Shown: positions 1-64,000 of the stretch, in pieces
Numbering within the stretch: the first letter of the stretch is position 1
How the letters are laid out: each line of letters begins with the position of its first letter
DNA from: Pantoea sp.
GTDB lineage: Bacteria > Pseudomonadota > Gammaproteobacteria > Enterobacterales > Enterobacteriaceae
Assembly (NCBI RefSeq): GCF_028283705.1
Contig: NZ_JAPWKD010000008.1
Coordinates: 124,001 to 188,000 of the forward strand
Reading direction: 5' to 3'
Length of the DNA stretch: 64,000 bases
Made by a program: the position numbers and the translations under genes
The notes under the pieces: generated by a model
Databases searched by the model: none
What the model saw: the letters and a program-made list of their open reading frames with translations, nothing else
What the model was told of the DNA's origin: nothing

Positions 1-28
1 TGGCCTCGACGCACCAGGCATGATGTAA
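1..28 (+). CDS. 3' end of an upstream gene (partial)
   Basis: An open frame entering from the left edge reads GLDAPGMM and stops with TAA at 26-28. The stop overlaps the AAGGAG ribosome binding site (27-32) of the next gene, the arrangement expected for an upstream member of the same operon. Too little is present to identify the product. Confidence 0.35.
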
Positions 29-38
29 GGAGCACAAC

Positions 39-887
39 ATGAGTATCACACTACGCGCGATGACGGCGGACGACATTGAACAGGGTTTTGCCATGACGCA
101 ACACCTGAAGTGGCCGCACCGGCGCGAAGACTGGTTGCAGGCGCAACAACTGGGCGAAGGCGTGGTGGCCGAGGAGGACGGTGCTTACCTCGGCAGCGCC
201 ATCGGCTGGCGCTGGGGGGAGCAGTCCGCCACCATCGGGCTGGTGATCGTCAATGACCAGTTCCAGGGGCGCGGTGTCGGCAAACAGCTGATGCTGGCGT
301 TGCTGGAGAAATTTCCTGGCTGCAACGTACGCCTGCACGCGACGGAAATGGGCAAAGGGCTGTATGCGAAGCTCGGTTTCAACGTTACCGGCCATATCCA
401 GCAGCACCAGACGCGTGCGCTGGCAGCGGTACCGCAGGTGGCTATCCCGACCGGGATGACGCTGCGTAACGCCAACCCGGCGGATGCGGATTTGCTGACC
501 GAACTGGATCACCAGGCGCATGGCATGTGGCGTCCGCGTTTGCTCAACCAGCTGATTACCAATAGCCAGACGGTGATGTTGCAGGACGCGCAACAGCGTA
601 TCCACGGTTTTGCCAGCCTGCGGCGTTTTGGTCATGGCTGGGCGATTGGCCCGGTGATTGCGCAAAGCCTTCCGGTGGCTCAGGCGCTGGTGGCCGCGCT
701 GATGCAGGGGCTGGGCGGCGAATTTGTCCGCATCGATACCGATGGTGCACAGCCGCTGGCCGCCTGGCTGGTTACGCTGGGACTGGATCAGGTCGATGCT
801 CCTACCACCATGATACGGGGAACGCCGTGGTCACCGCAGGTCGGTGAGATGCAGGCGTTCGGGTTGATGACCCAGGCGATGGCCTGA
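39..887 (+). CDS. Tandem-domain GNAT acetyltransferase
   Basis: A 282-residue protein of the GCN5-related N-acetyltransferase superfamily, which transfers an acetyl group from acetyl-CoA to an amine. The N-terminal half (about 1-135) carries the acetyl-CoA loop as QGRGVGKQLM near residue 76. The C-terminal half (about 140-280) looks like a second, more degenerate GNAT domain with no clear Q/RxxGxG/A loop, so only the first half is probably catalytic. The ATG at 39 follows AAGGAG with a 6-nt spacer. The stop overlaps the ATG of the following dehydrogenase by one base (TGATG), so the two are translationally coupled. The substrate cannot be read from sequence; context suggests an amino-acid-like small molecule. 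Confidence 0.85.
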   Translation: MSITLRAMTADDIEQGFAMTQHLKWPHRREDWLQAQQLGEGVVAEEDGAYLGSAIGWRWGEQSATIGLVIVNDQFQGRGVGKQLMLALLEKFPGCNVRLHATEMGKGLYAKLGFNVTGHIQQHQTRALAAVPQVAIPTGMTLRNANPADADLLTELDHQAHGMWRPRLLNQLITNSQTVMLQDAQQRIHGFASLRRFGHGWAIGPVIAQSLPVAQALVAALMQGLGGEFVRIDTDGAQPLAAWLVTLGLDQVDAPTTMIRGTPWSPQVGEMQAFGLMTQAMA

Positions 888-1813
888 TGCACATCGTTTA
901 TAAATCGGACCCGGTGCGCGGGGCGCACTGGCAACGCTGGCTGGCGCAGCATGCGCCGGATATCCGGCTGCATATCTGGCCAGAGATCGGCGATGCCGCG
1001 CAGGTGGAGGTGCTGATTGCCTGGCAGCCACCGGAAGATGTGCTGGCGACCTTTCCAAACCTGCAAGCGCTGCTGTCGGTAGGCGCGGGTGCTGACCAGT
1101 TTGACCTCAGCACGCTGCCGCCGGATCTGCCGGTGGTGCGCATGATTGAACCCGGCCTGACCCAGGGCATGGTGGAGTACGTCACTTTTGCCGTGCTGGG
1201 ACTGCATCGCGATATGCCGCGCTACTTCCAGCAGCAGCGTGAACAGCAGTGGCAAACCCACAAAATACATACCGCCGGGGAGCGCCGGGTCGGGGTGATG
1301 GGGCTGGGTGAACTCGGCCAGGCCTCGTTGAAACAGCTGGTATCGCTCGGTTTTAATTGCGCGGGCTGGAGCCGCACACCTCGCGAAATCGATGGGGTGC
1401 GCTGCTGGCATGGTAGCGATCAGCTGGATGAATTTCTTGCCCATAGCGACATCCTGGTATGCCTGTTGCCGCTTACCGACAGTACGCGCGGGCTGCTCAA
1501 TGCCGAACTTTTTGCCCGGCTGCCCCACGGTGCGGCGCTGGTGCAGGCAGGACGTGGGCCGCAGCTCAATGACGATCATCTGCTGGCGGCACTGGCGAGC
1601 GGTCAGATCAGTGCGGCGGTGATCGACGTGACCGATCCTGAGCCGCTGCCTGCCGGGCATCCTTTCTGGCACCATCCGGCCATCTGGCTGACGCCGCACA
1701 TCGCCAGCCAGACGCAAACCGACAGCGCGGTGGCGGCGTTGCTCGACAATCTGCGTCGCTATCAACGCGACGAACCGATGGTCGGTGTTATCGATCGCAA
1801 CCGGGGATACTGA
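887..1813 (+). CDS. GhrA-like 2-hydroxyacid dehydrogenase
   Basis: A 308-residue D-isomer-specific 2-hydroxyacid dehydrogenase. The family reduces glyoxylate, hydroxypyruvate or other 2-oxoacids with NAD(P)H in the cytoplasm. Visible signatures are the nucleotide loop GVMGLGELGQ near residue 136, the substrate Arg in VQAGRGP, the DPEPLPAGHPFW block with the catalytic Glu, and the catalytic His in TPHIAS. The C-terminus (IDRNRGY) resembles E. coli GhrA (VDRARGY) and the length matches GhrA (312). The substrate loops differ, so the exact 2-oxoacid is unknown and no symbol is assigned. It is coupled to the upstream GNAT gene. Confidence 0.88.
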   Translation: MHIVYKSDPVRGAHWQRWLAQHAPDIRLHIWPEIGDAAQVEVLIAWQPPEDVLATFPNLQALLSVGAGADQFDLSTLPPDLPVVRMIEPGLTQGMVEYVTFAVLGLHRDMPRYFQQQREQQWQTHKIHTAGERRVGVMGLGELGQASLKQLVSLGFNCAGWSRTPREIDGVRCWHGSDQLDEFLAHSDILVCLLPLTDSTRGLLNAELFARLPHGAALVQAGRGPQLNDDHLLAALASGQISAAVIDVTDPEPLPAGHPFWHHPAIWLTPHIASQTQTDSAVAALLDNLRRYQRDEPMVGVIDRNRGY

Positions 1814-1943
1814 AAGCATTTCCCTGCTGAAAGGCTGACGATTTTAACAGGAAATGCCGCTGCTCCGGCAATTACGGCAGCGTGAGAAACCAATGGGTTG
1901 CGATACTTGAGCCAACCGAACGTTACGTGGATGAGGGTTAAAA

Positions 1944-3260
1944 ATGCAGAATGTCATGGCGGAACAGCAAACATATTCCGATAACAGCCTGTTACTGGAC
2001 GCGCGTGAGCAGCATGTGCCGCGTGGCGTGGTCACCGCACATCCGCTGGTGATCGAGCGGGCAAAAGGCAGCGAAGTGTGGGACGTTGAGGGCAATCGCT
2101 ACCTCGATTTCGTTGGCGGCATCGGTGTCCTTAATGTCGGCCATAACCATCCGGCGGTGGTTAATGCCGTCACCCGCCAGCTGGGCCTGGTGTCGCACGC
2201 CTGTTTCCAGGTGGTGGCCTATCCGGGCTATATCGAGCTGGCACAGCGTCTGAATCAGCTGGTGGGGAATGGTCAGCCGTTCAAAAGCGTGTTTTTCACC
2301 AGCGGCGCGGAGGCGGTAGAAAATGCGGTGAAAATTGCCCGTGCTCATACCCAGCGCTCTGGCATCATCGCCTTTGACGGTGCATTTCATGGTCGTACCT
2401 TGCTGGGGTGTACCCTGACCGGGATGAGCCAGCCTTACAAACAGAATTTTGGTCCGTTCCCGGGCGAGGTGTATCGCCTGCCATTCCCGAACGCGTTTTA
2501 TGGCGTGAGCGATGAAGATTGCCTGCAAGCGCTGGATCAATTGTTTGCGGTGCAGATTGCGCCGGAACGCGTCGCCGCGATCATCATCGAACCGGTGCAG
2601 GGCGATGGCGGTTTCCTGCCTGCCGGTGCCAGTTTTATGCAGGCACTGCGCCACGTTACCGAGAAGCACGGCATTTTGCTGATTTGTGATGAAGTGCAGA
2701 CCGGTTTTGGTCGTACCGGCAAAATGTTCGCCTTCCAGCATTCGGGTATCACCCCGGACCTGATCACGGTGGCGAAAAGCCTCGGTGGCGGTCTGCCCAT
2801 CTCCGGCGTGGTGGGTAAAGCGGCGATGATGGATGCACCGTTACCGGGTGGTCTGGGCGGCACCTATGGCGGCAACGCGCTTGGCTGTGCGGCGGCACTG
2901 GCGGTGCTTGATCTGCTGGAAAATGACAACCTGCTGGCGCGCAGCAATCAATTGGGTGACAAGCTCAGTGCGCATCTGCACCAGCTGGCGGAAAAATATG
3001 CCTGTATCGGCGATGTGCGCGGCGTCGGCTTTATGCAGGCGGTAGAAATTATCGATTTCGAAACCAAACGCCCTGACGCGGTGATGACGCAGAAGATCCT
3101 CGACTGCGCCTGCCAGGAAGGATTGTTGCTGATTAAATGTGGTCTGCACCGCAGCACCATCCGCTTCCTGGCACCGCTGGTGACGACGGATTCGCAGCTG
3201 GAAGAAGCGCTGCATATCTTTGATATCGCGCTGGCACGCGCCAGTGGCCGACTCGGATAA
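1944..3260 (+). CDS. gabT: 4-aminobutyrate aminotransferase (class III)
   Basis: A 438-residue PLP-dependent class III aminotransferase. Strong similarity to E. coli GabT runs the whole length: VWDVEGNRYLDFVGGIGVLN near the N-terminus, SGAEAVENAVKIARA, AFHGRT, IIEPVQGDGG, and the PLP lysine in TVAKSLGGGLP. GabT converts 4-aminobutyrate and 2-oxoglutarate to succinate semialdehyde and glutamate. The start at 1944 has GAGGG six bases upstream; an in-frame ATG at 1956 is an alternative. No succinate semialdehyde dehydrogenase gene is adjacent, so another omega-amine donor remains possible. The Lrp-type gene downstream is a likely regulator. Confidence 0.87.
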   Translation: MQNVMAEQQTYSDNSLLLDAREQHVPRGVVTAHPLVIERAKGSEVWDVEGNRYLDFVGGIGVLNVGHNHPAVVNAVTRQLGLVSHACFQVVAYPGYIELAQRLNQLVGNGQPFKSVFFTSGAEAVENAVKIARAHTQRSGIIAFDGAFHGRTLLGCTLTGMSQPYKQNFGPFPGEVYRLPFPNAFYGVSDEDCLQALDQLFAVQIAPERVAAIIIEPVQGDGGFLPAGASFMQALRHVTEKHGILLICDEVQTGFGRTGKMFAFQHSGITPDLITVAKSLGGGLPISGVVGKAAMMDAPLPGGLGGTYGGNALGCAAALAVLDLLENDNLLARSNQLGDKLSAHLHQLAEKYACIGDVRGVGFMQAVEIIDFETKRPDAVMTQKILDCACQEGLLLIKCGLHRSTIRFLAPLVTTDSQLEEALHIFDIALARASGRLG

Positions 3261-3401
3261 ATCCGGCTTCCTCATTGATATTGCTGAAATTATTCTCAGG
3301 CTTCCCGAAAATCGTGGCGTGCGTCAGTGCTGGCGCAGCCACATTAAAGCGTGATATACCATCGGGATAACCTGCACAGTTGGTCAACAATGAGGGGTGC
3401 T

Positions 3402-3914
3402 ATGAACGGCTTAATGAAACTCGACCGCATCGATATCAACATCCTGGTGCAACTACAAAAAGATGGCCGTATCAGCAACGTCAACCTGGCCGACGCCGTT
3501 GGACTTTCACCCAGCCCCTGCCTGCAACGGGTGAAACGTCTGGAGCAGGCGGGTTTTATCACCGGCTATGAAGCGCATATCAATCTCACCAAAATTACCG
3601 ATTCGGTGACGGTGTTTACCGAAGTGACGCTCTCCGGCCATCGCCGCGAAGATTTTATGAAATTCGAAAACGCGGTGCGTGATGTGGATGAGCTGATGGA
3701 GTGCCATCTGATCACCGGCGGTTACGACTATTTGCTGCGTTTTATTACCCGCAGCATTGAACATTACCAGGAAGTGATTGAAAAGATGCTGGATGCACAA
3801 ATCGGCATCGATAAGTATTTCAGTTATATCGTGATTAAGTCGCCGATTATGAAAAGCAGCGTGCCGTTGAGGTCGCTGATCGCGAAGCAGAATTCGGTTG
3901 AGTTTGGGGTGTAG
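3402..3914 (+). CDS. Lrp/AsnC family transcriptional regulator
   Basis: A 170-residue regulator with the classical two-part Lrp layout: an N-terminal helix-turn-helix (KLDRIDINILVQLQKDGR, then SPSPCLQRVKRLEQAG as recognition region) and a C-terminal RAM/ligand domain from about residue 65 (ECHLITGGYDYLLR and the oligomerisation strands). Lrp-type proteins form octamers or dimers of dimers that sense amino acids. The start at 3402 is chosen because it gives the usual short tail before the HTH; upstream in-frame codons would add an unlikely extension. Its place after gabT suggests control of that gene. The stop is followed after 24 bases by a REP pair. Confidence 0.88.
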   Translation: MNGLMKLDRIDINILVQLQKDGRISNVNLADAVGLSPSPCLQRVKRLEQAGFITGYEAHINLTKITDSVTVFTEVTLSGHRREDFMKFENAVRDVDELMECHLITGGYDYLLRFITRSIEHYQEVIEKMLDAQIGIDKYFSYIVIKSPIMKSSVPLRSLIAKQNSVEFGV

Positions 3915-3938
3915 TTTCGTTTGCAACCCGGTGTTTTT

Positions 3939-4000
3939 GCGCGATAAATCGCGCCGCTACAAATAACAGCACGCTGTCGTAGCGGCGCGATTTATCGCGC
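3939..4000. repeat. GTAG-type REP inverted pair, copy 1
   Basis: Two 22-nt arms in inverted orientation (3939-3960 and 3979-4000) around an 18-nt spacer. Each arm holds the imperfect palindrome GCGCGATTTATCGCGC and begins GTAG when read outward from the spacer. It lies between the Lrp-type gene and the next operon and can fold as one long hairpin. Both arms match the consensus. Confidence 0.9.
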
Positions 4001-4144
4001 ATGGTCATTAGATCCGAAACCTACAGCATAAAATTTCTTTCCGGCACAAAATTCCCTTTATCTTAGTTGTTCAGGCTCCGGCTTCAGCCGTTATGCTTGC
4101 CCCGACGCCTTTAAACTCAATTCACCCCTTTACAAGGAGTTGCC

Positions 4145-4591
4145 ATGGACGCCTTAACCATCCCCGCTCAGCAGTGGCAGCGCGATGACTTCACTCTCTC
4201 CACCGAACGTCAGCGCCTCGATATAGACTGGATTCATGATCAGCTGGCGGTGCGTTCGTACTGGGCAAAGGGACAGCCGCGAGCGAAAACCGAGCGCTCG
4301 ATTGCCGGGTCGCTGCCGTTTGGCCTCTATCATCAAAATCAACAAATTGGCTTTGCCCGGCTGGTGACTGACTACACTCGCTTCGGCTGGTTATGTGACG
4401 TCATCATCGATGAAAACTGGCGCGGCCACGGCTTGGGTAGCTGGCTGGCGACTTGTGTGCGGGAGCACCCGGAGTTACAAACGGTGCGCCGCTGGATGCT
4501 TTCGACGAATGATGCCCATCAGCTGTACCAGCGCCTCGGCTGGCGTGTGGTGCAGGATCCGCACAAGCTGATGGAATTTCCGCTCTCCTGA
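4145..4591 (+). CDS. GNAT family N-acetyltransferase
   Basis: A 148-residue single-domain GNAT protein. The acetyl-CoA binding loop is visible as ENWRGHGLGSWL (around residue 93), followed by the helix and the LYQRLGWR motif typical of motif B. The ATG at 4145 sits 7 bases after AAGGAG. The gene ends 15 bases before the hydantoinase A gene and probably heads that operon. An acetylation step might detoxify or trap an intermediate of the ring-opening pathway; that role is inference. Confidence 0.85.
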   Translation: MDALTIPAQQWQRDDFTLSTERQRLDIDWIHDQLAVRSYWAKGQPRAKTERSIAGSLPFGLYHQNQQIGFARLVTDYTRFGWLCDVIIDENWRGHGLGSWLATCVREHPELQTVRRWMLSTNDAHQLYQRLGWRVVQDPHKLMEFPLS

Positions 4592-4606
4592 TAATGGGAA
4601 AACACC

Positions 4607-6655
4607 ATGGGTTACCGCGTTGGCGTAGATATTGGCGGCTCCTTTACTGATTTCGCCGTCCTGAACGAGCAGACTAATCAGATTCACACCTTGAAAGTGT
4701 TATCGCGACCGGATCAGCCCGGCAGTGAGATTCTCACCGGGCTGGCGCAACTGGAACAACGCGACGGCATCGCACCACGGCAAATCGACTACTTCACCCA
4801 CGGCACCACGGTGGGGATTAACGCGGTTATCCAGCGGCGCGGTGTCAAACTGGCGCTGTTCGCCACCGAGGGTTTTTGCGATGTGCTGGAGCTGGCGCGT
4901 CTGAAAATACCGCATATCCACGACCTGTTCTCACGCCGACCAGAGCCACTGATTTCCCGTGACCAGGTGTTTGCCATCAAAGAACGTACCGACCGTAATG
5001 GTGCCGTGTTGCAGGATGTCGATCATGACAGCGTGCTGGCGGGGATTGCTGGCGCGCGGGCGGCAGGGTGTCAGGGCATTGTGGTGGCGCTGCTGCACAG
5101 CTACCGCAATCGCCACAACGAAGCAGCGGTGAAAGCGATTATCAATGACCAGGCACCAGAATTGCTGACCTCCTGCTCAGCAGATATCTGGCCCATCATC
5201 CGTGAATACGAACGCACCATCACCGCCACCATTAATGCCTATGTTCAACCGATGGTGATCCATTATCTCGAATCCTTTGAACACGCCCTGAACACCATGG
5301 GAGTGACACCGCCGCCGCGTATCACCAAATCCAACGGCGGGGTGATGGGAGTGGAACAGGCGAAAAGCGAATGCGTGCAGATGGTGCTGTCCGGCACCGC
5401 ATCTGGCGTGATGGGTGCCAGCTTCCTTGCCAGCGCCTGCGGCTTTGACAAAATCCTTAGCCTCGACATTGGCGGCACCAGTGCTGATGTGGCGGTGATC
5501 ATCGATGGCCAGGTGGCACAGGGTAATGGTGAAATCATCGGTGATTTCCCGATCTATATCCCCTCGGTGGCGGTGACATCAGTTGGGCAGGGCGGGGGGT
5601 CACTGGCGTGGATCGATAATCAGGGCGTGCTGCACATGGGGCCGGATAGCGCCGGCTCCCTGCCCGGGCCGGTGTGCTTCCAGCGCGGCGGTACACAACC
5701 AACCGCCACCGACGCCTTTGCCGCCTGCGGCATGATCGGCCACGGCGATCTGGGCTACAACGCCGTCAGGGTGGACGTTGCCGCTGCACGCGCTGCCTGG
5801 CAACCGCTGGCGGAAACCCTGGGTATCCCGGTGGAGGAGACGGCGGAAACCGCTATCCAACTGGCGATTTCCAGCATGTACAGCGATACCAGCGGCCTGC
5901 TGTCGCGTTTTGGCCTCGATCCGCGTGAATTCTGGTTTCTCGCCTTTGGTGGTGCCGGTCCGATGATGGGCTGCTTCCTGGCGCGTGAACTGAATATGAA
6001 AGGGGTGATTGTGCCGCCGACGCCAGGCGTACTGTCCGCGCTGGGTGGGCTGGTGGCGGATATCCGCAATGATTTTATCCGTACCTTGTACAGCGATCTG
6101 GATGCCTTACTGGCGGATAAACTGGCGACAGAAGCGGAAGCGCTCAGCTTGCGCGCCCGTGGCTGGCTGAGTGATCAGCACGGTGGCGCGATGCCGTTCA
6201 CCCTGCACTACAGCGCCGATATGCGCTATCGCGGTCAGTCATTCGAAATTGAAGTGATGCTGGAGGAGTCCTGGCTGGCGCAGGCCAATGTCAGCGCCTT
6301 ACATGATGCCTTTGATCGCCAGCATAAACAGCTGTTTGGTCATTGCGATGCCAGCGCGCCAGTGCAGATCATCAATCTGCGGCTGGTGATCGCCTCGCCG
6401 ACCCCCAAACCCACGCTGAATCGTCTGGCTGTGGCCAGCGGGCCGGTAGCCGTGGCGCAACAGACCCGCGCGTGGATCGACGGGGCAGAACATCAGGTTG
6501 ATGTGGTGCTGCGCGCCAGCCTGCGTGCCGGACATCAGCTGACCGGGCCGGTGATTATTGCTCAGGATGACTGCACCACCTGCGTGCCACCGCACATGCA
6601 GGTATTGGTGGATGAGTTTGGCAACTTACTGATTACTCCACGGGAGGCGCACTAA
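4607..6655 (+). CDS. Hydantoinase/oxoprolinase subunit A
   Basis: A 682-residue protein of the HyuA / N-methylhydantoinase A / acetone carboxylase beta superfamily. The N-terminal Hydant_A_N domain opens with VGVDIGGSFTDFAVLN, an actin-like ATPase phosphate loop, and contains FTHGTTVGINAVIQRRG. The central hydantoinase A domain has the second phosphate loop SLDIGGTSADVAVI near residue 287 and LAFGGAGPMMG. Such subunits couple ATP hydrolysis to opening of hydantoin or 5-oxoproline type rings, or to carboxylation, with a B partner. The partner begins one base after this stop. The substrate is unknown; the neighbouring aminotransferase and acetyltransferases fit an amino-acid-derived lactam or hydantoin. 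Confidence 0.88.
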   Translation: MGYRVGVDIGGSFTDFAVLNEQTNQIHTLKVLSRPDQPGSEILTGLAQLEQRDGIAPRQIDYFTHGTTVGINAVIQRRGVKLALFATEGFCDVLELARLKIPHIHDLFSRRPEPLISRDQVFAIKERTDRNGAVLQDVDHDSVLAGIAGARAAGCQGIVVALLHSYRNRHNEAAVKAIINDQAPELLTSCSADIWPIIREYERTITATINAYVQPMVIHYLESFEHALNTMGVTPPPRITKSNGGVMGVEQAKSECVQMVLSGTASGVMGASFLASACGFDKILSLDIGGTSADVAVIIDGQVAQGNGEIIGDFPIYIPSVAVTSVGQGGGSLAWIDNQGVLHMGPDSAGSLPGPVCFQRGGTQPTATDAFAACGMIGHGDLGYNAVRVDVAAARAAWQPLAETLGIPVEETAETAIQLAISSMYSDTSGLLSRFGLDPREFWFLAFGGAGPMMGCFLARELNMKGVIVPPTPGVLSALGGLVADIRNDFIRTLYSDLDALLADKLATEAEALSLRARGWLSDQHGGAMPFTLHYSADMRYRGQSFEIEVMLEESWLAQANVSALHDAFDRQHKQLFGHCDASAPVQIINLRLVIASPTPKPTLNRLAVASGPVAVAQQTRAWIDGAEHQVDVVLRASLRAGHQLTGPVIIAQDDCTTCVPPHMQVLVDEFGNLLITPREAH

Positions 6656-6656
6656 G

Positions 6657-8630
6657 ATGGCGATTGACGGACGTAACCTGCAAATTCTCGCCAACTATTG
6701 TGCGGCAGCGGCCGACGCGATGGCGTTTACCCTGATGCGCACCGCGCACTCCACTTTTGTCAAAGAGACGGAAGATTTCTCCTGCCAGATTGTCAGCCGG
6801 GACGGGCTGGCGTTTGCCTCACCGCGCAGCTTTGGCGCGCCCTGGTATAGCGGGATTGATTACGGTCCGGTGCTGACCCTGATTGACCATTATGACGAGG
6901 GAGATATCTGCATCACCAACGACTCCTACGCGGGCAACGTGGCAACCCACTCGCCGGATATCCATATCTGGAAACCGGTGTTTCATCAGGGGGAAATTGT
7001 CTGCTTTGTGGTGGGGCATATTCACAATACTGATGTGGGCGGCGCAGTCCCGGCTTCGCTGTCGCGTTCCCTGACCGATATCGTGCAGGAAGGCATCCGC
7101 ATTCCGCCGCTAAAAATCATGCGTAACGGTGAGTTAAATGAAGAAGTAGCGCGCATTATGCGGCTCAACGTGCGTGTACCTGAGCAGAACTGGGGCGACT
7201 TCAAAGCCCAGCTTGCTTCGGTGAACGTGGGTGAGCGTAAAATCCACGAGATTATCGCCCGCTTCGGGGTGGTGGATTTTCTGCAAGGTATCGAGGGGAT
7301 GCTGGAGTACGCCGAACGCCAGGCGCGCAGCATTATCGCCACCATTCCCGACGGTGAATATTTCTATGCCGACTTTGCCGACGAGGATGGTGAAGGGGGC
7401 TTCCCGTGCCGGGTGGCGATCACCCTGCGGGTGCAGGGGGAAACGCTGGAGCTGGATTACACCGGCAGCGATCCACAGCTGGCTTCCTCGCTGAATATGC
7501 CAACCGGTGGACGCGAACGTCACCCGCTGGCGCTGGTGGGTGTTACCTATGTGCTCTCCACGCTGGACCGTAACCTGTTGCTGAACGCGGGGACGCTGCG
7601 CCCGACGCGCGCCATTCTGCCACCGGGGACGGTGATGAACTGTGAAGCACCGGCGGCAGTGGGCATGCGTTCGCTGACCTGTGCTCTGTCGCAGATCGCC
7701 ACCATCGGCGTATTTTCCCAGGCGATCCCCGAACGTCTGCCTGCCAACTCGCCGGGTGGCAACTCCATCATGAATATTCGCACCAGCGATGAAGCTAACC
7801 GCAGCGTAGTGGCATCGCTTGGTCCGGTGGGCGGTGGTGCGGGCGGTACGCCACGTCACGATGGCCCGGATGGATCCGGTGGTTTATCCGCCTTCCTGAA
7901 AAACACGCCGATTGAGATCAACGAAGCGGAAGTGCCAATCCATTTCCATCGCTATGGCCTGGTGCCTGACAGCGCCGGTGCCGGACGTTATCGCGGCGGC
8001 TTAGCCAGCGAGATGGTGTTTGAGGTTTTTGCCCCGGATACGCTGGTCACCGCCCGTAACCGTAATCGTTCGGTATTTGCCTCGGCGGGCGTGCTCGGCG
8101 GCGCACCGGGCGGTTTGTCACACTTCCGCACCCTGCGTGATGGCGACACCCTCGAACATGGCAACACCGATGTGATTCGTTGCCTGCCTGGGGATGTGAT
8201 CGAGGTGTGTGGTCCGGGAGCGGGGGGCTACGGTCTGGCAGTGGATCGTGATGTGCAGGCGGTGCTGCGGGATGTGCGCTGCGGCTTCGTCAGTCTGGCG
8301 GCGGCCCGTGAGCAATATGGCGTGGCGATCGTTAATGACCAGGTTGACGAGGTCATGACCGCTGAACTGCGTCACGCCATGCGCCAGCCTGCTGCCGGAC
8401 ACTTTGATCACGGTGCGGCGCGTGACGCGTTCGAAGCGATATGGACACCGCAACGCTATCAGTTGCTGACCACCTTCCTGGCGGCTGCACCGGTTGGCTG
8501 GCGTCATTTTCTTAAGCATCAGGTGTTTAAGGCGGTGGCAGCGGATAGCCAGCCAGAGACGGGCATGGCGACGCAGATGCACGCCATCTTCAGCCAGTTG
8601 CGCCAGCGTTATCCTGCGATGATGATTTGA
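6657..8630 (+). CDS. Hydantoinase/oxoprolinase subunit B
   Basis: A 657-residue HyuB-type protein, the obligate partner of the A subunit. Recognisable family blocks are MRTAHSTFVKETEDFSC near residue 25, FVVGHIHNTDVGG, GERKIHEIIARFG, and the Gly-rich GPVGGGAGGTPRHDGPDGSG segment near 395. HyuB proteins are usually about 520-600 residues; this one carries a longer C-terminal tail (after about residue 560) rich in His and Ala with no recognised domain. Only one base separates it from the A gene, so the pair is almost certainly co-translated. No racemase, hydantoin permease or carbamoylase gene is adjacent. Confidence 0.87.
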   Translation: MAIDGRNLQILANYCAAAADAMAFTLMRTAHSTFVKETEDFSCQIVSRDGLAFASPRSFGAPWYSGIDYGPVLTLIDHYDEGDICITNDSYAGNVATHSPDIHIWKPVFHQGEIVCFVVGHIHNTDVGGAVPASLSRSLTDIVQEGIRIPPLKIMRNGELNEEVARIMRLNVRVPEQNWGDFKAQLASVNVGERKIHEIIARFGVVDFLQGIEGMLEYAERQARSIIATIPDGEYFYADFADEDGEGGFPCRVAITLRVQGETLELDYTGSDPQLASSLNMPTGGRERHPLALVGVTYVLSTLDRNLLLNAGTLRPTRAILPPGTVMNCEAPAAVGMRSLTCALSQIATIGVFSQAIPERLPANSPGGNSIMNIRTSDEANRSVVASLGPVGGGAGGTPRHDGPDGSGGLSAFLKNTPIEINEAEVPIHFHRYGLVPDSAGAGRYRGGLASEMVFEVFAPDTLVTARNRNRSVFASAGVLGGAPGGLSHFRTLRDGDTLEHGNTDVIRCLPGDVIEVCGPGAGGYGLAVDRDVQAVLRDVRCGFVSLAAAREQYGVAIVNDQVDEVMTAELRHAMRQPAAGHFDHGAARDAFEAIWTPQRYQLLTTFLAAAPVGWRHFLKHQVFKAVAADSQPETGMATQMHAIFSQLRQRYPAMMI

Positions 8631-8663
8631 TGACGCACAACACGCTAAAACCGTTGCGACTTT

Positions 8664-8697
8664 CCTGCCATGCTTAACCTCTTTGCCCGATGGCAGG
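8664..8697. promoter_or_regulatory. Inverted repeat upstream of the SDR gene
   Basis: A perfect 8-bp inverted repeat CCTGCCAT / ATGGCAGG with an 18-nt spacer, between the hydantoinase B stop and the SDR start. It could be an operator, or a weak transcription stop without a T tract. The function is not determined. Confidence 0.35.
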
Positions 8698-8734
8698 TTC
8701 ATTGGGCGTCTGACCTTTTCAGGAGAGTCTCAGC

Positions 8735-9577
8735 ATGGCAACAGCAAAACATCCCGTATGGTTTATTTCCGGCTGCTCCACCGGCTTTGGTCGTGAACTG
8801 GCACAGCAGGCGATTGCGCGCGGTTTCCACACCGTGGTGACGGCACGCGATCCGGGGAAAGTGCAGGATCTGGTTGAAGGGCACAGTAATGCGCTGGCGG
8901 TGGCGCTGGATGTTACGCAGCAGGCCAGTATTGATGCCGCGGTAGCCAAAGCGCTGGCGACGTTCGGCACCATTGATGTGCTGGTCAACAACGCCGGATA
9001 CGGTTATCAGAGTTCGGTAGAAGAGGGCGAGGATCAGGAAATTCGTGCCCAGTTTGATGCCAACGTGTTTGGTTTATTTGCTCTGACTCGCGCCATCCTG
9101 CCAGCGATGCGTCAGGCGCGCAGCGGGCACATTATCAATATCACCTCGGTGGCCGGATTTATGGGGTTTGCCAGCTCGGGTTATTACTCGGCCAGCAAAC
9201 ACGCGGTGGAGGGCTGGTCGGATTCACTGGCGCTGGAAACCGCCCCGCTGGGCATTCACGTCACCTGCGTCGAACCCGGCCCGTTCCGTACCGACTGGGC
9301 AGGGCGTTCACTGCATCAGACGCCGAGCAAGCTGCCGGAGTATGCCGAAACCGCCGCTGCGCGTATGAAAGCCACCTCCGAATATAGCGGCACCCAGGCG
9401 GGCGATCCGGCGCGCGCCGCCAGCGCGATGATTGCCATCACCGAAAACGCCACCCCACCGCGCCATCTGGTGATGGGGGCCTGGGGTTATGACGCGGTGA
9501 CCAATAAGCTGAAAGAACGGCTGGCGCAGGTCGAGGCATGGAAACAAACGTCGATTGATACGGATTTTCCGCAATAA
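8735..9577 (+). CDS. Short-chain dehydrogenase/reductase
   Basis: A 280-residue classical SDR. It shows the cofactor motif as SGCSTGFG near residue 12, NNAG near 91, the catalytic Ser in NITSVAG, and the catalytic YSASK. The segment CVEPGPFRTDWAG is typical of the SDR group often annotated as oxidoreductase or short-chain dehydrogenase/reductase. It probably uses NAD(P)(H) on a small alcohol or ketone; the substrate cannot be told from sequence. The ATG at 8735 is preceded by AGGAGAG. It is convergent with the GGDEF-EAL gene, with a REP pair between. Confidence 0.87.
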   Translation: MATAKHPVWFISGCSTGFGRELAQQAIARGFHTVVTARDPGKVQDLVEGHSNALAVALDVTQQASIDAAVAKALATFGTIDVLVNNAGYGYQSSVEEGEDQEIRAQFDANVFGLFALTRAILPAMRQARSGHIINITSVAGFMGFASSGYYSASKHAVEGWSDSLALETAPLGIHVTCVEPGPFRTDWAGRSLHQTPSKLPEYAETAAARMKATSEYSGTQAGDPARAASAMIAITENATPPRHLVMGAWGYDAVTNKLKERLAQVEAWKQTSIDTDFPQ

Positions 9578-9590
9578 TATTTAATATTTA

Positions 9591-9652
9591 GCGCGATAAA
9601 TCGCGCCACTACAAATATGTGCAAAGTACCGTAGCGGCGCGATTTATCGCGC
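9591..9652. repeat. GTAG-type REP inverted pair, copy 2
   Basis: Arms at 9591-9612 and 9631-9652. The left arm has one substitution (GCCACTAC in place of GCCGCTAC). It lies between the convergent SDR and GGDEF-EAL genes, so it could act as a bidirectional 3' hairpin. Confidence 0.88.
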
Positions 9653-9661
9653 AATTGAAAA

Positions 9662-11851
9662 TCACACCATCCTTTCAATTTCCTCGATCGGCACGGCCTG
9701 GCTGAACAGATAACCCTGCAACTGATTACAGCCGGCATCGGCCAGCGCGCTCATCTGGCCTTCGGTTTCCACCCCTTCGGCGGTGACCATTAACCCCATG
9801 GCGTGGCCGAGGCGTACCACCGATTCAATAATCGCGGCCGAATTCTGCGCCACCCCTAATGACTGCGTGAAGGAGCGGTCGATCTTGATTTTGTCCACCG
9901 GGAAGGTGCTGAGGTAATTCAGGCTGGAATAGCCGGTGCCGAAATCATCCAGTGCGATGCGGAAACCGGCATTGCGTAACGCGATGATGTTGTTGCGCGC
10001 CTCATGCTCATCCTCAATCAACACCCCTTCGGTAATCTCCAGCTCCATGTGCTGCGGATCGGCCCCTTCGGACTGGACAATTTCAATCATCCGCTCGACA
10101 AAGCCACTGGCGCGGAACTGCACCGGAGAAACGTTAACAGCGACGATCAGCTGCGGCATGCGTAGCGAGGTTTTGCAGGCTTCGCGCAGTACCCATTCGC
10201 CCAACGGGATGATCAAACCGGTTTCTTCTGCGATAGCAATAAACTCCCCGGGAGCGACCTCGCCGCGTGTGGGATGTTGCCAGCGTAACAGCGCCTCCAG
10301 GCCCACCACACGCTGGCCGCTGATCTCCATCAACGGCTGATACCACACCGCCAGACCGTCGTAATGCAGCAGCGCCTGGCGCAGATCGGCAGCGATTTGC
10401 TGGCGGGTGCGCAGCGATTCATCCATCGCCCGCTCAAACTGGCGATACTGACCGCGTCCGCCGTTTTTCGCTTCATACAACGCGATATCCGCTTTGCGCA
10501 TCAACTCCAGGCGATCCAGCCCATCTTTTGGTGCCAGTGCCAGACCGATACTGGCTCCAATCCAGGCTTCACTGCCGAACAAATGGTAAGGCTCACTCAA
10601 CGCACCGATGATGCGTTTCGCTACTGTCTGCACCTGGCCGATATTCTCCACATCCGGCATCACGATAATAAATTCATCTCCGCCGATGCGGCCAACGGTA
10701 TCGCTGGCGCGCACCAGACCGGTCAGCCGATGCCCGACTTCGATAATCAAATCATCGCCCGCGTGGTGGCCGTAGGTATCATTGATATTCTTAAAACGAT
10801 CGAGATCGATCAGCAACAACGCCACGCGGTGGTCATAGCGTGCCGCCATCGCCAGTGCCTGGCTGAGCCGGTCCTCCACCAGCGACCGGTTGGGCAGGCC
10901 GGTGAGCACATCATGAAACGCCAGATGCTGCGCCTGCGCTTCGCTGGCCCCCAGCCTGAGCAGGGATTGCGACAGATTCAGTGATGAGGTCCAGATACGT
11001 CGGACCATAAACAGACAGACCAGGGTAATCATCACCACCGAAAGCAGGGTGGACGGACCGATGGTGCGCAACATCTGCGCGCCGGGGCGGTCTGGCTCCC
11101 AGCTGATATAGCCCACCGGATCGCCTTGTTGCGAGTTCAGCAGATAGTGCGCCCGGTCATTGGGTTGCGGTGTGCTGCCGCTGAAATGCAACTGGCGCAG
11201 CTGGCTGCGCGTCGCCAGACGGTTCAGATAACCGTCATCGAGATATTTCACACTCACCAGCCGGTAGCGCCCAGCCAGACGGGAGTCACGGCTGATATCA
11301 CCCACCGCAACTGAGGCGGCGCGATCGCCTATACGCACAAAATCGGCGCGATCTGCGGAATGGTCACTGGTGTGCAGCAGCGTACTGTCGAGCATCGCCT
11401 GCACCTGCTGCCCCACCTGGCGATCCGGCACCTGCTGGCCATTACGCCACACCTCAACCAGCTGATTATCCTGCCCCAGGATCAGGACCAGCTCATGGTC
11501 GAACATTTCATACAGCCAGTTGCCGACATTCTCATCCAGCCAGCCCTGATCCGGCTGCGGCAAATCCAGCTGATTAGCCAGCGGTGCCCAGCGCGTCAGG
11601 CTGCGCAGCTGGCGCAAATGTTCCGTCAGACTTTGGTCAAACGAAGCCTCAATCATTCGTTGCTGCTGTTCCTGGGCTTCGTTATTGGTCAGACGGGTGC
11701 CCCAGAACAGGCCAGCACCGGCACCGGCAAAGGTCAGCACCAGAATCGCCACTAACGGCAGGATCACTTCACGCACAAAGTTGCGCCGAAAACCGTCTGA
11801 CAGTTTGATTGCATTAATCATTTTAAAGTTCGCGTAACAAGGAGGTGTCAT
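9662..11851 (-). CDS. Membrane GGDEF-EAL cyclic-di-GMP protein with periplasmic sensor
   Basis: A 729-residue inner-membrane protein. TM1 lies near residues 31-50, a roughly 210-residue CHASE4-like periplasmic sensor follows, TM2 is near 266-285, then GGDEF and EAL domains. The diguanylate cyclase signature GGDEF is intact (390-394), preceded at the correct distance by an RxxD inhibitory site (RASD, 381-384). The phosphodiesterase signature is intact (GLEALLRW, EAL 519-521), with the loop DDFGTGYSSLNYL downstream. Both activities are therefore possible and the net direction cannot be predicted. Start choice is uncertain: the ATG at 11851 lacks a clear ribosome binding site, and an in-frame ATG at 11821 would start just before TM1. 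Confidence 0.9.
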   Translation of the reverse strand: MTPPCYANFKMINAIKLSDGFRRNFVREVILPLVAILVLTFAGAGAGLFWGTRLTNNEAQEQQQRMIEASFDQSLTEHLRQLRSLTRWAPLANQLDLPQPDQGWLDENVGNWLYEMFDHELVLILGQDNQLVEVWRNGQQVPDRQVGQQVQAMLDSTLLHTSDHSADRADFVRIGDRAASVAVGDISRDSRLAGRYRLVSVKYLDDGYLNRLATRSQLRQLHFSGSTPQPNDRAHYLLNSQQGDPVGYISWEPDRPGAQMLRTIGPSTLLSVVMITLVCLFMVRRIWTSSLNLSQSLLRLGASEAQAQHLAFHDVLTGLPNRSLVEDRLSQALAMAARYDHRVALLLIDLDRFKNINDTYGHHAGDDLIIEVGHRLTGLVRASDTVGRIGGDEFIIVMPDVENIGQVQTVAKRIIGALSEPYHLFGSEAWIGASIGLALAPKDGLDRLELMRKADIALYEAKNGGRGQYRQFERAMDESLRTRQQIAADLRQALLHYDGLAVWYQPLMEISGQRVVGLEALLRWQHPTRGEVAPGEFIAIAEETGLIIPLGEWVLREACKTSLRMPQLIVAVNVSPVQFRASGFVERMIEIVQSEGADPQHMELEITEGVLIEDEHEARNNIIALRNAGFRIALDDFGTGYSSLNYLSTFPVDKIKIDRSFTQSLGVAQNSAAIIESVVRLGHAMGLMVTAEGVETEGQMSALADAGCNQLQGYLFSQAVPIEEIERMV

Positions 11852-12011
11852 GTTTTAACTTAGCAGAAGTCTGAAAAGCTGCATTGCACAAGGGTGGCGT
11901 AAATGGAGTGAAAATAACCGGTATTTTTTTGAGCAGCGTCACAAAGGCAACAGTTAAAAATTTTTTATTAAATTCCCGCCTGAATCACTCGCATCCTGCT
12001 GCCTTAAAGCA

Positions 12012-12051
12012 AATTCATCAGTGCGTCACTGAGCCGTCACGGAGTTGTCAT
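12012..12051 (+). promoter_or_regulatory. Tandem Pho box upstream of phnF
   Basis: Four 7-mers at exact 11-bp pitch: AATTCAT (12012), GCGTCAC (12023), CCGTCAC (12034) and TTGTCAT (12045). Each keeps the TCAT/TCAC end of the PhoB half-site consensus CTGTCAT. Two adjacent half-sites 11 bp apart make one Pho box, so this is a double box 77 bp before the phnF start. No strong -35 element is seen, as expected for PhoB-activated promoters; the -10 is weak. Confidence 0.75.
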
Positions 12052-12127
12052 TTGCCTGCGTCAAGGTAGTCGCCATCCCGCAGCGTCTCTGGCTGCGATT
12101 CCACAACCTTACGCGAGCGAGGTATTG

Positions 12128-12847
12128 ATGGTGATGGAGATATCCAGACATCCGACCACTGTGTACCAGGCGGTCGCCGCCCAACTGGAGCAGGCGCTAC
12201 AGGAACACTATCGCTGCGGCGATTACCTGCCTTCCGAACAACAGCTGGCGGCACATTACGAAGTCAATCGCCACACGCTGCGCCGTGCGGTAGATGAGCT
12301 GGTGAATAAAGGGCTGCTGCAACGGCGTCATGGCGTCGGCATCCTGGTGCTGATGCGTCCGTATGACTACCCACTGCATGCTCAGGCCCGTTTCACTCAG
12401 AACCTGCTGGAGCAGGGCAGCCATCCCACCAGCGAACGTCTGCTGGCGGTGCTGCGTCCAGCCAGTAGTGACGTCGCCAGCGCCCTCGGCATCAGGGAAG
12501 GGGACAGCGTTATTCACCTGCGTACCCTGCGTCGCGTTAATGGCGTACCGGTCTGCGTCATCAACCATTACCTGTCTGAGCTGAGCTGGTGGCCGGTGCT
12601 GCAACAGTTCCACAGCGGTTCGCTGCATGACTATTTACAGCAGCATGCCGGCCTGCAACTGACCCGCGCGCAGACCCGCATCAGCACCCGCCGTGCACAG
12701 GCCAAAGAGTGCCAGCAGCTGGAGATTGCTTTGCAGTCGCCGGTGCTGTGCGTACGCACCCTGAATAAAAACAGCGACGGCCAGGTAGCGGAATACTCCG
12801 TCAGCCTGACGCGTGGCGACATGATTGAACTGACCCTGGAGCACTAA
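12128..12847 (+). CDS. phnF: PhnF, GntR/UTRA-type regulator of phosphonate genes
   Basis: A 239-residue regulator of the HutC/GntR family (E. coli PhnF: 241). The N-terminal winged helix is visible as YLPSEQQLAAHYEVNRHTLR (recognition helix) and LLQRRHGVGILV; the UTRA ligand domain follows from about residue 85. The ATG at 12128 is chosen; a TTG at 12125 and an ATG at 12134 are in frame. It is the first gene of the phnF-N block, 77 bp after a tandem Pho box. Its stop overlaps the phnG ATG by one base. Family knowledge suggests repression relieved by a phosphonate pathway ligand. Confidence 0.9.
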   Translation: MVMEISRHPTTVYQAVAAQLEQALQEHYRCGDYLPSEQQLAAHYEVNRHTLRRAVDELVNKGLLQRRHGVGILVLMRPYDYPLHAQARFTQNLLEQGSHPTSERLLAVLRPASSDVASALGIREGDSVIHLRTLRRVNGVPVCVINHYLSELSWWPVLQQFHSGSLHDYLQQHAGLQLTRAQTRISTRRAQAKECQQLEIALQSPVLCVRTLNKNSDGQVAEYSVSLTRGDMIELTLEH

Positions 12848-13293
12848 TGAAACAACCTACGGCCCGTCAGCACTGGATGTCGGTGCTGGCTCACAGCGAA
12901 GCCAGCCAGCTTGACGCTCACTGGCAACCGCTCCGACTCAACCCGAGCTTTGAACGGGTGCGTCCGGCAGAAACCGGTCTGACCCGTTTGCAGGCGCGCA
13001 TGGGGGGCAGTGGCAAGCGCTTTGTGATGGGCGATGCCACGATGACGCGTGCAGTGGTGAAACTGCACGATGGCACCCTCGGGTTCAGCTATGTGCTGGG
13101 ACGCGATAAAGCCCATGCCGAGCGTTGCGCCTTGATCGATGCCTTATTACAGCAGCCGGAAACCCAGGCGCTGATCGAAGAAAAAATAATTGCCCCGCTG
13201 GCGGCCCTGCGTGAAGAGCAGCGTCAGCTGCGCGCACGCGAAATCGCCAGCTCCAAAGTGGATTTCTTTACGCTGGTTCGCGGAGATAACTGA
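12847..13293 (+). CDS. phnG: PhnG, C-P lyase core subunit
   Basis: A 148-residue subunit (E. coli: 150). PhnG with PhnH, PhnI and PhnJ forms the C-P lyase core; with PhnI and PhnL it transfers the phosphonate to the C1' of ribose from ATP, displacing adenine. Recognisable blocks are QARMGGSGKRFVMGDATMTRA and GFSYVLGRDKAHAERCALIDAL. It is coupled on both sides (TAATG with phnF, ATGA with phnH). Confidence 0.95.
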   Translation: MKQPTARQHWMSVLAHSEASQLDAHWQPLRLNPSFERVRPAETGLTRLQARMGGSGKRFVMGDATMTRAVVKLHDGTLGFSYVLGRDKAHAERCALIDALLQQPETQALIEEKIIAPLAALREEQRQLRAREIASSKVDFFTLVRGDN

Positions 13294-13868
13294 TGACATT
13301 ACTGGCAAGTTTTAACCATCCGGTGGCTGATGCGCAGCGCGCTTTCCGTCGCATTCTGAAAGCGATGAGTGAGCCGGGCGTGATGGTGGCATTGCCGCTG
13401 GCCCAGGGCTGGGGCGATCTGTCACCGGCGGCAACGGCGGTGCTGCTGACGCTGGTCGATCAGGAAAGCGCCCTGTGGCTGGATGAGAAGATTGATAACG
13501 AGATCCTGCGCAGCAACCTGCGTTTCCATACCGGCGTACCGATTGTCAGCGAGCGCGATGCTCCCTTTGCCCTGACCCATGCCAGCGCCAACCCTGATCC
13601 GGCGCACTTCGCTGCCGGTGACAACCTGTCACCAGAAAAAAGCACCACGCTGATTATTGAAGTGCCATCGCTGAACGGTGGCCTGACGCTGCGTCTGTCT
13701 GGTCCGGGCCTGCGTGAACCGCGTGCCATCGCCCCTCAGCTGCCTGCGGCGATTCTTCATTACCTGCGTGAGCGCCCGCATCCGTTCCCGCAGGGCGTCG
13801 ATCTGATTTTCACCTGTGGCGAAGCGATGATGGCGTTGCCGCGCACCACTGACGTGGAGGTGTGCTGA
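13293..13868 (+). CDS. phnH: PhnH, C-P lyase core subunit
   Basis: A 191-residue core subunit (E. coli: 194). It opens with the typical NHPVADAQRAFRRILKAMSEPG and ends with the conserved HPFPQGVDLIFTCG and PRTTDVEVC segment. PhnH forms the dimeric centre that bridges the PhnGIJ units and has a PLP-transferase-like fold without PLP. It overlaps phnG by four bases (ATGA) and phnI by one (TGATG). Confidence 0.95.
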   Translation: MTLLASFNHPVADAQRAFRRILKAMSEPGVMVALPLAQGWGDLSPAATAVLLTLVDQESALWLDEKIDNEILRSNLRFHTGVPIVSERDAPFALTHASANPDPAHFAAGDNLSPEKSTTLIIEVPSLNGGLTLRLSGPGLREPRAIAPQLPAAILHYLRERPHPFPQGVDLIFTCGEAMMALPRTTDVEVC

Positions 13869-14944
13869 TGTATGTGGCGGTGAAAGGGGGCGAAAAGGCG
13901 ATAGCCAGCGCCCATCAATTACAGGCCGATTTACGTCGTGGCGATCGTGCGTTGGCGGAGCTACAGTGTGACCAGCTGGCAGAGCAGCTGGGTCTGGCGG
14001 TGGATCGCGTGATGACCGAAGGCGGCATCTACGATCCGCAGCTGGCGGCGCTGGCGATCAAGCAGGCGAGCGGCGATTTAGTCGAAGCGATTTTCCTGCT
14101 GCGCGCCTATCGCACCACGTTGCCACGCCTGGCGGACAGCCTGGCGTTAGACACCGATGCGATGCGTATTGAGCGTCGTATTTCGGCAGTGTACAAAGAT
14201 CTGCCCGGTGGCCAGGTACTTGGCCCAACCTATGATTACAGCCACCGCCTGCTGGATTTTACCCTGCTGGCGAACGGTGAAACCCCGTCAGCCGCACGTG
14301 ACGACCAGGTGCTGCCGCAGCATTGCCCGCATATGTTCAGCATGATGACCGCCGAAGGGCTGGCCATGCGTGAGGAAGATGATGGCAGCGAGCCGTGCGA
14401 TATCACCCGTGAACCGCCATCTTTTCCGGCATCGCGCGCCGCGCGTCTGCAACAGCTGGTGCGCGGTGATGAAGGTTTTCTGCTGGCGCTGGGCTATTCG
14501 ACCCAGCGTGGTTATGGCCGCAACCACCCGTTCGCCGGTGAAATCCGTACTGGCTATCTCAGCGTCGCCATCTGCCCGGAAGAGCTGGGTTTCGAGATTG
14601 AGATTGGCGAAATCCTGCTGACCGAATGTGAGATGGTCAACGGCTTCGCCTCTCAGGACGATAACCCACCGCAATTTACCCGTGGTTACGGCCTGGTATT
14701 TGGCCGTACCGAGCGTAAAGCGATGGCGATGGCGCTGGTGGATCGCGCGCTGCAAACCCGCGAGTACCAGGAACGCATCACCAGCCCGGCGCAGGACGAA
14801 GAGTTTGTGCTGGCCCACGCCGACAACGTTGAAGCCGCGGGCTTTGTCTCGCACCTGAAGTTGCCGCACTACGTCGATTTCCAGGCGGAGCTGGAGCTGC
14901 TCAAGCGGCTGCGCCAACAGCATCAGGAGCAGAATGATGAGTGA
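13868..14944 (+). CDS. phnI: PhnI, C-P lyase core subunit (nucleosidase)
   Basis: A 358-residue subunit (E. coli: 354) that starts MYVAVKGGEKAIASAHQL. PhnI is the ATP/GTP nucleosidase component of the first C-P lyase step. Conserved stretches include QVLGPTYDYSHRLLDFTLLA, LALGYSTQRGYGRNHPF and CPEELGFEIEIGEILLTECE. The in-frame GTG at 13862 is rejected because the ATG at 13868 aligns with the family start and forms a TGATG junction with phnH. The 3' end overlaps phnJ by 8 bp. Confidence 0.95.
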   Translation: MYVAVKGGEKAIASAHQLQADLRRGDRALAELQCDQLAEQLGLAVDRVMTEGGIYDPQLAALAIKQASGDLVEAIFLLRAYRTTLPRLADSLALDTDAMRIERRISAVYKDLPGGQVLGPTYDYSHRLLDFTLLANGETPSAARDDQVLPQHCPHMFSMMTAEGLAMREEDDGSEPCDITREPPSFPASRAARLQQLVRGDEGFLLALGYSTQRGYGRNHPFAGEIRTGYLSVAICPEELGFEIEIGEILLTECEMVNGFASQDDNPPQFTRGYGLVFGRTERKAMAMALVDRALQTREYQERITSPAQDEEFVLAHADNVEAAGFVSHLKLPHYVDFQAELELLKRLRQQHQEQNDE

Positions 14945-15785
14945 ACTGAGCGGCTATAACAGCGGCTATCTGGATGAGCAAACCAAACGCACCATCCGCC
15001 GCGCCATCCTCAAAGCGGTCGCCATCCCGGGTTATCAGGTGCCGTTTGCCGGACGCGAAATGCCGATGCCCTATGGCTGGGGTACCGGCGGGATTCAGAT
15101 CACCGCCAGCATCATTGGCGATCAGGACGTGCTGAAGGTGATTGACCAGGGCGCAGACGATACTACCAACGCGGTGTCGATCCGTCGCTTCTTCCAGCGT
15201 GTCAGCGGTGCGGCCACCACGGAACGCACCGTGGATGCCACGCTGATCCAGACACGTCACCGCATTCCGGAGACGCCGCTGGAGGAAGATCAGGTGCTGA
15301 TTTTTCAGGTGCCGATCCCGGAACCGCTGCGTTTTATCGAGCCGCGTGAGACCGAAACCCGCACCATGCACGCGCTGGAAGAGTACGGCATCATGCAGGT
15401 GAAACTGTATGAAGACATCGCCCGCTACGGCCATATCGCCACCACCTACGCTTACCCGGTGAAGGTCAACGATCGCTATGTGATGGACCCCTCGCCGATC
15501 CCCAAATTCGACAACCCGAAGATGCATATGATGCCCGCGCTGCAATTGTTTGGTGCCGGGCGTGAGAAACGCATCTATGCGCTGCCGCCGTATACCAAAG
15601 TGGAAAGTCTCGACTTCGACGATCACCCATTCAGCGTACAACAGTGGGATCAACCTTGTGCGCTGTGCGGTTCACGTCACAGCTATCTCGATGAAGTGGT
15701 GATGGATGACGCCGGTACGCGCATGTTTGTTTGCTCCGATACCGATTTTTGCCACCAGCAGCAGGAACAACAGCATGCACAGTGA
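14937..15785 (+). CDS. phnJ: PhnJ, radical-SAM C-P lyase
   Basis: A 282-residue catalytic subunit that cleaves the carbon-phosphorus bond of 5-phosphoribosyl-1-phosphonate, releasing an alkane and the 1,2-cyclic phosphate. The iron-sulfur ligands appear as CALC followed by 21 residues and a third Cys (CX2CX21C), with a further Cys six residues on. From the ATG at 14937 these are Cys241, 244, 266 and 272, the same numbering as E. coli PhnJ. That start also has AGGAG seven bases upstream, against four for the ATG at 14934. It overlaps phnI by 8 bp and phnK by 11 bp. Confidence 0.97.
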   Translation: MSELSGYNSGYLDEQTKRTIRRAILKAVAIPGYQVPFAGREMPMPYGWGTGGIQITASIIGDQDVLKVIDQGADDTTNAVSIRRFFQRVSGAATTERTVDATLIQTRHRIPETPLEEDQVLIFQVPIPEPLRFIEPRETETRTMHALEEYGIMQVKLYEDIARYGHIATTYAYPVKVNDRYVMDPSPIPKFDNPKMHMMPALQLFGAGREKRIYALPPYTKVESLDFDDHPFSVQQWDQPCALCGSRHSYLDEVVMDDAGTRMFVCSDTDFCHQQQEQQHAQ

Positions 15786-16536
15786 ACAGCCGCTGCTTGC
15801 GGTCAATAACCTTACTCACCTTTACGCGCCTGGCAAAGGCTTTGAGGAGGTCAGCTTTGAACTTTATCCCGGCGAAGTGCTGGGGATCGTCGGCGAATCC
15901 GGCTCCGGCAAAACCACGCTGCTGCGCAGCCTGTCAGCGCGTTTAGCGCCGCAGCAGGGCAATATTATTTATCGCAATCAGGACCTGTATCAGCTGAGCG
16001 AGAGCGACCGACGTCGCCTGCTGCGCACCGAATGGGGCGTGGTCCATCAGCATCCGCTCGATGGCCTGCGTCCGCAGGTGACAGCGGGCGGCAATATCGG
16101 CGAGCGTTTGATGGCGGTCGGGCAGCGTCATTACGGCAATATCCGCGCCGAAGCGATGCGCTGGTTGCAGGATGTGGAGATCCCGGCTGGTCGCATCGAT
16201 GACCTGCCGACCACCTTCTCCGGCGGGATGCAGCAGCGTTTGCAGATTGCACGCAACCTCGTCACCCAGCCCTCGCTGGTGTTTATGGATGAACCCACTG
16301 GCGGGTTGGATGTGTCGGTGCAGGCGCGTCTGCTGGATTTACTGCGCACCCTGGTGCGCGAACTCAATCTGGCGGTGGTGATTGTCACCCACGATCTCGG
16401 TGTGGCACGCCTGCTGGCGCATCGTCTGCTGGTGATGAAACAGGGCAGGGTAGTGGAAAGCGGCCTCACCGATCGGGTGCTGGACGATCCGCATCATCCT
16501 TATACACAACTGCTGGTCTCTTCGGTGCTCAACTAA
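15775..16536 (+). CDS. phnK: PhnK, C-P lyase ABC-type ATPase
   Basis: A 253-residue ABC ATPase (E. coli: 252) that docks on the PhnGHIJ core rather than on a membrane permease. Walker A is GESGSGKTT near residue 42, the signature [15 protein letters not shown], Walker [13 protein letters not shown]. It is related to the oligopeptide (Opp/Dpp) ATPases, as seen in the tail PHHPYTQLL. The start at 15775 lies inside the 3' end of phnJ, an 11-bp overlap. Confidence 0.95.
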
Positions 16537-16550
16537 TGGCGGAGTCAACC

Positions 16551-17255
16551 ATGAATACGCAATTGCGCGTGGAGAAGCTGTGTAAGACCTTTGTGCTGCA
16601 CAACCAGAGCGGCGTGGCGCTGCCGGTGTTGCAGGACGCCAGTCTGGAAGTCAACACGGGCGAATGTGTGGTGCTGCATGGCCGCTCCGGTAGCGGCAAA
16701 TCAACGCTGTTGCGTGCGCTGTACGGCAACTACCAGGCCAACAGCGGCCATATCTGGCTGCAACATGCCGGGGAATGGATCGATATGGCGCAGGCACCGG
16801 CGCGCCAGATCCTTGCCATTCGCCGCAACACCATTGGCTGGGTCAGCCAGTTTCTGCGTGTCATCCCGCGCGTACCGACGCTGGAAATCGTGATGCAGCC
16901 GCTGCTGGAGCGTGGTGTGGAGCGCGCCTTCTGCGAGAAACGCGCCAAAGAGCTGCTGACACGCCTGAATGTGCCACAACGCCTGTGGTCACTGGCTCCG
17001 TCAACTTTCTCCGGCGGTGAGCAGCAGCGCGTCAATATCGCGCGTGGTTTTATCGCTGATTATCCGGTGCTGCTGCTGGATGAACCGACCGCTTCCCTCG
17101 ACAGCGCCAACAGCGCGGCGGTGGTGGAACTGATTGAACAGGCGCGCGCCCGGGGTGCGGCCATCGTAGGTATTTTTCATGACGAAGCGGTGCGCAGTCG
17201 CGTGGCCGATCGCCTGCACGTCATGCAGCCGGTACAAACAGGAGCAGAAGCATGA
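16551..17255 (+). CDS. phnL: PhnL, C-P lyase ABC-type ATPase
   Basis: A 234-residue ATPase (E. coli: 226) with Walker [10 protein letters not shown], signature [15 protein letters not shown] and Walker [12 protein letters not shown]. PhnL joins PhnG and PhnI in forming the ribosyl phosphonate from MgATP and can stack with PhnK on the core complex. Start 16551 ([10 protein letters not shown]) is preferred because GGAG sits six bases upstream. An ATG at 16536 overlapping the phnK stop would add five residues. The 3' end overlaps phnM by four bases. Confidence 0.94.
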
Positions 17256-18388
17256 TCGTCAATAACGTCCGACTGGTGCTGGAAAATGAAGTGGTGGCCG
17301 GATCGCTGGAGATCCGCGAGGGGCGTATCGCCAGCTTTAGCGACAGCAACAGCCAGCAACCTGGCGCGCTGGATGGCGAACAGGCGTATCTGCTGCCTGG
17401 GCTGGTGGAGCTGCATACCGACAACCTGGATAAATTCTTCACTCCGCGTCCGAAAGTGGACTGGCCTGCCCATTCGGCCATGAGCAGCCATGATGCGCTG
17501 ATGGTTGCCAGCGGCATTACCACGGTGCTGGATGCGATTGGCGTGGGTGATGTGCGTGACGGCGGTCATCGCCTCGATAACCTCAACAAGATGATCGACG
17601 CCATCCGCGACAGCAATCGCAAAGGGTTGAACCGCGTCGATCACCAGCTGCATCTGCGCTGTGAACTGCCTTATCACACCACGCTGACGCTGTTTGAAGC
17701 GCTGGTAAGCACGCCGGAACTGTCGCTGGTGTCGCTGATGGATCACTCGCCAGGCCAGCGTCAGTACGCCTCCCTGGAGAAGTACCGCGATTATTATCAG
17801 GGCAAATATCAGCTCAATGACGCACAAATGGACGAGTTTGAACGCGAACAGCTGGCGCTGGCGGCCGAATGGTCACAGCCGAACCGCAACGCCATTGCGG
17901 CGATGTGCCGGGCGCGTGGTATTCCGATTGCCAGCCACGATGATGCCACGGCGGCGCACGTGGCCGAATCTCACGACGTCGGCAGTGCGATTGCCGAATT
18001 CCCCACCACGCTGGAAGCCGCTGCCGCTTCACGTGCCTGTGGAATGCAGGTGCTGATGGGCGCGCCCAATATTGTGCGCGGCGGTTCGCACTCCGGCAAT
18101 GTGGCAGCCTGGGAGCTGGCGAGTGCCGGTCTGCTGGATATTCTCTCCTCGGATTACTACCCAGCCAGCCTGCTGGATGCGGTGTTCCGCCTAACGGCGG
18201 ATGAACGCAACACGCTGGAACTGCCGCAGGCGGTGGCGCTGGTGACACGTAATCCGGCGCGGGCCATCGGTTTGCAGGATCGCGGCACCATCGCCGAAGG
18301 ACTGCGTGCTGACCTGGTACTGGCGCACACCGATCACGGTCATCCGCATATTCGTCATGTATGGTCGCAGGGCAGGCTGGTGTTCTGA
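17252..18388 (+). CDS. phnM: PhnM, ribosyl triphosphonate diphosphatase
   Basis: A 378-residue amidohydrolase-superfamily enzyme, the same length as E. coli PhnM. It releases pyrophosphate from alpha-D-ribose 1-methylphosphonate 5-triphosphate to give the substrate of PhnJ. Metal-site signatures are [14 protein letters not shown] near residue 50, [16 protein letters not shown] and the terminal [16 protein letters not shown] overlap with phnL and TGATG junction with phnN. Confidence 0.96.
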
Positions 18389-18924
18389 TGGCGCGCCTGA
18401 TCTGGCTGACCGGGCCATCTGGTTCGGGGAAAGACAGCCTGCTCAACGCGCTGCGTGAAGCACCGCCGGAGCGTCTGGTGATTGCCCATCGCTACATTAC
18501 ACGCCCGGCGGATGCCGGGGGTGAGAACCATGTGGCGCTGAGCGAAGCGGAGTTTCGGCGGCGTGAGGCGCTCGGGTTGTTTGCCCTCAGCTGGCAGGCG
18601 CACGGTCTTAGCTATGGTCTGGGTGAAGAAATCGACCACTGGCTGGCACGCGATCTTAACGTGCTGGTCAATGGTTCGCGGCTGCATCTGCCGGTGGCGC
18701 AGCAACGCTACGGTAGCCAACTGCTGCCGCTGGTGTTGCAGGTGTCACCCGAGGTACTGGCGGCGCGTCTGCGGCAGCGTGGACGCGAAAGCGAGGCGGA
18801 GATCGCCCGCCGCCTCGCCCGTGCCGCTGAGCCGCTCCCGGCCCACAGCTTTCCGCTCAATAACGATGGCGCGCTGGCGGATACGCTGCGGCAACTGCGT
18901 TTGCTGCTGGAAAACCCCGCGTGA
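18388..18924 (+). CDS. phnN: PhnN, ribose 1,5-bisphosphate phosphokinase
   Basis: A 178-residue kinase (E. coli: 185) with the P-loop LTGPSGSGKDSLL at the N-terminus and RYITRPADAGGENH, a guanylate-kinase-like fold. It phosphorylates ribose 1,5-bisphosphate to PRPP, closing the C-P lyase pathway. ATG 18388 forms a TGATG junction with phnM. Its stop codon lies inside the left arm of a decayed REP element, so the last codons are shared with the repeat. phnP does not follow. Confidence 0.94.
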   Translation: MARLIWLTGPSGSGKDSLLNALREAPPERLVIAHRYITRPADAGGENHVALSEAEFRRREALGLFALSWQAHGLSYGLGEEIDHWLARDLNVLVNGSRLHLPVAQQRYGSQLLPLVLQVSPEVLAARLRQRGRESEAEIARRLARAAEPLPAHSFPLNNDGALADTLRQLRLLLENPA

Positions 18925-18977
18925 TGAATCACGCCGCTACAAATCGCACCCAACCGTAGCGGCGCGATTTATCGCGC
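18919..18977. repeat. GTAG-type REP pair, copy 3 (left arm decayed)
   Basis: The right arm (about 18956-18977) is intact with GCGCGATTTATCGCGC. The left arm from 18919 reads GCGTGATGAATCACGC and still pairs with itself. The left arm overlaps the end of phnN and supplies its TGA. The element separates the phnF-N block from the Pho box of phnC. Confidence 0.8.
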
Positions 18978-18991
18978 TGTTAGTGGGCACG

Positions 18992-19031
18992 CTGTCACGG
19001 TTTGATCATTTTGCTGTCATCAAGTGTTCAT
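18992..19031 (+). promoter_or_regulatory. Tandem Pho box and promoter of phnCDE
   Basis: Four 7-mers at exact 11-bp pitch: CTGTCAC (18992), TGATCAT (19003), CTGTCAT (19014) and TGTTCAT (19025). CTGTCAT is the exact PhoB half-site and all four end TCAT or TCAC. A possible -10, TAATAA, lies at 19044-19049, 12 bases after the last half-site, as in PhoB class promoters. This indicates a second phosphate-starvation promoter for the transporter genes. Confidence 0.82.
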
Positions 19032-19086
19032 CCCGTTTGGCCGTAATAAGCGGGCAATTCACACCTCAGATGAAACGGAGCGGAAT

Positions 19087-19917
19087 ATGGCACAGGCATT
19101 ACTGAAAACCGTGGTCGACAATCCTTATGTTCCGCACCTGCAGCAGGGCAACAAGGTGTTGTCGGTGCAGGGACTGTGCAAAGCGTACGGCGAAAACCGC
19201 GTACTGGATAATGTCAGTTTCGATCTGCATGCGGGGGAACTGGTGGCGGTGATTGGCCGCTCCGGCGCAGGCAAATCGACATTGTTACATATGCTGAACG
19301 GCACCATCTCAGCCAGCGAGGGTTCTATCCTCACCCAGCGTAGCGGCGAAGCGGAACGCAACGTGGTGGCACTGAACAGTCGCCAGATGCGTGAGTGGCG
19401 CAGCGAATGCGGCATGATTTTCCAGGATTTCTGCCTGGTGCCGCGCCTCGATGTGCTGACTAACGTGCTGCTGGGGCGTCTCAGCCAGACCTCCACACTG
19501 AAATCCTTCTTTAAAGTCTTTTCCGAAGCTGACCGCGCTCAGGCCATTGAGCTGTTGCAGTGGATGAACATGCTGCCGCAGGCGCTGCAACGCGCCGAAA
19601 ACCTGTCTGGTGGTCAGATGCAGCGCGTGGCGATTTGTCGCGCGCTGATGCAGAACCCGAAGATTCTGCTGGCGGATGAGCCGGTAGCCTCTCTCGACCC
19701 GAAAAACACCAAACGCATCATGGACGTGCTGCGCCAGGTCAGCGAGCAGGGCATCAGCGTGATGGTCAACCTGCACTCGATTGAACTGGTGAAAAACTAC
19801 TGCACCCGCGTCATCGGTATTCAGCGCGGCAAGGTGCTGTTTGACGGACATCCTTCTGAGTTGACCGACGGCCTGCTGCATGAGCTGTACGGCGACGAAA
19901 TTAACCAGCTCCACTAA
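19087..19917 (+). CDS. phnC: PhnC, phosphonate ABC transporter ATPase
   Basis: A 276-residue importer ATPase (E. coli: 262). Walker A is [16 protein letters not shown] near residue 60, the signature [15 protein letters not shown] and Walker [14 protein letters not shown]. It energises PhnE1/PhnE2. The ATG at 19087 has ACGGAG a few bases upstream. An N-terminal stretch of about 20 residues before the ABC core explains the extra length. It is the first gene after the second Pho box. Confidence 0.93.
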
Positions 19918-19943
19918 CTCCCACGGCAAGAGAATAACCACCA

Positions 19944-20873
19944 ATGAAACTGACCTCTTTAGCTTTACTGACTGGCGCTTTGATGGCTTTTGGCGTTAAC
20001 GCAGCGGATGCCCCTAAGCAACTTAACCTCGGGATTCTGGGTGGCCAGAACGCCACGCAGCAGATTGGCGACAACCAGTGTGTGAAAACTTTCTTCGACA
20101 AAGAGCTGAATGTTGACACCCAACTGCGTAACTCTTCTGACTACTCAGGCGTGATTCAGGGCCTGTTGGGTAACAAAATTGACCTGGTACTGAGCATGTC
20201 ACCGGCATCGTATGCCTCGGTCTACCTGCAGAACCCGAAAGCGGTCGATATCGTTGGTATCGTGGTGGATGACAAAGACGGTTCACAAGGTTACCACTCG
20301 GTGGTGATCGTTAAAGCGGACAGCCCGTACAAAAAGCTGGAAGACCTGAAAGGTAAATCCTTCGGCATGGCCGACCCGGATTCGACCTCTGGCTTCCTGA
20401 TGCCGAACCAGGCATTCAAGAAAGAGTTTGGCGGCACGGTGGATGATAAGTACAAAGGCACCTTCTCTAACGTGACCTTCTCCGGCGGCCACGAGCAGGA
20501 CATCCTCGGCGTGCTGAATGGTCAGTTTGACGGCGCGGTAACCTGGACTTCACTGGTGGGTGATTACAACACCGGTTACACCTCAGGTGCGTTTGGTCGT
20601 TTGATTCGTATGGACCACCCGGACCTGATGAAACAGATTCGCATCATCTGGAAATCACCGTTGATCCCGAACGGCCCAATCCTGGTGAGCAACAATCTGC
20701 CAGCCGACTTTAAAGAAAAAGTGGTGGCAACCATCAAGAAACTGGATAAAGAAGATCACAGCTGCTTTGTTAAAGCAGTGGGCGGTGAGCAGCATATCGG
20801 CCCGGCAACTGTCGCTGACTATCAGAACATCATTGATATGAAGCGTGACCTGATGAAGGGCAGCCGCGGCTAA
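19944..20873 (+). CDS. phnD: PhnD, phosphonate-binding periplasmic protein
   Basis: A 309-residue periplasmic binding protein with a signal peptide ending in GVNAADA (cleavage near residue 20). The Phosphonate-bd fold is clear: LVLSMSPASYASVY, SVVIVKADSPYKKLEDLKGK, FGMADPDSTSGFLMP (ligand Ser/Thr pocket) and SGGHEQDILGVLNGQFDGA. It delivers phosphonates to the permeases and is somewhat shorter than E. coli PhnD (338). A REP hairpin begins 10 bases after its stop. Confidence 0.93.
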   Translation: MKLTSLALLTGALMAFGVNAADAPKQLNLGILGGQNATQQIGDNQCVKTFFDKELNVDTQLRNSSDYSGVIQGLLGNKIDLVLSMSPASYASVYLQNPKAVDIVGIVVDDKDGSQGYHSVVIVKADSPYKKLEDLKGKSFGMADPDSTSGFLMPNQAFKKEFGGTVDDKYKGTFSNVTFSGGHEQDILGVLNGQFDGAVTWTSLVGDYNTGYTSGAFGRLIRMDHPDLMKQIRIIWKSPLIPNGPILVSNNLPADFKEKVVATIKKLDKEDHSCFVKAVGGEQHIGPATVADYQNIIDMKRDLMKGSRG

Positions 20874-20883
20874 CGCTTTCTCT

Positions 20884-20945
20884 GCGCGATAAATCGCGCC
20901 GCTACGAAATCGTGCACACTGCCGTAGCGGCGCAATTCATTGCGC
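20884..20945. repeat. GTAG-type REP pair, copy 4 (right arm decayed), inside the phn operon
   Basis: The left arm at 20884-20905 is intact. The right arm at 20924-20945 reads GCGCAATTCATTGCGC, with paired changes that keep its own small stem. It lies between phnD and phnE1 in one operon, where it can protect upstream phnD mRNA. Confidence 0.85.
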
Positions 20946-20993
20946 GTTAAATCGCATCGTTATGGTACGCATTCCAACCACAGGACCTCCCCT

Positions 20994-21857
20994 TTGACCG
21001 ATTTCGAACACTACTATCAACGCATCCGTCGTCAGCAAAAGCGTGACACGTTGCTGTGGTCGCTGTTGCTGGTGGCACTGTATCTTGCTGCGGGCAAAAT
21101 CGCGGAATTCAACCTGGTCACTGTCTGGCAATCATTGCCACATTTCTTTGATTACATTGGCGAAACCATGCCGGTGCTGCATTTTCCGGTGCTGTTTGCT
21201 GATGTGAAAACCGAAGGTTCCTTCGCGTATTGGGGCTATCGCCTGAATATTCAGTTGCCGCTGATCTGGGAAACCTTACAGCTGGCGATTTCATCAACGG
21301 TGATTGGCGTGGCTATCGCCGCCGGGCTGGCCTTTTTCGCCGCCGACAATACACAATCTCCCGCTGGCGTGCGTCTCGCCATTCGCGCGTTTGTCGCCTT
21401 TTTGCGCACCATGCCGGAACTGGCGTGGGCGGTGATGTTCGTGATGGCCTTTGGCATCGGTGCCATTCCCGGCTTTCTTGCGCTGGCATTGCACACTGTT
21501 GGCAGCCTGACCAAGCTGTTCTACGAATCGATTGAAAGTGCTTCCGACAAGCCGGTACGCGGCCTGGCCGCCTGCGGTGCCAGCAAATTGCAGCGCATGC
21601 GTTTTGCCTTCTGGCCGCAGGTCAAACCGACCTTCCTCTCCTACAGCTTTATGCGTCTGGAGATTAATTTCCGCTCCTCCACCATTCTGGGTCTGGTAGG
21701 GGCAGGGGGTATCGGCCAGGAGCTGATGACCAATATCAAACTCGACCGTTACGATCAGGTCAGCATTACGCTGCTGCTGATCATCGTGGTGGTGTCGCTG
21801 CTGGATACGATCTCTGGCTGGCTGCGCCGTCGCGTGGTGGAAGGAGAACGCGCATGA
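20994..21857 (+). CDS. phnE: PhnE1, phosphonate ABC permease subunit
   Basis: A 287-residue inner-membrane permease of the PhnE family with about six hydrophobic segments. The binding-protein-dependent transport loop is GLAACGASKLQRMRFAFWPQ, followed by the family-typical FRSSTILGLVGAGGIGQEL. No ATG fits the N-terminus; the best start is TTG at 20994 (MTDFEHYYQRIRRQQ), with AGGA about eight bases upstream. A more distal TTG at 20940 lies inside the REP and is unlikely. The stop overlaps the second permease gene by four bases (ATGA). Confidence 0.9.
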   Translation: MTDFEHYYQRIRRQQKRDTLLWSLLLVALYLAAGKIAEFNLVTVWQSLPHFFDYIGETMPVLHFPVLFADVKTEGSFAYWGYRLNIQLPLIWETLQLAISSTVIGVAIAAGLAFFAADNTQSPAGVRLAIRAFVAFLRTMPELAWAVMFVMAFGIGAIPGFLALALHTVGSLTKLFYESIESASDKPVRGLAACGASKLQRMRFAFWPQVKPTFLSYSFMRLEINFRSSTILGLVGAGGIGQELMTNIKLDRYDQVSITLLLIIVVVSLLDTISGWLRRRVVEGERA

Positions 21858-22738
21858 TTGCTCTGGCCCCGGATATCGGCAAACTGAAGCAGGAACACCC
21901 GGCGCTGTTTGCCGCGCAAAAGCGTTATCTGCGCCGCATTGCGCTGATCGCGCTGGCCGTGCTGCTCTACTACATCTTTTTCTTTGAAGTTTTTGGTATC
22001 GAATGGAGTCGCCTGTTGATTGGCTGCCAGCAGCTGGGACGTTATTTCCTGCGCATGTTTGTCTGGCAGGATTTCGCCAACTGGCCATTCGGTTATTACC
22101 TGTCGCAGATTGGCATCACGCTGGCGATTGTGTTTGCCGGTACCTTCACCGCGACGCTGCTGGCGCTACCGATTTCCTTCCTGGCGGCGCGTAACGTGAT
22201 GCACGACCCGCTTACCCGCCCGATTTCGCTGCTGATGCGTCGTGTACTGGATATATTGCGCGGCATCGATATGGCGATTTGGGGTCTGATCTTTGTGCGC
22301 GCGGTCGGCATGGGGCCGCTGGCCGGGGTGCTGGCGATTGTGATGCAGGACATTGGCCTGCTCGGCAAACTGTATGCTGAAGGACACGAAGCGGTGGAGC
22401 GTTCGCCGAGCCGTGGCCTGGGAGCCGTCGGGGCCAACAGCCTGCAAAAACACCGCTTCGGTATTTTCACCCAGTCGTTCCCGACTTTCCTCGCCCTCAG
22501 CCTGTACCAGATTGAATCCAACACCCGCTCGGCGGCAGTGCTGGGCTTTGTCGGCGCAGGTGGTGTCGGCCTGGTGTATGCCGAGAACATGCGCCTGTGG
22601 AACTGGGATGTGGTGATGTTTATCACCGTGATCCTCGCGGCGATCGTGATGATTATGGATGTTGTCTCCAGCCGTCTGCGTAAACGTTACATCACCGGGA
22701 AAGCGGTGCCGCTGTGGCAGCCCGCCGCGCGCGACTGA
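21854..22738 (+). CDS. phnE: PhnE2, second phosphonate ABC permease subunit
   Basis: A 294-residue permease paralogous to the preceding one, with the matching loop GLGAVGANSLQKHRFGIFTQ and SNTRSAAVLGFVGAGGVG. Where E. coli has one PhnE, this locus has two different permeases, presumably forming a heterodimer over PhnC. The last 47 bp overlap, tail to tail, the end of the sensor kinase gene on the other strand. Confidence 0.92.
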   Translation: MIALAPDIGKLKQEHPALFAAQKRYLRRIALIALAVLLYYIFFFEVFGIEWSRLLIGCQQLGRYFLRMFVWQDFANWPFGYYLSQIGITLAIVFAGTFTATLLALPISFLAARNVMHDPLTRPISLLMRRVLDILRGIDMAIWGLIFVRAVGMGPLAGVLAIVMQDIGLLGKLYAEGHEAVERSPSRGLGAVGANSLQKHRFGIFTQSFPTFLALSLYQIESNTRSAAVLGFVGAGGVGLVYAENMRLWNWDVVMFITVILAAIVMIMDVVSSRLRKRYITGKAVPLWQPAARD

Positions 22739-25268
22739 GCCGTTCACTGCGCTGCCAGGCGCGTTCCAGCGCCTGCACCAGCTGCGCCTGATGCCAGGGT
22801 TTTGCCAGCCGCTCACACAGCGGCAGCATCACCGGCGTCTGGCGCAAATCCTGTCCACTGATCAGCAGCGTCGCCAGTTGCGGCCACTGCTGCTGCGCCT
22901 GGCGGATCACATCGGCACCGTTGAGGTTGCCGGGTAGCATCAGGTCACTGATCAGCAGTTCGATATCTGGCGTCTGGCGCAGCAGCGTCAGTGCGCTTTC
23001 GCCATCGCCACACTCCAGCGTCAGGTAGCCCAGCTGATGTAAATGTTCGCACAACGTCTGGCGCACCGACGGTTCGTCATCCAGTACCAGCACCAGCCGG
23101 TCAGCACTGGCGCTCAGCAAGTGGGGCGCAACGACGGATGCGGGCTGTGCCACATCAGGAGCACGCGGCAGTAACAGGCGCACCGTGGTGCCCTGGCCGG
23201 GCGCGGTTTCCAGTTCGATTTGCCCGCCGGACTGACGGACAAAGCCATACACCATCGACAACCCCAGCCCGCTACCGCTGCCAATCGCTTTGGTGGTGAA
23301 AAACGGTTCGAACACCTGCGTCTGCACCTCGGCGGACATGCCGCATCCGTGGTCGATCACTTCAATGGTGACACGGTCGCCTTCGTCGCGTTGCTGATGC
23401 CAGACGCGCAGACGGATGGTGCCGCTCTGTTTTTCCATCGCATCGCGCGCATTGACCACCAGATTCATCAGCGCATTCTCCAGCTGCCCGGCGTCGATCC
23501 ACGCGGGCCAGCCGGGGCGCTCGGCCTCAATCACCAGTTGCTGGCCTGGCAGCAGCGAGTGCTGCAACAGGCCCTGCAAATTATCTACCAAATCGACCAC
23601 CGACACGGCGCGTGGGTAGAGTGCCTGCTTGCGTGAAAAAGCCAGCAGACGCTGGGTGAGCTGGGCGGCTCGGTCAGCCGCTTGTCTTGCGCGTTCGATA
23701 CGACTGGCGAGGCTGCCGGGTGGCAGTTGATCCACGGTAAGGGCCAGGCTGCCAATAATCACCGCCAGCAGATTGTTGAAATCGTGGGCCAGCCCGCCGG
23801 TGAGTTGTCCAACCGCCTTCATTTTCTGGCTATGCAGCAGCGCCTCTTCCAGTGCTTTGCGTGTGGTGCGTTCCAGCACGGTGTTGACCATGCCACGCCG
23901 TGGCACCGGGCTGAAACGCAGCTCCAGCGTGCGACCATCTGCCAGCCGCACTTCCTGGGCCTCGCCCAGCCCGTTCAGTTCAATCTCCAGCCGTTTCAGC
24001 AATTGCTGATAATGCAGGCCACGATGCAGTTCACGCGGCGCGATGCCCAGCAGTTGCGCGTATTGCGCATTCCACACCACCAGCCCGCCGCTGTTGTCGA
24101 ACAGGGCAAAACCATCACGCATCGCCAGAAAGGTGGACTCCAGCTGGTTACTTTTCTCTTTCAGCAGACGCGAGGTGTGTGCCAGCGAGGCGGTATTGCG
24201 CGCGAACACGTTAAAGGCACGCGCCAGATCCCCCAGCTCGTCACGTCGCGCCAGCCCGGGCACATTGACGCTTTTCTCCCCCTGCGCCAGCAACGTCATG
24301 GCGTGGGCGATGGCCGTCAGGCTGGAACCCAGGTTGCGATAAATGTAGTAACCGGCATACCCGGTGATCAGCAGCGCCAGCAGCATAAACAGGCCGATAA
24401 AGCCGATGATGGAGTCCAGCTCCTGATGGGTGGCCTGGCTGCGAGTGTCAGTTTGCTGCGCCACCAGCTGCACGTAATGGGTGATGTCATCGTTAAGCAT
24501 GGCCACCAGCGCTTTGATGCGATAGGTGGCGTAGGCAATGGTGATATCGCTCTGATCCAGCTCGGTGGCAACCGGCAGTAGTGCACGTTCGGTGCTGACC
24601 AGTTGCTGCACTTTATCCGCCAGTACCCCCTGCGTTGGCAGCGCTGACCAGGCATCGAATAGCGTATTCAGCTGGCGTACTGCTGCCTGTGGCGTAGTGG
24701 ACTGAATGGCGACGGTGAGCAGGCGGGTCGTTTGCTGGCGCAGGTCGGGGGAAAAGGGCTGCTGCACTGCCAGGCTATCGATATGGTTGAGCAGCAACTG
24801 AGCCTGCCACAGGCCACTCAGCATCCGGTTGCGTTGCAGATGGCGCTCATGGCCCTTGAGCAGCAGCTGATTGATGCTTTGCTCCAGCATCTGGCTGCGT
24901 TCACGGATGCGTTGCAGCAAGACCGGTTGCAGCAACGCCAGCGGTGCACGCGCCAGTTGATTCAGCGAGTGCTGCAACGCCTGCTGGGTTTGTTGCAGGC
25001 GCGCCGATTCACTTTGGTACTCCAGTGCACCCACCACCTGGGAAAGCCGTACTGCGGCGGTTGCCACGTTGGCGGTGTCGCGTGCCAGCGCCAGGCTGCC
25101 GCTCATATCGGCGAGGGTTTGTGCCTGCGCCTGTTCCTGAATGTGACCGGCGTGGCGAAATCCACTAATTGCCACCAGACCCACTGCCAGGGTGACGCAC
25201 ACCACCAGCAGATTAAACAGCAGCAGGCGACCGCGCGCGCCCACCTGCCAGTGCAGACTTCGACTCAT
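22692..25268 (-). CDS. TorS-like hybrid sensor histidine kinase
   Basis: An 858-residue hybrid kinase. TM1 is near residues 16-38, a helical periplasmic sensor of about 250 residues (TorS-like) follows, TM2 is near 288-310, then HAMP, a PAS-like segment (LAMRDGFALFDNSGGLVVWN, near 381), HisKA with GGLAHDFNN (phospho-His 495), HATPase with NLVVNARDAM and GSGSGLGL, and a C-terminal receiver with DDE near 730 and phospho-Asp 775 in LLISDLMLPG. No Hpt domain is present. The gene diverges from the sugar ABC operon, while its probable partner regulator sits at the far end of that operon. The sensor type suggests detection through a periplasmic binding protein, as TorS uses TorT. The stop lies inside phnE2. 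Confidence 0.9.
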   Translation of the reverse strand: MSRSLHWQVGARGRLLLFNLLVVCVTLAVGLVAISGFRHAGHIQEQAQAQTLADMSGSLALARDTANVATAAVRLSQVVGALEYQSESARLQQTQQALQHSLNQLARAPLALLQPVLLQRIRERSQMLEQSINQLLLKGHERHLQRNRMLSGLWQAQLLLNHIDSLAVQQPFSPDLRQQTTRLLTVAIQSTTPQAAVRQLNTLFDAWSALPTQGVLADKVQQLVSTERALLPVATELDQSDITIAYATYRIKALVAMLNDDITHYVQLVAQQTDTRSQATHQELDSIIGFIGLFMLLALLITGYAGYYIYRNLGSSLTAIAHAMTLLAQGEKSVNVPGLARRDELGDLARAFNVFARNTASLAHTSRLLKEKSNQLESTFLAMRDGFALFDNSGGLVVWNAQYAQLLGIAPRELHRGLHYQQLLKRLEIELNGLGEAQEVRLADGRTLELRFSPVPRRGMVNTVLERTTRKALEEALLHSQKMKAVGQLTGGLAHDFNNLLAVIIGSLALTVDQLPPGSLASRIERARQAADRAAQLTQRLLAFSRKQALYPRAVSVVDLVDNLQGLLQHSLLPGQQLVIEAERPGWPAWIDAGQLENALMNLVVNARDAMEKQSGTIRLRVWHQQRDEGDRVTIEVIDHGCGMSAEVQTQVFEPFFTTKAIGSGSGLGLSMVYGFVRQSGGQIELETAPGQGTTVRLLLPRAPDVAQPASVVAPHLLSASADRLVLVLDDEPSVRQTLCEHLHQLGYLTLECGDGESALTLLRQTPDIELLISDLMLPGNLNGADVIRQAQQQWPQLATLLISGQDLRQTPVMLPLCERLAKPWHQAQLVQALERAWQRSERLSRARRAATAAPLSR

Positions 25269-25412
25269 GCTGCGTCCTCCAACCGGCCCTTTTCTGCGCG
25301 AGTATAGAAGTGCCAGGTCGGCGCTTTATGACAAATATGAATGGTGGCTGACATTTTCCATTTATCTGTCATTGCTTAACTCGCTGCACGATTTGCCAGC
25401 AGGAGCGAACCG

Positions 25413-26918
25413 ATGGCGGCCACACCGATTCTGGAAATGCGGGAAATTACCCGGCGCTTTGGCAGTTTCTACGCGCTGAAAGGGGTGGATCTGACAGTCT
25501 GGCCCGGCGAGGTGCATGCGCTGATGGGGGAAAACGGCGCGGGCAAAAGCACGCTGATGAAAATTCTGGCCGGGGCATACACCGCCAGCAGTGGGGAAAT
25601 CCTGATTGATGGTCAACCCTATGTCATCAAAGGGCCGAAAGACGCGCTGGCGGCAGGCATCACCCTGATTTATCAGGAGATCAATCTGGCCCCCAATCTG
25701 ACGGTGGCGGAAAACATCTTTCTCGGTAGCGAAATCACCCGCGTAGGTCTGGTCAAACGTCGCCAGATGGCGGAAGAGGCGCAGCAGGTGATCGATCGCC
25801 TTGGTGCGCAGTTCAGCGCCACCGATCTGGTCAGCCGTCTCAGCATTGCCGAGCAGCAGCAGGTGGAGATCGCCCGCGCGCTGCATCGCAACAGCCGCAT
25901 CCTGGTGATGGATGAACCCACCGCCGCGCTCTCCAACCGTGAAACCGAGCAGCTGTTTGCCTTGATCAAACGTCTGCGCAGCGCGGGGATGGCGATCATC
26001 TATATCAGCCACCGCATGGCGGAGGTGTATGAACTCTCCGACCGCGTCAGCGTGCTGCGTGATGGTCAGTACGTCGGCAGTCTGACGCGTGATCAACTCA
26101 ACGCCAGCGAACTGGTGCGTATGATGGTTGGGCGTCCGCTCAGCGATCTGTTCAACAAAGATCGCACCATTCCCTTCGGCGAAATTCGTCTCGCGGTGAA
26201 CCATCTGACAGACGGCAAAAAAGTCCATCCCAGCAGCCTGGCGGTGCGCGCCGGGGAGATTGTCGGGCTGGCGGGTCTGGTGGGGGCCGGGCGCAGCGAA
26301 CTGGCGCAGCTGATTTTTGGTGTACACAAATCGAGTGGCGGCGAGGTCTGGATTGACGGCGAGAAGGTCAAAATCCACTCCCCGCGTGAAGCCATCGCCC
26401 ACGGCATTGGCTTTCTCACCGAGAACCGTAAAGAGCAGGGGTTGTTTCTCGAACTGGCCGCCCAGGAAAACATTGTGATGGCGACGCTGGAACGTGATGC
26501 CAGCTATGGCCTGCTTAATCGCCGCAAAGGCCAGAAGATCGCCAGTGAGGCGATCCAGACTCTCAACATTCGTGTTCCCCATGCCCAGGTGCGCGCCGGT
26601 GGCCTGTCCGGCGGCAATCAGCAGAAGCTGCTGGTGTCGCGTTGGGTGGCGATTGCCCCGCGCATCCTGATCCTCGATGAACCCACGCGTGGCGTGGATG
26701 TCGGTGCCAAAAGTGAAATCTACCGCATGATGAGCCAGCTGGCGCAGCAGGGCGTGGCAATCCTGATGATCTCCAGTGAACTGCCGGAAGTGGTGGGGAT
26801 GAGCGACCGGGTATACGTGATGCGCGAAGGCACCATTGCCGGTGAACTGAGCGGTGAAGAGATTAGCCAGGAAAACATTATGACACTGGCCACCGGCGCA
26901 CAGCCGGTCGAGCCTTGA
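25413..26918 (+). CDS. Sugar ABC transporter ATPase (RbsA/MglA type, two domains)
   Basis: A 501-residue fused ATPase of the carbohydrate-uptake transporter 2 family. The first half has [14 protein letters not shown], the signature [13 protein letters not shown] and Walker [12 protein letters not shown]. The second half has a degenerate A loop (LVGAGRSEL), the signature [15 protein letters not shown] and [15 protein letters not shown]. This pattern is diagnostic of ribose/galactose type importers. The ATG at 25413 has AGGAG seven bases upstream. It heads the operon, divergent from the sensor kinase, so the 144-bp gap holds both promoters. Confidence 0.93.
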
Positions 26919-26928
26919 GGAGACGCGG

Positions 26929-27912
26929 ATGACCAGTGAAACCACCCGTATGAAAAACCCGACGCTGAAACGTGCGTTGATGGCGGATCTGTTGCAGACC
27001 GTCGGCATCCTGCCAATTTTGATTCTGATCGTCGCGGTGTTTGGTTTTGTTGCCCCCAACTTTTTTACTGAAGCCAACCTGCTGAACATCACCCGTCAGG
27101 CATCAATTAACATCGTGCTGGCGGCAGGCATGACCTTTGTCATTCTCACCGGCGGCATTGATTTGTCGGTCGGTTCGATGCTCGGCACCACGGCGGTGGT
27201 GGCGATGGTGGTCTCGCTCGACCCGGCGTTTGCCAGCCTGACCATCCCGGCGGCGCTGGGGGCGGGCCTGATCATGGGGCTGTTCAACGGCCTGCTGGTG
27301 GCCTGGGCCGGACTGCCGCCGTTTATCGTCACCCTCGGCACCTACACCGCCTTGCGTGGCGCGGCTTATCTGCTGGCGGACGGCACTACGGTGATTAACT
27401 CCGACATTAACTTTGAGTGGATAGGCAATGGCTATATTGGGCCGATTCCGTGGCTGATTGTCATTGCCTTTGCGGTGATTGCCTTGTGCTGGTTCATTCT
27501 GCGCCGCACTACGCTTGGGGTTCATATCTACGCGGTGGGCGGCAATATGCAGGCGGCACGTCTCACCGGCATCAAGGTCGGGGCGGTGCTGGCGTTCGTC
27601 TATGCCGTCAGTGGCCTGCTGTCCGGGCTGGGCGGGTTGATGAGCGCCTCGCGGCTATACAGCGCCAACGGCAACCTCGGGGTGGGCTACGAGCTGGACG
27701 CGATTGCTGCGGTGATCCTCGGCGGCACCAGCTTTGTCGGCGGTATCGGCACCATCACCGGCACGCTGATTGGTGCGTTGATTATCGCCACGCTGAACAA
27801 CGGCATGACGCTGATGGGGGTGTCGTACTTCTGGCAACTGGTGATTAAGGGGGGAGTGATCATTATCGCCGTGTTGATCGACAAGTACCGTACCCGGCAT
27901 CACGTCGGTTGA
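26929..27912 (+). CDS. Sugar ABC transporter permease (RbsC type)
   Basis: A 327-residue permease of the CUT2 family with 8-10 hydrophobic helices. Family motifs include NILAAG-like SINIVLAAGMTFVILTGGID, LSVGSMLG, PPFIVTLGTYTALRGAAYLL and GTSFVGGIGTITGTLIGALI. As usual in this family it probably works as a homodimer. It starts 10 bases after the ATPase stop behind a GAGGAG ribosome site. A REP pair follows its stop and separates it from the binding-protein gene. Confidence 0.93.
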   Translation: MTSETTRMKNPTLKRALMADLLQTVGILPILILIVAVFGFVAPNFFTEANLLNITRQASINIVLAAGMTFVILTGGIDLSVGSMLGTTAVVAMVVSLDPAFASLTIPAALGAGLIMGLFNGLLVAWAGLPPFIVTLGTYTALRGAAYLLADGTTVINSDINFEWIGNGYIGPIPWLIVIAFAVIALCWFILRRTTLGVHIYAVGGNMQAARLTGIKVGAVLAFVYAVSGLLSGLGGLMSASRLYSANGNLGVGYELDAIAAVILGGTSFVGGIGTITGTLIGALIIATLNNGMTLMGVSYFWQLVIKGGVIIIAVLIDKYRTRHHVG

Positions 27913-27925
27913 AAGAGAAAAAGAC

Positions 27926-27987
27926 GCGCGATAAATCGCGCCGCTACGGGATGGCGCACGATTTTGTAGCGGCGCGATTTATCGCGC
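27926..27987. repeat. GTAG-type REP inverted pair, copy 5, inside the sugar operon
   Basis: Both arms match the consensus (27926-27947 and 27966-27987). The element begins 13 bases after the permease stop and ends 38 bases before the start of the binding-protein gene. It may act as a 3' mRNA barrier for the ATPase-permease transcript or a partial terminator. Confidence 0.9.
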
Positions 27988-28025
27988 AATGCAATACCAA
28001 CAAAAAAAGCAGGAGAACATCGACT

Positions 28026-28964
28026 ATGCGTTTTAATCCGATTATCACCGGACTGCTGGCGGCCACGCTTCTCAGCGCACCGCTGGTCCAGGCCAAAGAG
28101 TTAAAAGCCATTGGTGTCACCGTCGGCGACCTCGCCAACCCGTTCTTCGTGCAGATCACCAAAGGGGCGGCATTGGAAGCACGCAAGCTGGCGGGAGATG
28201 ACGTGAAGGTGACGCTGGTCTCCAGCGGTTACGATCTCGGCCAGCAGGTGGCGCAAATCGACAACTTTATTGCCGCCAAAGTGGACATGATCATCCTCAA
28301 CGCTGCTGACTCGAAAGGGATCGCGCCTGCCGTTAAACGCGCCCGTGATGCCGGGATCGTGGTGGTGGCGGTGGACGTGGCCGCTGAAGGTGCCGATGCC
28401 ACCATCACCTCCGATAACACCGCAGCAGGGGCGATGGCCTGTAAATACATCTCTGACCGCCTGAAAGACAAAGGCAACGTGGTGATCATTAACGGACCGC
28501 CGGTTTCAGCGGTGCAGAACCGCGTGGAAGGCTGCATGAACGAGTTCAAAACCCACCCGGATATCAAGATCCTGTCCTCCAACCAGAACGCCAAAGGCAG
28601 CCGTGAAGGTGGGCTGGAAGTGATGACCGGCCTGCTGTCGGCTAACCCGAAAATTGATGCGGTGTTCGCCATTAACGATCCAACCGCCATCGGCGCGGAT
28701 TTAGCCGCCAAACAGGCGCAGCGCCACGAATTCTTTATTGTTGGCGTCGATGGCAGCCCGGACGGTGAAGAGGCGCTGAAACGCAAAGGTTCACTGTTTG
28801 TCGCCACCCCGGCGCAGGACCCGCAGGTGATGGCGGCGAAAGCGGTGGAGATCGGTTATGACATCCTGCAAGGCAAACCTGCGCCGGATAAGCCAGTGCT
28901 GATCCCGGTGTCGATGATCGACCGCAACAATGTCAGCAGCTACAAAGGCTGGACGGTGAAATAA
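28026..28964 (+). CDS. Periplasmic sugar-binding protein (RbsB/ChvE class)
   Basis: A 312-residue periplasmic binding protein of the Peripla_BP_4 type. The signal peptide is MRFNPIITGLLAATLLSAPLVQA-like with cleavage near residue 23 (VQA before KEL). Conserved parts are ANPFFVQITKGAALEARKLA, AAKVDMIILNAADSKGIAPA, VEGCMNEF and FAINDPTAIGADLAAKQA. The ATG at 28026 is preceded by AGGAGAA; longer open frames would run through the REP. It may both feed the permease and present the sugar to the hybrid kinase. A stem-loop begins eight bases after its stop. Confidence 0.93.
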   Translation: MRFNPIITGLLAATLLSAPLVQAKELKAIGVTVGDLANPFFVQITKGAALEARKLAGDDVKVTLVSSGYDLGQQVAQIDNFIAAKVDMIILNAADSKGIAPAVKRARDAGIVVVAVDVAAEGADATITSDNTAAGAMACKYISDRLKDKGNVVIINGPPVSAVQNRVEGCMNEFKTHPDIKILSSNQNAKGSREGGLEVMTGLLSANPKIDAVFAINDPTAIGADLAAKQAQRHEFFIVGVDGSPDGEEALKRKGSLFVATPAQDPQVMAAKAVEIGYDILQGKPAPDKPVLIPVSMIDRNNVSSYKGWTVK

Positions 28965-28971
28965 CCGACGC

Positions 28972-28994
28972 GGGCGGTGCGCCATGGGCCGCCC
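28972..28994 (+). other. Stem-loop after the sugar-binding protein gene
   Basis: GGGCGG at 28972-28977 pairs with CCGCCC at 28989-28994 around an 11-nt loop, starting eight bases after the binding-protein stop. No T tract follows, so it is better read as a 3' mRNA-protecting hairpin or partial attenuator than a terminator. Confidence 0.5.
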
Positions 28995-29022
28995 CCACTT
29001 TCCACTGACCGGAGACGCAGTG

Positions 29023-29706
29023 ATGCAACGTTCGGAAGTGAATACCATTCTGCAACTCACCCGTGAATTCTTTATGCGCCAGGATGTCCATCTGCCCAGC
29101 TGGGCCGATTACGGCCTGAGCCAGTGGCGTGCGCTGGATAAGCCAGCGGCCGACGAGCTGCTGGCGCTGCACCTCGGCTGGGATGTCACCAGCTTTGGCG
29201 CGCAGGATTTCTTTCAGACGGGTTTAACCCTGTTCACCCTGCGTAACGGTTCGCGCGGCGGCAAGCCGTGGGCGAAACCCTACGCGGAAAAGATCATGCA
29301 TGTGCGGGAAGGGCAGGTGACGCCGATGCACTACCACCCGCAAAAGATGGAAGACATTATCAATCGTGGCGGCGGCAACCTGATTGTGACACTGCACAAT
29401 CGTGATGGCGATCGGCTGGCCAACACACCGGTGAACGTCACCCTCGATGGCATCCGTCAGACCCATGCTGCTGGATCACAACTGCGCCTGTCGCCGGGGG
29501 AGAGCGTCACCCTGGTGCCGGGTATCTGGCACAGCTTCTGGGGCGAAGAGGGTTATGGCGACGTGCTGGTGGGGGAGGTTTCCATGCCGAACGATGACGA
29601 GCACGACAATGTTTTTCTTACCCCGCTGGCGCGCTTCAACCCGATTGATGAGGATGAAGATCCGCGCTGGCTGCTGTGTAACGAATATGCCCGCTGGCTG
29701 GACTGA
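29023..29706 (+). CDS. D-lyxose/D-mannose-type ketol-isomerase (cupin)
   Basis: A 227-residue protein matching the D-lyxose isomerase family (DUF1498 cupins, about 228 residues), which interconverts D-lyxose and D-xylulose and, more weakly, D-mannose and D-fructose. The metal site is visible as MHYHPQKMEDIINRGGG (His, His, Glu) and a late His in PGIWHSFWGEEG. The ATG at 29023 follows GGAGA at seven bases; an in-frame ATG at 28984 lies within the stem-loop. It lies between transporter and aldolase genes, suggesting that the imported sugar is an aldose made into a ketose. Confidence 0.85.
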   Translation: MQRSEVNTILQLTREFFMRQDVHLPSWADYGLSQWRALDKPAADELLALHLGWDVTSFGAQDFFQTGLTLFTLRNGSRGGKPWAKPYAEKIMHVREGQVTPMHYHPQKMEDIINRGGGNLIVTLHNRDGDRLANTPVNVTLDGIRQTHAAGSQLRLSPGESVTLVPGIWHSFWGEEGYGDVLVGEVSMPNDDEHDNVFLTPLARFNPIDEDEDPRWLLCNEYARWLD

Positions 29707-29718
29707 AGGAGCAACGAT

Positions 29719-30579
29719 ATGGCACTGATCTCACTGGCGCAGGGCCTGGCTCATGCGCAACAAAACGGTTATGCCCTCGGCGCGTTTAACGTGCTCGATA
29801 CCCACTTTCTGCGTGCCCTGTTCCATGCGGCAGAGCAGCAGCGTTCGCCGTTTATCATCAATATCGCCGAAGTGCATTTTAAGTATGTCAGCCTCGATCA
29901 TCTGATTGCGGCCATCCGCACAGAGGCGGCATTGCACGATATTCCGGTGGTGCTTAACCTCGATCACGGCCTGCATTTCGAGGCGGTGATGCAGGCGATC
30001 CGTCTCGGTTTTACCTCAGTGATGTTTGATGGTTCCACCCTCAGTTATGACGAGAATGTGCGCCAGACCCAGGAAGTGGTGAAGATCTGCCACGCGCTCG
30101 GGGTGTCGGTGGAAGCGGAACTCGGCGCGGTCGGCGGGGATGAAGGTGGTGCGTTGTTTGGTGAAGCGGACAGCGACAAATTTACCGATCCCCGACTGGC
30201 GGCGGAGTTTGTGCGCAGCACCGGCATTGATTGTCTGGCGGTGGCGATTGGTAATGCGCATGGCAAATACAAAGGCGAACCGAAACTCGATTTCGACCGG
30301 CTGGCGGCGATCCGCGATGCGACGCGCGTGCCGCTGGTGCTGCACGGTGGTTCCGGCATCAGCGATGCGGATTTCCGTCACGCCATCAGTCTGGGTATCC
30401 ATAAAATCAATTTCTACACCGGCATGTCTCAGGCGGCGCTGGGGGCAATTGAGAGCCAGATTGCCCAGCGTGAAGCGCGCTACGATGCCTTTGCCGAACT
30501 GCTGATGGCAGTGGAGCGCGATATCGCCAACGTGGTGGCGCAGCAGATGCGGGTATTTGGCAGCGCCGGGAGAGCCTGA
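29719..30579 (+). CDS. Class II ketose-phosphate aldolase
   Basis: A 286-residue zinc-dependent aldolase of the FbaA/GatY/KbaY family. Zinc ligands are seen in LNLDHGLHFE, AIGNAHGKYKG and LVLHGGSGISD, with EAELGAVGGDEGG as the second-metal Asp/Glu block and HKINFYTGMS near the phosphate site. It would cleave a ketose phosphate to dihydroxyacetone phosphate and an aldehyde. GatY-like size, coupled with a PfkB kinase one base downstream, favours a 1-phosphorylated ketose. Starts 12 bases after the isomerase stop. Confidence 0.9.
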   Translation: MALISLAQGLAHAQQNGYALGAFNVLDTHFLRALFHAAEQQRSPFIINIAEVHFKYVSLDHLIAAIRTEAALHDIPVVLNLDHGLHFEAVMQAIRLGFTSVMFDGSTLSYDENVRQTQEVVKICHALGVSVEAELGAVGGDEGGALFGEADSDKFTDPRLAAEFVRSTGIDCLAVAIGNAHGKYKGEPKLDFDRLAAIRDATRVPLVLHGGSGISDADFRHAISLGIHKINFYTGMSQAALGAIESQIAQREARYDAFAELLMAVERDIANVVAQQMRVFGSAGRA

Positions 30580-30580
30580 G

Positions 30581-31633
30581 ATGGTGGCACGCAGCGGCAT
30601 CTTAGCGGCAGGCAGCATGCTGGTGGATCATGTGCAGCGTATCAGCCACTGGCCGGAGCAGGGCTGGCTGGCCGAAATCCACCACAGCGAAAAATGTAGC
30701 GGTGGTGCGGTGCCGAATGTGTTATTCACCCTGGCACGTATGCAGATCAACCTGCCGCTGGCGGCTGTCGGGATGATTGGTGAGGACAGTGACGGCGACT
30801 ACCTGGTGCAACTGCTGGACCAGCATCATGTTGAACGACGTTTTGTCCAGCGTATCCGCAGCGTGAATACCGCCATGACCCAGGTGATGACCACGCCCGA
30901 TGGGCAGCGCACCTTCTTCCATGCGCGGGGAGCCAATGCGCAGCTCGATCTGGCGCAGTTTGCCACGGTGAATACCGATCATCGCATCTTCCATCTGGGG
31001 TATCTGCTGCTGCTGGATGCCCTCGATGTGCCGGATACAACCTGGGGCACGCGCAGCGCACAGTTGCTGGCGCAGATGCAGCAGCGCGGTTATCTGACCT
31101 CACTCGATCTGGTGTCGCGTGCCGGGGAGTATCAGGCATTGGTGGTGCCCGCGTTACGCTGGCTCGACTATCTGGTGATTAACGAACTGGAAGCGCAATC
31201 GCTCACCGGTATCAGCCTGCGCAGTACACAGGGACTGGCAGCGCCCGCCAGCTTTGCTGCCGCTGCCCGTTGGCTGGCGCAGCAAGGGGTGCGTCAGCGC
31301 GTGGTGATCCATGCCCCCGAGGGCGCATGGGGGTTGCAGGTCGGTGGTGAAGGGCACTGGCAACCGGCGTGGCAGTTACAGCCGGAGGAGATTGTCGGCA
31401 GCGTTGGCGCAGGGGATGCCTTCTGTGCCGGGGTGCTGTATGCCAGCCACCAGGGCTGGCCGATGACCGACACCTTAAAGCTGGCGCATACCTGCGCCTG
31501 TTTCAATTTGCAGGCGGCCAATGCGCTGGACGGCACCCGCCCTTTGAGCGAGATGCAGCGCTGGATGGGTCAGGCGATTTGCGTGACCAGCGCTACCGAC
31601 GCCGGGCGCATCACATCAGCGGAAAAAACATAA
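30581..31633 (+). CDS. PfkB family carbohydrate kinase
   Basis: A 350-residue ribokinase-fold sugar kinase. The N-terminal substrate block is CSGGAVPNVLFTLARMQ with VGMIGEDSDGDYL, and the C-terminal signature with the catalytic Asp is VGSVGAGDAFCAGVLY. It should phosphorylate the ketose made by the isomerase before aldol cleavage. ATG 30581 lies one base after the aldolase stop. The last 64 bp overlap, tail to tail, the response regulator gene on the other strand; the tail after the kinase signature is longer than usual. Confidence 0.9.
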   Translation: MVARSGILAAGSMLVDHVQRISHWPEQGWLAEIHHSEKCSGGAVPNVLFTLARMQINLPLAAVGMIGEDSDGDYLVQLLDQHHVERRFVQRIRSVNTAMTQVMTTPDGQRTFFHARGANAQLDLAQFATVNTDHRIFHLGYLLLLDALDVPDTTWGTRSAQLLAQMQQRGYLTSLDLVSRAGEYQALVVPALRWLDYLVINELEAQSLTGISLRSTQGLAAPASFAAAARWLAQQGVRQRVVIHAPEGAWGLQVGGEGHWQPAWQLQPEEIVGSVGAGDAFCAGVLYASHQGWPMTDTLKLAHTCACFNLQAANALDGTRPLSEMQRWMGQAICVTSATDAGRITSAEKT

Positions 31634-32316
31634 CCGAGGCCGCGGATGGTGCGAATCAGGCTGGGCTGGTGCGGATTCATTTCAATCTTGCGCCGCAGCC
31701 GCATAATCAACACATCAATGGTGCGATCAAACACATCCAGGGTTTCGCTGTGGGTGAGTTCCAGCAATTGATCACGCGTCAGCACTTTGCGTGCATGGCA
31801 CACCAGCGCGCGCAGCAGCGCATACTCGCCCTGGGTGAGCGGCACACTTTCGCGCTGGGGGTTGAACAACTGGCAACGTGCTTCATCCAGCCGCCAGCCA
31901 TTAAATTGCCAGCCATCATCCTGAAGGTTGTCCGGTTGCGCCAGCCGTCCGCAACGGCGTAACGCGGCACGGGCGCGTGCCACCACCACGCGGGGATTGA
32001 AGGGTTTGGCAATATAATCGTCCGCGCCCATTTCCAGCCCGACCACCATATCCGCTTCCGATCCCATGCCGGTCAGCATGATCACCAGCAGTTCGGGCCG
32101 TTGTCGTTGCATCTGCTGCAACACCAGCAGGCCGTTGGTGTCCGGCAGCATCATATCCAGCATGACCAGCGAAATTTCCGGATGCGCCGCCAGTAAGGTC
32201 AGCGCGTCTTTGCCCTGGTGGCAGCTATAAACGGTAAAAACATGTTCACTCAACACATCATGCAGCAGTTCGCAGACGGCACGATCGTCATCCACTACCA
32301 GAATTGCGGGCTTCAT
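31570..32316 (-). CDS. OmpR/PhoB-type response regulator
   Basis: A 248-residue two-domain regulator. The receiver has DDDRAVCELLHDVL at the start, phospho-Asp in LVMLDMMLPDTNG (near 54), Thr in MLTGMG and Lys in YIAKPFNP. The winged-helix effector domain has LTQGEYALLRALV, FDRTIDVLIMRLRRKIE and IRTIRGLGYVFSA. No other kinase is near, so the hybrid sensor kinase across the sugar operon is the likely partner. The 3' end overlaps the kinase gene by 64 bp. Confidence 0.92.
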   Translation of the reverse strand: MKPAILVVDDDRAVCELLHDVLSEHVFTVYSCHQGKDALTLLAAHPEISLVMLDMMLPDTNGLLVLQQMQRQRPELLVIMLTGMGSEADMVVGLEMGADDYIAKPFNPRVVVARARAALRRCGRLAQPDNLQDDGWQFNGWRLDEARCQLFNPQRESVPLTQGEYALLRALVCHARKVLTRDQLLELTHSETLDVFDRTIDVLIMRLRRKIEMNPHQPSLIRTIRGLGYVFSADVMRPASVALVTQIA

Positions 32317-32469
32317 TACGGGCCTCTTTTGTTATGGAAGAGTTAACGGAGAGTGTATACCGACCACTTTTGCCTGCTGCATCAGGCAACAGAAACGTGA
32401 GCGACATCGCCTGACAGAATGCGAAAGCGTGCGTTACCGCAATCTTTTTTCATGCCCTCATTGACGTGT

Positions 32470-32485
32470 GGGAAAACGATTGCGC
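32470..32485. promoter_or_regulatory. PurR box 1 upstream of the purine permease
   Basis: GGGAAAACGATTGCGC. Its reverse complement fits the PurR operator pattern ANGCAANCGNTTNCNT at every internal fixed position, missing only the two outermost bases. It overlaps the -35 region of the best promoter candidate, the position expected for repression. Confidence 0.7.
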
Positions 32486-32509
32486 GCACATAGTGCAATG
32501 CACCATAAT
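32480..32509 (+). promoter_or_regulatory. Candidate sigma70 promoter of the purine permease
   Basis: TTGCGC at 32480-32485 as -35, an 18-nt spacer, and CATAAT at 32504-32509 as -10. The -35 lies inside PurR box 1 and the second PurR box lies about 50 bases downstream of the -10. The spacer contains the 11-bp palindrome GTGCAATGCAC, of unknown meaning. The leader to the permease start is about 230 nt. Confidence 0.5.
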
Positions 32510-32558
32510 CGCGCCTCGTTCTGGTTCAGAATAGTCTTAGCCGGTGCTGTGATTGAGA

Positions 32559-32574
32559 AGGTAAACGATTGCGT
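32559..32574. promoter_or_regulatory. PurR box 2 upstream of the purine permease
   Basis: AGGTAAACGATTGCGT; the reverse complement ACGCAATCGTTTACCT matches the PurR pattern ANGCAANCGNTTNCNT at every fixed position. It lies about 90 bp downstream of box 1, a spacing compatible with looping or a roadblock. Confidence 0.75.
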
Positions 32575-32744
32575 CCCGGCATGGCATAGCAATTGCTATG
32601 AGGACTGAGGGGAAAGGAGTTTGACTACAAGGCGGATCGATGGCAGAGCATGCAGCCCCGTCTGCTTTTTCCCGAAACAATAACGCGCATGCACACCCCA
32701 TTGGCAAGAGAACGCACGTCAGTGACGTCTCCCCATCACGAGAG

Positions 32745-34046
32745 ATGATGATGTTAGAAAAACTATTCAAGCTAAAAGCGCACAACACAACGGTCCGCAC
32801 CGAAGTTATTGCGGGCATAACCACCTTCCTGGCAATGGCCTATATCCTGTTCGTTAACCCAAGCATCCTCGGTGCCACTGGCATGGATAAGGGTGCGGTC
32901 TTTGTGGCGACCTGTCTGGCGGCGGCGATTGGCTGTGTCCTGATGGGCCTGATTGCCAACTACCCGATTGCGCTGGCACCGGGTATGGGCCTCAACGCCT
33001 TCTTTACTTACACAGTGGTACTGCATATGGGTTACACCTGGCAAATCGCGCTGGGTGCGGTATTCCTCTCTGCCTGTATCTTCTTTGCTTTGTCGGTGTT
33101 CAAAATTCGTGAATGGATTATTGCCAGCATTCCGTTGCCATTGCGCGCCGGGATTGCGGCGGGTATCGGCCTGTTCCTGGCGCTGATTGCGCTGGAAGGG
33201 GCGGGTATCGTGGTGGATAACCCGGCGACGCTGGTGGGTCTGGGTGATCTGACCAAGCCGGGTCCACTGCTGGCACTGCTGGGCTTTGTCATCATCGTGG
33301 TGCTGGAAGCGCGTCGCGTTACCGGTGCGGTGCTGATCGGTATTCTGATCGTCACCTTCCTGTCGATGGGCATTGGCCTGACGCCGTTTGGTGGCGTGTT
33401 CTCTGCACCGCCGTCAATCGCCCCGACTTTCCTGCATCTGGATATCGCGGGTGCCTTTAACGTCGGCCTGGTGAGCGTGATTTTTGCCTTCCTGTTTGTG
33501 GACGTGTTCGACAACACCGGTACGTTGCTGGGTGTGACGAAGCGCGCCGGTCTGGCGGATGAGCAGGGTAACGTGCCGAAAATGGGCCGTGCGCTGATTG
33601 CCGACAGTGCGGCAGCATTGTTTGGTTCACTGCTGGGTACCTCAACCACCACCAGTTATGTGGAATCGGCAGCGGGCGTCAGCGCCGGTGGCCGTACCGG
33701 TCTGACGGCGATTGTGGTTGCCATTCTGTTCCTGCTCAGCCTGTTCTTCTCGCCGCTGGCGGGTAGCGTGCCGGTATTCGCAACGGCTCCGGCGCTGCTG
33801 TTTGTCGCCGTACTGATGGCATCCGGCCTGGCGGAGATTGACTGGAAAGACATCACCACTGCAGCCCCGGTCACGGTGACTGCGCTGACCATGCCGCTGA
33901 CTTACTCCATCGCCAACGGTATTGCGTTTGGTTTTATTACCTGGACGGTAGTGAAACTGCTGAGCGGTCGTACTAAAGAGGTGAATGCGGCGCTGATTAT
34001 TATGTCGATCCTGTTTGTGATTAAACTCGGTTGGTTGAGTGCGTAA
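32745..34046 (+). CDS. NCS2 (AzgA-type) purine permease
   Basis: A 433-residue inner-membrane nucleobase:proton symporter with about 14 helices. Similarity to E. coli AdeP/GhxP type proteins is plain: RTEVIAGITTFLAMAYILFV, NPSILGATGMD, ALAPGMGLNAFF, FLFVDVFDNTGTLLGVTKRAGL and SYVESAAGVSAGGRTGLTA. The GTSTTTSYVES region is the substrate site. Start is uncertain among ATGs at 32745/32748/32751; an open frame to 32640 would add 35 unconserved residues. Two PurR boxes upstream suggest repression when hypoxanthine or guanine is plentiful. The substrate is adenine, hypoxanthine or guanine. Confidence 0.9.
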   Translation: MMMLEKLFKLKAHNTTVRTEVIAGITTFLAMAYILFVNPSILGATGMDKGAVFVATCLAAAIGCVLMGLIANYPIALAPGMGLNAFFTYTVVLHMGYTWQIALGAVFLSACIFFALSVFKIREWIIASIPLPLRAGIAAGIGLFLALIALEGAGIVVDNPATLVGLGDLTKPGPLLALLGFVIIVVLEARRVTGAVLIGILIVTFLSMGIGLTPFGGVFSAPPSIAPTFLHLDIAGAFNVGLVSVIFAFLFVDVFDNTGTLLGVTKRAGLADEQGNVPKMGRALIADSAAALFGSLLGTSTTTSYVESAAGVSAGGRTGLTAIVVAILFLLSLFFSPLAGSVPVFATAPALLFVAVLMASGLAEIDWKDITTAAPVTVTALTMPLTYSIANGIAFGFITWTVVKLLSGRTKEVNAALIIMSILFVIKLGWLSA

Positions 34047-34115
34047 TCGGGCATTGAGGCGGTTTGGTTCGCCTCAGGCTGATATCGTTTCAGTTCACCG
34101 GTGCGGCGACTGAGT

Positions 34116-34139
34116 AAAGAGGGCCTGGCGGCCCTCTTT
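34116..34139 (+). terminator. Hairpin terminator after the purine permease
   Basis: AAAGAGGGCC pairs perfectly with GGCCCTCTTT around the loop TGGC, a 10-bp stem ending in TTT. It is 70 bases after the permease stop. The trailing T run is short, but the A-rich 5' side allows some bidirectional use. Confidence 0.75.
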
Positions 34140-34174
34140 GCATTTCCCGGCGTTGCGCCGATTGCGGCTTCTTT

Positions 34175-34235
34175 GCGCGATAAATCGCGCCGCTACGTTA
34201 CGTGCGGTCATGTGTAGCGGCGCGATTTATCGCGC
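34175..34235. repeat. GTAG-type REP inverted pair, copy 6
   Basis: Arms at 34175-34196 and 34214-34235, both matching the consensus, with a 17-nt spacer. It lies between the terminator of the purine permease and the 3' end of amn, that is between convergent genes. Confidence 0.9.
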
Positions 34236-34315
34236 AATTCAGCACGGCGGTCCTGAAATTGCCTAAAGTCTGGCGGGCGGAACCTTCTCAGGGCCAGACC
34301 GCCGTTGCCGTAAAA

Positions 34316-35770
34316 TTACCTGAACGGTGGTTCATTAAAAGTACGCAATTTGCGCGAATGCAGCTTATCCCCCTCGGCGCGCAGCAGCTCGACCGCACAA
34401 ATCCCAATCTGCAAATGTTCGGAAATCGCTCCCTCGTAGAAACGATTCGCCTGACCAGGCAGTTTGATTTCACCGTGTAACGGCTTATCCGAAACGCACA
34501 ACAGCGTGCCGTAAGGCACCCGGAAACGATAACCCTGGGCGGCGATGGTGGCGCTTTCCATATCCACCGCTACCGCGCGGCTGAGATTAAAGCGCAGCGC
34601 AGAAGCGGAATAACGCAGTTCCCAGTTGCGGTCATCTGTCGTCACCACCGTTCCGGTACGCAGGCGTTGTTTGACCTCTTCACCGGGCATGCCACTCACC
34701 GCTTTGGTGGCGTCGTAGAGCGCGCGTTGCACCTCGGCGATGCTCGGAATCGGAATATCCGGCGGCAGTACGCTGTCCAGCACGTGATCGTCACGCAGGT
34801 AAGCATGTGCCAGCACGTAATCGCCAATGGTCTGGCTTTCACGCAGGCCGCCGCAGTGCCCTATCATCAGCCAGGCATGTGGGCGCACCACCGCCAGATG
34901 ATCACAGATGGTTTTGGCATTGGAGGGGCCCACGCCAATGTTGACCAGAGTAATGCCACGGCGATTGGGTGAGGTCAGGTGCCAGGCCGGCATCTGATGT
35001 TTCTTCCACGCCAGATCCGACATCATCGCTTCCGGGTCCTGGGTATCTTTGGTGATCACCACATCACCGGCGCAGGCGAGGCTGTCGTAGGAGGTGTTGG
35101 GATCCTGCACCTGTTCAATTGCCCAGCGGACAAACTCATCAACGTAACGCGTGTAATTGGTAAACAGTACAAACGGCTGGAAGTGCTCCACGGCGGTGCC
35201 GGTGTAATGACGCAGACGCGCCAGCGAGAAGTCGGTACGCAGTGCATCAAAGTGTGACAGCGGGAGCTGCGCGTCAGCATGGAACAAACCATCGGCGGTT
35301 TCATCACCAATCTGCGACAGTTCGGTGGTGGGGAAATGGCGTGCAATGCTGGCGCTCATCGAGCGGTCCAGAGACAAATCGGAACCGTCAATCACATAAG
35401 GGTAAGGAATTTCCTGCTGCGAGGGTCCGACTTCAATCACCACCTCGTACTCTTTCTCAATCATCAGCAATTGCTCACTGAGATAGTGACGCAATAACGC
35501 CGGGCGCGTGATGGTGGTGCTGTAGCTGCCAGTGTGGGTAAAACGGCCCCAGGCACGGGTACGATTACGTTGCGGACCCTCGCCAGCCCAGGTAATACGC
35601 AGCTCCGGATAGACAAATAACCCTTGCTGGCGCGCTGCCTCATCCGGCAAACGTCCGTTTTTAGTAAAGTCGCGAATCGCGTTGCGTAACGCCTCTACCG
35701 CGTTGGCGTATAACCGCTCAAGTTCATCCAGCGCCTGCTGGCTGCTGATGCCGTTCCGTTGTGTATTCAT
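34316..35770 (-). CDS. amn: AMP nucleosidase
   Basis: A 484-residue cytoplasmic enzyme, the length of E. coli Amn, that hydrolyses AMP to adenine and ribose 5-phosphate. The N-terminal AMNp_N domain has YPELRITWAGEGPQ and the C-terminal nucleoside-phosphorylase-like domain has NIGVGPSNAKTICDHLAV, MIGHCGGLRESQTIGDYV and VAVDMESATIAAQGYR. It lies next to a purine permease, a salvage pairing. E. coli amn is known to respond to phosphate starvation. Upstream (35835-35852) two TCAT/TCAC-ended 7-mers 11 bp apart on the gene's strand make a weak Pho box candidate. Confidence 0.95.
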   Translation of the reverse strand: MNTQRNGISSQQALDELERLYANAVEALRNAIRDFTKNGRLPDEAARQQGLFVYPELRITWAGEGPQRNRTRAWGRFTHTGSYSTTITRPALLRHYLSEQLLMIEKEYEVVIEVGPSQQEIPYPYVIDGSDLSLDRSMSASIARHFPTTELSQIGDETADGLFHADAQLPLSHFDALRTDFSLARLRHYTGTAVEHFQPFVLFTNYTRYVDEFVRWAIEQVQDPNTSYDSLACAGDVVITKDTQDPEAMMSDLAWKKHQMPAWHLTSPNRRGITLVNIGVGPSNAKTICDHLAVVRPHAWLMIGHCGGLRESQTIGDYVLAHAYLRDDHVLDSVLPPDIPIPSIAEVQRALYDATKAVSGMPGEEVKQRLRTGTVVTTDDRNWELRYSASALRFNLSRAVAVDMESATIAAQGYRFRVPYGTLLCVSDKPLHGEIKLPGQANRFYEGAISEHLQIGICAVELLRAEGDKLHSRKLRTFNEPPFR

Positions 35771-36107
35771 AAGTTCTCCCGCATCAATTTTGGGCCGATT
35801 TGGCTATAGCATAGCGGGTAAACCCCTCAGCACCATGAAGAATCTGTGATCAACCGCATTCTGCACCAACAGAGTGCTGGTGCGTCTTAAAACGCTGGCT
35901 ATGGTTAAGATCAGCAGACGCGTTCCCTCCCGCTTTGGCGCGATGCCGGTGCAAAAACTTGTCACCAATGCTTACCTTTGGCGAGCTTTTTGCTTGATTG
36001 TTAACCGTGGCCCTGCTGGTCACAGACTGCACATCGTTAAGTTTCAGAAATTGATTTCTCCCAGGCCGTGGTATGGCTCCGTTCCTGACCCGTTGAGGAT
36101 TGAAAGC
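35771..36107. other. Divergent intergenic region, amn / liv operon
   Basis: 337 bp separate the divergent amn and liv genes. The amn side has GCTATGCTATAGC-like sequence near 35800 that could hold a -10 and a weak Pho-like pair at 35835-35852. On the liv side GAGGA sits shortly before the ATG at 36108. Open frames entering this region from the liv gene look like unused upstream extension. I see no RNA gene, repeat or confident -35/-10 pair. Confidence 0.5.
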
Positions 36108-37223
36108 ATGTCTTTGAAATTCATAAAATTACCATTGAAGGTTGTGATTGCAGGTTGCCTGAGCGCGGCATTTTATGCCCAGGCGGATATTAAGATTGGG
36201 GTGGCCGGTCCGTTCTCAGGCCCCAACGCCACTTACGGCGCACAGTACTGGAAGGGCGCGACTCAGGCAGCCGATGACATCAATGCGGCCGGAGGGGTGA
36301 ATGGTGAAAAAATTGTGCTGGTGCAGGGGGATGATGCCTGCGAACCGAAACAGGCCGTCGCCGTTGCCAACCGCCTGGTAGACCAGGACAAGGTACTGGC
36401 CGTGGTGGGGCACTTCTGTTCCTCTTCCACCATGCCCGCTTCCGAAGTGTATGACGATGCTGGCGTGCTGGCGATTACCCCCGGCTCGACTAACCCGCAA
36501 ATCACCGAACGCGGCATGAAAACCATGTTCCGTATGTGTGGCCGCGACGATCAGCAGGGGGCGATTGCCGCTAACTACATCATCGATAAGCTGAAAGCCA
36601 AACGCGTGGCGGTGATCCACGACAAAGACACCTACGGCCAGGGGCTGGCCGATGCCACCAAGGCTGCGCTGGAAAAGCGCGGAGTCAACGAGGTGCTGTA
36701 TGAAGGTCTGTCGCGTGGCGAGAAAGATTTTAACGCGCTGGTGACCAAAATCGCCTCAGTCAAACCGGATGTGGTGTACTTCGGTGGCTGCCACCCGGAA
36801 GCCGGTCCGCTGGTACGTCAGATGCGTGAGCAGGGTGTGACGGCGGCCTTCTTCTCCGGTGACTGTATCGTGACTGAAGATATGGTGACCGCAGCGGGCG
36901 GCCCGCAATACACCAAGGGCGTTTATATGACATTTGGTCAGGATCCGCGTCAGATTCCTGACGGCAAAGCGGTGATCGCCAAATTCCGCGCCGGTGGTTT
37001 TGAGCCGGAAGGCTATACCCTGTATGCCTACGCTTCAGTGCAGGCGCTGGCCGCCGCTTACAAAGCCGCAGGTAAAGATAACGCCAAAGCCAGTGAGTGG
37101 CTGAAGGCCAATAGCGTTGATACCGTGATGGGCAAAAAAGCCTGGGACGGCAAAGGCGATCTGAAAGTCTCGGATTATGTGGTGTATCAGTGGGACGACA
37201 AAGGCAAATATCACCAGCTGTAA
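36108..37223 (+). CDS. livK: Branched-chain amino acid binding protein (LivJ/LivK type)
   Basis: A 371-residue periplasmic binding protein with a signal peptide ending AQADIK (cleavage near residue 25). Typical Leu/Ile/Val-binding blocks are KIGVAGPFSGPNATYG, QAADDINAAGGVNGEK, VVGHFCSSSTMPASEVY, ITPGSTNPQITERG and YGQGLADATKAALE. It captures branched-chain or related amino acids for LivHMGF. The start at 36108 (MSLKFIKLPLK) gives a normal signal peptide. A strong hairpin lies 10 bases after the stop. Confidence 0.92.
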   Translation: MSLKFIKLPLKVVIAGCLSAAFYAQADIKIGVAGPFSGPNATYGAQYWKGATQAADDINAAGGVNGEKIVLVQGDDACEPKQAVAVANRLVDQDKVLAVVGHFCSSSTMPASEVYDDAGVLAITPGSTNPQITERGMKTMFRMCGRDDQQGAIAANYIIDKLKAKRVAVIHDKDTYGQGLADATKAALEKRGVNEVLYEGLSRGEKDFNALVTKIASVKPDVVYFGGCHPEAGPLVRQMREQGVTAAFFSGDCIVTEDMVTAAGGPQYTKGVYMTFGQDPRQIPDGKAVIAKFRAGGFEPEGYTLYAYASVQALAAAYKAAGKDNAKASEWLKANSVDTVMGKKAWDGKGDLKVSDYVVYQWDDKGKYHQL

Positions 37224-37233
37224 GCTGACACGC

Positions 37234-37254
37234 GGCCCCGCGTGTTGCGGGGCC
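37234..37254 (+). other. Stem-loop between livK and livH
   Basis: GGCCCCGC at 37234-37241 pairs perfectly with GCGGGGCC at 37247-37254 around a 5-nt loop. No T tract follows. It probably stabilises the binding-protein mRNA or limits read-through into the permease genes. Confidence 0.65.
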
Positions 37255-37305
37255 ATTCGCGATTGGGCGCGAAGTTTGCGCTCCCTTTAAGCACGGGACT
37301 TGCAT

Positions 37306-38220
<915 letters not shown>

Positions 38221-38230
38221 GGACGCCAAA

Positions 38231-39514
38231 ATGAGTGCAATGACGCAACGAATTGATCTGCGCCAGTCGCTGCTGGATTGTCTGATGGCCGGGTTGGTGG
38301 CGCTGGTGGTGTTTGGCCCGATTGTCGGTGTGGTGCTGGATGGCTACAGTTTTCATCTTTCGCCGCAGCGTGTTGCTGTGCTGGTGGCGGTGGTGATGGT
38401 GGGCCGTCTGCTGTTTAGCTTGTTTCAGCAATCCGCTGCCGGGCAGCGCTTCGCGCGTAAATTCGAAGGCAATGATGATGGCGTGTACGTGCGCGAACCG
38501 GGCCATCGTTCACGCCTGCGCTGGATCCTGCCCTTGCTGCTGGTGGTGGCGCTGGCGTTTCCATTCCTCTCCAGCAAATACCTGCTGACGGTGGCGATTC
38601 TCGGGCTGATTTACGTCTTGCTTGGTCTTGGGCTGAATATTGTGGTGGGTCTCGCGGGGCTGCTTGATCTCGGTTATGTGGCGTTTTACGCCATCGGTGC
38701 CTACGGGCTGGCCCTCGGTTATGAGTATCTCGGCCTCGGATTCTGGAGCATGTTGCCGCTCGCGGCGCTGATGGCCGCCTTTGCTGGTGCGCTATTGGGT
38801 TTCCCGGTGCTGCGGATGCACGGCGATTATCTGGCGATCGTCACCCTTGGCTTTGGCGAAATCATCCGTCTGGTGCTGAACAACTGGCTGACATTTACCG
38901 GCGGCCCCAACGGGGTGTCGGTGCCGTCTCCCACCTTTCTCGGGCTGGAATTTGGTCGCCGTGCACGCGAGGGCGGGGTGCCGTATAACGAGTTTTTCCA
39001 CCTCGACTACAACCCGAACATGAAGTTTATCTTTATCTACGTGGTGCTGGTTCTGGTGGTGCTGCTGGTGTTGTTTATCAAACATCGCCTGACGCGCATG
39101 CCGATTGGCCGCGCCTGGGAAGCGCTGCGCGAAGATGAGATCGCCTGCCGGGCGATGGGGCTGAATCACGTATTGGTCAAGTTGTCGGCGTTTATGCTGG
39201 GCGCGTCAACCGCCGGTATCGCTGGAGTGTTCTTTGCCAGCTATCAGGGTTTCGTCAATCCGACCTCGTTTACCTTTTTCGAATCGGCACTGATTCTCGC
39301 CATTGTGGTACTGGGCGGGATGGGTTCGACGCTGGGTGTGGTACTGGCGGCGTTTGTGCTGACCGTTGCTCCCGAGCTGCTGCGCAGCTTCGCCGAGTAC
39401 CGGGTGCTGCTGTTTGGCGTGCTGATGGTGCTGATGATGATCTGGCGGCCACGCGGGCTGGTGCGAACCGCACGCGTAGGCGTGCCGCTGCGTAAAGGAG
39501 TACGCCATGAGTGA
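38231..39514 (+). CDS. livM: LivM, branched-chain amino acid permease
   Basis: A 427-residue permease with the long N-terminal region typical of LivM (E. coli: 425). Recognisable parts are GLNIVVGLAGLLDLGYVAFYA, GFPVLRMHGDYLAIVTLGFG, IGRAWEALREDEIACRAMGL (ATPase-contact loop) and ALILAIVVLGGMGSTLG. ATG 38231 follows GAGGAC, 10 bases after livH. The 3' end overlaps livG by eight bases. Confidence 0.94.
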   Translation: MSAMTQRIDLRQSLLDCLMAGLVALVVFGPIVGVVLDGYSFHLSPQRVAVLVAVVMVGRLLFSLFQQSAAGQRFARKFEGNDDGVYVREPGHRSRLRWILPLLLVVALAFPFLSSKYLLTVAILGLIYVLLGLGLNIVVGLAGLLDLGYVAFYAIGAYGLALGYEYLGLGFWSMLPLAALMAAFAGALLGFPVLRMHGDYLAIVTLGFGEIIRLVLNNWLTFTGGPNGVSVPSPTFLGLEFGRRAREGGVPYNEFFHLDYNPNMKFIFIYVVLVLVVLLVLFIKHRLTRMPIGRAWEALREDEIACRAMGLNHVLVKLSAFMLGASTAGIAGVFFASYQGFVNPTSFTFFESALILAIVVLGGMGSTLGVVLAAFVLTVAPELLRSFAEYRVLLFGVLMVLMMIWRPRGLVRTARVGVPLRKGVRHE

Positions 39515-40382
39515 TGCTATTTTGCAGGTGGATAACCTGATGATGCGCTTTGGCGGCATTAAGGCGCTTAATGACGTCAGCCTGGCCGTTGAACGTGGTT
39601 CGGTGACGGCGCTGATTGGCCCCAACGGCGCGGGAAAAACCACGGTATTTAACTGTTTAACCGGCTTTTACCGGGCGACAGGTGGGCGCATCACCCTGAA
39701 TGCCAGGCAGCGATCTACCGACGTGATTCAGGTACTGGGGCAGAAAATTCACCCCGCTGACTGGCTGCATCCGGCGCGGCTCGGTTCGCGCGTCTGGTAC
39801 AAAATGTTTGGCGGTGCGCATCTGGTGAACCGTGCCGGTCTGGCGCGCACCTTCCAGAATATCCGCCTGTTTCGTGAGATGTCGGTGATTGAGAACCTGC
39901 TGGTGGCGCAACATATGCAGGTTAACCGCCAGCTGCTGGCGGGCATTCTGAATACCCGCGGCTATCGCGAGGCGGAAAATCGCGCGCTGGATCGGGCGTT
40001 TTATTGGCTGGAGAATGTGGACCTGGTCGGCAGCGCCAATCGACTGGCGGGCACCTTGTCTTACGGCCAGCAGCGACGGCTGGAAATTGCCCGCGCGATG
40101 TGCACGCGACCGGAGCTGATCTGCCTCGATGAACCGGCTGCCGGACTCAACCCGGTGGAAACCGAGGCGTTAAGCCAGATTCTGCATCGTCTGCGCGCTG
40201 ACCATCGCATCAGCGTGTTGTTAATCGAACACGATATGCCGATGGTGATGCGCATCTCTGACCATATCGTGGTGCTGGATCACGGGGATGTGATTGCCCA
40301 GGGCACCCCGCAGCAAATCCGTCATGACCCGAAAGTGATTGCCGCCTATCTCGGCGCGGAAGAGGAGAGTGATCATGGCTGA
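39507..40382 (+). CDS. livG: LivG, branched-chain amino acid ABC ATPase
   Basis: A 291-residue ATPase with Walker A GPNGAGKTTVFNCLTGFY, RTFQNIRLFREMSVIENLLVA, the signature LSYGQQRRLEIARAM and Walker B LICLDEPAAGLNP. It is about 35 residues longer than E. coli LivG (255). The surplus is an insertion at about residues 55-95, between the strand after Walker A and the RTFQN Q-loop. The ABC core is otherwise complete. Overlaps of eight bases on both sides couple it to livM and livF. Confidence 0.94.
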   Translation: MSDAILQVDNLMMRFGGIKALNDVSLAVERGSVTALIGPNGAGKTTVFNCLTGFYRATGGRITLNARQRSTDVIQVLGQKIHPADWLHPARLGSRVWYKMFGGAHLVNRAGLARTFQNIRLFREMSVIENLLVAQHMQVNRQLLAGILNTRGYREAENRALDRAFYWLENVDLVGSANRLAGTLSYGQQRRLEIARAMCTRPELICLDEPAAGLNPVETEALSQILHRLRADHRISVLLIEHDMPMVMRISDHIVVLDHGDVIAQGTPQQIRHDPKVIAAYLGAEEESDHG

Positions 40383-41124
40383 ACCGATGCTGAGTTTTGA
40401 AGGGGTGGATGTGTTTTACGGTCCGGTACAGGCTTTGAAACAGGTTTCCCTGACAGTGAACGAGGGGGAAACTGTGGCGCTGATTGGGGCCAACGGGGCG
40501 GGCAAATCCACGCTGCTGATGTCGATCTTCAGCCAGCCGCGTATCGCTGCCGGGGAGATTCGCTTTCGCGGCGAAGCCATCAGCCACAAATCGACCCATG
40601 CGATTGCCGCCAGCGGCATTGCCCAGTCCCCGGAGGGGCGGCGAATTTTCCCCGATATGACGGTGGAGGAAAATTTGCTGATGGGTACCATCTCGCTTGG
40701 CGATCGTCATGTGCGCGAGGATAAGGACCGTATGTATCAGTTGTTTCCGCGCCTGCTGGAACGGCGTAAGCAACGTGCGATGACGCTGTCCGGTGGCGAA
40801 CAGCAAATGCTGGCGATAGCGCGTGCGCTGATGAGTCGGCCAACGCTGCTGCTGTTGGATGAACCAAGCCTCGGTCTCGCACCGCTGGTGGTGAAACAGA
40901 TCTTCAGCATCCTGCGTGAACTGACACAACAGGGCATGACGCTGTTTCTGGTGGAGCAGAATGCCCGCCATGCGCTGCAACTGGCCGACCGGGGCTATGT
41001 CATGGTCAACGGTGAAATTCTGCTGCGCGGCAGCGGCGAGGAATTGCTGCATAACGAGGATGTACGCAGTGCTTATCTGGGCGGTGCGGTCGATCCTGCG
41101 GCCCCGGGAACAAAAAGTTTGTAA
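40375..41124 (+). CDS. livF: LivF, branched-chain amino acid ABC ATPase
   Basis: A 249-residue ATPase (E. coli: 237) with Walker [30 protein letters not shown], the signature LSGGEQQMLAIARAL and Walker B LLLLDEPSLGLAP. The start at 40375 (MAEPMLSFEGVDVFYG) overlaps livG by eight bases. It closes the liv operon. A short tail (about 12 residues, PAAPGTKSL) extends past the usual end. Confidence 0.94.
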   Translation: MAEPMLSFEGVDVFYGPVQALKQVSLTVNEGETVALIGANGAGKSTLLMSIFSQPRIAAGEIRFRGEAISHKSTHAIAASGIAQSPEGRRIFPDMTVEENLLMGTISLGDRHVREDKDRMYQLFPRLLERRKQRAMTLSGGEQQMLAIARALMSRPTLLLLDEPSLGLAPLVVKQIFSILRELTQQGMTLFLVEQNARHALQLADRGYVMVNGEILLRGSGEELLHNEDVRSAYLGGAVDPAAPGTKSL

Positions 41125-41238
41125 TAATGATTAAATGTTGACGGGAAACACTTTGCATAATTGTTAGCGGCCTATCATCATTATTCTTCTTGTCCAAAGT
41201 GATTTGGTATTCCCTTGCAAAATCCTGGCGTAGCAGTG

Positions 41239-42651
41239 ATGCGGGCGATCAGAAAAACGGCGTGGTACCCAAAACGCCGTTCTTATCGCACGCTGTTGTG
41301 GCGTGAAATTACGCCTCTGGCCGTGCCCATCTTTATCGAAAACCTCTGCGTGATGCTGATGGGCGTCCTCAGTACCTTCCTGGTTAGCTGGCTGGGTAAA
41401 GAAGCGATGGCGGGCGTAGGCCTGGCCGACAGCTTCAATATGGTGATCATCTCATTCTTTGCAGCCATCGATCTCGGCACCACGGTGGTGGTGGCGTTCA
41501 GCCTTGCCAAACGTAATGGCAAACGCGCGCGTGCGGCCACCCGTCAGTCGCTGGGATTGATGACGGTACTGGCATTTTTGCTGGTGATCGCCATTGAGAT
41601 CTGGGGTCACCTGATCATCGATGTGATTGCCGGGAGCGCCGAGCCCCAGGTGAAGGAGCTGGCGCTCAGCTACCTGCAAACTTCTGCGTGGAGTTATCCG
41701 GCAGCGGCGATTGCGCTGATCGGTAGCGGTGCTTTGCGCGGGGCGGGCAACACCAAAATCCCGATGCTGATCAACGGCGGGATGAACATCCTCAATATCA
41801 TCATCAGTACCGTGCTGATCTATGGCTGTTTTGGCTGGCATGGCCTGGGTTTTATCGGGGCCGGTCTCGGGCTGACCATCTCACGCTATATCGGCGCAAT
41901 AGCGGCGATTTACGTGCTGTATCTGGGTATCAACCCGGCGCTAAAGATCTCCATCCAGAGTTACTTTCGGCGCTGGAATTACGGCATCCTGATGGAAGTG
42001 CTGAGCATTGGTGTGCCTGCCAGTATCGAATCGGTGTTGTTTAACGGCGGTAAGCTGCTGACGCAGATTTTTGTCGCCGGGATGGGTACCAACGAAATCG
42101 CCGGTAACTTTATCGCCTTCTCGATTGCTACCCTGATTAACCTGCCCGGTAACGCATTAGGCTCGGCCTCGACCATTATCACCGGCAAGCGGCTCGGGCG
42201 TAATCAGGTGATGCAGGCCGAACGCCAGATCAAGCATGTATTCTGGCTGGCGATGATTGGCCTGTGTAGCCTGGCGGCGATCACCGTGCCGATTGCCGGG
42301 TTGCTGGCAAAGTTCTATACCCGCGATCCGGAGGTGATCACGGTGACCAAACACCTGATCTGGCTGAATGCCGCTTTTATGCCGATCTGGACCGCCTCCT
42401 GGGTGCTGCCCGCCGGGTTGAAAGGGGCGCGCGATGCCCGTTACACCATGTACGTTTCGATGTTCAGTATGTGGGGCGCACGCGTGGTAGCCGGTTATCT
42501 GCTTGGTATTGTGCTGGGTATGGGGGTGATTGGTGTGTGGCTCGGCATGTTCCTCGACTGGACAGTGCGCGGCATTTGCTTCTGGTGGCGTCTGACCAGC
42601 GGCACATGGCTGAATAATTATCGGCGAATGCTGGCGAAAACCGGGGGGTAA
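41239..42651 (+). CDS. MATE family multidrug/metabolite exporter
   Basis: A 470-residue membrane protein with 12 predicted helices in two MatE repeats: the first starts LAVPIFIENLCVMLMGVLST, the second near IGVPASIESVLFNGGKLLTQ. GSGALRGAGNTKIPMLINGG is the typical loop. It resembles the YeeO/EmmdR group, sodium- or proton-driven exporters of cationic drugs or flavins. Start is uncertain: ATG 41239 (MRAIRKTAWYPK) is chosen, with GTG 41236 and TTG 41215 also in frame. A REP pair follows 15 bases after its stop. Confidence 0.88.
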   Translation: MRAIRKTAWYPKRRSYRTLLWREITPLAVPIFIENLCVMLMGVLSTFLVSWLGKEAMAGVGLADSFNMVIISFFAAIDLGTTVVVAFSLAKRNGKRARAATRQSLGLMTVLAFLLVIAIEIWGHLIIDVIAGSAEPQVKELALSYLQTSAWSYPAAAIALIGSGALRGAGNTKIPMLINGGMNILNIIISTVLIYGCFGWHGLGFIGAGLGLTISRYIGAIAAIYVLYLGINPALKISIQSYFRRWNYGILMEVLSIGVPASIESVLFNGGKLLTQIFVAGMGTNEIAGNFIAFSIATLINLPGNALGSASTIITGKRLGRNQVMQAERQIKHVFWLAMIGLCSLAAITVPIAGLLAKFYTRDPEVITVTKHLIWLNAAFMPIWTASWVLPAGLKGARDARYTMYVSMFSMWGARVVAGYLLGIVLGMGVIGVWLGMFLDWTVRGICFWWRLTSGTWLNNYRRMLAKTGG

Positions 42652-42666
42652 GTTCCCTTTAATGAT

Positions 42667-42727
42667 GCGCGATAAATCGCGCCGCTACGGTATGTGCAAT
42701 GAATTGTAGCGGCGCGATTTATCGCGC
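42667..42727. repeat. GTAG-type REP inverted pair, copy 7
   Basis: Arms at 42667-42688 and 42706-42727, both matching the consensus, with a 17-nt spacer. It lies directly after the MATE gene and before the promoter region of the peptide ABC cluster. Confidence 0.9.
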
Positions 42728-42895
42728 GGATAAGTCAAATGCGAAATAAGTAAAAACTATTATTTCCCCGCCGCTAATCTGTGCCATTTTCCCTGCTTAA
42801 CTAAAAAATTAAATTCATCTGCTGGTCAATTCCGTTAATTAACCGCTGGCTTCGATACCGAAAAACTATTTTTCAGTGCAACCAGGAGCGTCAAT

Positions 42896-44527
42896 ATGGA
42901 AAACCCTGACAACATCGCCCCGTTATTTTCTGTGCGCCAGCTTTCTGTGGCGTTACCTGCCGGCATGGACCGCCGTTTTGCGGTGGAAAACCTCAGTTTT
43001 GATCTCTGGCCCGGGGAAATTCTTTGCATCATTGGCGAATCCGGTTCAGGTAAATCCGTCACCGCCCATGCGGCGATGGGGTTGCTGCCGAAGGCGCTGC
43101 GCGTGCAGGGCGGAGAGATTCTGTTGCGCGGTAACAACCTGTTGCAGCACAGCGCCGATCAGCTGCGTCAGTTGCAGGGCAAGACAATCGCCATCATCTT
43201 TCAGGACCCGTTGTCGGCGCTCAATCCGCTGATGACCATTGGTGAGCAGATCGCCGAGGTGATGCTGGCGCACAACGTCGGCACCCCCGCGTCACGCCAG
43301 CAAAAAGTACTGGCGCTGCTGGAAGAAGTCGGGTTGCCGGAACCGGATAAAATCCAGCATCAGCACCCGTTTCGCCTGTCCGGCGGGCAGCGTCAGCGCG
43401 TGATGATTGCCATGGCGCTGGCGCTCGACCCCGATATTCTGATTGCCGATGAACCCACCACTGCGCTGGACGTCACCACCCAGGCGCAAATCCTGCAACT
43501 TATCCGTGGCCTGCAACAGCGCAAGGCGATGAGCGTGATGTTTATCACCCACGATTTTGGTGTGGTGGAGGAGATCGCTGACCGGGTCATCGTGATGGAA
43601 AAAGGCCATATGGTGGAGTCTGGCCCGGCACAGCAGGTGTTAAGTGCGCCCCGACATCCCTATTCGCAGAAGTTGATTGCCGCCGTGCCACGTATGCATG
43701 CCGGTGACAAAGATGTGCGTGACACGCCAACGGTATTGCAGGTCAATAACCTGGTGAAAACCTATCGCAGCGACGGTGGCTGGCTGAGCCGCAGCCGTGA
43801 GGTGAAGGCGTTAAACAACGTCAGCTTCAGCCTGAACAAGGGCGAAACGCTGGGTATTGTCGGCGAGTCGGGTTCCGGCAAATCCTCGCTAGGCCGGGTG
43901 TTGCTGAAGTTGCTGGCGGCGGATAGCGGGGAAATCCTGTTTGACGGGCGCGATATCCTGCCGATGAAAGAAGCGGATTTCCGTCCGCTGCGGCGTTATA
44001 TCCAGATGATATTCCAGGACCCCTTTGCTTCACTTAACCCGCGCCACACCATCGGCACCATCCTCTCGGCCGGTCCGCTGGCGCTGGGCGGCATGACGCC
44101 GCCGGAAGTGGAGCGTAAAGCCAAACAGCTGCTGCAACGGGTGGGCCTGGATGCCAGTGCCTGGCAGCGTTTCCCGCATGAGTTTTCCGGTGGTCAGCGC
44201 CAGCGCATTGGCATCGCGCGCGCGTTAATGTTCGACCCGGTGCTGCTGGTGGCGGATGAATCGGTCTCCGCACTGGACGTGTCGATTCAGGCCCAGGTAC
44301 TGGAATTGCTGCGTAGCATTCAGCAGCAAACCCAGGTGGCGATGATTTTTATTACCCACGATCTGCGTGTCGCCAGCCAGATTTGTGACCGTATCGCGGT
44401 GCTGTTTAAAGGAGAAATTGTCGAGCAGGGCACGCCGCAGGCGGTGTTTCGCCAGCCGCAGCATCGTTATACACAACAACTGGTTAGCGCCATTCCTGGC
44501 CATGCGGAAGAGCGGGTGGTGTCTTAA
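42896..44527 (+). CDS. Fused dipeptide/oligopeptide ABC ATPase (DppD-DppF / GsiA type)
   Basis: A 543-residue protein with two complete ABC ATPase domains. Domain 1 has [19 protein letters not shown] and [19 protein letters not shown]; domain 2 (from about residue 280) has [18 protein letters not shown] and [19 protein letters not shown]. Both signatures are LSGGQRQR / FSGGQRQR. E. coli GsiA has the same fused layout. Note ADES instead of ADEP in the second Walker B. It is separated from its presumed binding protein and permeases by the MarR and first oxidase genes. ATG 42896 follows AGGAG. Confidence 0.92.
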
Positions 44528-44655
44528 GTTAAATTGGAAAAAGCTATGACAAAAGTCGTTGTCATTGTCCACTATCTCGCCAATACTTGATTAAAGTTTT
44601 GACTGCCTTAATCCCTTCTTCTGAGACGTTTTTTTTCAGTAATGTGGAGCGCAGA

Positions 44656-45120
44656 ATGATAAAACCAGCTGTTCCGCAACAAGCCGTTGACGTGGATTTG
44701 GGACCGCTTGGCAATATGCTGAGTTTTTACATTCGTAGCATCAACATCGCCGTGTCGCGTGACCTTGACCAGCAACTGGCTGGACTCGAAGTGGCGCGCG
44801 GCACCGGCAAAATCAGCACGCTGCTGGTGGTGGATCGCCACCCCGGTATCCGGCCTTCGGTGATTGCCGATGTGATCCAGCGTGACCGTTCGGCCATGGC
44901 ACGTCTGCTGGAGCAGATGGAGCAACAACAGTTGCTGACGCGCGAGGCCGACCACAGCGATAACCGTTCACAGGCGCTGTTTCTTACCGATCACGGTAAG
45001 GCTCTGGCGCAGCGCGTGCGCGAACTGACGCAACAGCAGGAAGATCGTTTTTTTCAGCGGTTGACGGCCAGAGAAAAACACACCGTCATCCGTTTATTAA
45101 AAAAAGTCTTACAGCCGTAA
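44656..45120 (+). CDS. MarR family transcriptional regulator
   Basis: A 154-residue winged-helix regulator of the MarR type. The DNA-binding part is HPGIRPSVIADVIQRDRSAM (helix-turn-helix) followed by the wing EQQQLLTREADHSDNRSQAL, in which DxRS is characteristic of the family. MarR proteins are dimeric repressors released by small, often aromatic or acidic, ligands. ATG 44656 is chosen because GGAG precedes it and upstream residues look non-coding. It lies inside the peptide-transport and oxidase cluster and probably controls it. A palindromic site follows at 45150-45169. Confidence 0.88.
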   Translation: MIKPAVPQQAVDVDLGPLGNMLSFYIRSINIAVSRDLDQQLAGLEVARGTGKISTLLVVDRHPGIRPSVIADVIQRDRSAMARLLEQMEQQQLLTREADHSDNRSQALFLTDHGKALAQRVRELTQQQEDRFFQRLTAREKHTVIRLLKKVLQP

Positions 45121-45149
45121 TGCATGAATAAAAGCAGCATATTTCTGTG

Positions 45150-45169
45150 GGTGAGAAATTAATTTCACC
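45150..45169. promoter_or_regulatory. Candidate operator, palindrome before the first FAD oxidase
   Basis: GGTGAGAAATTAATTTCACC contains the exact 12-bp palindrome GAAATTAATTTC and outer GGTGA/TCACC repeats. It lies between the MarR gene and the FAD oxidase start, in AT-rich sequence. Size and position suit a MarR dimer site, but no experiment or known consensus supports it. Confidence 0.4.
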
Positions 45170-45252
45170 TGCACGGCGAACTGTTTTCGAAATATCTCTG
45201 ATGGCGTCTGATGGCAGACTGAAATAATGATGACAAAACTGCGGGAATTATT

Positions 45253-46584
45253 ATGCCTGGTCCGTTTGTTGTGCCGGTTCACGGCGATGTGACATTGCCG
45301 GAGAAAGTCGATGTGGTGGTGATTGGCGGCGGCATTATTGGTTGCGCCACCGCGCTGGAAATTGCCGAACAGGGCGTCAGCGTCGCGTTATGCGAAAAAG
45401 GCGGCATTGGTCAGGAGCAATCCAGTCGCAACTGGGGCTGGGTGCGGCTGGCGCGCCGCGACCCGCGTGAAGTCCCGCTGATGGCCGAATCACTGCGTAT
45501 CTGGCAGCAACTGGATCAGCGGGTGCAGGCGGACACCGGTTATCAGCGTGCTGGCATCACCTTTAACTGCGCCACTGACCAGGAATTCAGCGAGCTGCAA
45601 AGCTGGTCGCGGCATATGGCAGGCACCGGCTTTCGTGCTGAAATGCTGGATCGCGACGGGGTGGAGAAACTGTTCCCCGGCCACAAAATTCAGGGTGTGG
45701 GTGCGCTCTATACCCCGGATGATGGGCGTGCTGAACCGCAGAAAGCGGCTCCGGCGATTGCCGAGGCGGCACGCCGCCACGGTGCGCATATTCTGACGGA
45801 ATGCGCGGTGCGCGGTATCGAAACCAGCGGTGGGCGTATTTCTGGCGTGATGACGGAACGCGGTGCGATTGCCTGCCAGAGCGTGGTGCTGGCCGGAGGT
45901 GCCTGGTCAGGGCTGATGGCGCAGCGCTTTGGTCTGCGCCTGCCACAGCTCAAGGTGCTGAACAGCGTGGTACGCACCGAGCCGCTGGCGGGAGGGCCGG
46001 AAGCGGCGTTCTGGGCGCGCGATTTTGCTATTCGTAAACGTCAGGATGGTGGCTACACCATCGCCTCCGGGCATGAAAGCGAAGTGGATTTCGTGCCCGA
46101 CACTTTTCGTTTTGCCCGCAATTTCCTGCCGGCACTGCGCCATGAATGGGGATCATTACGCCTGCGTCTCACCGGACGATTTTATGACGAGTGGCGCATG
46201 CCACGTCACTGGCATCTGGATGAACCCAGCCCGTTTGAATATTGCCGCGTACTCGATCTGCCGCCGTCAAGAAAACTCACTGACAAGGTACTGGAGCAAC
46301 TGAAACAGCAACTGCCTGCACTGGCCGGGCTGAAAGTCGCGCAGCGCTGGGCAGGCTGCATTGATGTGCTGCCGGATGCCATCCCGGTAATTTCCCATAT
46401 CGAGCGTTATCCCGGCCTGGTGATGGCCACCGGTTTTTCCGGCCATGGCTTTGGTATCGGACCCGGAGCCGGACGCCTCACCGCTGACCTGGTACTCAAC
46501 CGCACGCCGGTAGTGGACCCCAACGCTTTCCGTTTCTCCCGTTTCACAGATGGTTCAAAGATCGAAATTATGACCGGCTACTAA
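45253..46584 (+). CDS. FAD-dependent amine/amino-acid oxidoreductase (DAO family), first of two
   Basis: A 443-residue DAO-family flavoenzyme. The dinucleotide loop VDVVVIGGGIIGCATALEIA lies near residue 20, followed by SSRNWGWVRLARRDP, the central SVVLAGGAWSGLMAQRFGL, and a C-terminal FAD contact, ATGFSGHGFGIGPGAG. Family members oxidise the C-N bond of D-amino acids, N-methylated amino acids, opines or polyamine conjugates. The adjoining peptide-type binding protein and permeases suggest it acts on the imported compound. The substrate is not predictable from sequence. Confidence 0.87.
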   Translation: MPGPFVVPVHGDVTLPEKVDVVVIGGGIIGCATALEIAEQGVSVALCEKGGIGQEQSSRNWGWVRLARRDPREVPLMAESLRIWQQLDQRVQADTGYQRAGITFNCATDQEFSELQSWSRHMAGTGFRAEMLDRDGVEKLFPGHKIQGVGALYTPDDGRAEPQKAAPAIAEAARRHGAHILTECAVRGIETSGGRISGVMTERGAIACQSVVLAGGAWSGLMAQRFGLRLPQLKVLNSVVRTEPLAGGPEAAFWARDFAIRKRQDGGYTIASGHESEVDFVPDTFRFARNFLPALRHEWGSLRLRLTGRFYDEWRMPRHWHLDEPSPFEYCRVLDLPPSRKLTDKVLEQLKQQLPALAGLKVAQRWAGCIDVLPDAIPVISHIERYPGLVMATGFSGHGFGIGPGAGRLTADLVLNRTPVVDPNAFRFSRFTDGSKIEIMTGY

Positions 46585-46635
46585 CTCTTATTGCCGCAGC
46601 GCGGCGTTGTGTTTCTGTTCACCTGAGGAATAACA

Positions 46636-48318
46636 ATGAGCGATAAGTTTACAGATTCCCTGCCAAAAATTTCCCGTCGGCAGGCCCTGGTTTATCTGGC
46701 CTCCGGCACCGCAGTGATGGCATTGCCGGGGCTGTTCGGCAGCAACGTGGCGCGTGCCGCAATGACCGGGGCAGCGGGAAGTGGTGGACAGATGGTGGTG
46801 GGGTTCTCCCAGGAACCGACGGTGTTTAACCCGCTGATGCCCCATATCGAGGTAGACGACGGCCTGCATTTCAGCTTGTTCGATCCGCTGTTTGGCATTG
46901 ATGAGAAAGGCAATTTCACCCCATCCCTGGCGACAGAAGTGCCGACGCAGGCGAACGGCGGTATCTCCGCCGATGGTCTCAATTTCCATCTCAAACTGCG
47001 CGAAGGGGTGAAGTGGCACGATGGTCAGCCGTTCACTGCCGAAGATGTGAAATTCACCCTGGAACTGCTGGTAGATCCGAATTTCCGCAGCTGGAGCCGT
47101 TCCGGTCATGAGCTGGTGCGCGACATTACTATCGTCTCGCCGACCGAAATCAAATGGCGCATGGAAAAACCCTATTCGCCTTACACCTCGATTCTTGCCG
47201 CCACCTTTATTGTGCCGAAGCATGGCTTTGCCAACGTGCAGGACAAAAACACCGCGCCGTTCAACAGCGCGCCGGTGGGCACCGGGCCGTTCAAATGGCA
47301 GCAGCGGGTGCCGGGCGACCATATTGAACTGACGGCCAACAAAGATTACTTTGGCGACGGCCCGAAACTCGACCGGCTGATTTATAAATACATCCCGGAT
47401 CTCAACGTGATGTACACCCAGTTTGTCTCCGGCGATATCGACATTGCCGGGTTGCAGTGGATCTCGGCGGATCATTACGACGAGGCGAAAAAGCTGCCGG
47501 GTAAAGTGGTGGACGTGTTCCAGAGCGCCACCATTGAGAACTTTGCCTTTAATCTGGCGCGTCCACAGTTCCAGGACCCCGCCGTGCGTGAAGCCCTGTA
47601 TTACGCCATTGATAAACAAACCATTATCGATGCGTTGTATTACGGCCTGCCGAAGCCGACCGAAACCTATATGCCGCGTCAGTCGTCATATTTTAACGCC
47701 GACTTACCGGCCCATGAATTCAGTCTCGATAAAGCCAAAGCGCTGCTGGATAAGGCAGGCTGGAAGCCCGGTGCGGGCGGGATACGCGAGAAGAATGGCG
47801 TCAAACTGTCGTTCACTAACTCCACCACCGCCGGGAACCATCTGCGCGAACAAATGCAGCAGTTTATGCAGCAAAGCTTCCAGGAAATTGGCGTCGAGAT
47901 GAAGATCTCCAACCTGCCGCCTGCGGTGATGTGGGGCGATTACTGGATGCTGTCGAAATTTGATAGCGCCATTGTTGGTCTGAATTACCTCACTGGCTCC
48001 GATCCCGACACCGCCACCTACATGCGTTCCGATGCCATTCCGGCCCTGGGTGGGGCGGGGCAGAACGTATTCCAGTACAAAAATCCCGGGGTGGACAAGC
48101 TGCTGGCGCAGGGCAGTGCCGAATTTGCCCCCGAGCAGCGTAAGGCGGCTTATCTGCAAATCCAGGCGCTGGTGCGCAAAGACCTGCCGTTCCTGACGTT
48201 GTTCAGTTTCGCCAATGTGCGCGGTCACAAGCAGGGTGCGGAAAATATCATTCCCAACATCAACGTGCGCATCGATAGCTGGAACGTCAACACCTGGTAC
48301 TGGAACAAAAAAGCCTGA
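46636..48318 (+). CDS. Peptide-type ABC substrate-binding protein, possible Tat signal
   Basis: A 560-residue family 5 extracellular solute-binding protein (DppA/OppA class). Family blocks: VVGFSQEPTVFNPLMPH, LHFSLFDPLFGIDEKGNF, LKLREGVKWHDGQPFTAEDV, VGTGPFKWQQRVPGDHIEL and VREALYYAIDKQTIIDALYY. The N-terminus has SRRQALVYLASG followed by a hydrophobic stretch and ARA, a plausible twin-arginine signal, unusual for this class. ATG 46636 is preceded by GAGGAA. A stem-loop follows 15 bases after the stop. Confidence 0.9.
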   Translation: MSDKFTDSLPKISRRQALVYLASGTAVMALPGLFGSNVARAAMTGAAGSGGQMVVGFSQEPTVFNPLMPHIEVDDGLHFSLFDPLFGIDEKGNFTPSLATEVPTQANGGISADGLNFHLKLREGVKWHDGQPFTAEDVKFTLELLVDPNFRSWSRSGHELVRDITIVSPTEIKWRMEKPYSPYTSILAATFIVPKHGFANVQDKNTAPFNSAPVGTGPFKWQQRVPGDHIELTANKDYFGDGPKLDRLIYKYIPDLNVMYTQFVSGDIDIAGLQWISADHYDEAKKLPGKVVDVFQSATIENFAFNLARPQFQDPAVREALYYAIDKQTIIDALYYGLPKPTETYMPRQSSYFNADLPAHEFSLDKAKALLDKAGWKPGAGGIREKNGVKLSFTNSTTAGNHLREQMQQFMQQSFQEIGVEMKISNLPPAVMWGDYWMLSKFDSAIVGLNYLTGSDPDTATYMRSDAIPALGGAGQNVFQYKNPGVDKLLAQGSAEFAPEQRKAAYLQIQALVRKDLPFLTLFSFANVRGHKQGAENIIPNINVRIDSWNVNTWYWNKKA

Positions 48319-48333
48319 GTCCATTCACAGATC

Positions 48334-48357
48334 GCGTGACGTGATCGCGCGTCACGC
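48334..48357 (+). other. Stem-loop after the peptide-binding protein gene
   Basis: GCGTGACG at 48334-48341 pairs perfectly with CGTCACGC at 48350-48357 around an 8-nt loop. No T tract follows; the permease ribosome site lies directly downstream. Likely a 3' mRNA barrier for the binding-protein message. Confidence 0.6.
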
Positions 48358-48371
48358 CGGGGAGGAGAGCC

Positions 48372-49322
48372 ATGGGCGCATTTTTGCTACGACGTGTTGG
48401 CCAAAGCATCATTTTGCTGTTGCTGGTGTCGATCATCGGCTTTGCCGCACTGAACCTGGCACCCGGTGGGCCACTGTCGCAATATGCCTTAACGCCGGGG
48501 ATGACCCAGGAAGCGATGCAACGCATCGCCACCCAGATGGGACTGAACCGGCCTTTGCCGGTGCAATATTTTGACTGGCTCAGCCATTTGCTGCGTGGGG
48601 ACTGGGGGCGATCTTACCGTGATGGTCAGCCGGTACTCAGCATCATCTTTTCGCATCTGCCTGCCACTTTGTTGCTGATGTGCACCTCAATGGTGTTTTC
48701 CATCGCTATTGGCGTGTGGATTGGCATTCAGAGCGCCATCAAACGTGACAGCCTGTTTGATCGCATGGCGACCATGGGGGCGATGGTGGCGCTGTCGATT
48801 CCCACCTTCTGGTTCGGCCTGGTGGCGATTTATTTCTTTGCACTGAAGCTGCAATGGCTGCCCGCCGGAAATATGTACACCGTGGGGGACGGTTCGCTGC
48901 TGGATGTGTTGCGCCATCTGATTCTGCCGGTGCTGGTGCTGACTTTTGTCGATGTGGCGATCTGGAGCCGCTACATGCGCACCGCCACGCTGGAGGTAAT
49001 CAACCAGGATTTCATCAAAACCGCGCGTGCGAAAGGTGTTTCCCCACGTCGCGTGCTGATGAAGCATGTGGTGGGCAATGCGCTGCTGCCGATGATTACC
49101 CTCGCGGGCATGCAACTGCCGACCATTCTCGGTGGCGCGCTGGTGGCGGAGACGGTGTTCACCTGGCCGGGCATGGGGCGTCTGTTCCTCGACAGCCTCG
49201 GCTACAGCGATTACCCGGTGGTGATGGGGTTGCTGATGTGTTCGGCCATTCTGGTGCTGATTGGCAATCTGCTGGCGGATGTGATCACCGCGCTGGTCGA
49301 TCCGCGTATTCGTCCCGCTTAA
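48372..49322 (+). CDS. Peptide-type ABC permease (DppB class)
   Basis: A 316-residue permease with about six helices. It starts MGAFLLRRVGQSIILLLLVS and carries DppB-class features: NLAPGGPLSQYALTPGMTQE, LPVQYFDWLSHLLRGDWGRS, and the ATPase-contact loop TARAKGVSPRRVLMKHVVGN. Ends AETVFTWPGMGRLFLDSLGY plus the last helix. ATG 48372 follows GGAGGAGAG. Confidence 0.92.
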   Translation: MGAFLLRRVGQSIILLLLVSIIGFAALNLAPGGPLSQYALTPGMTQEAMQRIATQMGLNRPLPVQYFDWLSHLLRGDWGRSYRDGQPVLSIIFSHLPATLLLMCTSMVFSIAIGVWIGIQSAIKRDSLFDRMATMGAMVALSIPTFWFGLVAIYFFALKLQWLPAGNMYTVGDGSLLDVLRHLILPVLVLTFVDVAIWSRYMRTATLEVINQDFIKTARAKGVSPRRVLMKHVVGNALLPMITLAGMQLPTILGGALVAETVFTWPGMGRLFLDSLGYSDYPVVMGLLMCSAILVLIGNLLADVITALVDPRIRPA

Positions 49323-49331
49323 GGAGGCAAG

Positions 49332-50216
49332 ATGGCATCTTCCGTGATTACGCCACCGGTCGCCACGTCACGCTGGCGAGGCAACCGTACGCTGCAACGC
49401 TTTTTGCGTCACCGGCTGGCCTGCACCAGTCTGCTGCTGATTATCCTGATGGCACTGGCCTGCGCATTCGGCCCCGCATTGCTGCCGTTTGACGATCTCC
49501 ATATCGACCTGCGCGCGCGTTTTGCGCCGCCGCTTACCGGCTGGCACTGGCTGGGCACCGATCCACTCGGGCGTGATTTGCTGGCGCGACTGTTGATGGC
49601 CGGGCGTATTTCGCTGCTGGTGGGTTTCTTTGCCATGTTGCTCAGTATCATGCTGGGCACGCTGGTGGGGATTGTGGCTGGCTATTACGGCGGACGTGTT
49701 GGCGCGCTGCTGATGCGCGTCGTCGATGCGTTTCTCGCTTTTCCCAGCGTGTTTTTGCTGCTGGCGCTGGCGGCGTTTATTAAACCGGATCCGGCGATGA
49801 TTACCGTGATTATCGCGGTGACCAGCTGGATGGAAGTGGCACGCATTGTTGAGGCGGAAGTACGTTCGCTGCGTGAACGTGAATATATTCTGGCGGCGCG
49901 CATGCTGGGTCTGTCCGGGCGCTGGATTATGTTCCGTGAGCTGCTACCCAACGTGGTCGGGCCGATTATTGTCGCCGCGACGCTGACGGTGGCACGCGCC
50001 ATCCTGCTGGAAGCCTATATCAGCTTTCTCGGCTATGGCATTCAGCCACCGCTTCCGAGCTGGGGCAACATGCTCAACGGTGCACAGCAGTACCTGATTC
50101 GCGCGCCCTGGCTGGCACTGGTGCCGGGCATCGCCATTACTCTGGCGGTAACCTGCTTTAACTTTATTGGCGATGGGCTGCGCGATGCGCTGGACGCCCG
50201 CAGCGAGAAAGAGTGA
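49332..50216 (+). CDS. Peptide-type ABC permease (DppC class)
   Basis: A 294-residue permease of the DppC class. It shows the N-terminal cytoplasmic arm and helix, the typical WLGTDPLGRDLLARLLMAGR, the ATPase-contact loop ILAARMLGLSGRWIMFRELL and EAYISFLGYGIQPPLPSWG. ATG 49332 sits behind AAGGAGG, nine bases after the DppB-class gene. It is followed after eight bases by the second FAD oxidase. Confidence 0.92.
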   Translation: MASSVITPPVATSRWRGNRTLQRFLRHRLACTSLLLIILMALACAFGPALLPFDDLHIDLRARFAPPLTGWHWLGTDPLGRDLLARLLMAGRISLLVGFFAMLLSIMLGTLVGIVAGYYGGRVGALLMRVVDAFLAFPSVFLLLALAAFIKPDPAMITVIIAVTSWMEVARIVEAEVRSLREREYILAARMLGLSGRWIMFRELLPNVVGPIIVAATLTVARAILLEAYISFLGYGIQPPLPSWGNMLNGAQQYLIRAPWLALVPGIAITLAVTCFNFIGDGLRDALDARSEKE

Positions 50217-50224
50217 GGTGACTC

Positions 50225-51547
50225 ATGGCCCGGTTCTCCCCGTTTGAAGATTCGCTGTGGTTTGCTACTGCGGCTACCGCGCCGCCATTGCCCCCGTTGC
50301 AGGGCGAGCGCCAGGCCGATGTCTGTGTGGTGGGCGGCGGTTATACCGGCCTGACCACGGCGCTGACGCTGGCAAAGCAGGGGGTAAAAGTCATTCTGCT
50401 GGAGGCACAGCAGGCGGGTTTTGGTGGCTCAGGACGCAACGCTGGTCACTGTACACCCACCTTCACCCATTTTTCCCTGCCGGAACTGCGACGCTTGTTA
50501 GGTGAACCCTGGGCGGAACGATTGATTACGCGTCAGACCCAGGCGAATCATCAGGTCAGCGCGATGATTCGTGATTACCAGATTGACTGCGAATGGCAGC
50601 AAAACGGTTATCTGCAGGCAGCGGCACGGCCCGGAGCCATGAAACTTGTCGAAGAGAAAGCCCGTCAGTACAACGCGGTGGGGGCGCATACTGAAGCGGT
50701 AGATGCCGCGCAGGCGGAACGCATCAGTGGCAGCCCGCGCTTTTATGGTGGCTGGTTTCATCATGAAGGGGGGCACCTCAATCCGTTGGGCTATGCACGC
50801 GGCCTGGCGCGTGCGGTGGTGCAGGAGAGCGGCGAGATCTATTGTGAATCGCCGGTCAGTGAGGTGAAAAAACAGGGTACAAAATGGCAGGTGATGACGC
50901 CGCAGGGTGCCGTGCTGGCAGATAAAGTGATTTTCGCCACCGGCGCTTACACCGTTGCGGGGTGGCCGCAGCTGGCACAAAGTTTTCGTATCATGCGGGT
51001 GTTTGTGGCGGCAACCCAGCCGCTGGATGAGGCGTTGCGCCGCCATGTACTGCCCCTGAATACCACCCTCCATGACGGACGCGGTGATATCTACGTTTAT
51101 AAATACAACCAGCAGGGGCGTATTGTTGCCTCGATGTTTCCGATGGGGCGGCGCGGGCGTGAGATGAACTATACCCATCAGGTGATGAGTGACCGACTGC
51201 GCTGGCTGCATCCGGCTATCGACCAGCCGTTACGCTGGGAATATTTCTGGTATGGCGAGCTGGATATGCAGCAGCGCACTATCCCGCGGCTGTATCAGCT
51301 GGCACCCGGTGTGGTGGCGCTGACCGGCCTTTCCGGGCGAGGCGTGCCCACTGGCAGTATGCTGGGCGGTATTCTGGCCGAATGGGCGCTGGAGGTGCCG
51401 GAGAGTGAGCTGGCGCTGAAAATTGAACCGCTGCATAAAGCCCCGTTCTGGATGGGCTTTGGCCCACAACTGACGCTGCGTTATTACCGTGCACGGGATT
51501 GGTTGCGCTGCCGCATGGAAGGTGCCGCGCTGCCACCTCATGCCTGA
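50225..51547 (+). CDS. FAD-dependent oxidoreductase (PuuB/DAO type), second of two
   Basis: A 440-residue DAO-family flavoenzyme. The FAD loop is ADVCVVGGGYTGLTTALTLA near residue 29, followed by EAQQAGFGGSGRNAGHCTP; SGRNAG is common in gamma-glutamylputrescine oxidase and related enzymes. C-terminal FAD contact: ALTGLSGRGVPTGSMLGG. It is only distantly like the first oxidase of this cluster and so likely attacks a different bond or a successive intermediate. Coupled to the permease genes (eight-base gap). Confidence 0.87.
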   Translation: MARFSPFEDSLWFATAATAPPLPPLQGERQADVCVVGGGYTGLTTALTLAKQGVKVILLEAQQAGFGGSGRNAGHCTPTFTHFSLPELRRLLGEPWAERLITRQTQANHQVSAMIRDYQIDCEWQQNGYLQAAARPGAMKLVEEKARQYNAVGAHTEAVDAAQAERISGSPRFYGGWFHHEGGHLNPLGYARGLARAVVQESGEIYCESPVSEVKKQGTKWQVMTPQGAVLADKVIFATGAYTVAGWPQLAQSFRIMRVFVAATQPLDEALRRHVLPLNTTLHDGRGDIYVYKYNQQGRIVASMFPMGRRGREMNYTHQVMSDRLRWLHPAIDQPLRWEYFWYGELDMQQRTIPRLYQLAPGVVALTGLSGRGVPTGSMLGGILAEWALEVPESELALKIEPLHKAPFWMGFGPQLTLRYYRARDWLRCRMEGAALPPHA

Positions 51548-51649
51548 TGTTATATGCAATTTGCGGCAATGAAGCGCAGAACTAATTGTTTTGGTTATAA
51601 GCCGGGGTGCGCTTTACTGACATGGTCAATCATTTCTGGAGAACAGCCG

Positions 51650-51817
51650 ATGAAAAAGTTACTACAGCAGTGGTTTAATCGTTTCAATCAGCCGCAGAAC
51701 GCGGTGCCGCAACAGCGTGACATCGATGTCGCGAAACATATTGAGCTGCTCATCCCCATCAGCCAGCTGTATGGCATTGAATTCCATCCCTCGGTGTATC
51801 GTTACTATGAAAGATGA
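51650..51817 (+). CDS. Small hypothetical protein
   Basis: A 55-residue frame starting MKKLLQQWFNRFNQPQN and ending SVYRYYER. GGAG lies eight bases before the ATG at 51650, which supports translation. There is no signal peptide or membrane segment; the N-terminus is an amphipathic Arg/Lys/Gln-rich helix. A second frame (51807-51884, 25 residues, MKDERFHLVMRYSYW) begins inside its 3' end and may be a coupled microprotein or the remainder of a frameshifted longer gene. Not recognised. Confidence 0.5.
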   Translation: MKKLLQQWFNRFNQPQNAVPQQRDIDVAKHIELLIPISQLYGIEFHPSVYRYYER

Positions 51818-51931
51818 ACGATTCCATCTGGTGATGCGCTACAGCTACTGGAATGAGCTGTGCGCTGTGACGGGTAATCAGTAGATCACCGGCATTTTAT
51901 CCAGGTCAGCCCGGTAGGTGCAGGTATTGGT

Positions 51932-51960
51932 GTAACGGCGCGATTTATCGCGCTTTTTTT
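51932..51960 (+). terminator. Solitary REP arm acting as an intrinsic terminator
   Basis: One REP arm (GTAACG, then GCGCGATTTATCGCGC at 51938-51953) is followed directly by seven T. The inner palindrome forms a GC-rich stem and the T tract gives a standard rho-independent terminator for plus-strand transcription. The 5' GTAG of the family is changed to GTAA. Confidence 0.7.
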
Positions 51961-52102
51961 ATGCGCCCAATCTGACGAATTTCTGCACATTGTTTAAATA
52001 ATTCTTACAAACCCTGCTTGATTCGTTCAACTGTATTGATTGTGTAATAAATGCGTAAAGAAATGTTTTTCTTTACCGTTGCGCTCGTGTAAAAATACGA
52101 AA

Positions 52103-52121
52103 GTAAATGATAACCATTCTT
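52103..52121. promoter_or_regulatory. Fur box upstream of fiu
   Basis: The 19-mer GTAAATGATAACCATTCTT matches 14 of 19 positions of the Fur consensus GATAATGATAATCATTATC, including the ATGATAA-CATT core. It lies about 95 bases before the fiu start, as expected for an iron-repressed siderophore receptor. Confidence 0.8.
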
Positions 52122-52216
52122 TTTATCGTTTAAGGGATCAGGCCAGACCTGCGTGAAATTTCCCCTGTGGCCTGATGTGCGCATCAATAACAACAATCAA
52201 ACCCACACGTTTAAAA

Positions 52217-54496
52217 ATGGATAAAAATCGCAATCTGCCGTTTGGCAGCTTTAACTCGCTGACCTTGTTCACCGGGCTGTGCATCGGTATCTCTCCAGCG
52301 GCAGCGCTGGCGGCAGACAATACCGGCAAAAAAACCGACGATACCCTGGTAGTGGAAGCGCAGACCCCTTCGCTCTATTCACCAGGCGTTTCCGCCGATC
52401 CGAAATTCACCCAGCCGCTGGTGGATACCACACGTACCATCACGGTGATCCCTGAACAGGTGATTAAGGATCAGGGCGTCAATAACCTCACCGATGCGCT
52501 GAAAAACGTACCGGGTGTGGGGGCGTTTTATGCCGGAGAAAACGGCAGCTCGTCCACCGGGGATGCGGTGTATATGCGTGGTATCGATACCTCGAACAGC
52601 ATTTACGTTGATGGCATCCGTGATATCGGTAGTGTGACGCGCGATACCTTCAACACCGAGCAGGTTGAGGTGATCAAAGGCCCGTCAGGGACCGACTATG
52701 GTCGCAGCGCACCCTCTGGTTCCATCAATATGATCAGCAAACAGCCGCGACTGGATACCGGTCTTGATGCCTCAGTCAGTGTTGGCAGCGCCTGGATGCG
52801 TCGCGGAACACTGGATTACAACCAGGCCATCAGCGATAACGCCGCTTTCCGGCTTAATCTGATGGGAGAAAAAACCCACGATGCCGGGCGAGATAATATC
52901 CAGAATGAACGTTATGGCGTGGCACCGTCGCTGGCGTTTGGGCTGGATACTTCAACCCGCCTGTATCTCAATTACCTGCATGTGCACCAGAACAATACCC
53001 CGGATGGCGGCATTCCGACCATCGGCCTGCCGGGTTACTCCTCACCAACCGCCGCAACCTCCGCGCTGAATAATTCCGGTAAGGTGGCGACCAGTAACTA
53101 CTACGGCACTGATTCGGATTTCGACAAATCGACTACCGATACCGCCACGATTCGTTTTGAACATGATCTGTCGGATAACACCACCATCCGTAACACCACG
53201 CGCTGGTCGCGGGTGAAGCAGGAGTATCTGCTGACGGCAGTGATGGGCAGCACCATTGGCATGCCGGACCCGAATGATGTGGGCACCTGGACCTGGACGC
53301 GTAACGCCAACCTGAAAGACGTCAGCAACCGTATCCTGACCAACCAGACCAATATCACCTCGAAGTTTTATACCGGTTCGGTCGGGCATGATGTTAGCGC
53401 CGGGGTGGAGTTTACCCGTGAAAACCAGACCAACTATGGTGTGAATGCGATTACCGCGCCAGCGGTCAATATCTACCATCCGATCAGCAGCATATCGGTG
53501 GGGGGATTGGATCGTAATGGCGCGAACGCTAATGGCCAGACCGACACCTTTGGCATCTACGCCTTCGATACCCTGGCGATCACCAAAAACTTCGAGCTGA
53601 ACGGCGGCATTCGCCTCGACAACTATCACACTGATTACGACAGCGCCACCGCCTGTGGCGGCACCGGTCGCGGTGCGCTGGCCTGCCCAGCTGGCGTGGC
53701 AACCGGTACGCCGGTCACCACGGTGGATACGGCGAAATCGGGTAACCTGGTGAACTGGAAAGCGGGTGCGTTGTATCGTCTGACTGAACACGGCAACGTA
53801 TATGTTAACTACGCCATCTCCCAGCAACCGCCAGGTGGCAGCAACTTTGCACTGGCGGCCGGTGGCAGCGGCAATAGCGCCAATCGTACCGATTTCAAAC
53901 CACAAAAAGCCAAATCCAGTGAAGTGGGCACCAAGTGGGAAGTGCTGGATAAACGTCTGCTGCTGAACGCGGCGCTATTCCGTACCGATATTGAGAACGA
54001 AGTGGCGGAAAATGATGACGGTACTTATTCGCAATACGGTAAGAAACGTGTAGAGGGTTATGAGTTGTCGGCCACCGGTAACATCACGCCGGACTGGCAA
54101 ATCATCGCCGGGTTTACCCAGCAACATGCCTCGGTGACTGAAGGTGACAGTGTAGCCCAGGACGGTTCTTCTGCGCTGGCCTATACGCCGAAACATGCCT
54201 TTACCCTGTGGACCAACTACCAGGCGACGGATGCGCTGTCAGTCGGTGCCGGTGCGCGTTATGTCGGCAGCCTGCGTCGTGGCAGTGATGGCGCAGTGGG
54301 CACGCCGGACCATACCGAGGGGTATTGGGTGGCCGATGCGAAGCTGGGCTATAAGGTGAATAACAACCTTGATCTGCAACTTAACGTCTACAACATCTTT
54401 GATACCAACTATGTTGCCTCGATCAACAAGAGTGGTTACCGCTACCATCCGGGTGAGCCGCGGACTTTCCTGTTGACCGCCAACGTCCATTTCTAA
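52217..54496 (+). CDS. fiu: Fiu, TonB-dependent catecholate siderophore receptor
   Basis: A 759-residue outer-membrane receptor very similar to E. coli Fiu throughout. The signal peptide ends near AALAADN. A TonB box-like DTLVVEA lies near residue 38, then the plug (VIKDQGVNNLTDALKNVPGV, YMRGIDTSNSIYVDGIRDIG, GPSGTDYGRSAPSGSINMIS) and a 22-strand barrel ending RTFLLTANVHF with the terminal Phe. Fiu imports iron bound to monomeric catechols such as dihydroxybenzoylserine. Start 52217 (MDKNRNLPFG) aligns with E. coli MENNRNFPAR; an upstream ATG at 52175 is rejected. Confidence 0.96.
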   Translation: MDKNRNLPFGSFNSLTLFTGLCIGISPAAALAADNTGKKTDDTLVVEAQTPSLYSPGVSADPKFTQPLVDTTRTITVIPEQVIKDQGVNNLTDALKNVPGVGAFYAGENGSSSTGDAVYMRGIDTSNSIYVDGIRDIGSVTRDTFNTEQVEVIKGPSGTDYGRSAPSGSINMISKQPRLDTGLDASVSVGSAWMRRGTLDYNQAISDNAAFRLNLMGEKTHDAGRDNIQNERYGVAPSLAFGLDTSTRLYLNYLHVHQNNTPDGGIPTIGLPGYSSPTAATSALNNSGKVATSNYYGTDSDFDKSTTDTATIRFEHDLSDNTTIRNTTRWSRVKQEYLLTAVMGSTIGMPDPNDVGTWTWTRNANLKDVSNRILTNQTNITSKFYTGSVGHDVSAGVEFTRENQTNYGVNAITAPAVNIYHPISSISVGGLDRNGANANGQTDTFGIYAFDTLAITKNFELNGGIRLDNYHTDYDSATACGGTGRGALACPAGVATGTPVTTVDTAKSGNLVNWKAGALYRLTEHGNVYVNYAISQQPPGGSNFALAAGGSGNSANRTDFKPQKAKSSEVGTKWEVLDKRLLLNAALFRTDIENEVAENDDGTYSQYGKKRVEGYELSATGNITPDWQIIAGFTQQHASVTEGDSVAQDGSSALAYTPKHAFTLWTNYQATDALSVGAGARYVGSLRRGSDGAVGTPDHTEGYWVADAKLGYKVNNNLDLQLNVYNIFDTNYVASINKSGYRYHPGEPRTFLLTANVHF

Positions 54497-54502
54497 CCGA
54501 CT

Positions 54503-54544
54503 GTAGCGGCGCGATTAACTGCGCGCGATAAATCGCGCCGCTAC
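54503..54544. repeat. Rearranged GTAG-type REP, copy 9 (arms in reversed order)
   Basis: Here the rightward arm comes first (54503-54524, with GATTAACT in place of GATTTATC) and the leftward arm second (54523-54544, intact), overlapping by two bases. In the other pairs the order is the opposite with a 15-18 nt spacer. The bases after the second arm (GGAATGTGCC) look like the normal spacer, so a third arm seems to be lost. Confidence 0.8.
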
Positions 54545-54584
54545 GGAATGTGCCAGCCTCACTTTTTTAAGAGAGAACAACGCG

Positions 54585-55262
54585 ATGATGTATCACATTC
54601 CTGCCGTGCTGACGCCGGAAGAGGTCGCCAGTTTTACTTCCCTGCTGCAACAGGCTGAATGGGTCGATGGCCGGGTTACTGTCGGCAGCCAGGGGGCGAC
54701 GGTCAAAAACAACCAGCAAATCGATACCCGTACCCCCTTATACGATCGGTTGCAGGCGGCGGTATTGCAGGCACTGAACAACAATCCGCTGTTCTTTTCC
54801 GCTGCGCTACCGCGCACCATTTCCACACCGTTGTTTAATCGCTATGAACAGGGGGAAACCTACGGATTTCATGTGGACGGCGCAGTACGTCACAACGGTG
54901 CGGCGGGCTGGATGCGTACCGATCTTTCCGCCACGCTGTTCCTGTGTGAACCGGACAGCTATGACGGCGGCGAGCTGGTGATTGAGGACACTTACGGCCA
55001 GCACAAGGTCAAACTTCCCGCCGGGCATCTGGTGTTGTATCCCTCCAGCAGCCTGCACTGCGTCACACCGGTGACGCGCGGTGCGCGCGTGGCGTCCTTC
55101 CTGTGGGTTCAGTCGATGGTGCGCGATGATAAACAGCGCGCCATGTTATTCGAGCTGGACCGCAATATTCAGAGCCTGAAAGCGCGCCACGGCGACAGCG
55201 AGGAGCTGCTGTCGCTGCTGAATATGTATCATAACCTGCTGCGTGGCTGGACAGAGGTGTAA
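54585..55262 (+). CDS. ybiX: YbiX, PKHD-type 2-oxoglutarate/Fe(II) hydroxylase
   Basis: A 225-residue protein close to E. coli YbiX, which also follows fiu. It is a prolyl-4-hydroxylase-like (P4Hc) dioxygenase: metal ligands HVD in GFHVDGAVR and a distal His in [13 protein letters not shown], with the 2-oxoglutarate Arg in that last motif. The iron-linked context suggests a role in modifying or using imported siderophores, but the substrate is unknown. ATG 54585 or 54588; GAGAG precedes. It is probably co-transcribed with fiu despite the REP between them. Confidence 0.94.
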
Positions 55263-55271
55263 ACCAGCTCG

Positions 55272-56087
55272 TTAGTGCTCAAACTCGCACTCCGTCATGG
55301 CCTTTTTGCCCTTGATCACGCCAATGAACAGCAGACGAAATTCATTGAATTGATGGGTAATAATGGTCTGATTATCGGCCGAGCGGAACGTCTTCACCAT
55401 AAAGGAGGGGACACTGCGGGTGTGGTCGTAAGGCTGATGCTTAATCTGCACCAGCGAGAAATGCTGATTAAGCATATTGATACTGTCCGTTCCCACCTGG
55501 AGAGAAACCAGGGTGTAGGCGGTACCGTTGGCCGGGTCCGGGATATTATTGAAGCCGCAACGGTAGGTACCGGTACGGATAATCACACGACCTTCTGGCA
55601 TGATGCGGCTCACACCCGTGTTAGGCGGCGGCGTGTAGGGTTCAGGTGTGACAGAACCTGGCTGGTAAACATAATGAGCCGTGGTGATCGGCTGCTCTGG
55701 CGCAGGTTTCGCCGGCGCGTGTGGCGCATCCGCTGCGGGTGCTTTGGTTTCAGCCATAGGGGAAACCGCTGCGGTGTTAAGTGCCGCGATGCGTTGCTGG
55801 TATGCCGTCTGTAATTGGGCGGCATCGGTGCCGCGGCTGCGCAGTTGTTTCAGCCAGTCACGCTGCGATTGTTTTAACTGCGCTGCATCGTTACCGGTAA
55901 GGCCAGACATCTTGTTGCGATAAGCGGCGGCTAAAGTTTCATCCAATGCCGAGAGCTGCGGATTCTGGCAAATCAGTTTTTCCTGCGGCGTGCTGGCGCG
56001 GGTGCAGTCAAAAGAGGCGGCCATGGCCGGAGAAACTGCGCCGAGTAACAGCATGGAAGCCAGGATAGTTCGCTGGAGAGGCATCAT
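55272..56087 (-). CDS. Exported LprI-like (DUF1311) protein
   Basis: A 271-residue protein with a signal peptide (MMPLQRTILASMLLLGAVSP, cleavage after AMA). Residues about 25-105 form an LprI/DUF1311 domain: FDCTRASTPQEKLICQ, LDETLAAAYR and LKQSQRDWLKQLR. A Pro/Ala linker (115-160) leads to an unrecognised C-terminal domain with the pair of Cys in YRCGFN and TECEFEH. LprI-type proteins include lysozyme inhibitors, but the family is diverse. It is convergent with ybiX, nine bases apart. Confidence 0.8.
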   Translation of the reverse strand: MMPLQRTILASMLLLGAVSPAMAASFDCTRASTPQEKLICQNPQLSALDETLAAAYRNKMSGLTGNDAAQLKQSQRDWLKQLRSRGTDAAQLQTAYQQRIAALNTAAVSPMAETKAPAADAPHAPAKPAPEQPITTAHYVYQPGSVTPEPYTPPPNTGVSRIMPEGRVIIRTGTYRCGFNNIPDPANGTAYTLVSLQVGTDSINMLNQHFSLVQIKHQPYDHTRSVPSFMVKTFRSADNQTIITHQFNEFRLLFIGVIKGKKAMTECEFEH

Positions 56088-56152
56088 TATTCCCTGATTG
56101 ATGGATTCTCTCCGTTATATCGGCGGCAGGCAGGCAAACTTTACTTCAGGCT

Positions 56153-56827
56153 TTACGCACCCTTCTTTTTGATTTCATCCAGGTAGTTGTAAATGGTGTA
56201 ACGGGTGACACCGAGCACTTTGGCCGCCTTTTCTACACCACCGCGTACGATAAACATTCCCTTGTTCTGCATCTGCCGGACGATTTCAACTTTCTCTTTT
56301 TTACTGGTACCGGTTCTGAGCTGCCCGGTGGGAGGGATACAGCTGCGGATGATCTCATCCATCTTTTCTTCCAGCCCGGCCTCGCCCCCATCTTTGCTGC
56401 TGCTCTGCGGAAGGAGCATAGCCAGCGCATCGCGCGCCGCCTCTATCGCATGGTTGTCAGCGTTGAAACACAGCGCCAGTGCGGGTTTGCCGTTTTCATC
56501 TTTAAATAATGCGGTTGAACTGCGCAGTGGGCTGCCCTGCAGACTTGCGGTCGGGTAATTGGGAAAAACCGTGGGTTCAGTGCTGGACGGCAGAGTATCC
56601 AGGTTCAGCAGGCCGAGAAATCCGCGATCATTCTCCGGGCCATCCAGCAGGGAACTGCCTGGCTTTCTGCCGGAGACATGACCATTAATGATTTTTACCA
56701 CGGAGGATTCAGGCTGCGTCAGATCGTGCAGTACCACCTCAACATGATGACCTGAGATCGAAGCAAAGGCATCCATAACCGCACTCAGTTGCTGTATCAG
56801 GCGTGATTTTTCGTGATCGTTTGTCAT
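56153..56827 (-). CDS. DauR/YheO-like transcriptional regulator
   Basis: A 224-residue regulator with an N-terminal YheO-type PAS domain (HVEVVLHDLTQPESSVVKII, NGHVSGRKPGSSL) and a C-terminal HTH_22 domain (KVEIVRQMQNKGMFIVRGG, AKVLGVTRYTIYNYLDEIKK). DauR represses D-arginine catabolism genes in Pseudomonas, and relatives often sit beside PLP dehydratase and RidA genes, as here. It is divergent from the RidA-dehydratase pair and probably controls it. Confidence 0.88.
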   Translation of the reverse strand: MTNDHEKSRLIQQLSAVMDAFASISGHHVEVVLHDLTQPESSVVKIINGHVSGRKPGSSLLDGPENDRGFLGLLNLDTLPSSTEPTVFPNYPTASLQGSPLRSSTALFKDENGKPALALCFNADNHAIEAARDALAMLLPQSSSKDGGEAGLEEKMDEIIRSCIPPTGQLRTGTSKKEKVEIVRQMQNKGMFIVRGGVEKAAKVLGVTRYTIYNYLDEIKKKGA

Positions 56828-56990
56828 GCGCCAAACTCATGGTGTAAGAGCAAATTTTGCCTGCGAGTATAAACAATTTGTTGAAATAGAAACATGATTA
56901 CCGCTACGACTTTTTCAACTCAATGTTGATATTTAAACTTTTCGTTGTTATTTTGGGTTATCCATTGAGCCTGTCCATGCGGGGGCAATC

Positions 56991-57385
56991 ATGAATCCAG
57001 CCATTAAAAATTATGCCAGCAGTTTGCCGTTTCCTTTTGCGGCGGCGACAGAAACAACGGTGTGCTTTATCTTTCCGGCCGGGTGTCGATGACGGCGCAT
57101 GCAGAGCCGCTGTACGGCGATATTGCCACGCAGACCGCCAATATTCTTGCCAGTATCCGGTACACATTGGTGGAGCTGGGATCCAGTCTGGAGAGTATTT
57201 TTAAGGTCACGGTCTGGTTGTCGGACATGAAGCATTTCGCTGAATTTAATCAGGAATATGCAAAGTGGTTCCAGCATGGCTATCCGGCCCGTTCGGTGGT
57301 CAGTAGCAAGCTGGCTTTTGACCTCGATGTAGAAATCGAAGTGCAGGCCGTCGCCCAAAAAACCTTAGCAGAACAGGTGAGTTAA
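56991..57385 (+). pseudogene. RidA family enamine/imine deaminase, frameshifted
   Basis: The ATG at 56991 opens a frame reading NYASSLPFPFAAATE, a good RidA N-terminus, but that frame then runs to TGA at 57090-57092. From 57056 the next frame continues with NGVLYLSGRVSMTA to PARSVVSSKLAF (the conserved Arg) and EIEVQAVAQKTL, ending at 57385. One missing base around 57051-57057, near an A-rich run, rejoins the two into a normal protein of about 130 residues. No ATG exists in the second frame; GTG at 57062 would give a protein lacking the first strands. RidA clears 2-aminoacrylate released by PLP dehydratases, and one follows immediately. It may be a real lesion or a sequencing error. Confidence 0.85.
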
Positions 57386-57386
57386 C

Positions 57387-58292
57387 ATGCCATTACACCT
57401 CAACACGCCATTGTTGAATTCCCGTCCTTTGAGCCAGCTTACCGGCAGCCAGGCCTGGTTAAAGATGGACGCGCTGCAACCCTCGGGTTCATTCAAGATC
57501 AGAGGCGTTGGCCTCGCGTGCCAGCGCTATTATCAACAGGGGGCGCGTCGTTTTATCTCGTCCTCCGGCGGTAATGCCGGGCTGGCGGTGGCTTACGCAG
57601 GCCGAACTCTGGGCATCCCGGTGACGGTTATCGTGCCGGAGTCCACCCCAATCCGCGCCAGAGAACTGCTCAGGCTGGAACAGGCCGAGGTGATCGTCCA
57701 TGGCGTGTCCTGGCAGGAAGCGAACCAGTATGCACAATCGTTGTTAAGCGCAACCGATGCCTTTATTCATCCTTTTGATGATCCGTTGCTGTGGCAGGGA
57801 CATGCCACGCTGGTCGATGAGGTGGTGGCTGCCGGTGTACGCCCCGACGCGGTGGTGTTGTCGGTGGGTGGGGGTGGCTTGTTATCCGGTGTCATTACAG
57901 GCTTGCAACGCAACGGTTTGCCGGATGTGCCGGTGATTGCGGTGGAAACCGCAGGTGCAGCATCGTTTCACGCGGCCATCAGGGCAGGGCATGCGGTTGA
58001 AATCGACCGCATCAACACGGTTGCCACCAGCCTCGGCGCGAAAAAGGTCTGCGACCAGGCAGTAAAACTTGCCGGGGAGCATCCGGTGATCAGCGAAGTG
58101 GTGACAGATGAAGAGGCATTGCGCGCCTGTCGCCTGTTTATCGATGACCATCGGGTGCTGACCGAACCCGCCTGTGGGGCGAGCCTGGCCTGTTTATACC
58201 AGCAAAAAGCAGTGATGCAGCCTTACCGCAACCCGCTGGTGGTGGTGTGTGGCGGTGCAACGCTGTCGCTCGAACAATTGCTGAATGCCTGA
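57387..58292 (+). CDS. PLP-dependent serine/threonine dehydratase
   Basis: A 301-residue fold-type II PLP enzyme resembling the short SDS/Cha1-like L-serine/L-threonine dehydratases, without an ACT domain. The PLP lysine is in PSGSFKIRG near residue 37, the substrate loop SSSGGNAGLAVAYA, the phosphate loop SVGGGGLLSG and a late VVVCGGATLS. It would convert serine to pyruvate, or threonine to 2-oxobutyrate, through 2-aminoacrylate/crotonate enamines, the substrates of RidA. It starts two bases after the RidA stop. It abuts the LysR gene end to end. Confidence 0.9.
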   Translation: MPLHLNTPLLNSRPLSQLTGSQAWLKMDALQPSGSFKIRGVGLACQRYYQQGARRFISSSGGNAGLAVAYAGRTLGIPVTVIVPESTPIRARELLRLEQAEVIVHGVSWQEANQYAQSLLSATDAFIHPFDDPLLWQGHATLVDEVVAAGVRPDAVVLSVGGGGLLSGVITGLQRNGLPDVPVIAVETAGAASFHAAIRAGHAVEIDRINTVATSLGAKKVCDQAVKLAGEHPVISEVVTDEEALRACRLFIDDHRVLTEPACGASLACLYQQKAVMQPYRNPLVVVCGGATLSLEQLLNA

Positions 58293-59180
58293 CTACTGCG
58301 TCAGCTCGCGGGCAAACTGGATAAAATCATGTAATGCCTTATTTTTTATCTCCTGCTGCCAGCTCATGGTCAGCGTGGAGGTGGCGTGCTGATCCTGCAA
58401 AAAGCAGTAGGCTACGTCCGGTATCATCACCGAACGCTGGGTCTCAGGGACCAGCGTCACCCCCATCCCCATTGAAACCAGGCCAATGGCCACCGAGACG
58501 TCACGGGTCGGCTGGATTTTCTGCGGCACAAATCCTGCCTGCTGGCAGGCGTTCAGTGCCGACCAGCCCAGCCCGACGCCTGGCGGGTCTTCCTGCATCA
58601 AAAACGGTTCAGTAGCCAGTTGCGCTAACGCAATTCGCGGCTGGCAGGCCAGCGCATGGCTGCGCGGCAGCACCGCAATCAGGGGACGGGTGGCAAGATC
58701 GAGATAGGCCAGATGATCATATCGTGGCACCGGTGAACGAACCAGCGCGACATCTATTTGATTAGTTAACAAAAGTGTAAGTTGTTCGTGAACATTACGT
58801 TCTTCAATCACGATATCGATGTCCGGTTTCCGCTTACGATAACCATTAATTAACAGCGTGAGTGCCGGATCGAGGATGGAAGACCCGACATAGCCGAGCT
58901 TAATTTGTCCGCGATAGCCCAGGCGTAAGCTGCGGGCATTGTCGCGAAACTTAACGTAGTGGCTCGATGCAATGCGCGCTTCTTCCACCAGCTGTTCGCC
59001 TTCAAAGGTCAGTGCTACATGCCGCCTGTCACGGGTGAATAGCTCGAATTCCAGCTCCTTTTCCAGCGCCTTAATGTATTGACTTAACGCCGGTTGGGCG
59101 ATGTTGAGGCGCAGTGCCGCCTTGCCAAAATGCAGCTCCTCCGCCAGTACCACGAATGCGTGTAAATGCCGGTAATCCAT
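58293..59180 (-). CDS. LysR family transcriptional regulator
   Basis: A 295-residue LysR-type regulator. The N-terminal helix-turn-helix is clear (LHAFVVLAEELHFGKAALRL, then QPALSQYIKALEKELEFEL), followed by the linker helix and a periplasmic-binding-like sensor domain starting near residue 90 (GQIKLGYVGSSI). AGGAGAG precedes the ATG. It diverges from the UbiD-UbiX-DUF554 operon across 212 bp and is probably its activator, responding to an aromatic acid or intermediate. Confidence 0.92.
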   Translation of the reverse strand: MDYRHLHAFVVLAEELHFGKAALRLNIAQPALSQYIKALEKELEFELFTRDRRHVALTFEGEQLVEEARIASSHYVKFRDNARSLRLGYRGQIKLGYVGSSILDPALTLLINGYRKRKPDIDIVIEERNVHEQLTLLLTNQIDVALVRSPVPRYDHLAYLDLATRPLIAVLPRSHALACQPRIALAQLATEPFLMQEDPPGVGLGWSALNACQQAGFVPQKIQPTRDVSVAIGLVSMGMGVTLVPETQRSVMIPDVAYCFLQDQHATSTLTMSWQQEIKNKALHDFIQFARELTQ

Positions 59181-59392
59181 CGGTTCTCTCCTGATTTTTC
59201 CTGATAATAACTCCTTATCAAAACCGCCGGTATTATTATTGGACTCTTATCACCGATCCTCTAAAACTGTGGGGGCAACGACGGGAGGTGCCGGTTCTAT
59301 GCCACTGAATTCACTCCTGTTGTTCTCAAGGTGTGCCTGCGTTTGTCTGCGCCGTTGCATCACCGATTACCACGACTAAGAGGGACATTGAG

Positions 59393-60880
59393 ATGTCTGT
59401 TAAGCAAACGAAAGTCACCGATTTGCGTTCCGCACTGGAAGTGTTAAGCCAGTACGATGATGAATTGATCTACACCGATGAACCGGTAGACCCGATTGCG
59501 GAGCTATCCGGGGTTTACCGCTATGTTGGTGCGCACGGCACTGTGAAACGCCCAACGCAAATCGGTCCGGCTATGATTTTCAACAAAATCAAAGGCTATA
59601 ACGATATGCGGGTGCTGATTGGCCTGCTTTCTTCACGTAAACGTGTGGCGCGCCTGTTTGGCACCACCCCGGAAAACCTGGCGTTTATGTTGAAAGATTC
59701 CGTGGCTAACCCGATCGCGCCGATTGTCATTCCCCGTGAACAGGCAGCTTGCCAGGAAGTGGTTCATCTGGCCAGCGACCCGGATTTCGATATCCTGAAA
59801 ATTCTGCCTGCGCCGACCAATACCCCGGAAGATGCCGGTCCGTATTTCACTCTGGGTATGTGTTATGCCGCCGACCCTGAAACCGGCGAGCACGACGTCA
59901 CCATTCACCGTTTATGCGTGCAGAGCAAAGACGAAATCTCGATGTATTTCGTGCCGGGCCGCCATCTGGATACCTTCCGTCAGAAAGCGGAAGCCGCCGG
60001 TAAACCGCTGCCGATTTCTATCAGCATCGGTGTCGATCCAGCGATTGAAATTGGTGCCTGCTTTGAGCCGCCGACAACGCCTCTGGGCTTCGATGAACTG
60101 TCCATCGCCGGTAGCCTGCGCAACCAGGCGGTTGAATTGACCGAATGTGTGACCGTGAATGCGCGTGCCATCGCCAATGCTGAAGTGGTAATCGAAGGTG
60201 AACTGCTGCCAGGCGTGCGTGTGCGTGAAGACCAGAACACCAACTCCGGTAAAGCCATGCCTGAATTCCCGGGTTATACCGGTGCAGCCCAGGCTGAAGT
60301 TCCTGTGATTAAAGTGAAAGCCATCACCCATCGTCGTTCCCCGATTCTGCAAACCTGTATCGGTCCAAGCGATGAACACACCAATATGGCTGGTATCCCG
60401 ACCGAAGCCAGTATCCTGCAAATGGTTGAACGCGCACTGCCTGGCTTTGTGCAGACCGTGCATTGCCCGACCCCAGGTACCGGCAAATATCTGGCGGTGT
60501 TGCAGGTGAAAAAACGCACCCCGGCTGATGAAGGACGTCAGCGCCAGGCGGCTCTGCTGGCTTTCTCCGCCTTCTCCGAACTGAAACATGTGATGCTGGT
60601 GGATGAAGACGTGGATGTGTTCGATATCAACGACGTCGTCTGGGCGATGACTACCCGCTACCAGGGTGATGTGGATACCGTATTTATCCCCGGCGTGCGC
60701 TGCCATCCGCTCGATCCGTCTTCCGATCCGGCCTACAGCCCATCGGTACGCGATCACGGTATTGCCTGCAAAACGATTTTTGACTGCACCGTGCCTTATC
60801 ACCTGAAAGCCAATTTCCATCGCAGCGAATTTCTTGAGGTGGATGTAAATCGCTTTATCCCAGGTTTTAACAAAAAATAA
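59393..60880 (+). CDS. UbiD family prenylated-FMN decarboxylase
   Basis: A 495-residue UbiD-like decarboxylase. Blocks seen: GPAMIFNKIKGYNDMRVLIG, the central IHRLCVQSKDEISMYF (prFMN/metal region), the acidic motif ANAEVVIEGELLPG with the paired Glu, and HRRSPILQTCIGPSDEHTNM. UbiD enzymes use the prenyl-FMN cofactor made by UbiX, whose gene follows 9 bases later. E. coli-type ubiquinone UbiD is not embedded with LysR and DUF554 genes, so this is a catabolic or detoxifying paralogue. Candidate substrates are gallate, 4-hydroxybenzoate, vanillate or a heteroaromatic acid. Start 59393 (MSVKQTKVTD) is chosen over an upstream in-frame TTG at 59333. Confidence 0.9.
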   Translation: MSVKQTKVTDLRSALEVLSQYDDELIYTDEPVDPIAELSGVYRYVGAHGTVKRPTQIGPAMIFNKIKGYNDMRVLIGLLSSRKRVARLFGTTPENLAFMLKDSVANPIAPIVIPREQAACQEVVHLASDPDFDILKILPAPTNTPEDAGPYFTLGMCYAADPETGEHDVTIHRLCVQSKDEISMYFVPGRHLDTFRQKAEAAGKPLPISISIGVDPAIEIGACFEPPTTPLGFDELSIAGSLRNQAVELTECVTVNARAIANAEVVIEGELLPGVRVREDQNTNSGKAMPEFPGYTGAAQAEVPVIKVKAITHRRSPILQTCIGPSDEHTNMAGIPTEASILQMVERALPGFVQTVHCPTPGTGKYLAVLQVKKRTPADEGRQRQAALLAFSAFSELKHVMLVDEDVDVFDINDVVWAMTTRYQGDVDTVFIPGVRCHPLDPSSDPAYSPSVRDHGIACKTIFDCTVPYHLKANFHRSEFLEVDVNRFIPGFNKK

Positions 60881-60889
60881 GGAGGCAGC

Positions 60890-61510
60890 ATGTCAGGGTC
60901 TGTAGTTCGCAACAGTGGTAAACCTCGGGTGATTGTGGGCATTAGCGGTGCCTCCGGTTTTTCTTATGGCGTACAGGCATTGCGCTATTTACGTCAGCTG
61001 GATGTGGAGAGCCATCTGGTGATCTCTCCGGCGGGGCATCTTAATCGTGAACATGAAACCGACCTCAGCGCAGAGGATGTGGCGGAGTTAGCCGATGTGG
61101 TTTATCCCATCCGTGCCGTAGGGGCGGCGATCGCCAGCGGTTCATTCCGCACCCTCGGCATGCTGGTGGCTCCCTGTTCGATGCATACCCTGGCGGCTAT
61201 CGCCAACGGCCTGACCGACAATCTGCTGACGCGTGCTGCTGATGTGGTATTAAAAGAGCGGCGCAGGCTGGTCCTGATGGTGCGGGAAACTCCGCTCCAT
61301 CTGGGACATATCCGCAATATGCAACAGGCGACCGAATCCGGCGCGATTGTTTTCCCGCCGGTGCCTGCGCTGTATGCCAGGCCGCAAAGTGTGGAAGAGA
61401 TTATTGCGCATAGTGTTGCACGTGCTCTGGGGCTGATGGATTTGGATTGCGCCGATCTGCCGCGCTGGGGAGAAGACGTGACTTTAATGACCAGGAGTAA
61501 TAAATCGTGA
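60890..61510 (+). CDS. UbiX-like flavin prenyltransferase
   Basis: A 206-residue flavoprotein with the UbiX signatures [12 protein letters not shown] (FMN loop), [20 protein letters not shown], and [20 protein letters not shown] with the phosphate-binding Arg/Glu. It attaches a dimethylallyl group to FMN to make the UbiD cofactor. It begins behind AAGGAGG and overlaps the DUF554 gene by four bases. About 15 residues longer at the N-terminus than E. coli UbiX. Confidence 0.92.
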
Positions 61511-62226
61511 TTATTGGACCCTATATTAATGGCTCTGCGGTACTGATTGGTGGCATTGTCGGTGCGCTGCTCAGCTCACGCTTGCCCGAGCGTATCAGAA
61601 CCTCCATGCCGCTGATCTTCGGCGCCGCCTCGATGTGTATGGGGATTGTGCTGGTGGTGAAAGTCAGCCATATGCCGGTAATGGTGCTGTCGGTGATCCT
61701 TGGCGCACTGCTCGGTGAGTTGTGTTATCTCGAAAAAGGCATTGGCAAGCTGGGCAGTAAGGCGCGCGGGCTGGTGGAGATGTTTGTCAGCTCAGGTGCG
61801 CAGGATCAGGAATCGCAGGAACAATTTCTGCAAAGCTATGTGGCGATTATCGTGCTGTTTTGCGCCAGCGGCACCGGGATATTCGGTTCAATGCACGAAG
61901 GCATGACCGGCGATACCAGCGTCCTGATTGCGAAATCGTTCCTTGATCTGTTCACTGCCGCAATCTTTGCCACTTCACTGGGTTTTGCCGTGGCAGTGGT
62001 GGCGGTGCCACAGCTCATTATTCAGTTGCTGCTGGCCTATGGTGCGGTATTTATTTTACCGCTGACCACCCCAGCGATGCAGGCTGATTTCTCAGCGGTA
62101 GGCGGCGTATTAATGTTCGCTACGGGCTTCCGTATTTGCGGCATTAAAATCTTCCCGGTGGCAAATATGTTACCTGCGCTGGTTTTAGCCATGCCGATCT
62201 CTTCGTTGTGGACCAGTTTCTTTTAA
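61507..62226 (+). CDS. DUF554 family inner-membrane protein
   Basis: A 239-residue protein with about seven hydrophobic helices, of the DUF554 (YqgA/YdfK) family of unknown function. It starts [20 protein letters not shown], with [19 protein letters not shown] and a terminal [20 protein letters not shown]. The GTG at 61507 overlaps the UbiX stop (GTGA), so it is translated with the decarboxylase genes. Position suggests transport or sensing of the aromatic substrate or product; that is inference. Confidence 0.85.
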
Positions 62227-62336
62227 TAGAGGGAGGGGTAAATAACACGTTAAAAATGGGATGGAAATGTTATAAATCCAGGGGCCGGAAACGGGTGCTT
62301 CACTTTCCGGCATCTTAAGCAAGATCGGAATTTATC

Positions 62337-63878
62337 ATGATTAAAAATAAAATTACTTGCGCAATAGCCTTGCTATTGCCATTGGCATCATACGCAGCGG
62401 ATAACGCAACACAGGGTCTTGAAGTACTTCAGGTTACTTCTCCAGCTGACGATGGCAGCAATGGTACGCTGCGTTGGGCACTGGAAAAGAATAATCAAAA
62501 TCCTGGTCATTATCGCATCGAATTACATTCCACTAACAACCAGCCACTGATTATTAAACCCAATAAACCACTGCCGGAAATTAAAGGACCGGTGGATATT
62601 ATTAACAGCGATTTCCTCAAAAATGGCAGCTATGTGGCTATCGACGGTTCGGGTTACATTAAAGGCGTCGATCCGCGATCCTGCCCGGGAGCCGTTAGCG
62701 GCCAGTATGGCGCGAATGTTCGTACTACCACCATGCCGGGCCTGGTGCTGCGCGATACCCATGATGTCACCCTGCAAGGGGTAGAGGTGCGTAATTTCTG
62801 TATCGGCATTCTGATCAATCGCGCCAAAAATAACGTCATCGAAGATAACCGTATTGTCGGTAACCACGGCGGTGCCGGTATTATGATGACCGGCGATGAT
62901 GGTAAAGGCAACTCCACGGCAACCACCACCGAACGTAATAAAATTATCCGCAATACCTTTATTAACAACGGCGATGCAATGGAAGCCACTCGTGGTGCTT
63001 CATTCAATCTGATTGCGGATAACTTTGTCACCACGGATAGCGTACATAATCAGGAACCGTCGCAGGGCCTGGAAATGTTATGGGGTAATGACAACGAAGT
63101 GATTCATAACCACTTTGAAAATTATTCTGACGGTGTACAGCTGAACTGGGGTAATCGTAACTACATCGCCGATAATACCTTTACTAATCTTTCTTCAGCG
63201 GTAACGTTAAGCGGCACTGGCAACGTGGTGGCGGGGAATATTATGACCGGCAACCGTGTGGCAGTTTCCGTTCGTCCGCAGGGGGAGCCAGGTAAAGATG
63301 GCAGCTTTGGTATTAACCGTATTACCGGACCAGCCGTAAACCGTATCACTGAAAATATTATGGTCGATAACGGTAAAGAAATTAAACGTTGCTTTGCCGG
63401 TGGTAGCTGCCTGCCGGGTTATGCCGGAGCGATTGTATTTAATGTACCAGGTCTGGAACACGCGGCCTTTATCGGTAATCGTGGTGGTGGTATCAGCGAT
63501 GACACCAGCAAACTGGAAAAAATCTGCGCTATTGATGGCAACGTTGCCGGTTGTGAACAGACGCCGAATAAAGACCAGCATGCCCCGGCGATTACCCGTG
63601 TCGTCCGTAACCAGAACACGCTGACCGTAGACGGTAATGTGAAAGGTGAAGCAAATACCGAATACCGTATTGAGTTCTTCTCCAACAGCAAACCTGCCAT
63701 GGATGAAGCTGAGCATTTCCTTGGTTATGAAATGGTGGCAATTAATGCGCAAGGCAATGGCACCATTCATTATCAGACCCCGCTAAGCGCTGATTTGCAG
63801 GTTGCGAATGTGACCTCGACAGCCACCACCAATGACGGAGCAACTTCACCGTTAAGTAAGCCTGCCCCGATGCAATAA
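62337..63878 (+). CDS. Secreted right-handed beta-helix protein
   Basis: A 513-residue exported protein with a signal peptide (ALLLPLASYA, cleavage before ADN). After a cap segment (VTSPADDGSNGTLRWALEKN), residues about 140-340 contain parallel beta-helix repeats of the PbH1/NosD kind: NNVIEDNRIVGNHGG, NKIIRNTFINNGD, NEVIHNHFENYSDGVQLNWG, NYIADNTFTNLSSAVTLSG. A C-terminal domain (about 430-510) looks beta-rich. Such helices occur in polysaccharide lyases, epimerases and adhesins, but no catalytic motif is obvious. Codon use is visibly richer in AAT/ATT/AAA than its neighbours. Confidence 0.85.
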   Translation: MIKNKITCAIALLLPLASYAADNATQGLEVLQVTSPADDGSNGTLRWALEKNNQNPGHYRIELHSTNNQPLIIKPNKPLPEIKGPVDIINSDFLKNGSYVAIDGSGYIKGVDPRSCPGAVSGQYGANVRTTTMPGLVLRDTHDVTLQGVEVRNFCIGILINRAKNNVIEDNRIVGNHGGAGIMMTGDDGKGNSTATTTERNKIIRNTFINNGDAMEATRGASFNLIADNFVTTDSVHNQEPSQGLEMLWGNDNEVIHNHFENYSDGVQLNWGNRNYIADNTFTNLSSAVTLSGTGNVVAGNIMTGNRVAVSVRPQGEPGKDGSFGINRITGPAVNRITENIMVDNGKEIKRCFAGGSCLPGYAGAIVFNVPGLEHAAFIGNRGGGISDDTSKLEKICAIDGNVAGCEQTPNKDQHAPAITRVVRNQNTLTVDGNVKGEANTEYRIEFFSNSKPAMDEAEHFLGYEMVAINAQGNGTIHYQTPLSADLQVANVTSTATTNDGATSPLSKPAPMQ

Positions 63879-63910
63879 CTCTTTCCTGGATAAGCCTCGA
63901 CATCGCATTA

Positions 63911-63989
63911 CCTGACAGCATTCACCTGAAATTAAAAAAATAATCCGACCGGAAAGAGACGGTATTCGTGCCGCTCTCATCCTGTCAGG
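63911..63989. repeat. Inverted repeat at the right edge
   Basis: CCTGACAG at 63911-63918 and CTGTCAGG at 63982-63989 are perfect 8-bp inverted repeats 63 bases apart, with an imperfect GAGACGG/CCGCTCTC stem between. It follows the beta-helix gene and may act as a transcript end, but no T tract is seen before the window stops. Confidence 0.35.
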
Positions 63990-64000
63990 TGTGTCATTAG

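What the first reader, a model, noticed from the sequence alone, without database searches (positions are those of the whole stretch)
22692..32316. Sugar uptake-isomerase-kinase-aldolase module bracketed by a hybrid kinase and a response regulator
The plus-strand operon encodes ATPase, permease, binding protein, lyxose/mannose-type isomerase, class II aldolase and PfkB kinase. A TorS-like hybrid kinase lies divergently at its start and an OmpR-type regulator convergently at its end. A coherent route would be aldose to ketose, to ketose 1-phosphate, to dihydroxyacetone phosphate plus an aldehyde; D-lyxose/D-xylulose or D-mannose/D-fructose fit the isomerase. Sensing may go through the binding protein, as in TorT-TorS or ChvE-VirA.
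Basis: inference. Interest (0 to 1): 0.75.

Follow-up and report, generated by a model that had tools for sequence, protein, structure and literature searches.

The report
Sugar operon with its own sensor
This stretch of a Pantoea-like genome carries the same eight genes, in the same order and with nearly the same control site, as a known sugar-use locus of E. coli O157:H7, so it likely senses, imports and isomerises sugars such as D-lyxose or D-mannose; the module is known, but it is spread well beyond that E. coli group, and its sensor is predicted to read the sugar through the transporter's binding protein.

Summary
Observation confirmed. Window 22692-32316 holds a divergent hybrid kinase, six plus-strand genes (ABC ATPase, permease, binding protein, lyxose/mannose isomerase, class II aldolase, PfkB kinase) and a convergent OmpR-type regulator. 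It is the orthologue of the EHEC locus lmvK-lmuXYZIAK-lmvR (Yang et al. 2023, PMC10128022), needed there for normal growth on D-lyxose: same eight genes, order and orientation, beside phn genes in both. The LmvR footprint repeat (ATATGA-N3-ATATGA) recurs at 25326-25340 with one mismatch and, with 0-2 mismatches, in all 36 loci first scanned (34 distinct); its 14-base core occurs exactly once in the 6.24-Mb genome.
In 394 genomes of the order, the kinase sensor was found in 20, the regulator in 18 (all among the 20), and the binding protein in 19 of the 20. Four loci of the window's genus lack aldolase and kinase; one other locus lacks all three enzymes but keeps transporter, sensor and regulator.
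The modelled sensor domain best matches the TorS sensor fold, with PilJ and McpS close behind; this fits but does not prove sensing through the binding protein. Verdict: new member of a known kind.

The parts
22692..25268 (-). LmvK orthologue: hybrid histidine kinase, 858 aa (helical sensor region before HAMP at 309, PAS_7, HisKA with H495, HATPase_c, receiver with D775; no HPt found)
   Evidence: sensor model; E. coli O157 orthologue in two tblastn pieces, 59% (C-terminal) and 52% (N-terminal)
25326..25340 (+). Predicted LmvR operator TTATGACAAATATGA (direct repeat), about 73 nt before the ATPase start
   Evidence: exact 14-base core once in the own genome; matches the EHEC footprint repeat ATATGA-N3-ATATGA (PMC10128022) with one mismatch
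25413..26918 (+). LmuX orthologue: sugar ABC transporter ATPase
   Evidence: 80% to E. coli O157
26929..27912 (+). LmuY orthologue: permease
   Evidence: 86% to E. coli O157
28026..28964 (+). LmuZ orthologue: periplasmic sugar-binding protein (likely start 28026)
   Evidence: 86% to E. coli O157; solved relative 4rwe, E 3.4e-162
29023..29706 (+). LmuI orthologue: D-lyxose/D-mannose isomerase (likely start 29023)
   Evidence: NF051472 above cut-off; 3kmh/3mpb; 60% to E. coli O157
29719..30579 (+). LmuA orthologue: class II ketose-phosphate aldolase
   Evidence: NF005284 above cut-off; 76% to E. coli O157
30581..31633 (+). LmuK orthologue: PfkB/ribokinase-family sugar kinase (likely start 30581)
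   Evidence: 59% to E. coli O157
31570..32316 (-). LmvR orthologue: OmpR/PhoB-type response regulator (D54); 3' end overlaps the kinase gene by 64 nt
   Evidence: 69% to E. coli O157

Best explanation
The eight genes at 22692-32316 are the orthologues of the E. coli O157:H7 lmvK-lmuXYZIAK-lmvR sugar locus, and by that orthology LmvK is predicted to sense a D-lyxose/D-mannose-type aldose and pass phosphate to LmvR, which would bind the conserved repeat at 25326-25340 and switch on uptake and isomerisation of the sugar. Inferred steps: LmuXYZ imports the aldose; LmuI makes the ketose (D-lyxose to D-xylulose, D-mannose to D-fructose); D-xylulose would leave through the cell's own xylulokinase, while LmuK and LmuA form an optional branch (ketose phosphate, then DHAP plus an aldehyde). 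The sensor would most likely be worked by sugar-loaded LmuZ docking on the TorS-like helical sensor domain of LmvK. Shown here: orthology, order, operator sequence, co-occurrence. Shown by others in EHEC: induction by both sugars, growth on lyxose, LmvR footprint. For LmuZ-LmvK contact, the phosphate route and the aldolase reaction I saw no test in the papers found.
Confidence: 0.83

Rival explanations
1. LmvK binds the sugar directly in its helical sensor domain, as McpS is solved with malate or succinate; LmuZ serves transport only.
Against: Among the loci mapped, none with an intact kinase and transporter lacks LmuZ; L136 keeps transporter plus two-component pair without any of the enzymes; L150 couples a second binding protein to the kinase gene.
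Confidence: 0.35
2. The natural substrate is another aldose (for example a plant sugar) and lyxose/mannose are side substrates of the isomerase.
For: PMC10128022 cites a Km of 19.8 mM for LmuI against 1.34 mM for ManA and says lyxose occurs rarely in nature. LmuZ and permease are far better conserved than the isomerase (76-82% against 48-51% to Pasteurellaceae).
Against: Both sugars induce the EHEC operon and lyxose growth needs lmuI and lmuXYZ; the isomerase passes the lyxose/mannose model.
Confidence: 0.35
3. Phosphate reaches LmvR through an unlinked HPt protein (H-D-H-D relay) rather than directly from H495 with the receiver as a gate, as proposed for VirA.
For: The receiver Asp is kept in 35 of 36 rows, the other being cut short; the EHEC paper draws an 'unknown Hpt'. 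HPt genes elsewhere in the genome were not searched for.
Against: No HPt domain in the eight proteins, 4-25 residues after the receiver in complete rows, and no gap inside the module longer than 144 nt (coordinates). The VirA receiver, in a hybrid kinase that works with VirG, was reported to control VirG activation (abstract of PMC4705274).
Confidence: 0.4

Closest known systems
LmvK/LmvR and LmuKAIZYX of EHEC (island OI167; PMC10128022)
   Same: Same eight genes, order, strands, phn neighbourhood and LmvR repeat; phosphorylated H and D residues kept.
   Different: The window's LmvK has a PAS segment of about 98 aa that the E. coli form lacks; kinase and isomerase are only about 60% identical; flanks are phn transport genes and a purine-type permease (named by eye) rather than yjdP and yjcS.
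TorT-TorS-TorR of E. coli and Vibrio
   Same: Modelled sensor fold; a periplasmic binding protein and an OmpR-type regulator work with the kinase (recalled).
   Different: LmvK has no HPt; scores far below the TorS model; here the binding protein also belongs to a transporter.
ChvE-VirA-VirG of Agrobacterium
   Same: Hybrid kinase ending in one receiver, OmpR-type regulator, sugar signal through the binding protein ChvE (abstract; transporter link recalled).
   Different: Far below the VirA-like and VirG models (203 against 647; 172 against 344); different targets.
CuaD-CuaS-CuaR of Ruminiclostridium (PMC10384115, abstract)
   Same: A second binding protein coded beside a two-component pair, as in L150.
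   Different: Different sugar (cellobiose); no homology test was made here.

Membership tests
Lmv/Lmu locus | Eight orthologous genes in the order lmvK(-) lmuXYZIAK(+) lmvR(-) | tested here: met
   all eight, 52-86% identity to E. coli O157:H7
Lmv/Lmu locus | LmvR direct repeat upstream of lmuX | tested here: met
   one mismatch at 25326-25340; 14-base core exact and unique in the genome
Lmv/Lmu locus | Phospho-acceptor H in kinase and D54 in regulator | tested here: met
Lmv/Lmu locus | LmvR site before its own gene (autoregulation) | tested here: inconclusive
   best match 4 mismatches in the window, 3 in E. coli where autoregulation was reported
Lmv/Lmu locus | Induction by and growth on lyxose or mannose | not testable with these tools
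   shown only for EHEC
D-lyxose/D-mannose isomerase (NF051472) | Score above curated cut-off | tested here: met
   412 bits, cut-off 350
TorS (TIGR02956, NF008543) | Score above curated cut-off | tested here: not met
   100 bits against 676.5; 63 against 982
TorS | C-terminal HPt domain (recalled as defining) | tested here: not met
   no Pfam domain after the receiver, about 25 residues left in the window's protein
TorS | Helical sensor fold of TorS | tested here: met
VirA/VirG | Scores above curated cut-offs | tested here: not met
   203 against 647; 172 against 344
Binding-protein-assisted kinase sensing | Physical contact of LmuZ with LmvK | not testable with these tools
   single-chain prediction only; gene-content support

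The most novel reading that the evidence does not exclude
LmuZ is a two-job protein: it feeds the ABC transporter and, when sugar-loaded, docks on the TorS-fold sensor of LmvK as the true receptor of the Lmv system, an ancestral three-part sugar sensor of Enterobacterales and Pasteurellaceae of which the EHEC 'virulence island' is only one retained copy. In L150 the receptor role has split off into a second binding protein translationally coupled to the kinase.
Probability: 0.5. Interest if true: 0.55.

Novelty: new member of a known kind. Interest (0 to 1): 0.35.

Why it matters
The EHEC locus was described as a pathotype-associated, horizontally gained island whose sensor mechanism is unknown. 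The same module with the same operator sits beside phn genes in Pantoea and in several other loci of the family, and away from them in the Pasteurellaceae stretches seen, so its basic job is likely sugar use and its age likely greater than EHEC. The natural variants (no aldolase and kinase; no enzymes at all; a second binding protein) give concrete, safe ways to test how the kinase reads the sugar.

Tried and rejected
Kinase-aldolase branch as the required route: set aside as optional, because lmuK and lmuA are dispensable on lyxose in EHEC and both are missing, with the isomerase kept, in L006, L007, L011 and L131. The transporter tree puts L006, L007 and L131 in one clade (support 1.00) and L011 elsewhere, which suggests at least two losses; whether the genes moved elsewhere in those genomes was not tested.

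TorS or VirA family membership: rejected by score and, for TorS, by the missing HPt. Recent transfer into EHEC only: not favoured, because the E. coli locus groups with loci of other, unnamed genera of its family and yjdP and/or phnP flank 7 of those 12 loci too (L133-L135, L143-L146; none seen for L132, L136, L140-L142); no formal species-tree comparison was made. In E. coli, 401 of 5426 complete genomes hold at least 80% of the module, among them isolates listed from chicken, pig and pigeon (30 of 412 matching records were listed, so serotypes were not counted). My first E. coli search matched 4043 of 5426 genomes but only 1 over 80% of the query, so its count was not used.

Other LmvR sites in the own genome: three one-mismatch sites (the backwards control pattern gave one match at the same tolerance) all lie inside open reading frames, one of them over the probable start of its frame; not convincing. 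LmvR autoregulation site: no good match. Class-wide sensor search: 4 of 369 genomes including the own one, the other three weak (E 5e-8 to 8e-7); near each of the three kinases is a gene that looks by eye like a solute-binding protein, a lead only. Sigma-70 scan of the promoter region: none found. Paper searches by Z-number locus tag gave nothing that I used; Pantoea with D-lyxose and sole carbon source gave no paper. Of 214 papers holding one of the Lmv/OI167 terms, 20 were listed, and among those only PMC10128022 holds lmuKAIZYX or OI167.
Full report
What is there. Profile searches name a hybrid histidine kinase, a sugar ABC transporter (ATPase, permease, binding protein), a D-lyxose/D-mannose isomerase above its curated cut-off, a ketose-1,6-bisphosphate aldolase above its cut-off, a PfkB kinase and an OmpR/PhoB-type regulator. 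The window lies at G000:C15:124001-188000 of a 6.24-Mb genome; the first 320 residues of the kinase are 98-99% identical to proteins that sources name Pantoea cypripedii or Pantoea sp. (P0002-P0004).

It is a known module. E. coli O157:H7 and O55:H7 carry the same eight genes in the same order and orientation between phnP-yjdP and yjcS. Identities of the O157:H7 locus to the window are 80% (ATPase), 86% (permease), 86% (binding protein), 60% (isomerase), 76% (aldolase), 59% (PfkB), 69% (regulator), and for the kinase 59% and 52% in two pieces. This locus was characterised in EHEC EDL933 as lmvK, lmvR and lmuKAIZYX (PMC10128022; I read sections 5, 7, 8 and 12 and passages of others). There, deletion of lmvK, lmvR, lmuI or lmuXYZ impaired microaerobic growth on lyxose; lmuK and lmuA were dispensable; LmuK had fructose kinase activity; mannose and lyxose induced the operon; a mannose growth role appeared only with lmvR overexpressed in a manA mutant. 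LmvR protects a 22-nt stretch holding ATATGA-N3-ATATGA. The words Pantoea, Yersinia and periplasmic do not occur in its main text, and in what I saw the binding protein is not discussed as a part of the sensor.

The control site is conserved. In the window, TTATGACAAATATGA lies at 25326-25340, about 73 nt before the ATPase gene. A scan of up to about 260 nt before the ATPase gene found the repeat with 0-2 mismatches in 36 of 36 loci (window plus 35; 34 distinct, since L139 repeats L009 and L149 repeats L071). Base shuffles of each stretch reached the same mismatch count in 0 to 9.3% of 300 trials, the highest in Pasteurellaceae. The two mapped loci left out of that scan were checked later: L147 has it with 2 mismatches, L150 does not. 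With two mismatches allowed, the whole window has 4 sites against 2.4 expected (24 of 100 shuffles reach 4), so place, conservation and low mismatch count carry the weight. The 14-base core TATGACAAATATGA occurs exactly once in the own genome; with one mismatch there are three more, against one for the pattern read backwards.

Kinase and regulator travel with the operon. In one sample of 394 genomes of the order: sensor domain in 20, binding protein at E up to 1e-90 in 20, isomerase at E up to 1e-20 in 26, regulator at E up to 1e-65 in 18. All 18 regulator genomes are among the 20 sensor genomes; 19 of 20 binding-protein genomes are; 18 of 26 isomerase genomes are (one a fragment), the other 8 being of one family (f3). 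The thresholds were mine, and only the best 5 or 6 candidates per genome were scored. The exceptions are informative: G256 and G236 are decayed loci (L147, L148); G080 (L136) has kinase, transporter and regulator but no isomerase, aldolase or kinase; G110 (L150) has a related but different arrangement.

Variants. L006, L007, L011 (named Pantoea) and L131 (same genus, unnamed) lack aldolase and PfkB but keep the isomerase; the transporter tree suggests at least two losses. The own genome has a xylulokinase (615 bits, cut-off 380) and ManA (398 bits, cut-off 116), so D-xylulose from lyxose has an exit without LmuK and LmuA. The PAS segment of LmvK is present in the Pantoea, Erwinia and Mixta rows, in Edaphovirga, in genus g6 and in all Pasteurellaceae rows but L053, and absent in the E. 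coli-type rows. In four Pasteurellaceae loci (L015, L016, L053, L137) and the decayed L148 the regulator sits right behind the binding protein; in the two whose next gap I read (L015, L137) a gene that looks by eye like a ROK sugar kinase follows.

Phosphate route. H495 is kept in 36 of 36 aligned kinases, D775 in 35 of 36 (one is cut short), and D54 in 35 of 35 regulators; two rows in each set repeat another. Only 4-25 residues follow the receiver in complete rows, so there is no HPt on the protein. The EHEC authors draw an unknown HPt. The VirA receiver was reported to control VirG activation (abstract of PMC4705274), which is my preferred analogy, untested here.

Age. Of 14 Pantoea, Erwinia and Mixta loci mapped besides the window, 13 show phn genes directly upstream of the kinase (L139 repeats L009); the fourteenth, L006, begins inside the kinase gene. 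In the other clade yjdP and/or phnP flank the E. coli locus and 7 of 12 further loci. No phn neighbour was seen in L012 or in the Pasteurellaceae stretches. In E. coli, 401 of 5426 complete genomes hold at least 80% of the module; 382 of the 412 matching records are at 99% identity or more, and the listed rows include many O157 and some other isolates. This fits an old locus with many losses better than a gain special to EHEC, though no formal species-tree test was made.

Verdict. Confirmed observation, interpretation largely right, and already explained in outline by published work on an orthologue. What is left open, and worth a bench test in laboratory strains, is the sensing step and the purpose of the aldolase branch.

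Noticed in passing
17252-22738: A phn gene group (phnM and phnN by match to E. coli; phnC, phnD and two phnE-like permeases by eye) ends directly against the kinase gene; the last permease and the kinase overlap tail to tail by 47 nt. The phn neighbour recurs in other Pantoea loci and in E. coli.
   Followed up: partly
L150 9801-10742 (reverse-complement coordinates): A second sugar-binding protein gene overlaps the stop of a hybrid kinase gene by 4 nt, followed by a small kinase-like gene (by eye) and an OmpR-type regulator; looks like a dedicated receptor.
   Followed up: partly
L136 1432-8293: Transporter, hybrid kinase and regulator kept with the LmvR site (1 mismatch), but isomerase, aldolase and kinase all missing from the locus.
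   Followed up: partly
L005 5381-6426: About 1 kb of extra DNA splits the ATPase gene in Mixta mediterraneensis.
   Followed up: no
L161 6374-9813: A gene that looks by eye like a solute-binding protein ends 3 nt before a kinase gene whose N-terminus weakly matches the LmvK sensor profile.
   Followed up: no
window 22692-25268, PAS segment about residues 372-470: The PAS segment of LmvK is missing in the E. coli clade, in Cricetibacter (L053) and, by length and Pfam list, in a few Pantoea-like proteins (P0016, P0017, P0020), suggesting repeated loss.
   Followed up: partly
32640-34046: A purine-type permease gene (named by eye) follows the regulator and is found downstream of it in all 14 Pantoea, Erwinia and Mixta loci mapped.
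   Followed up: no
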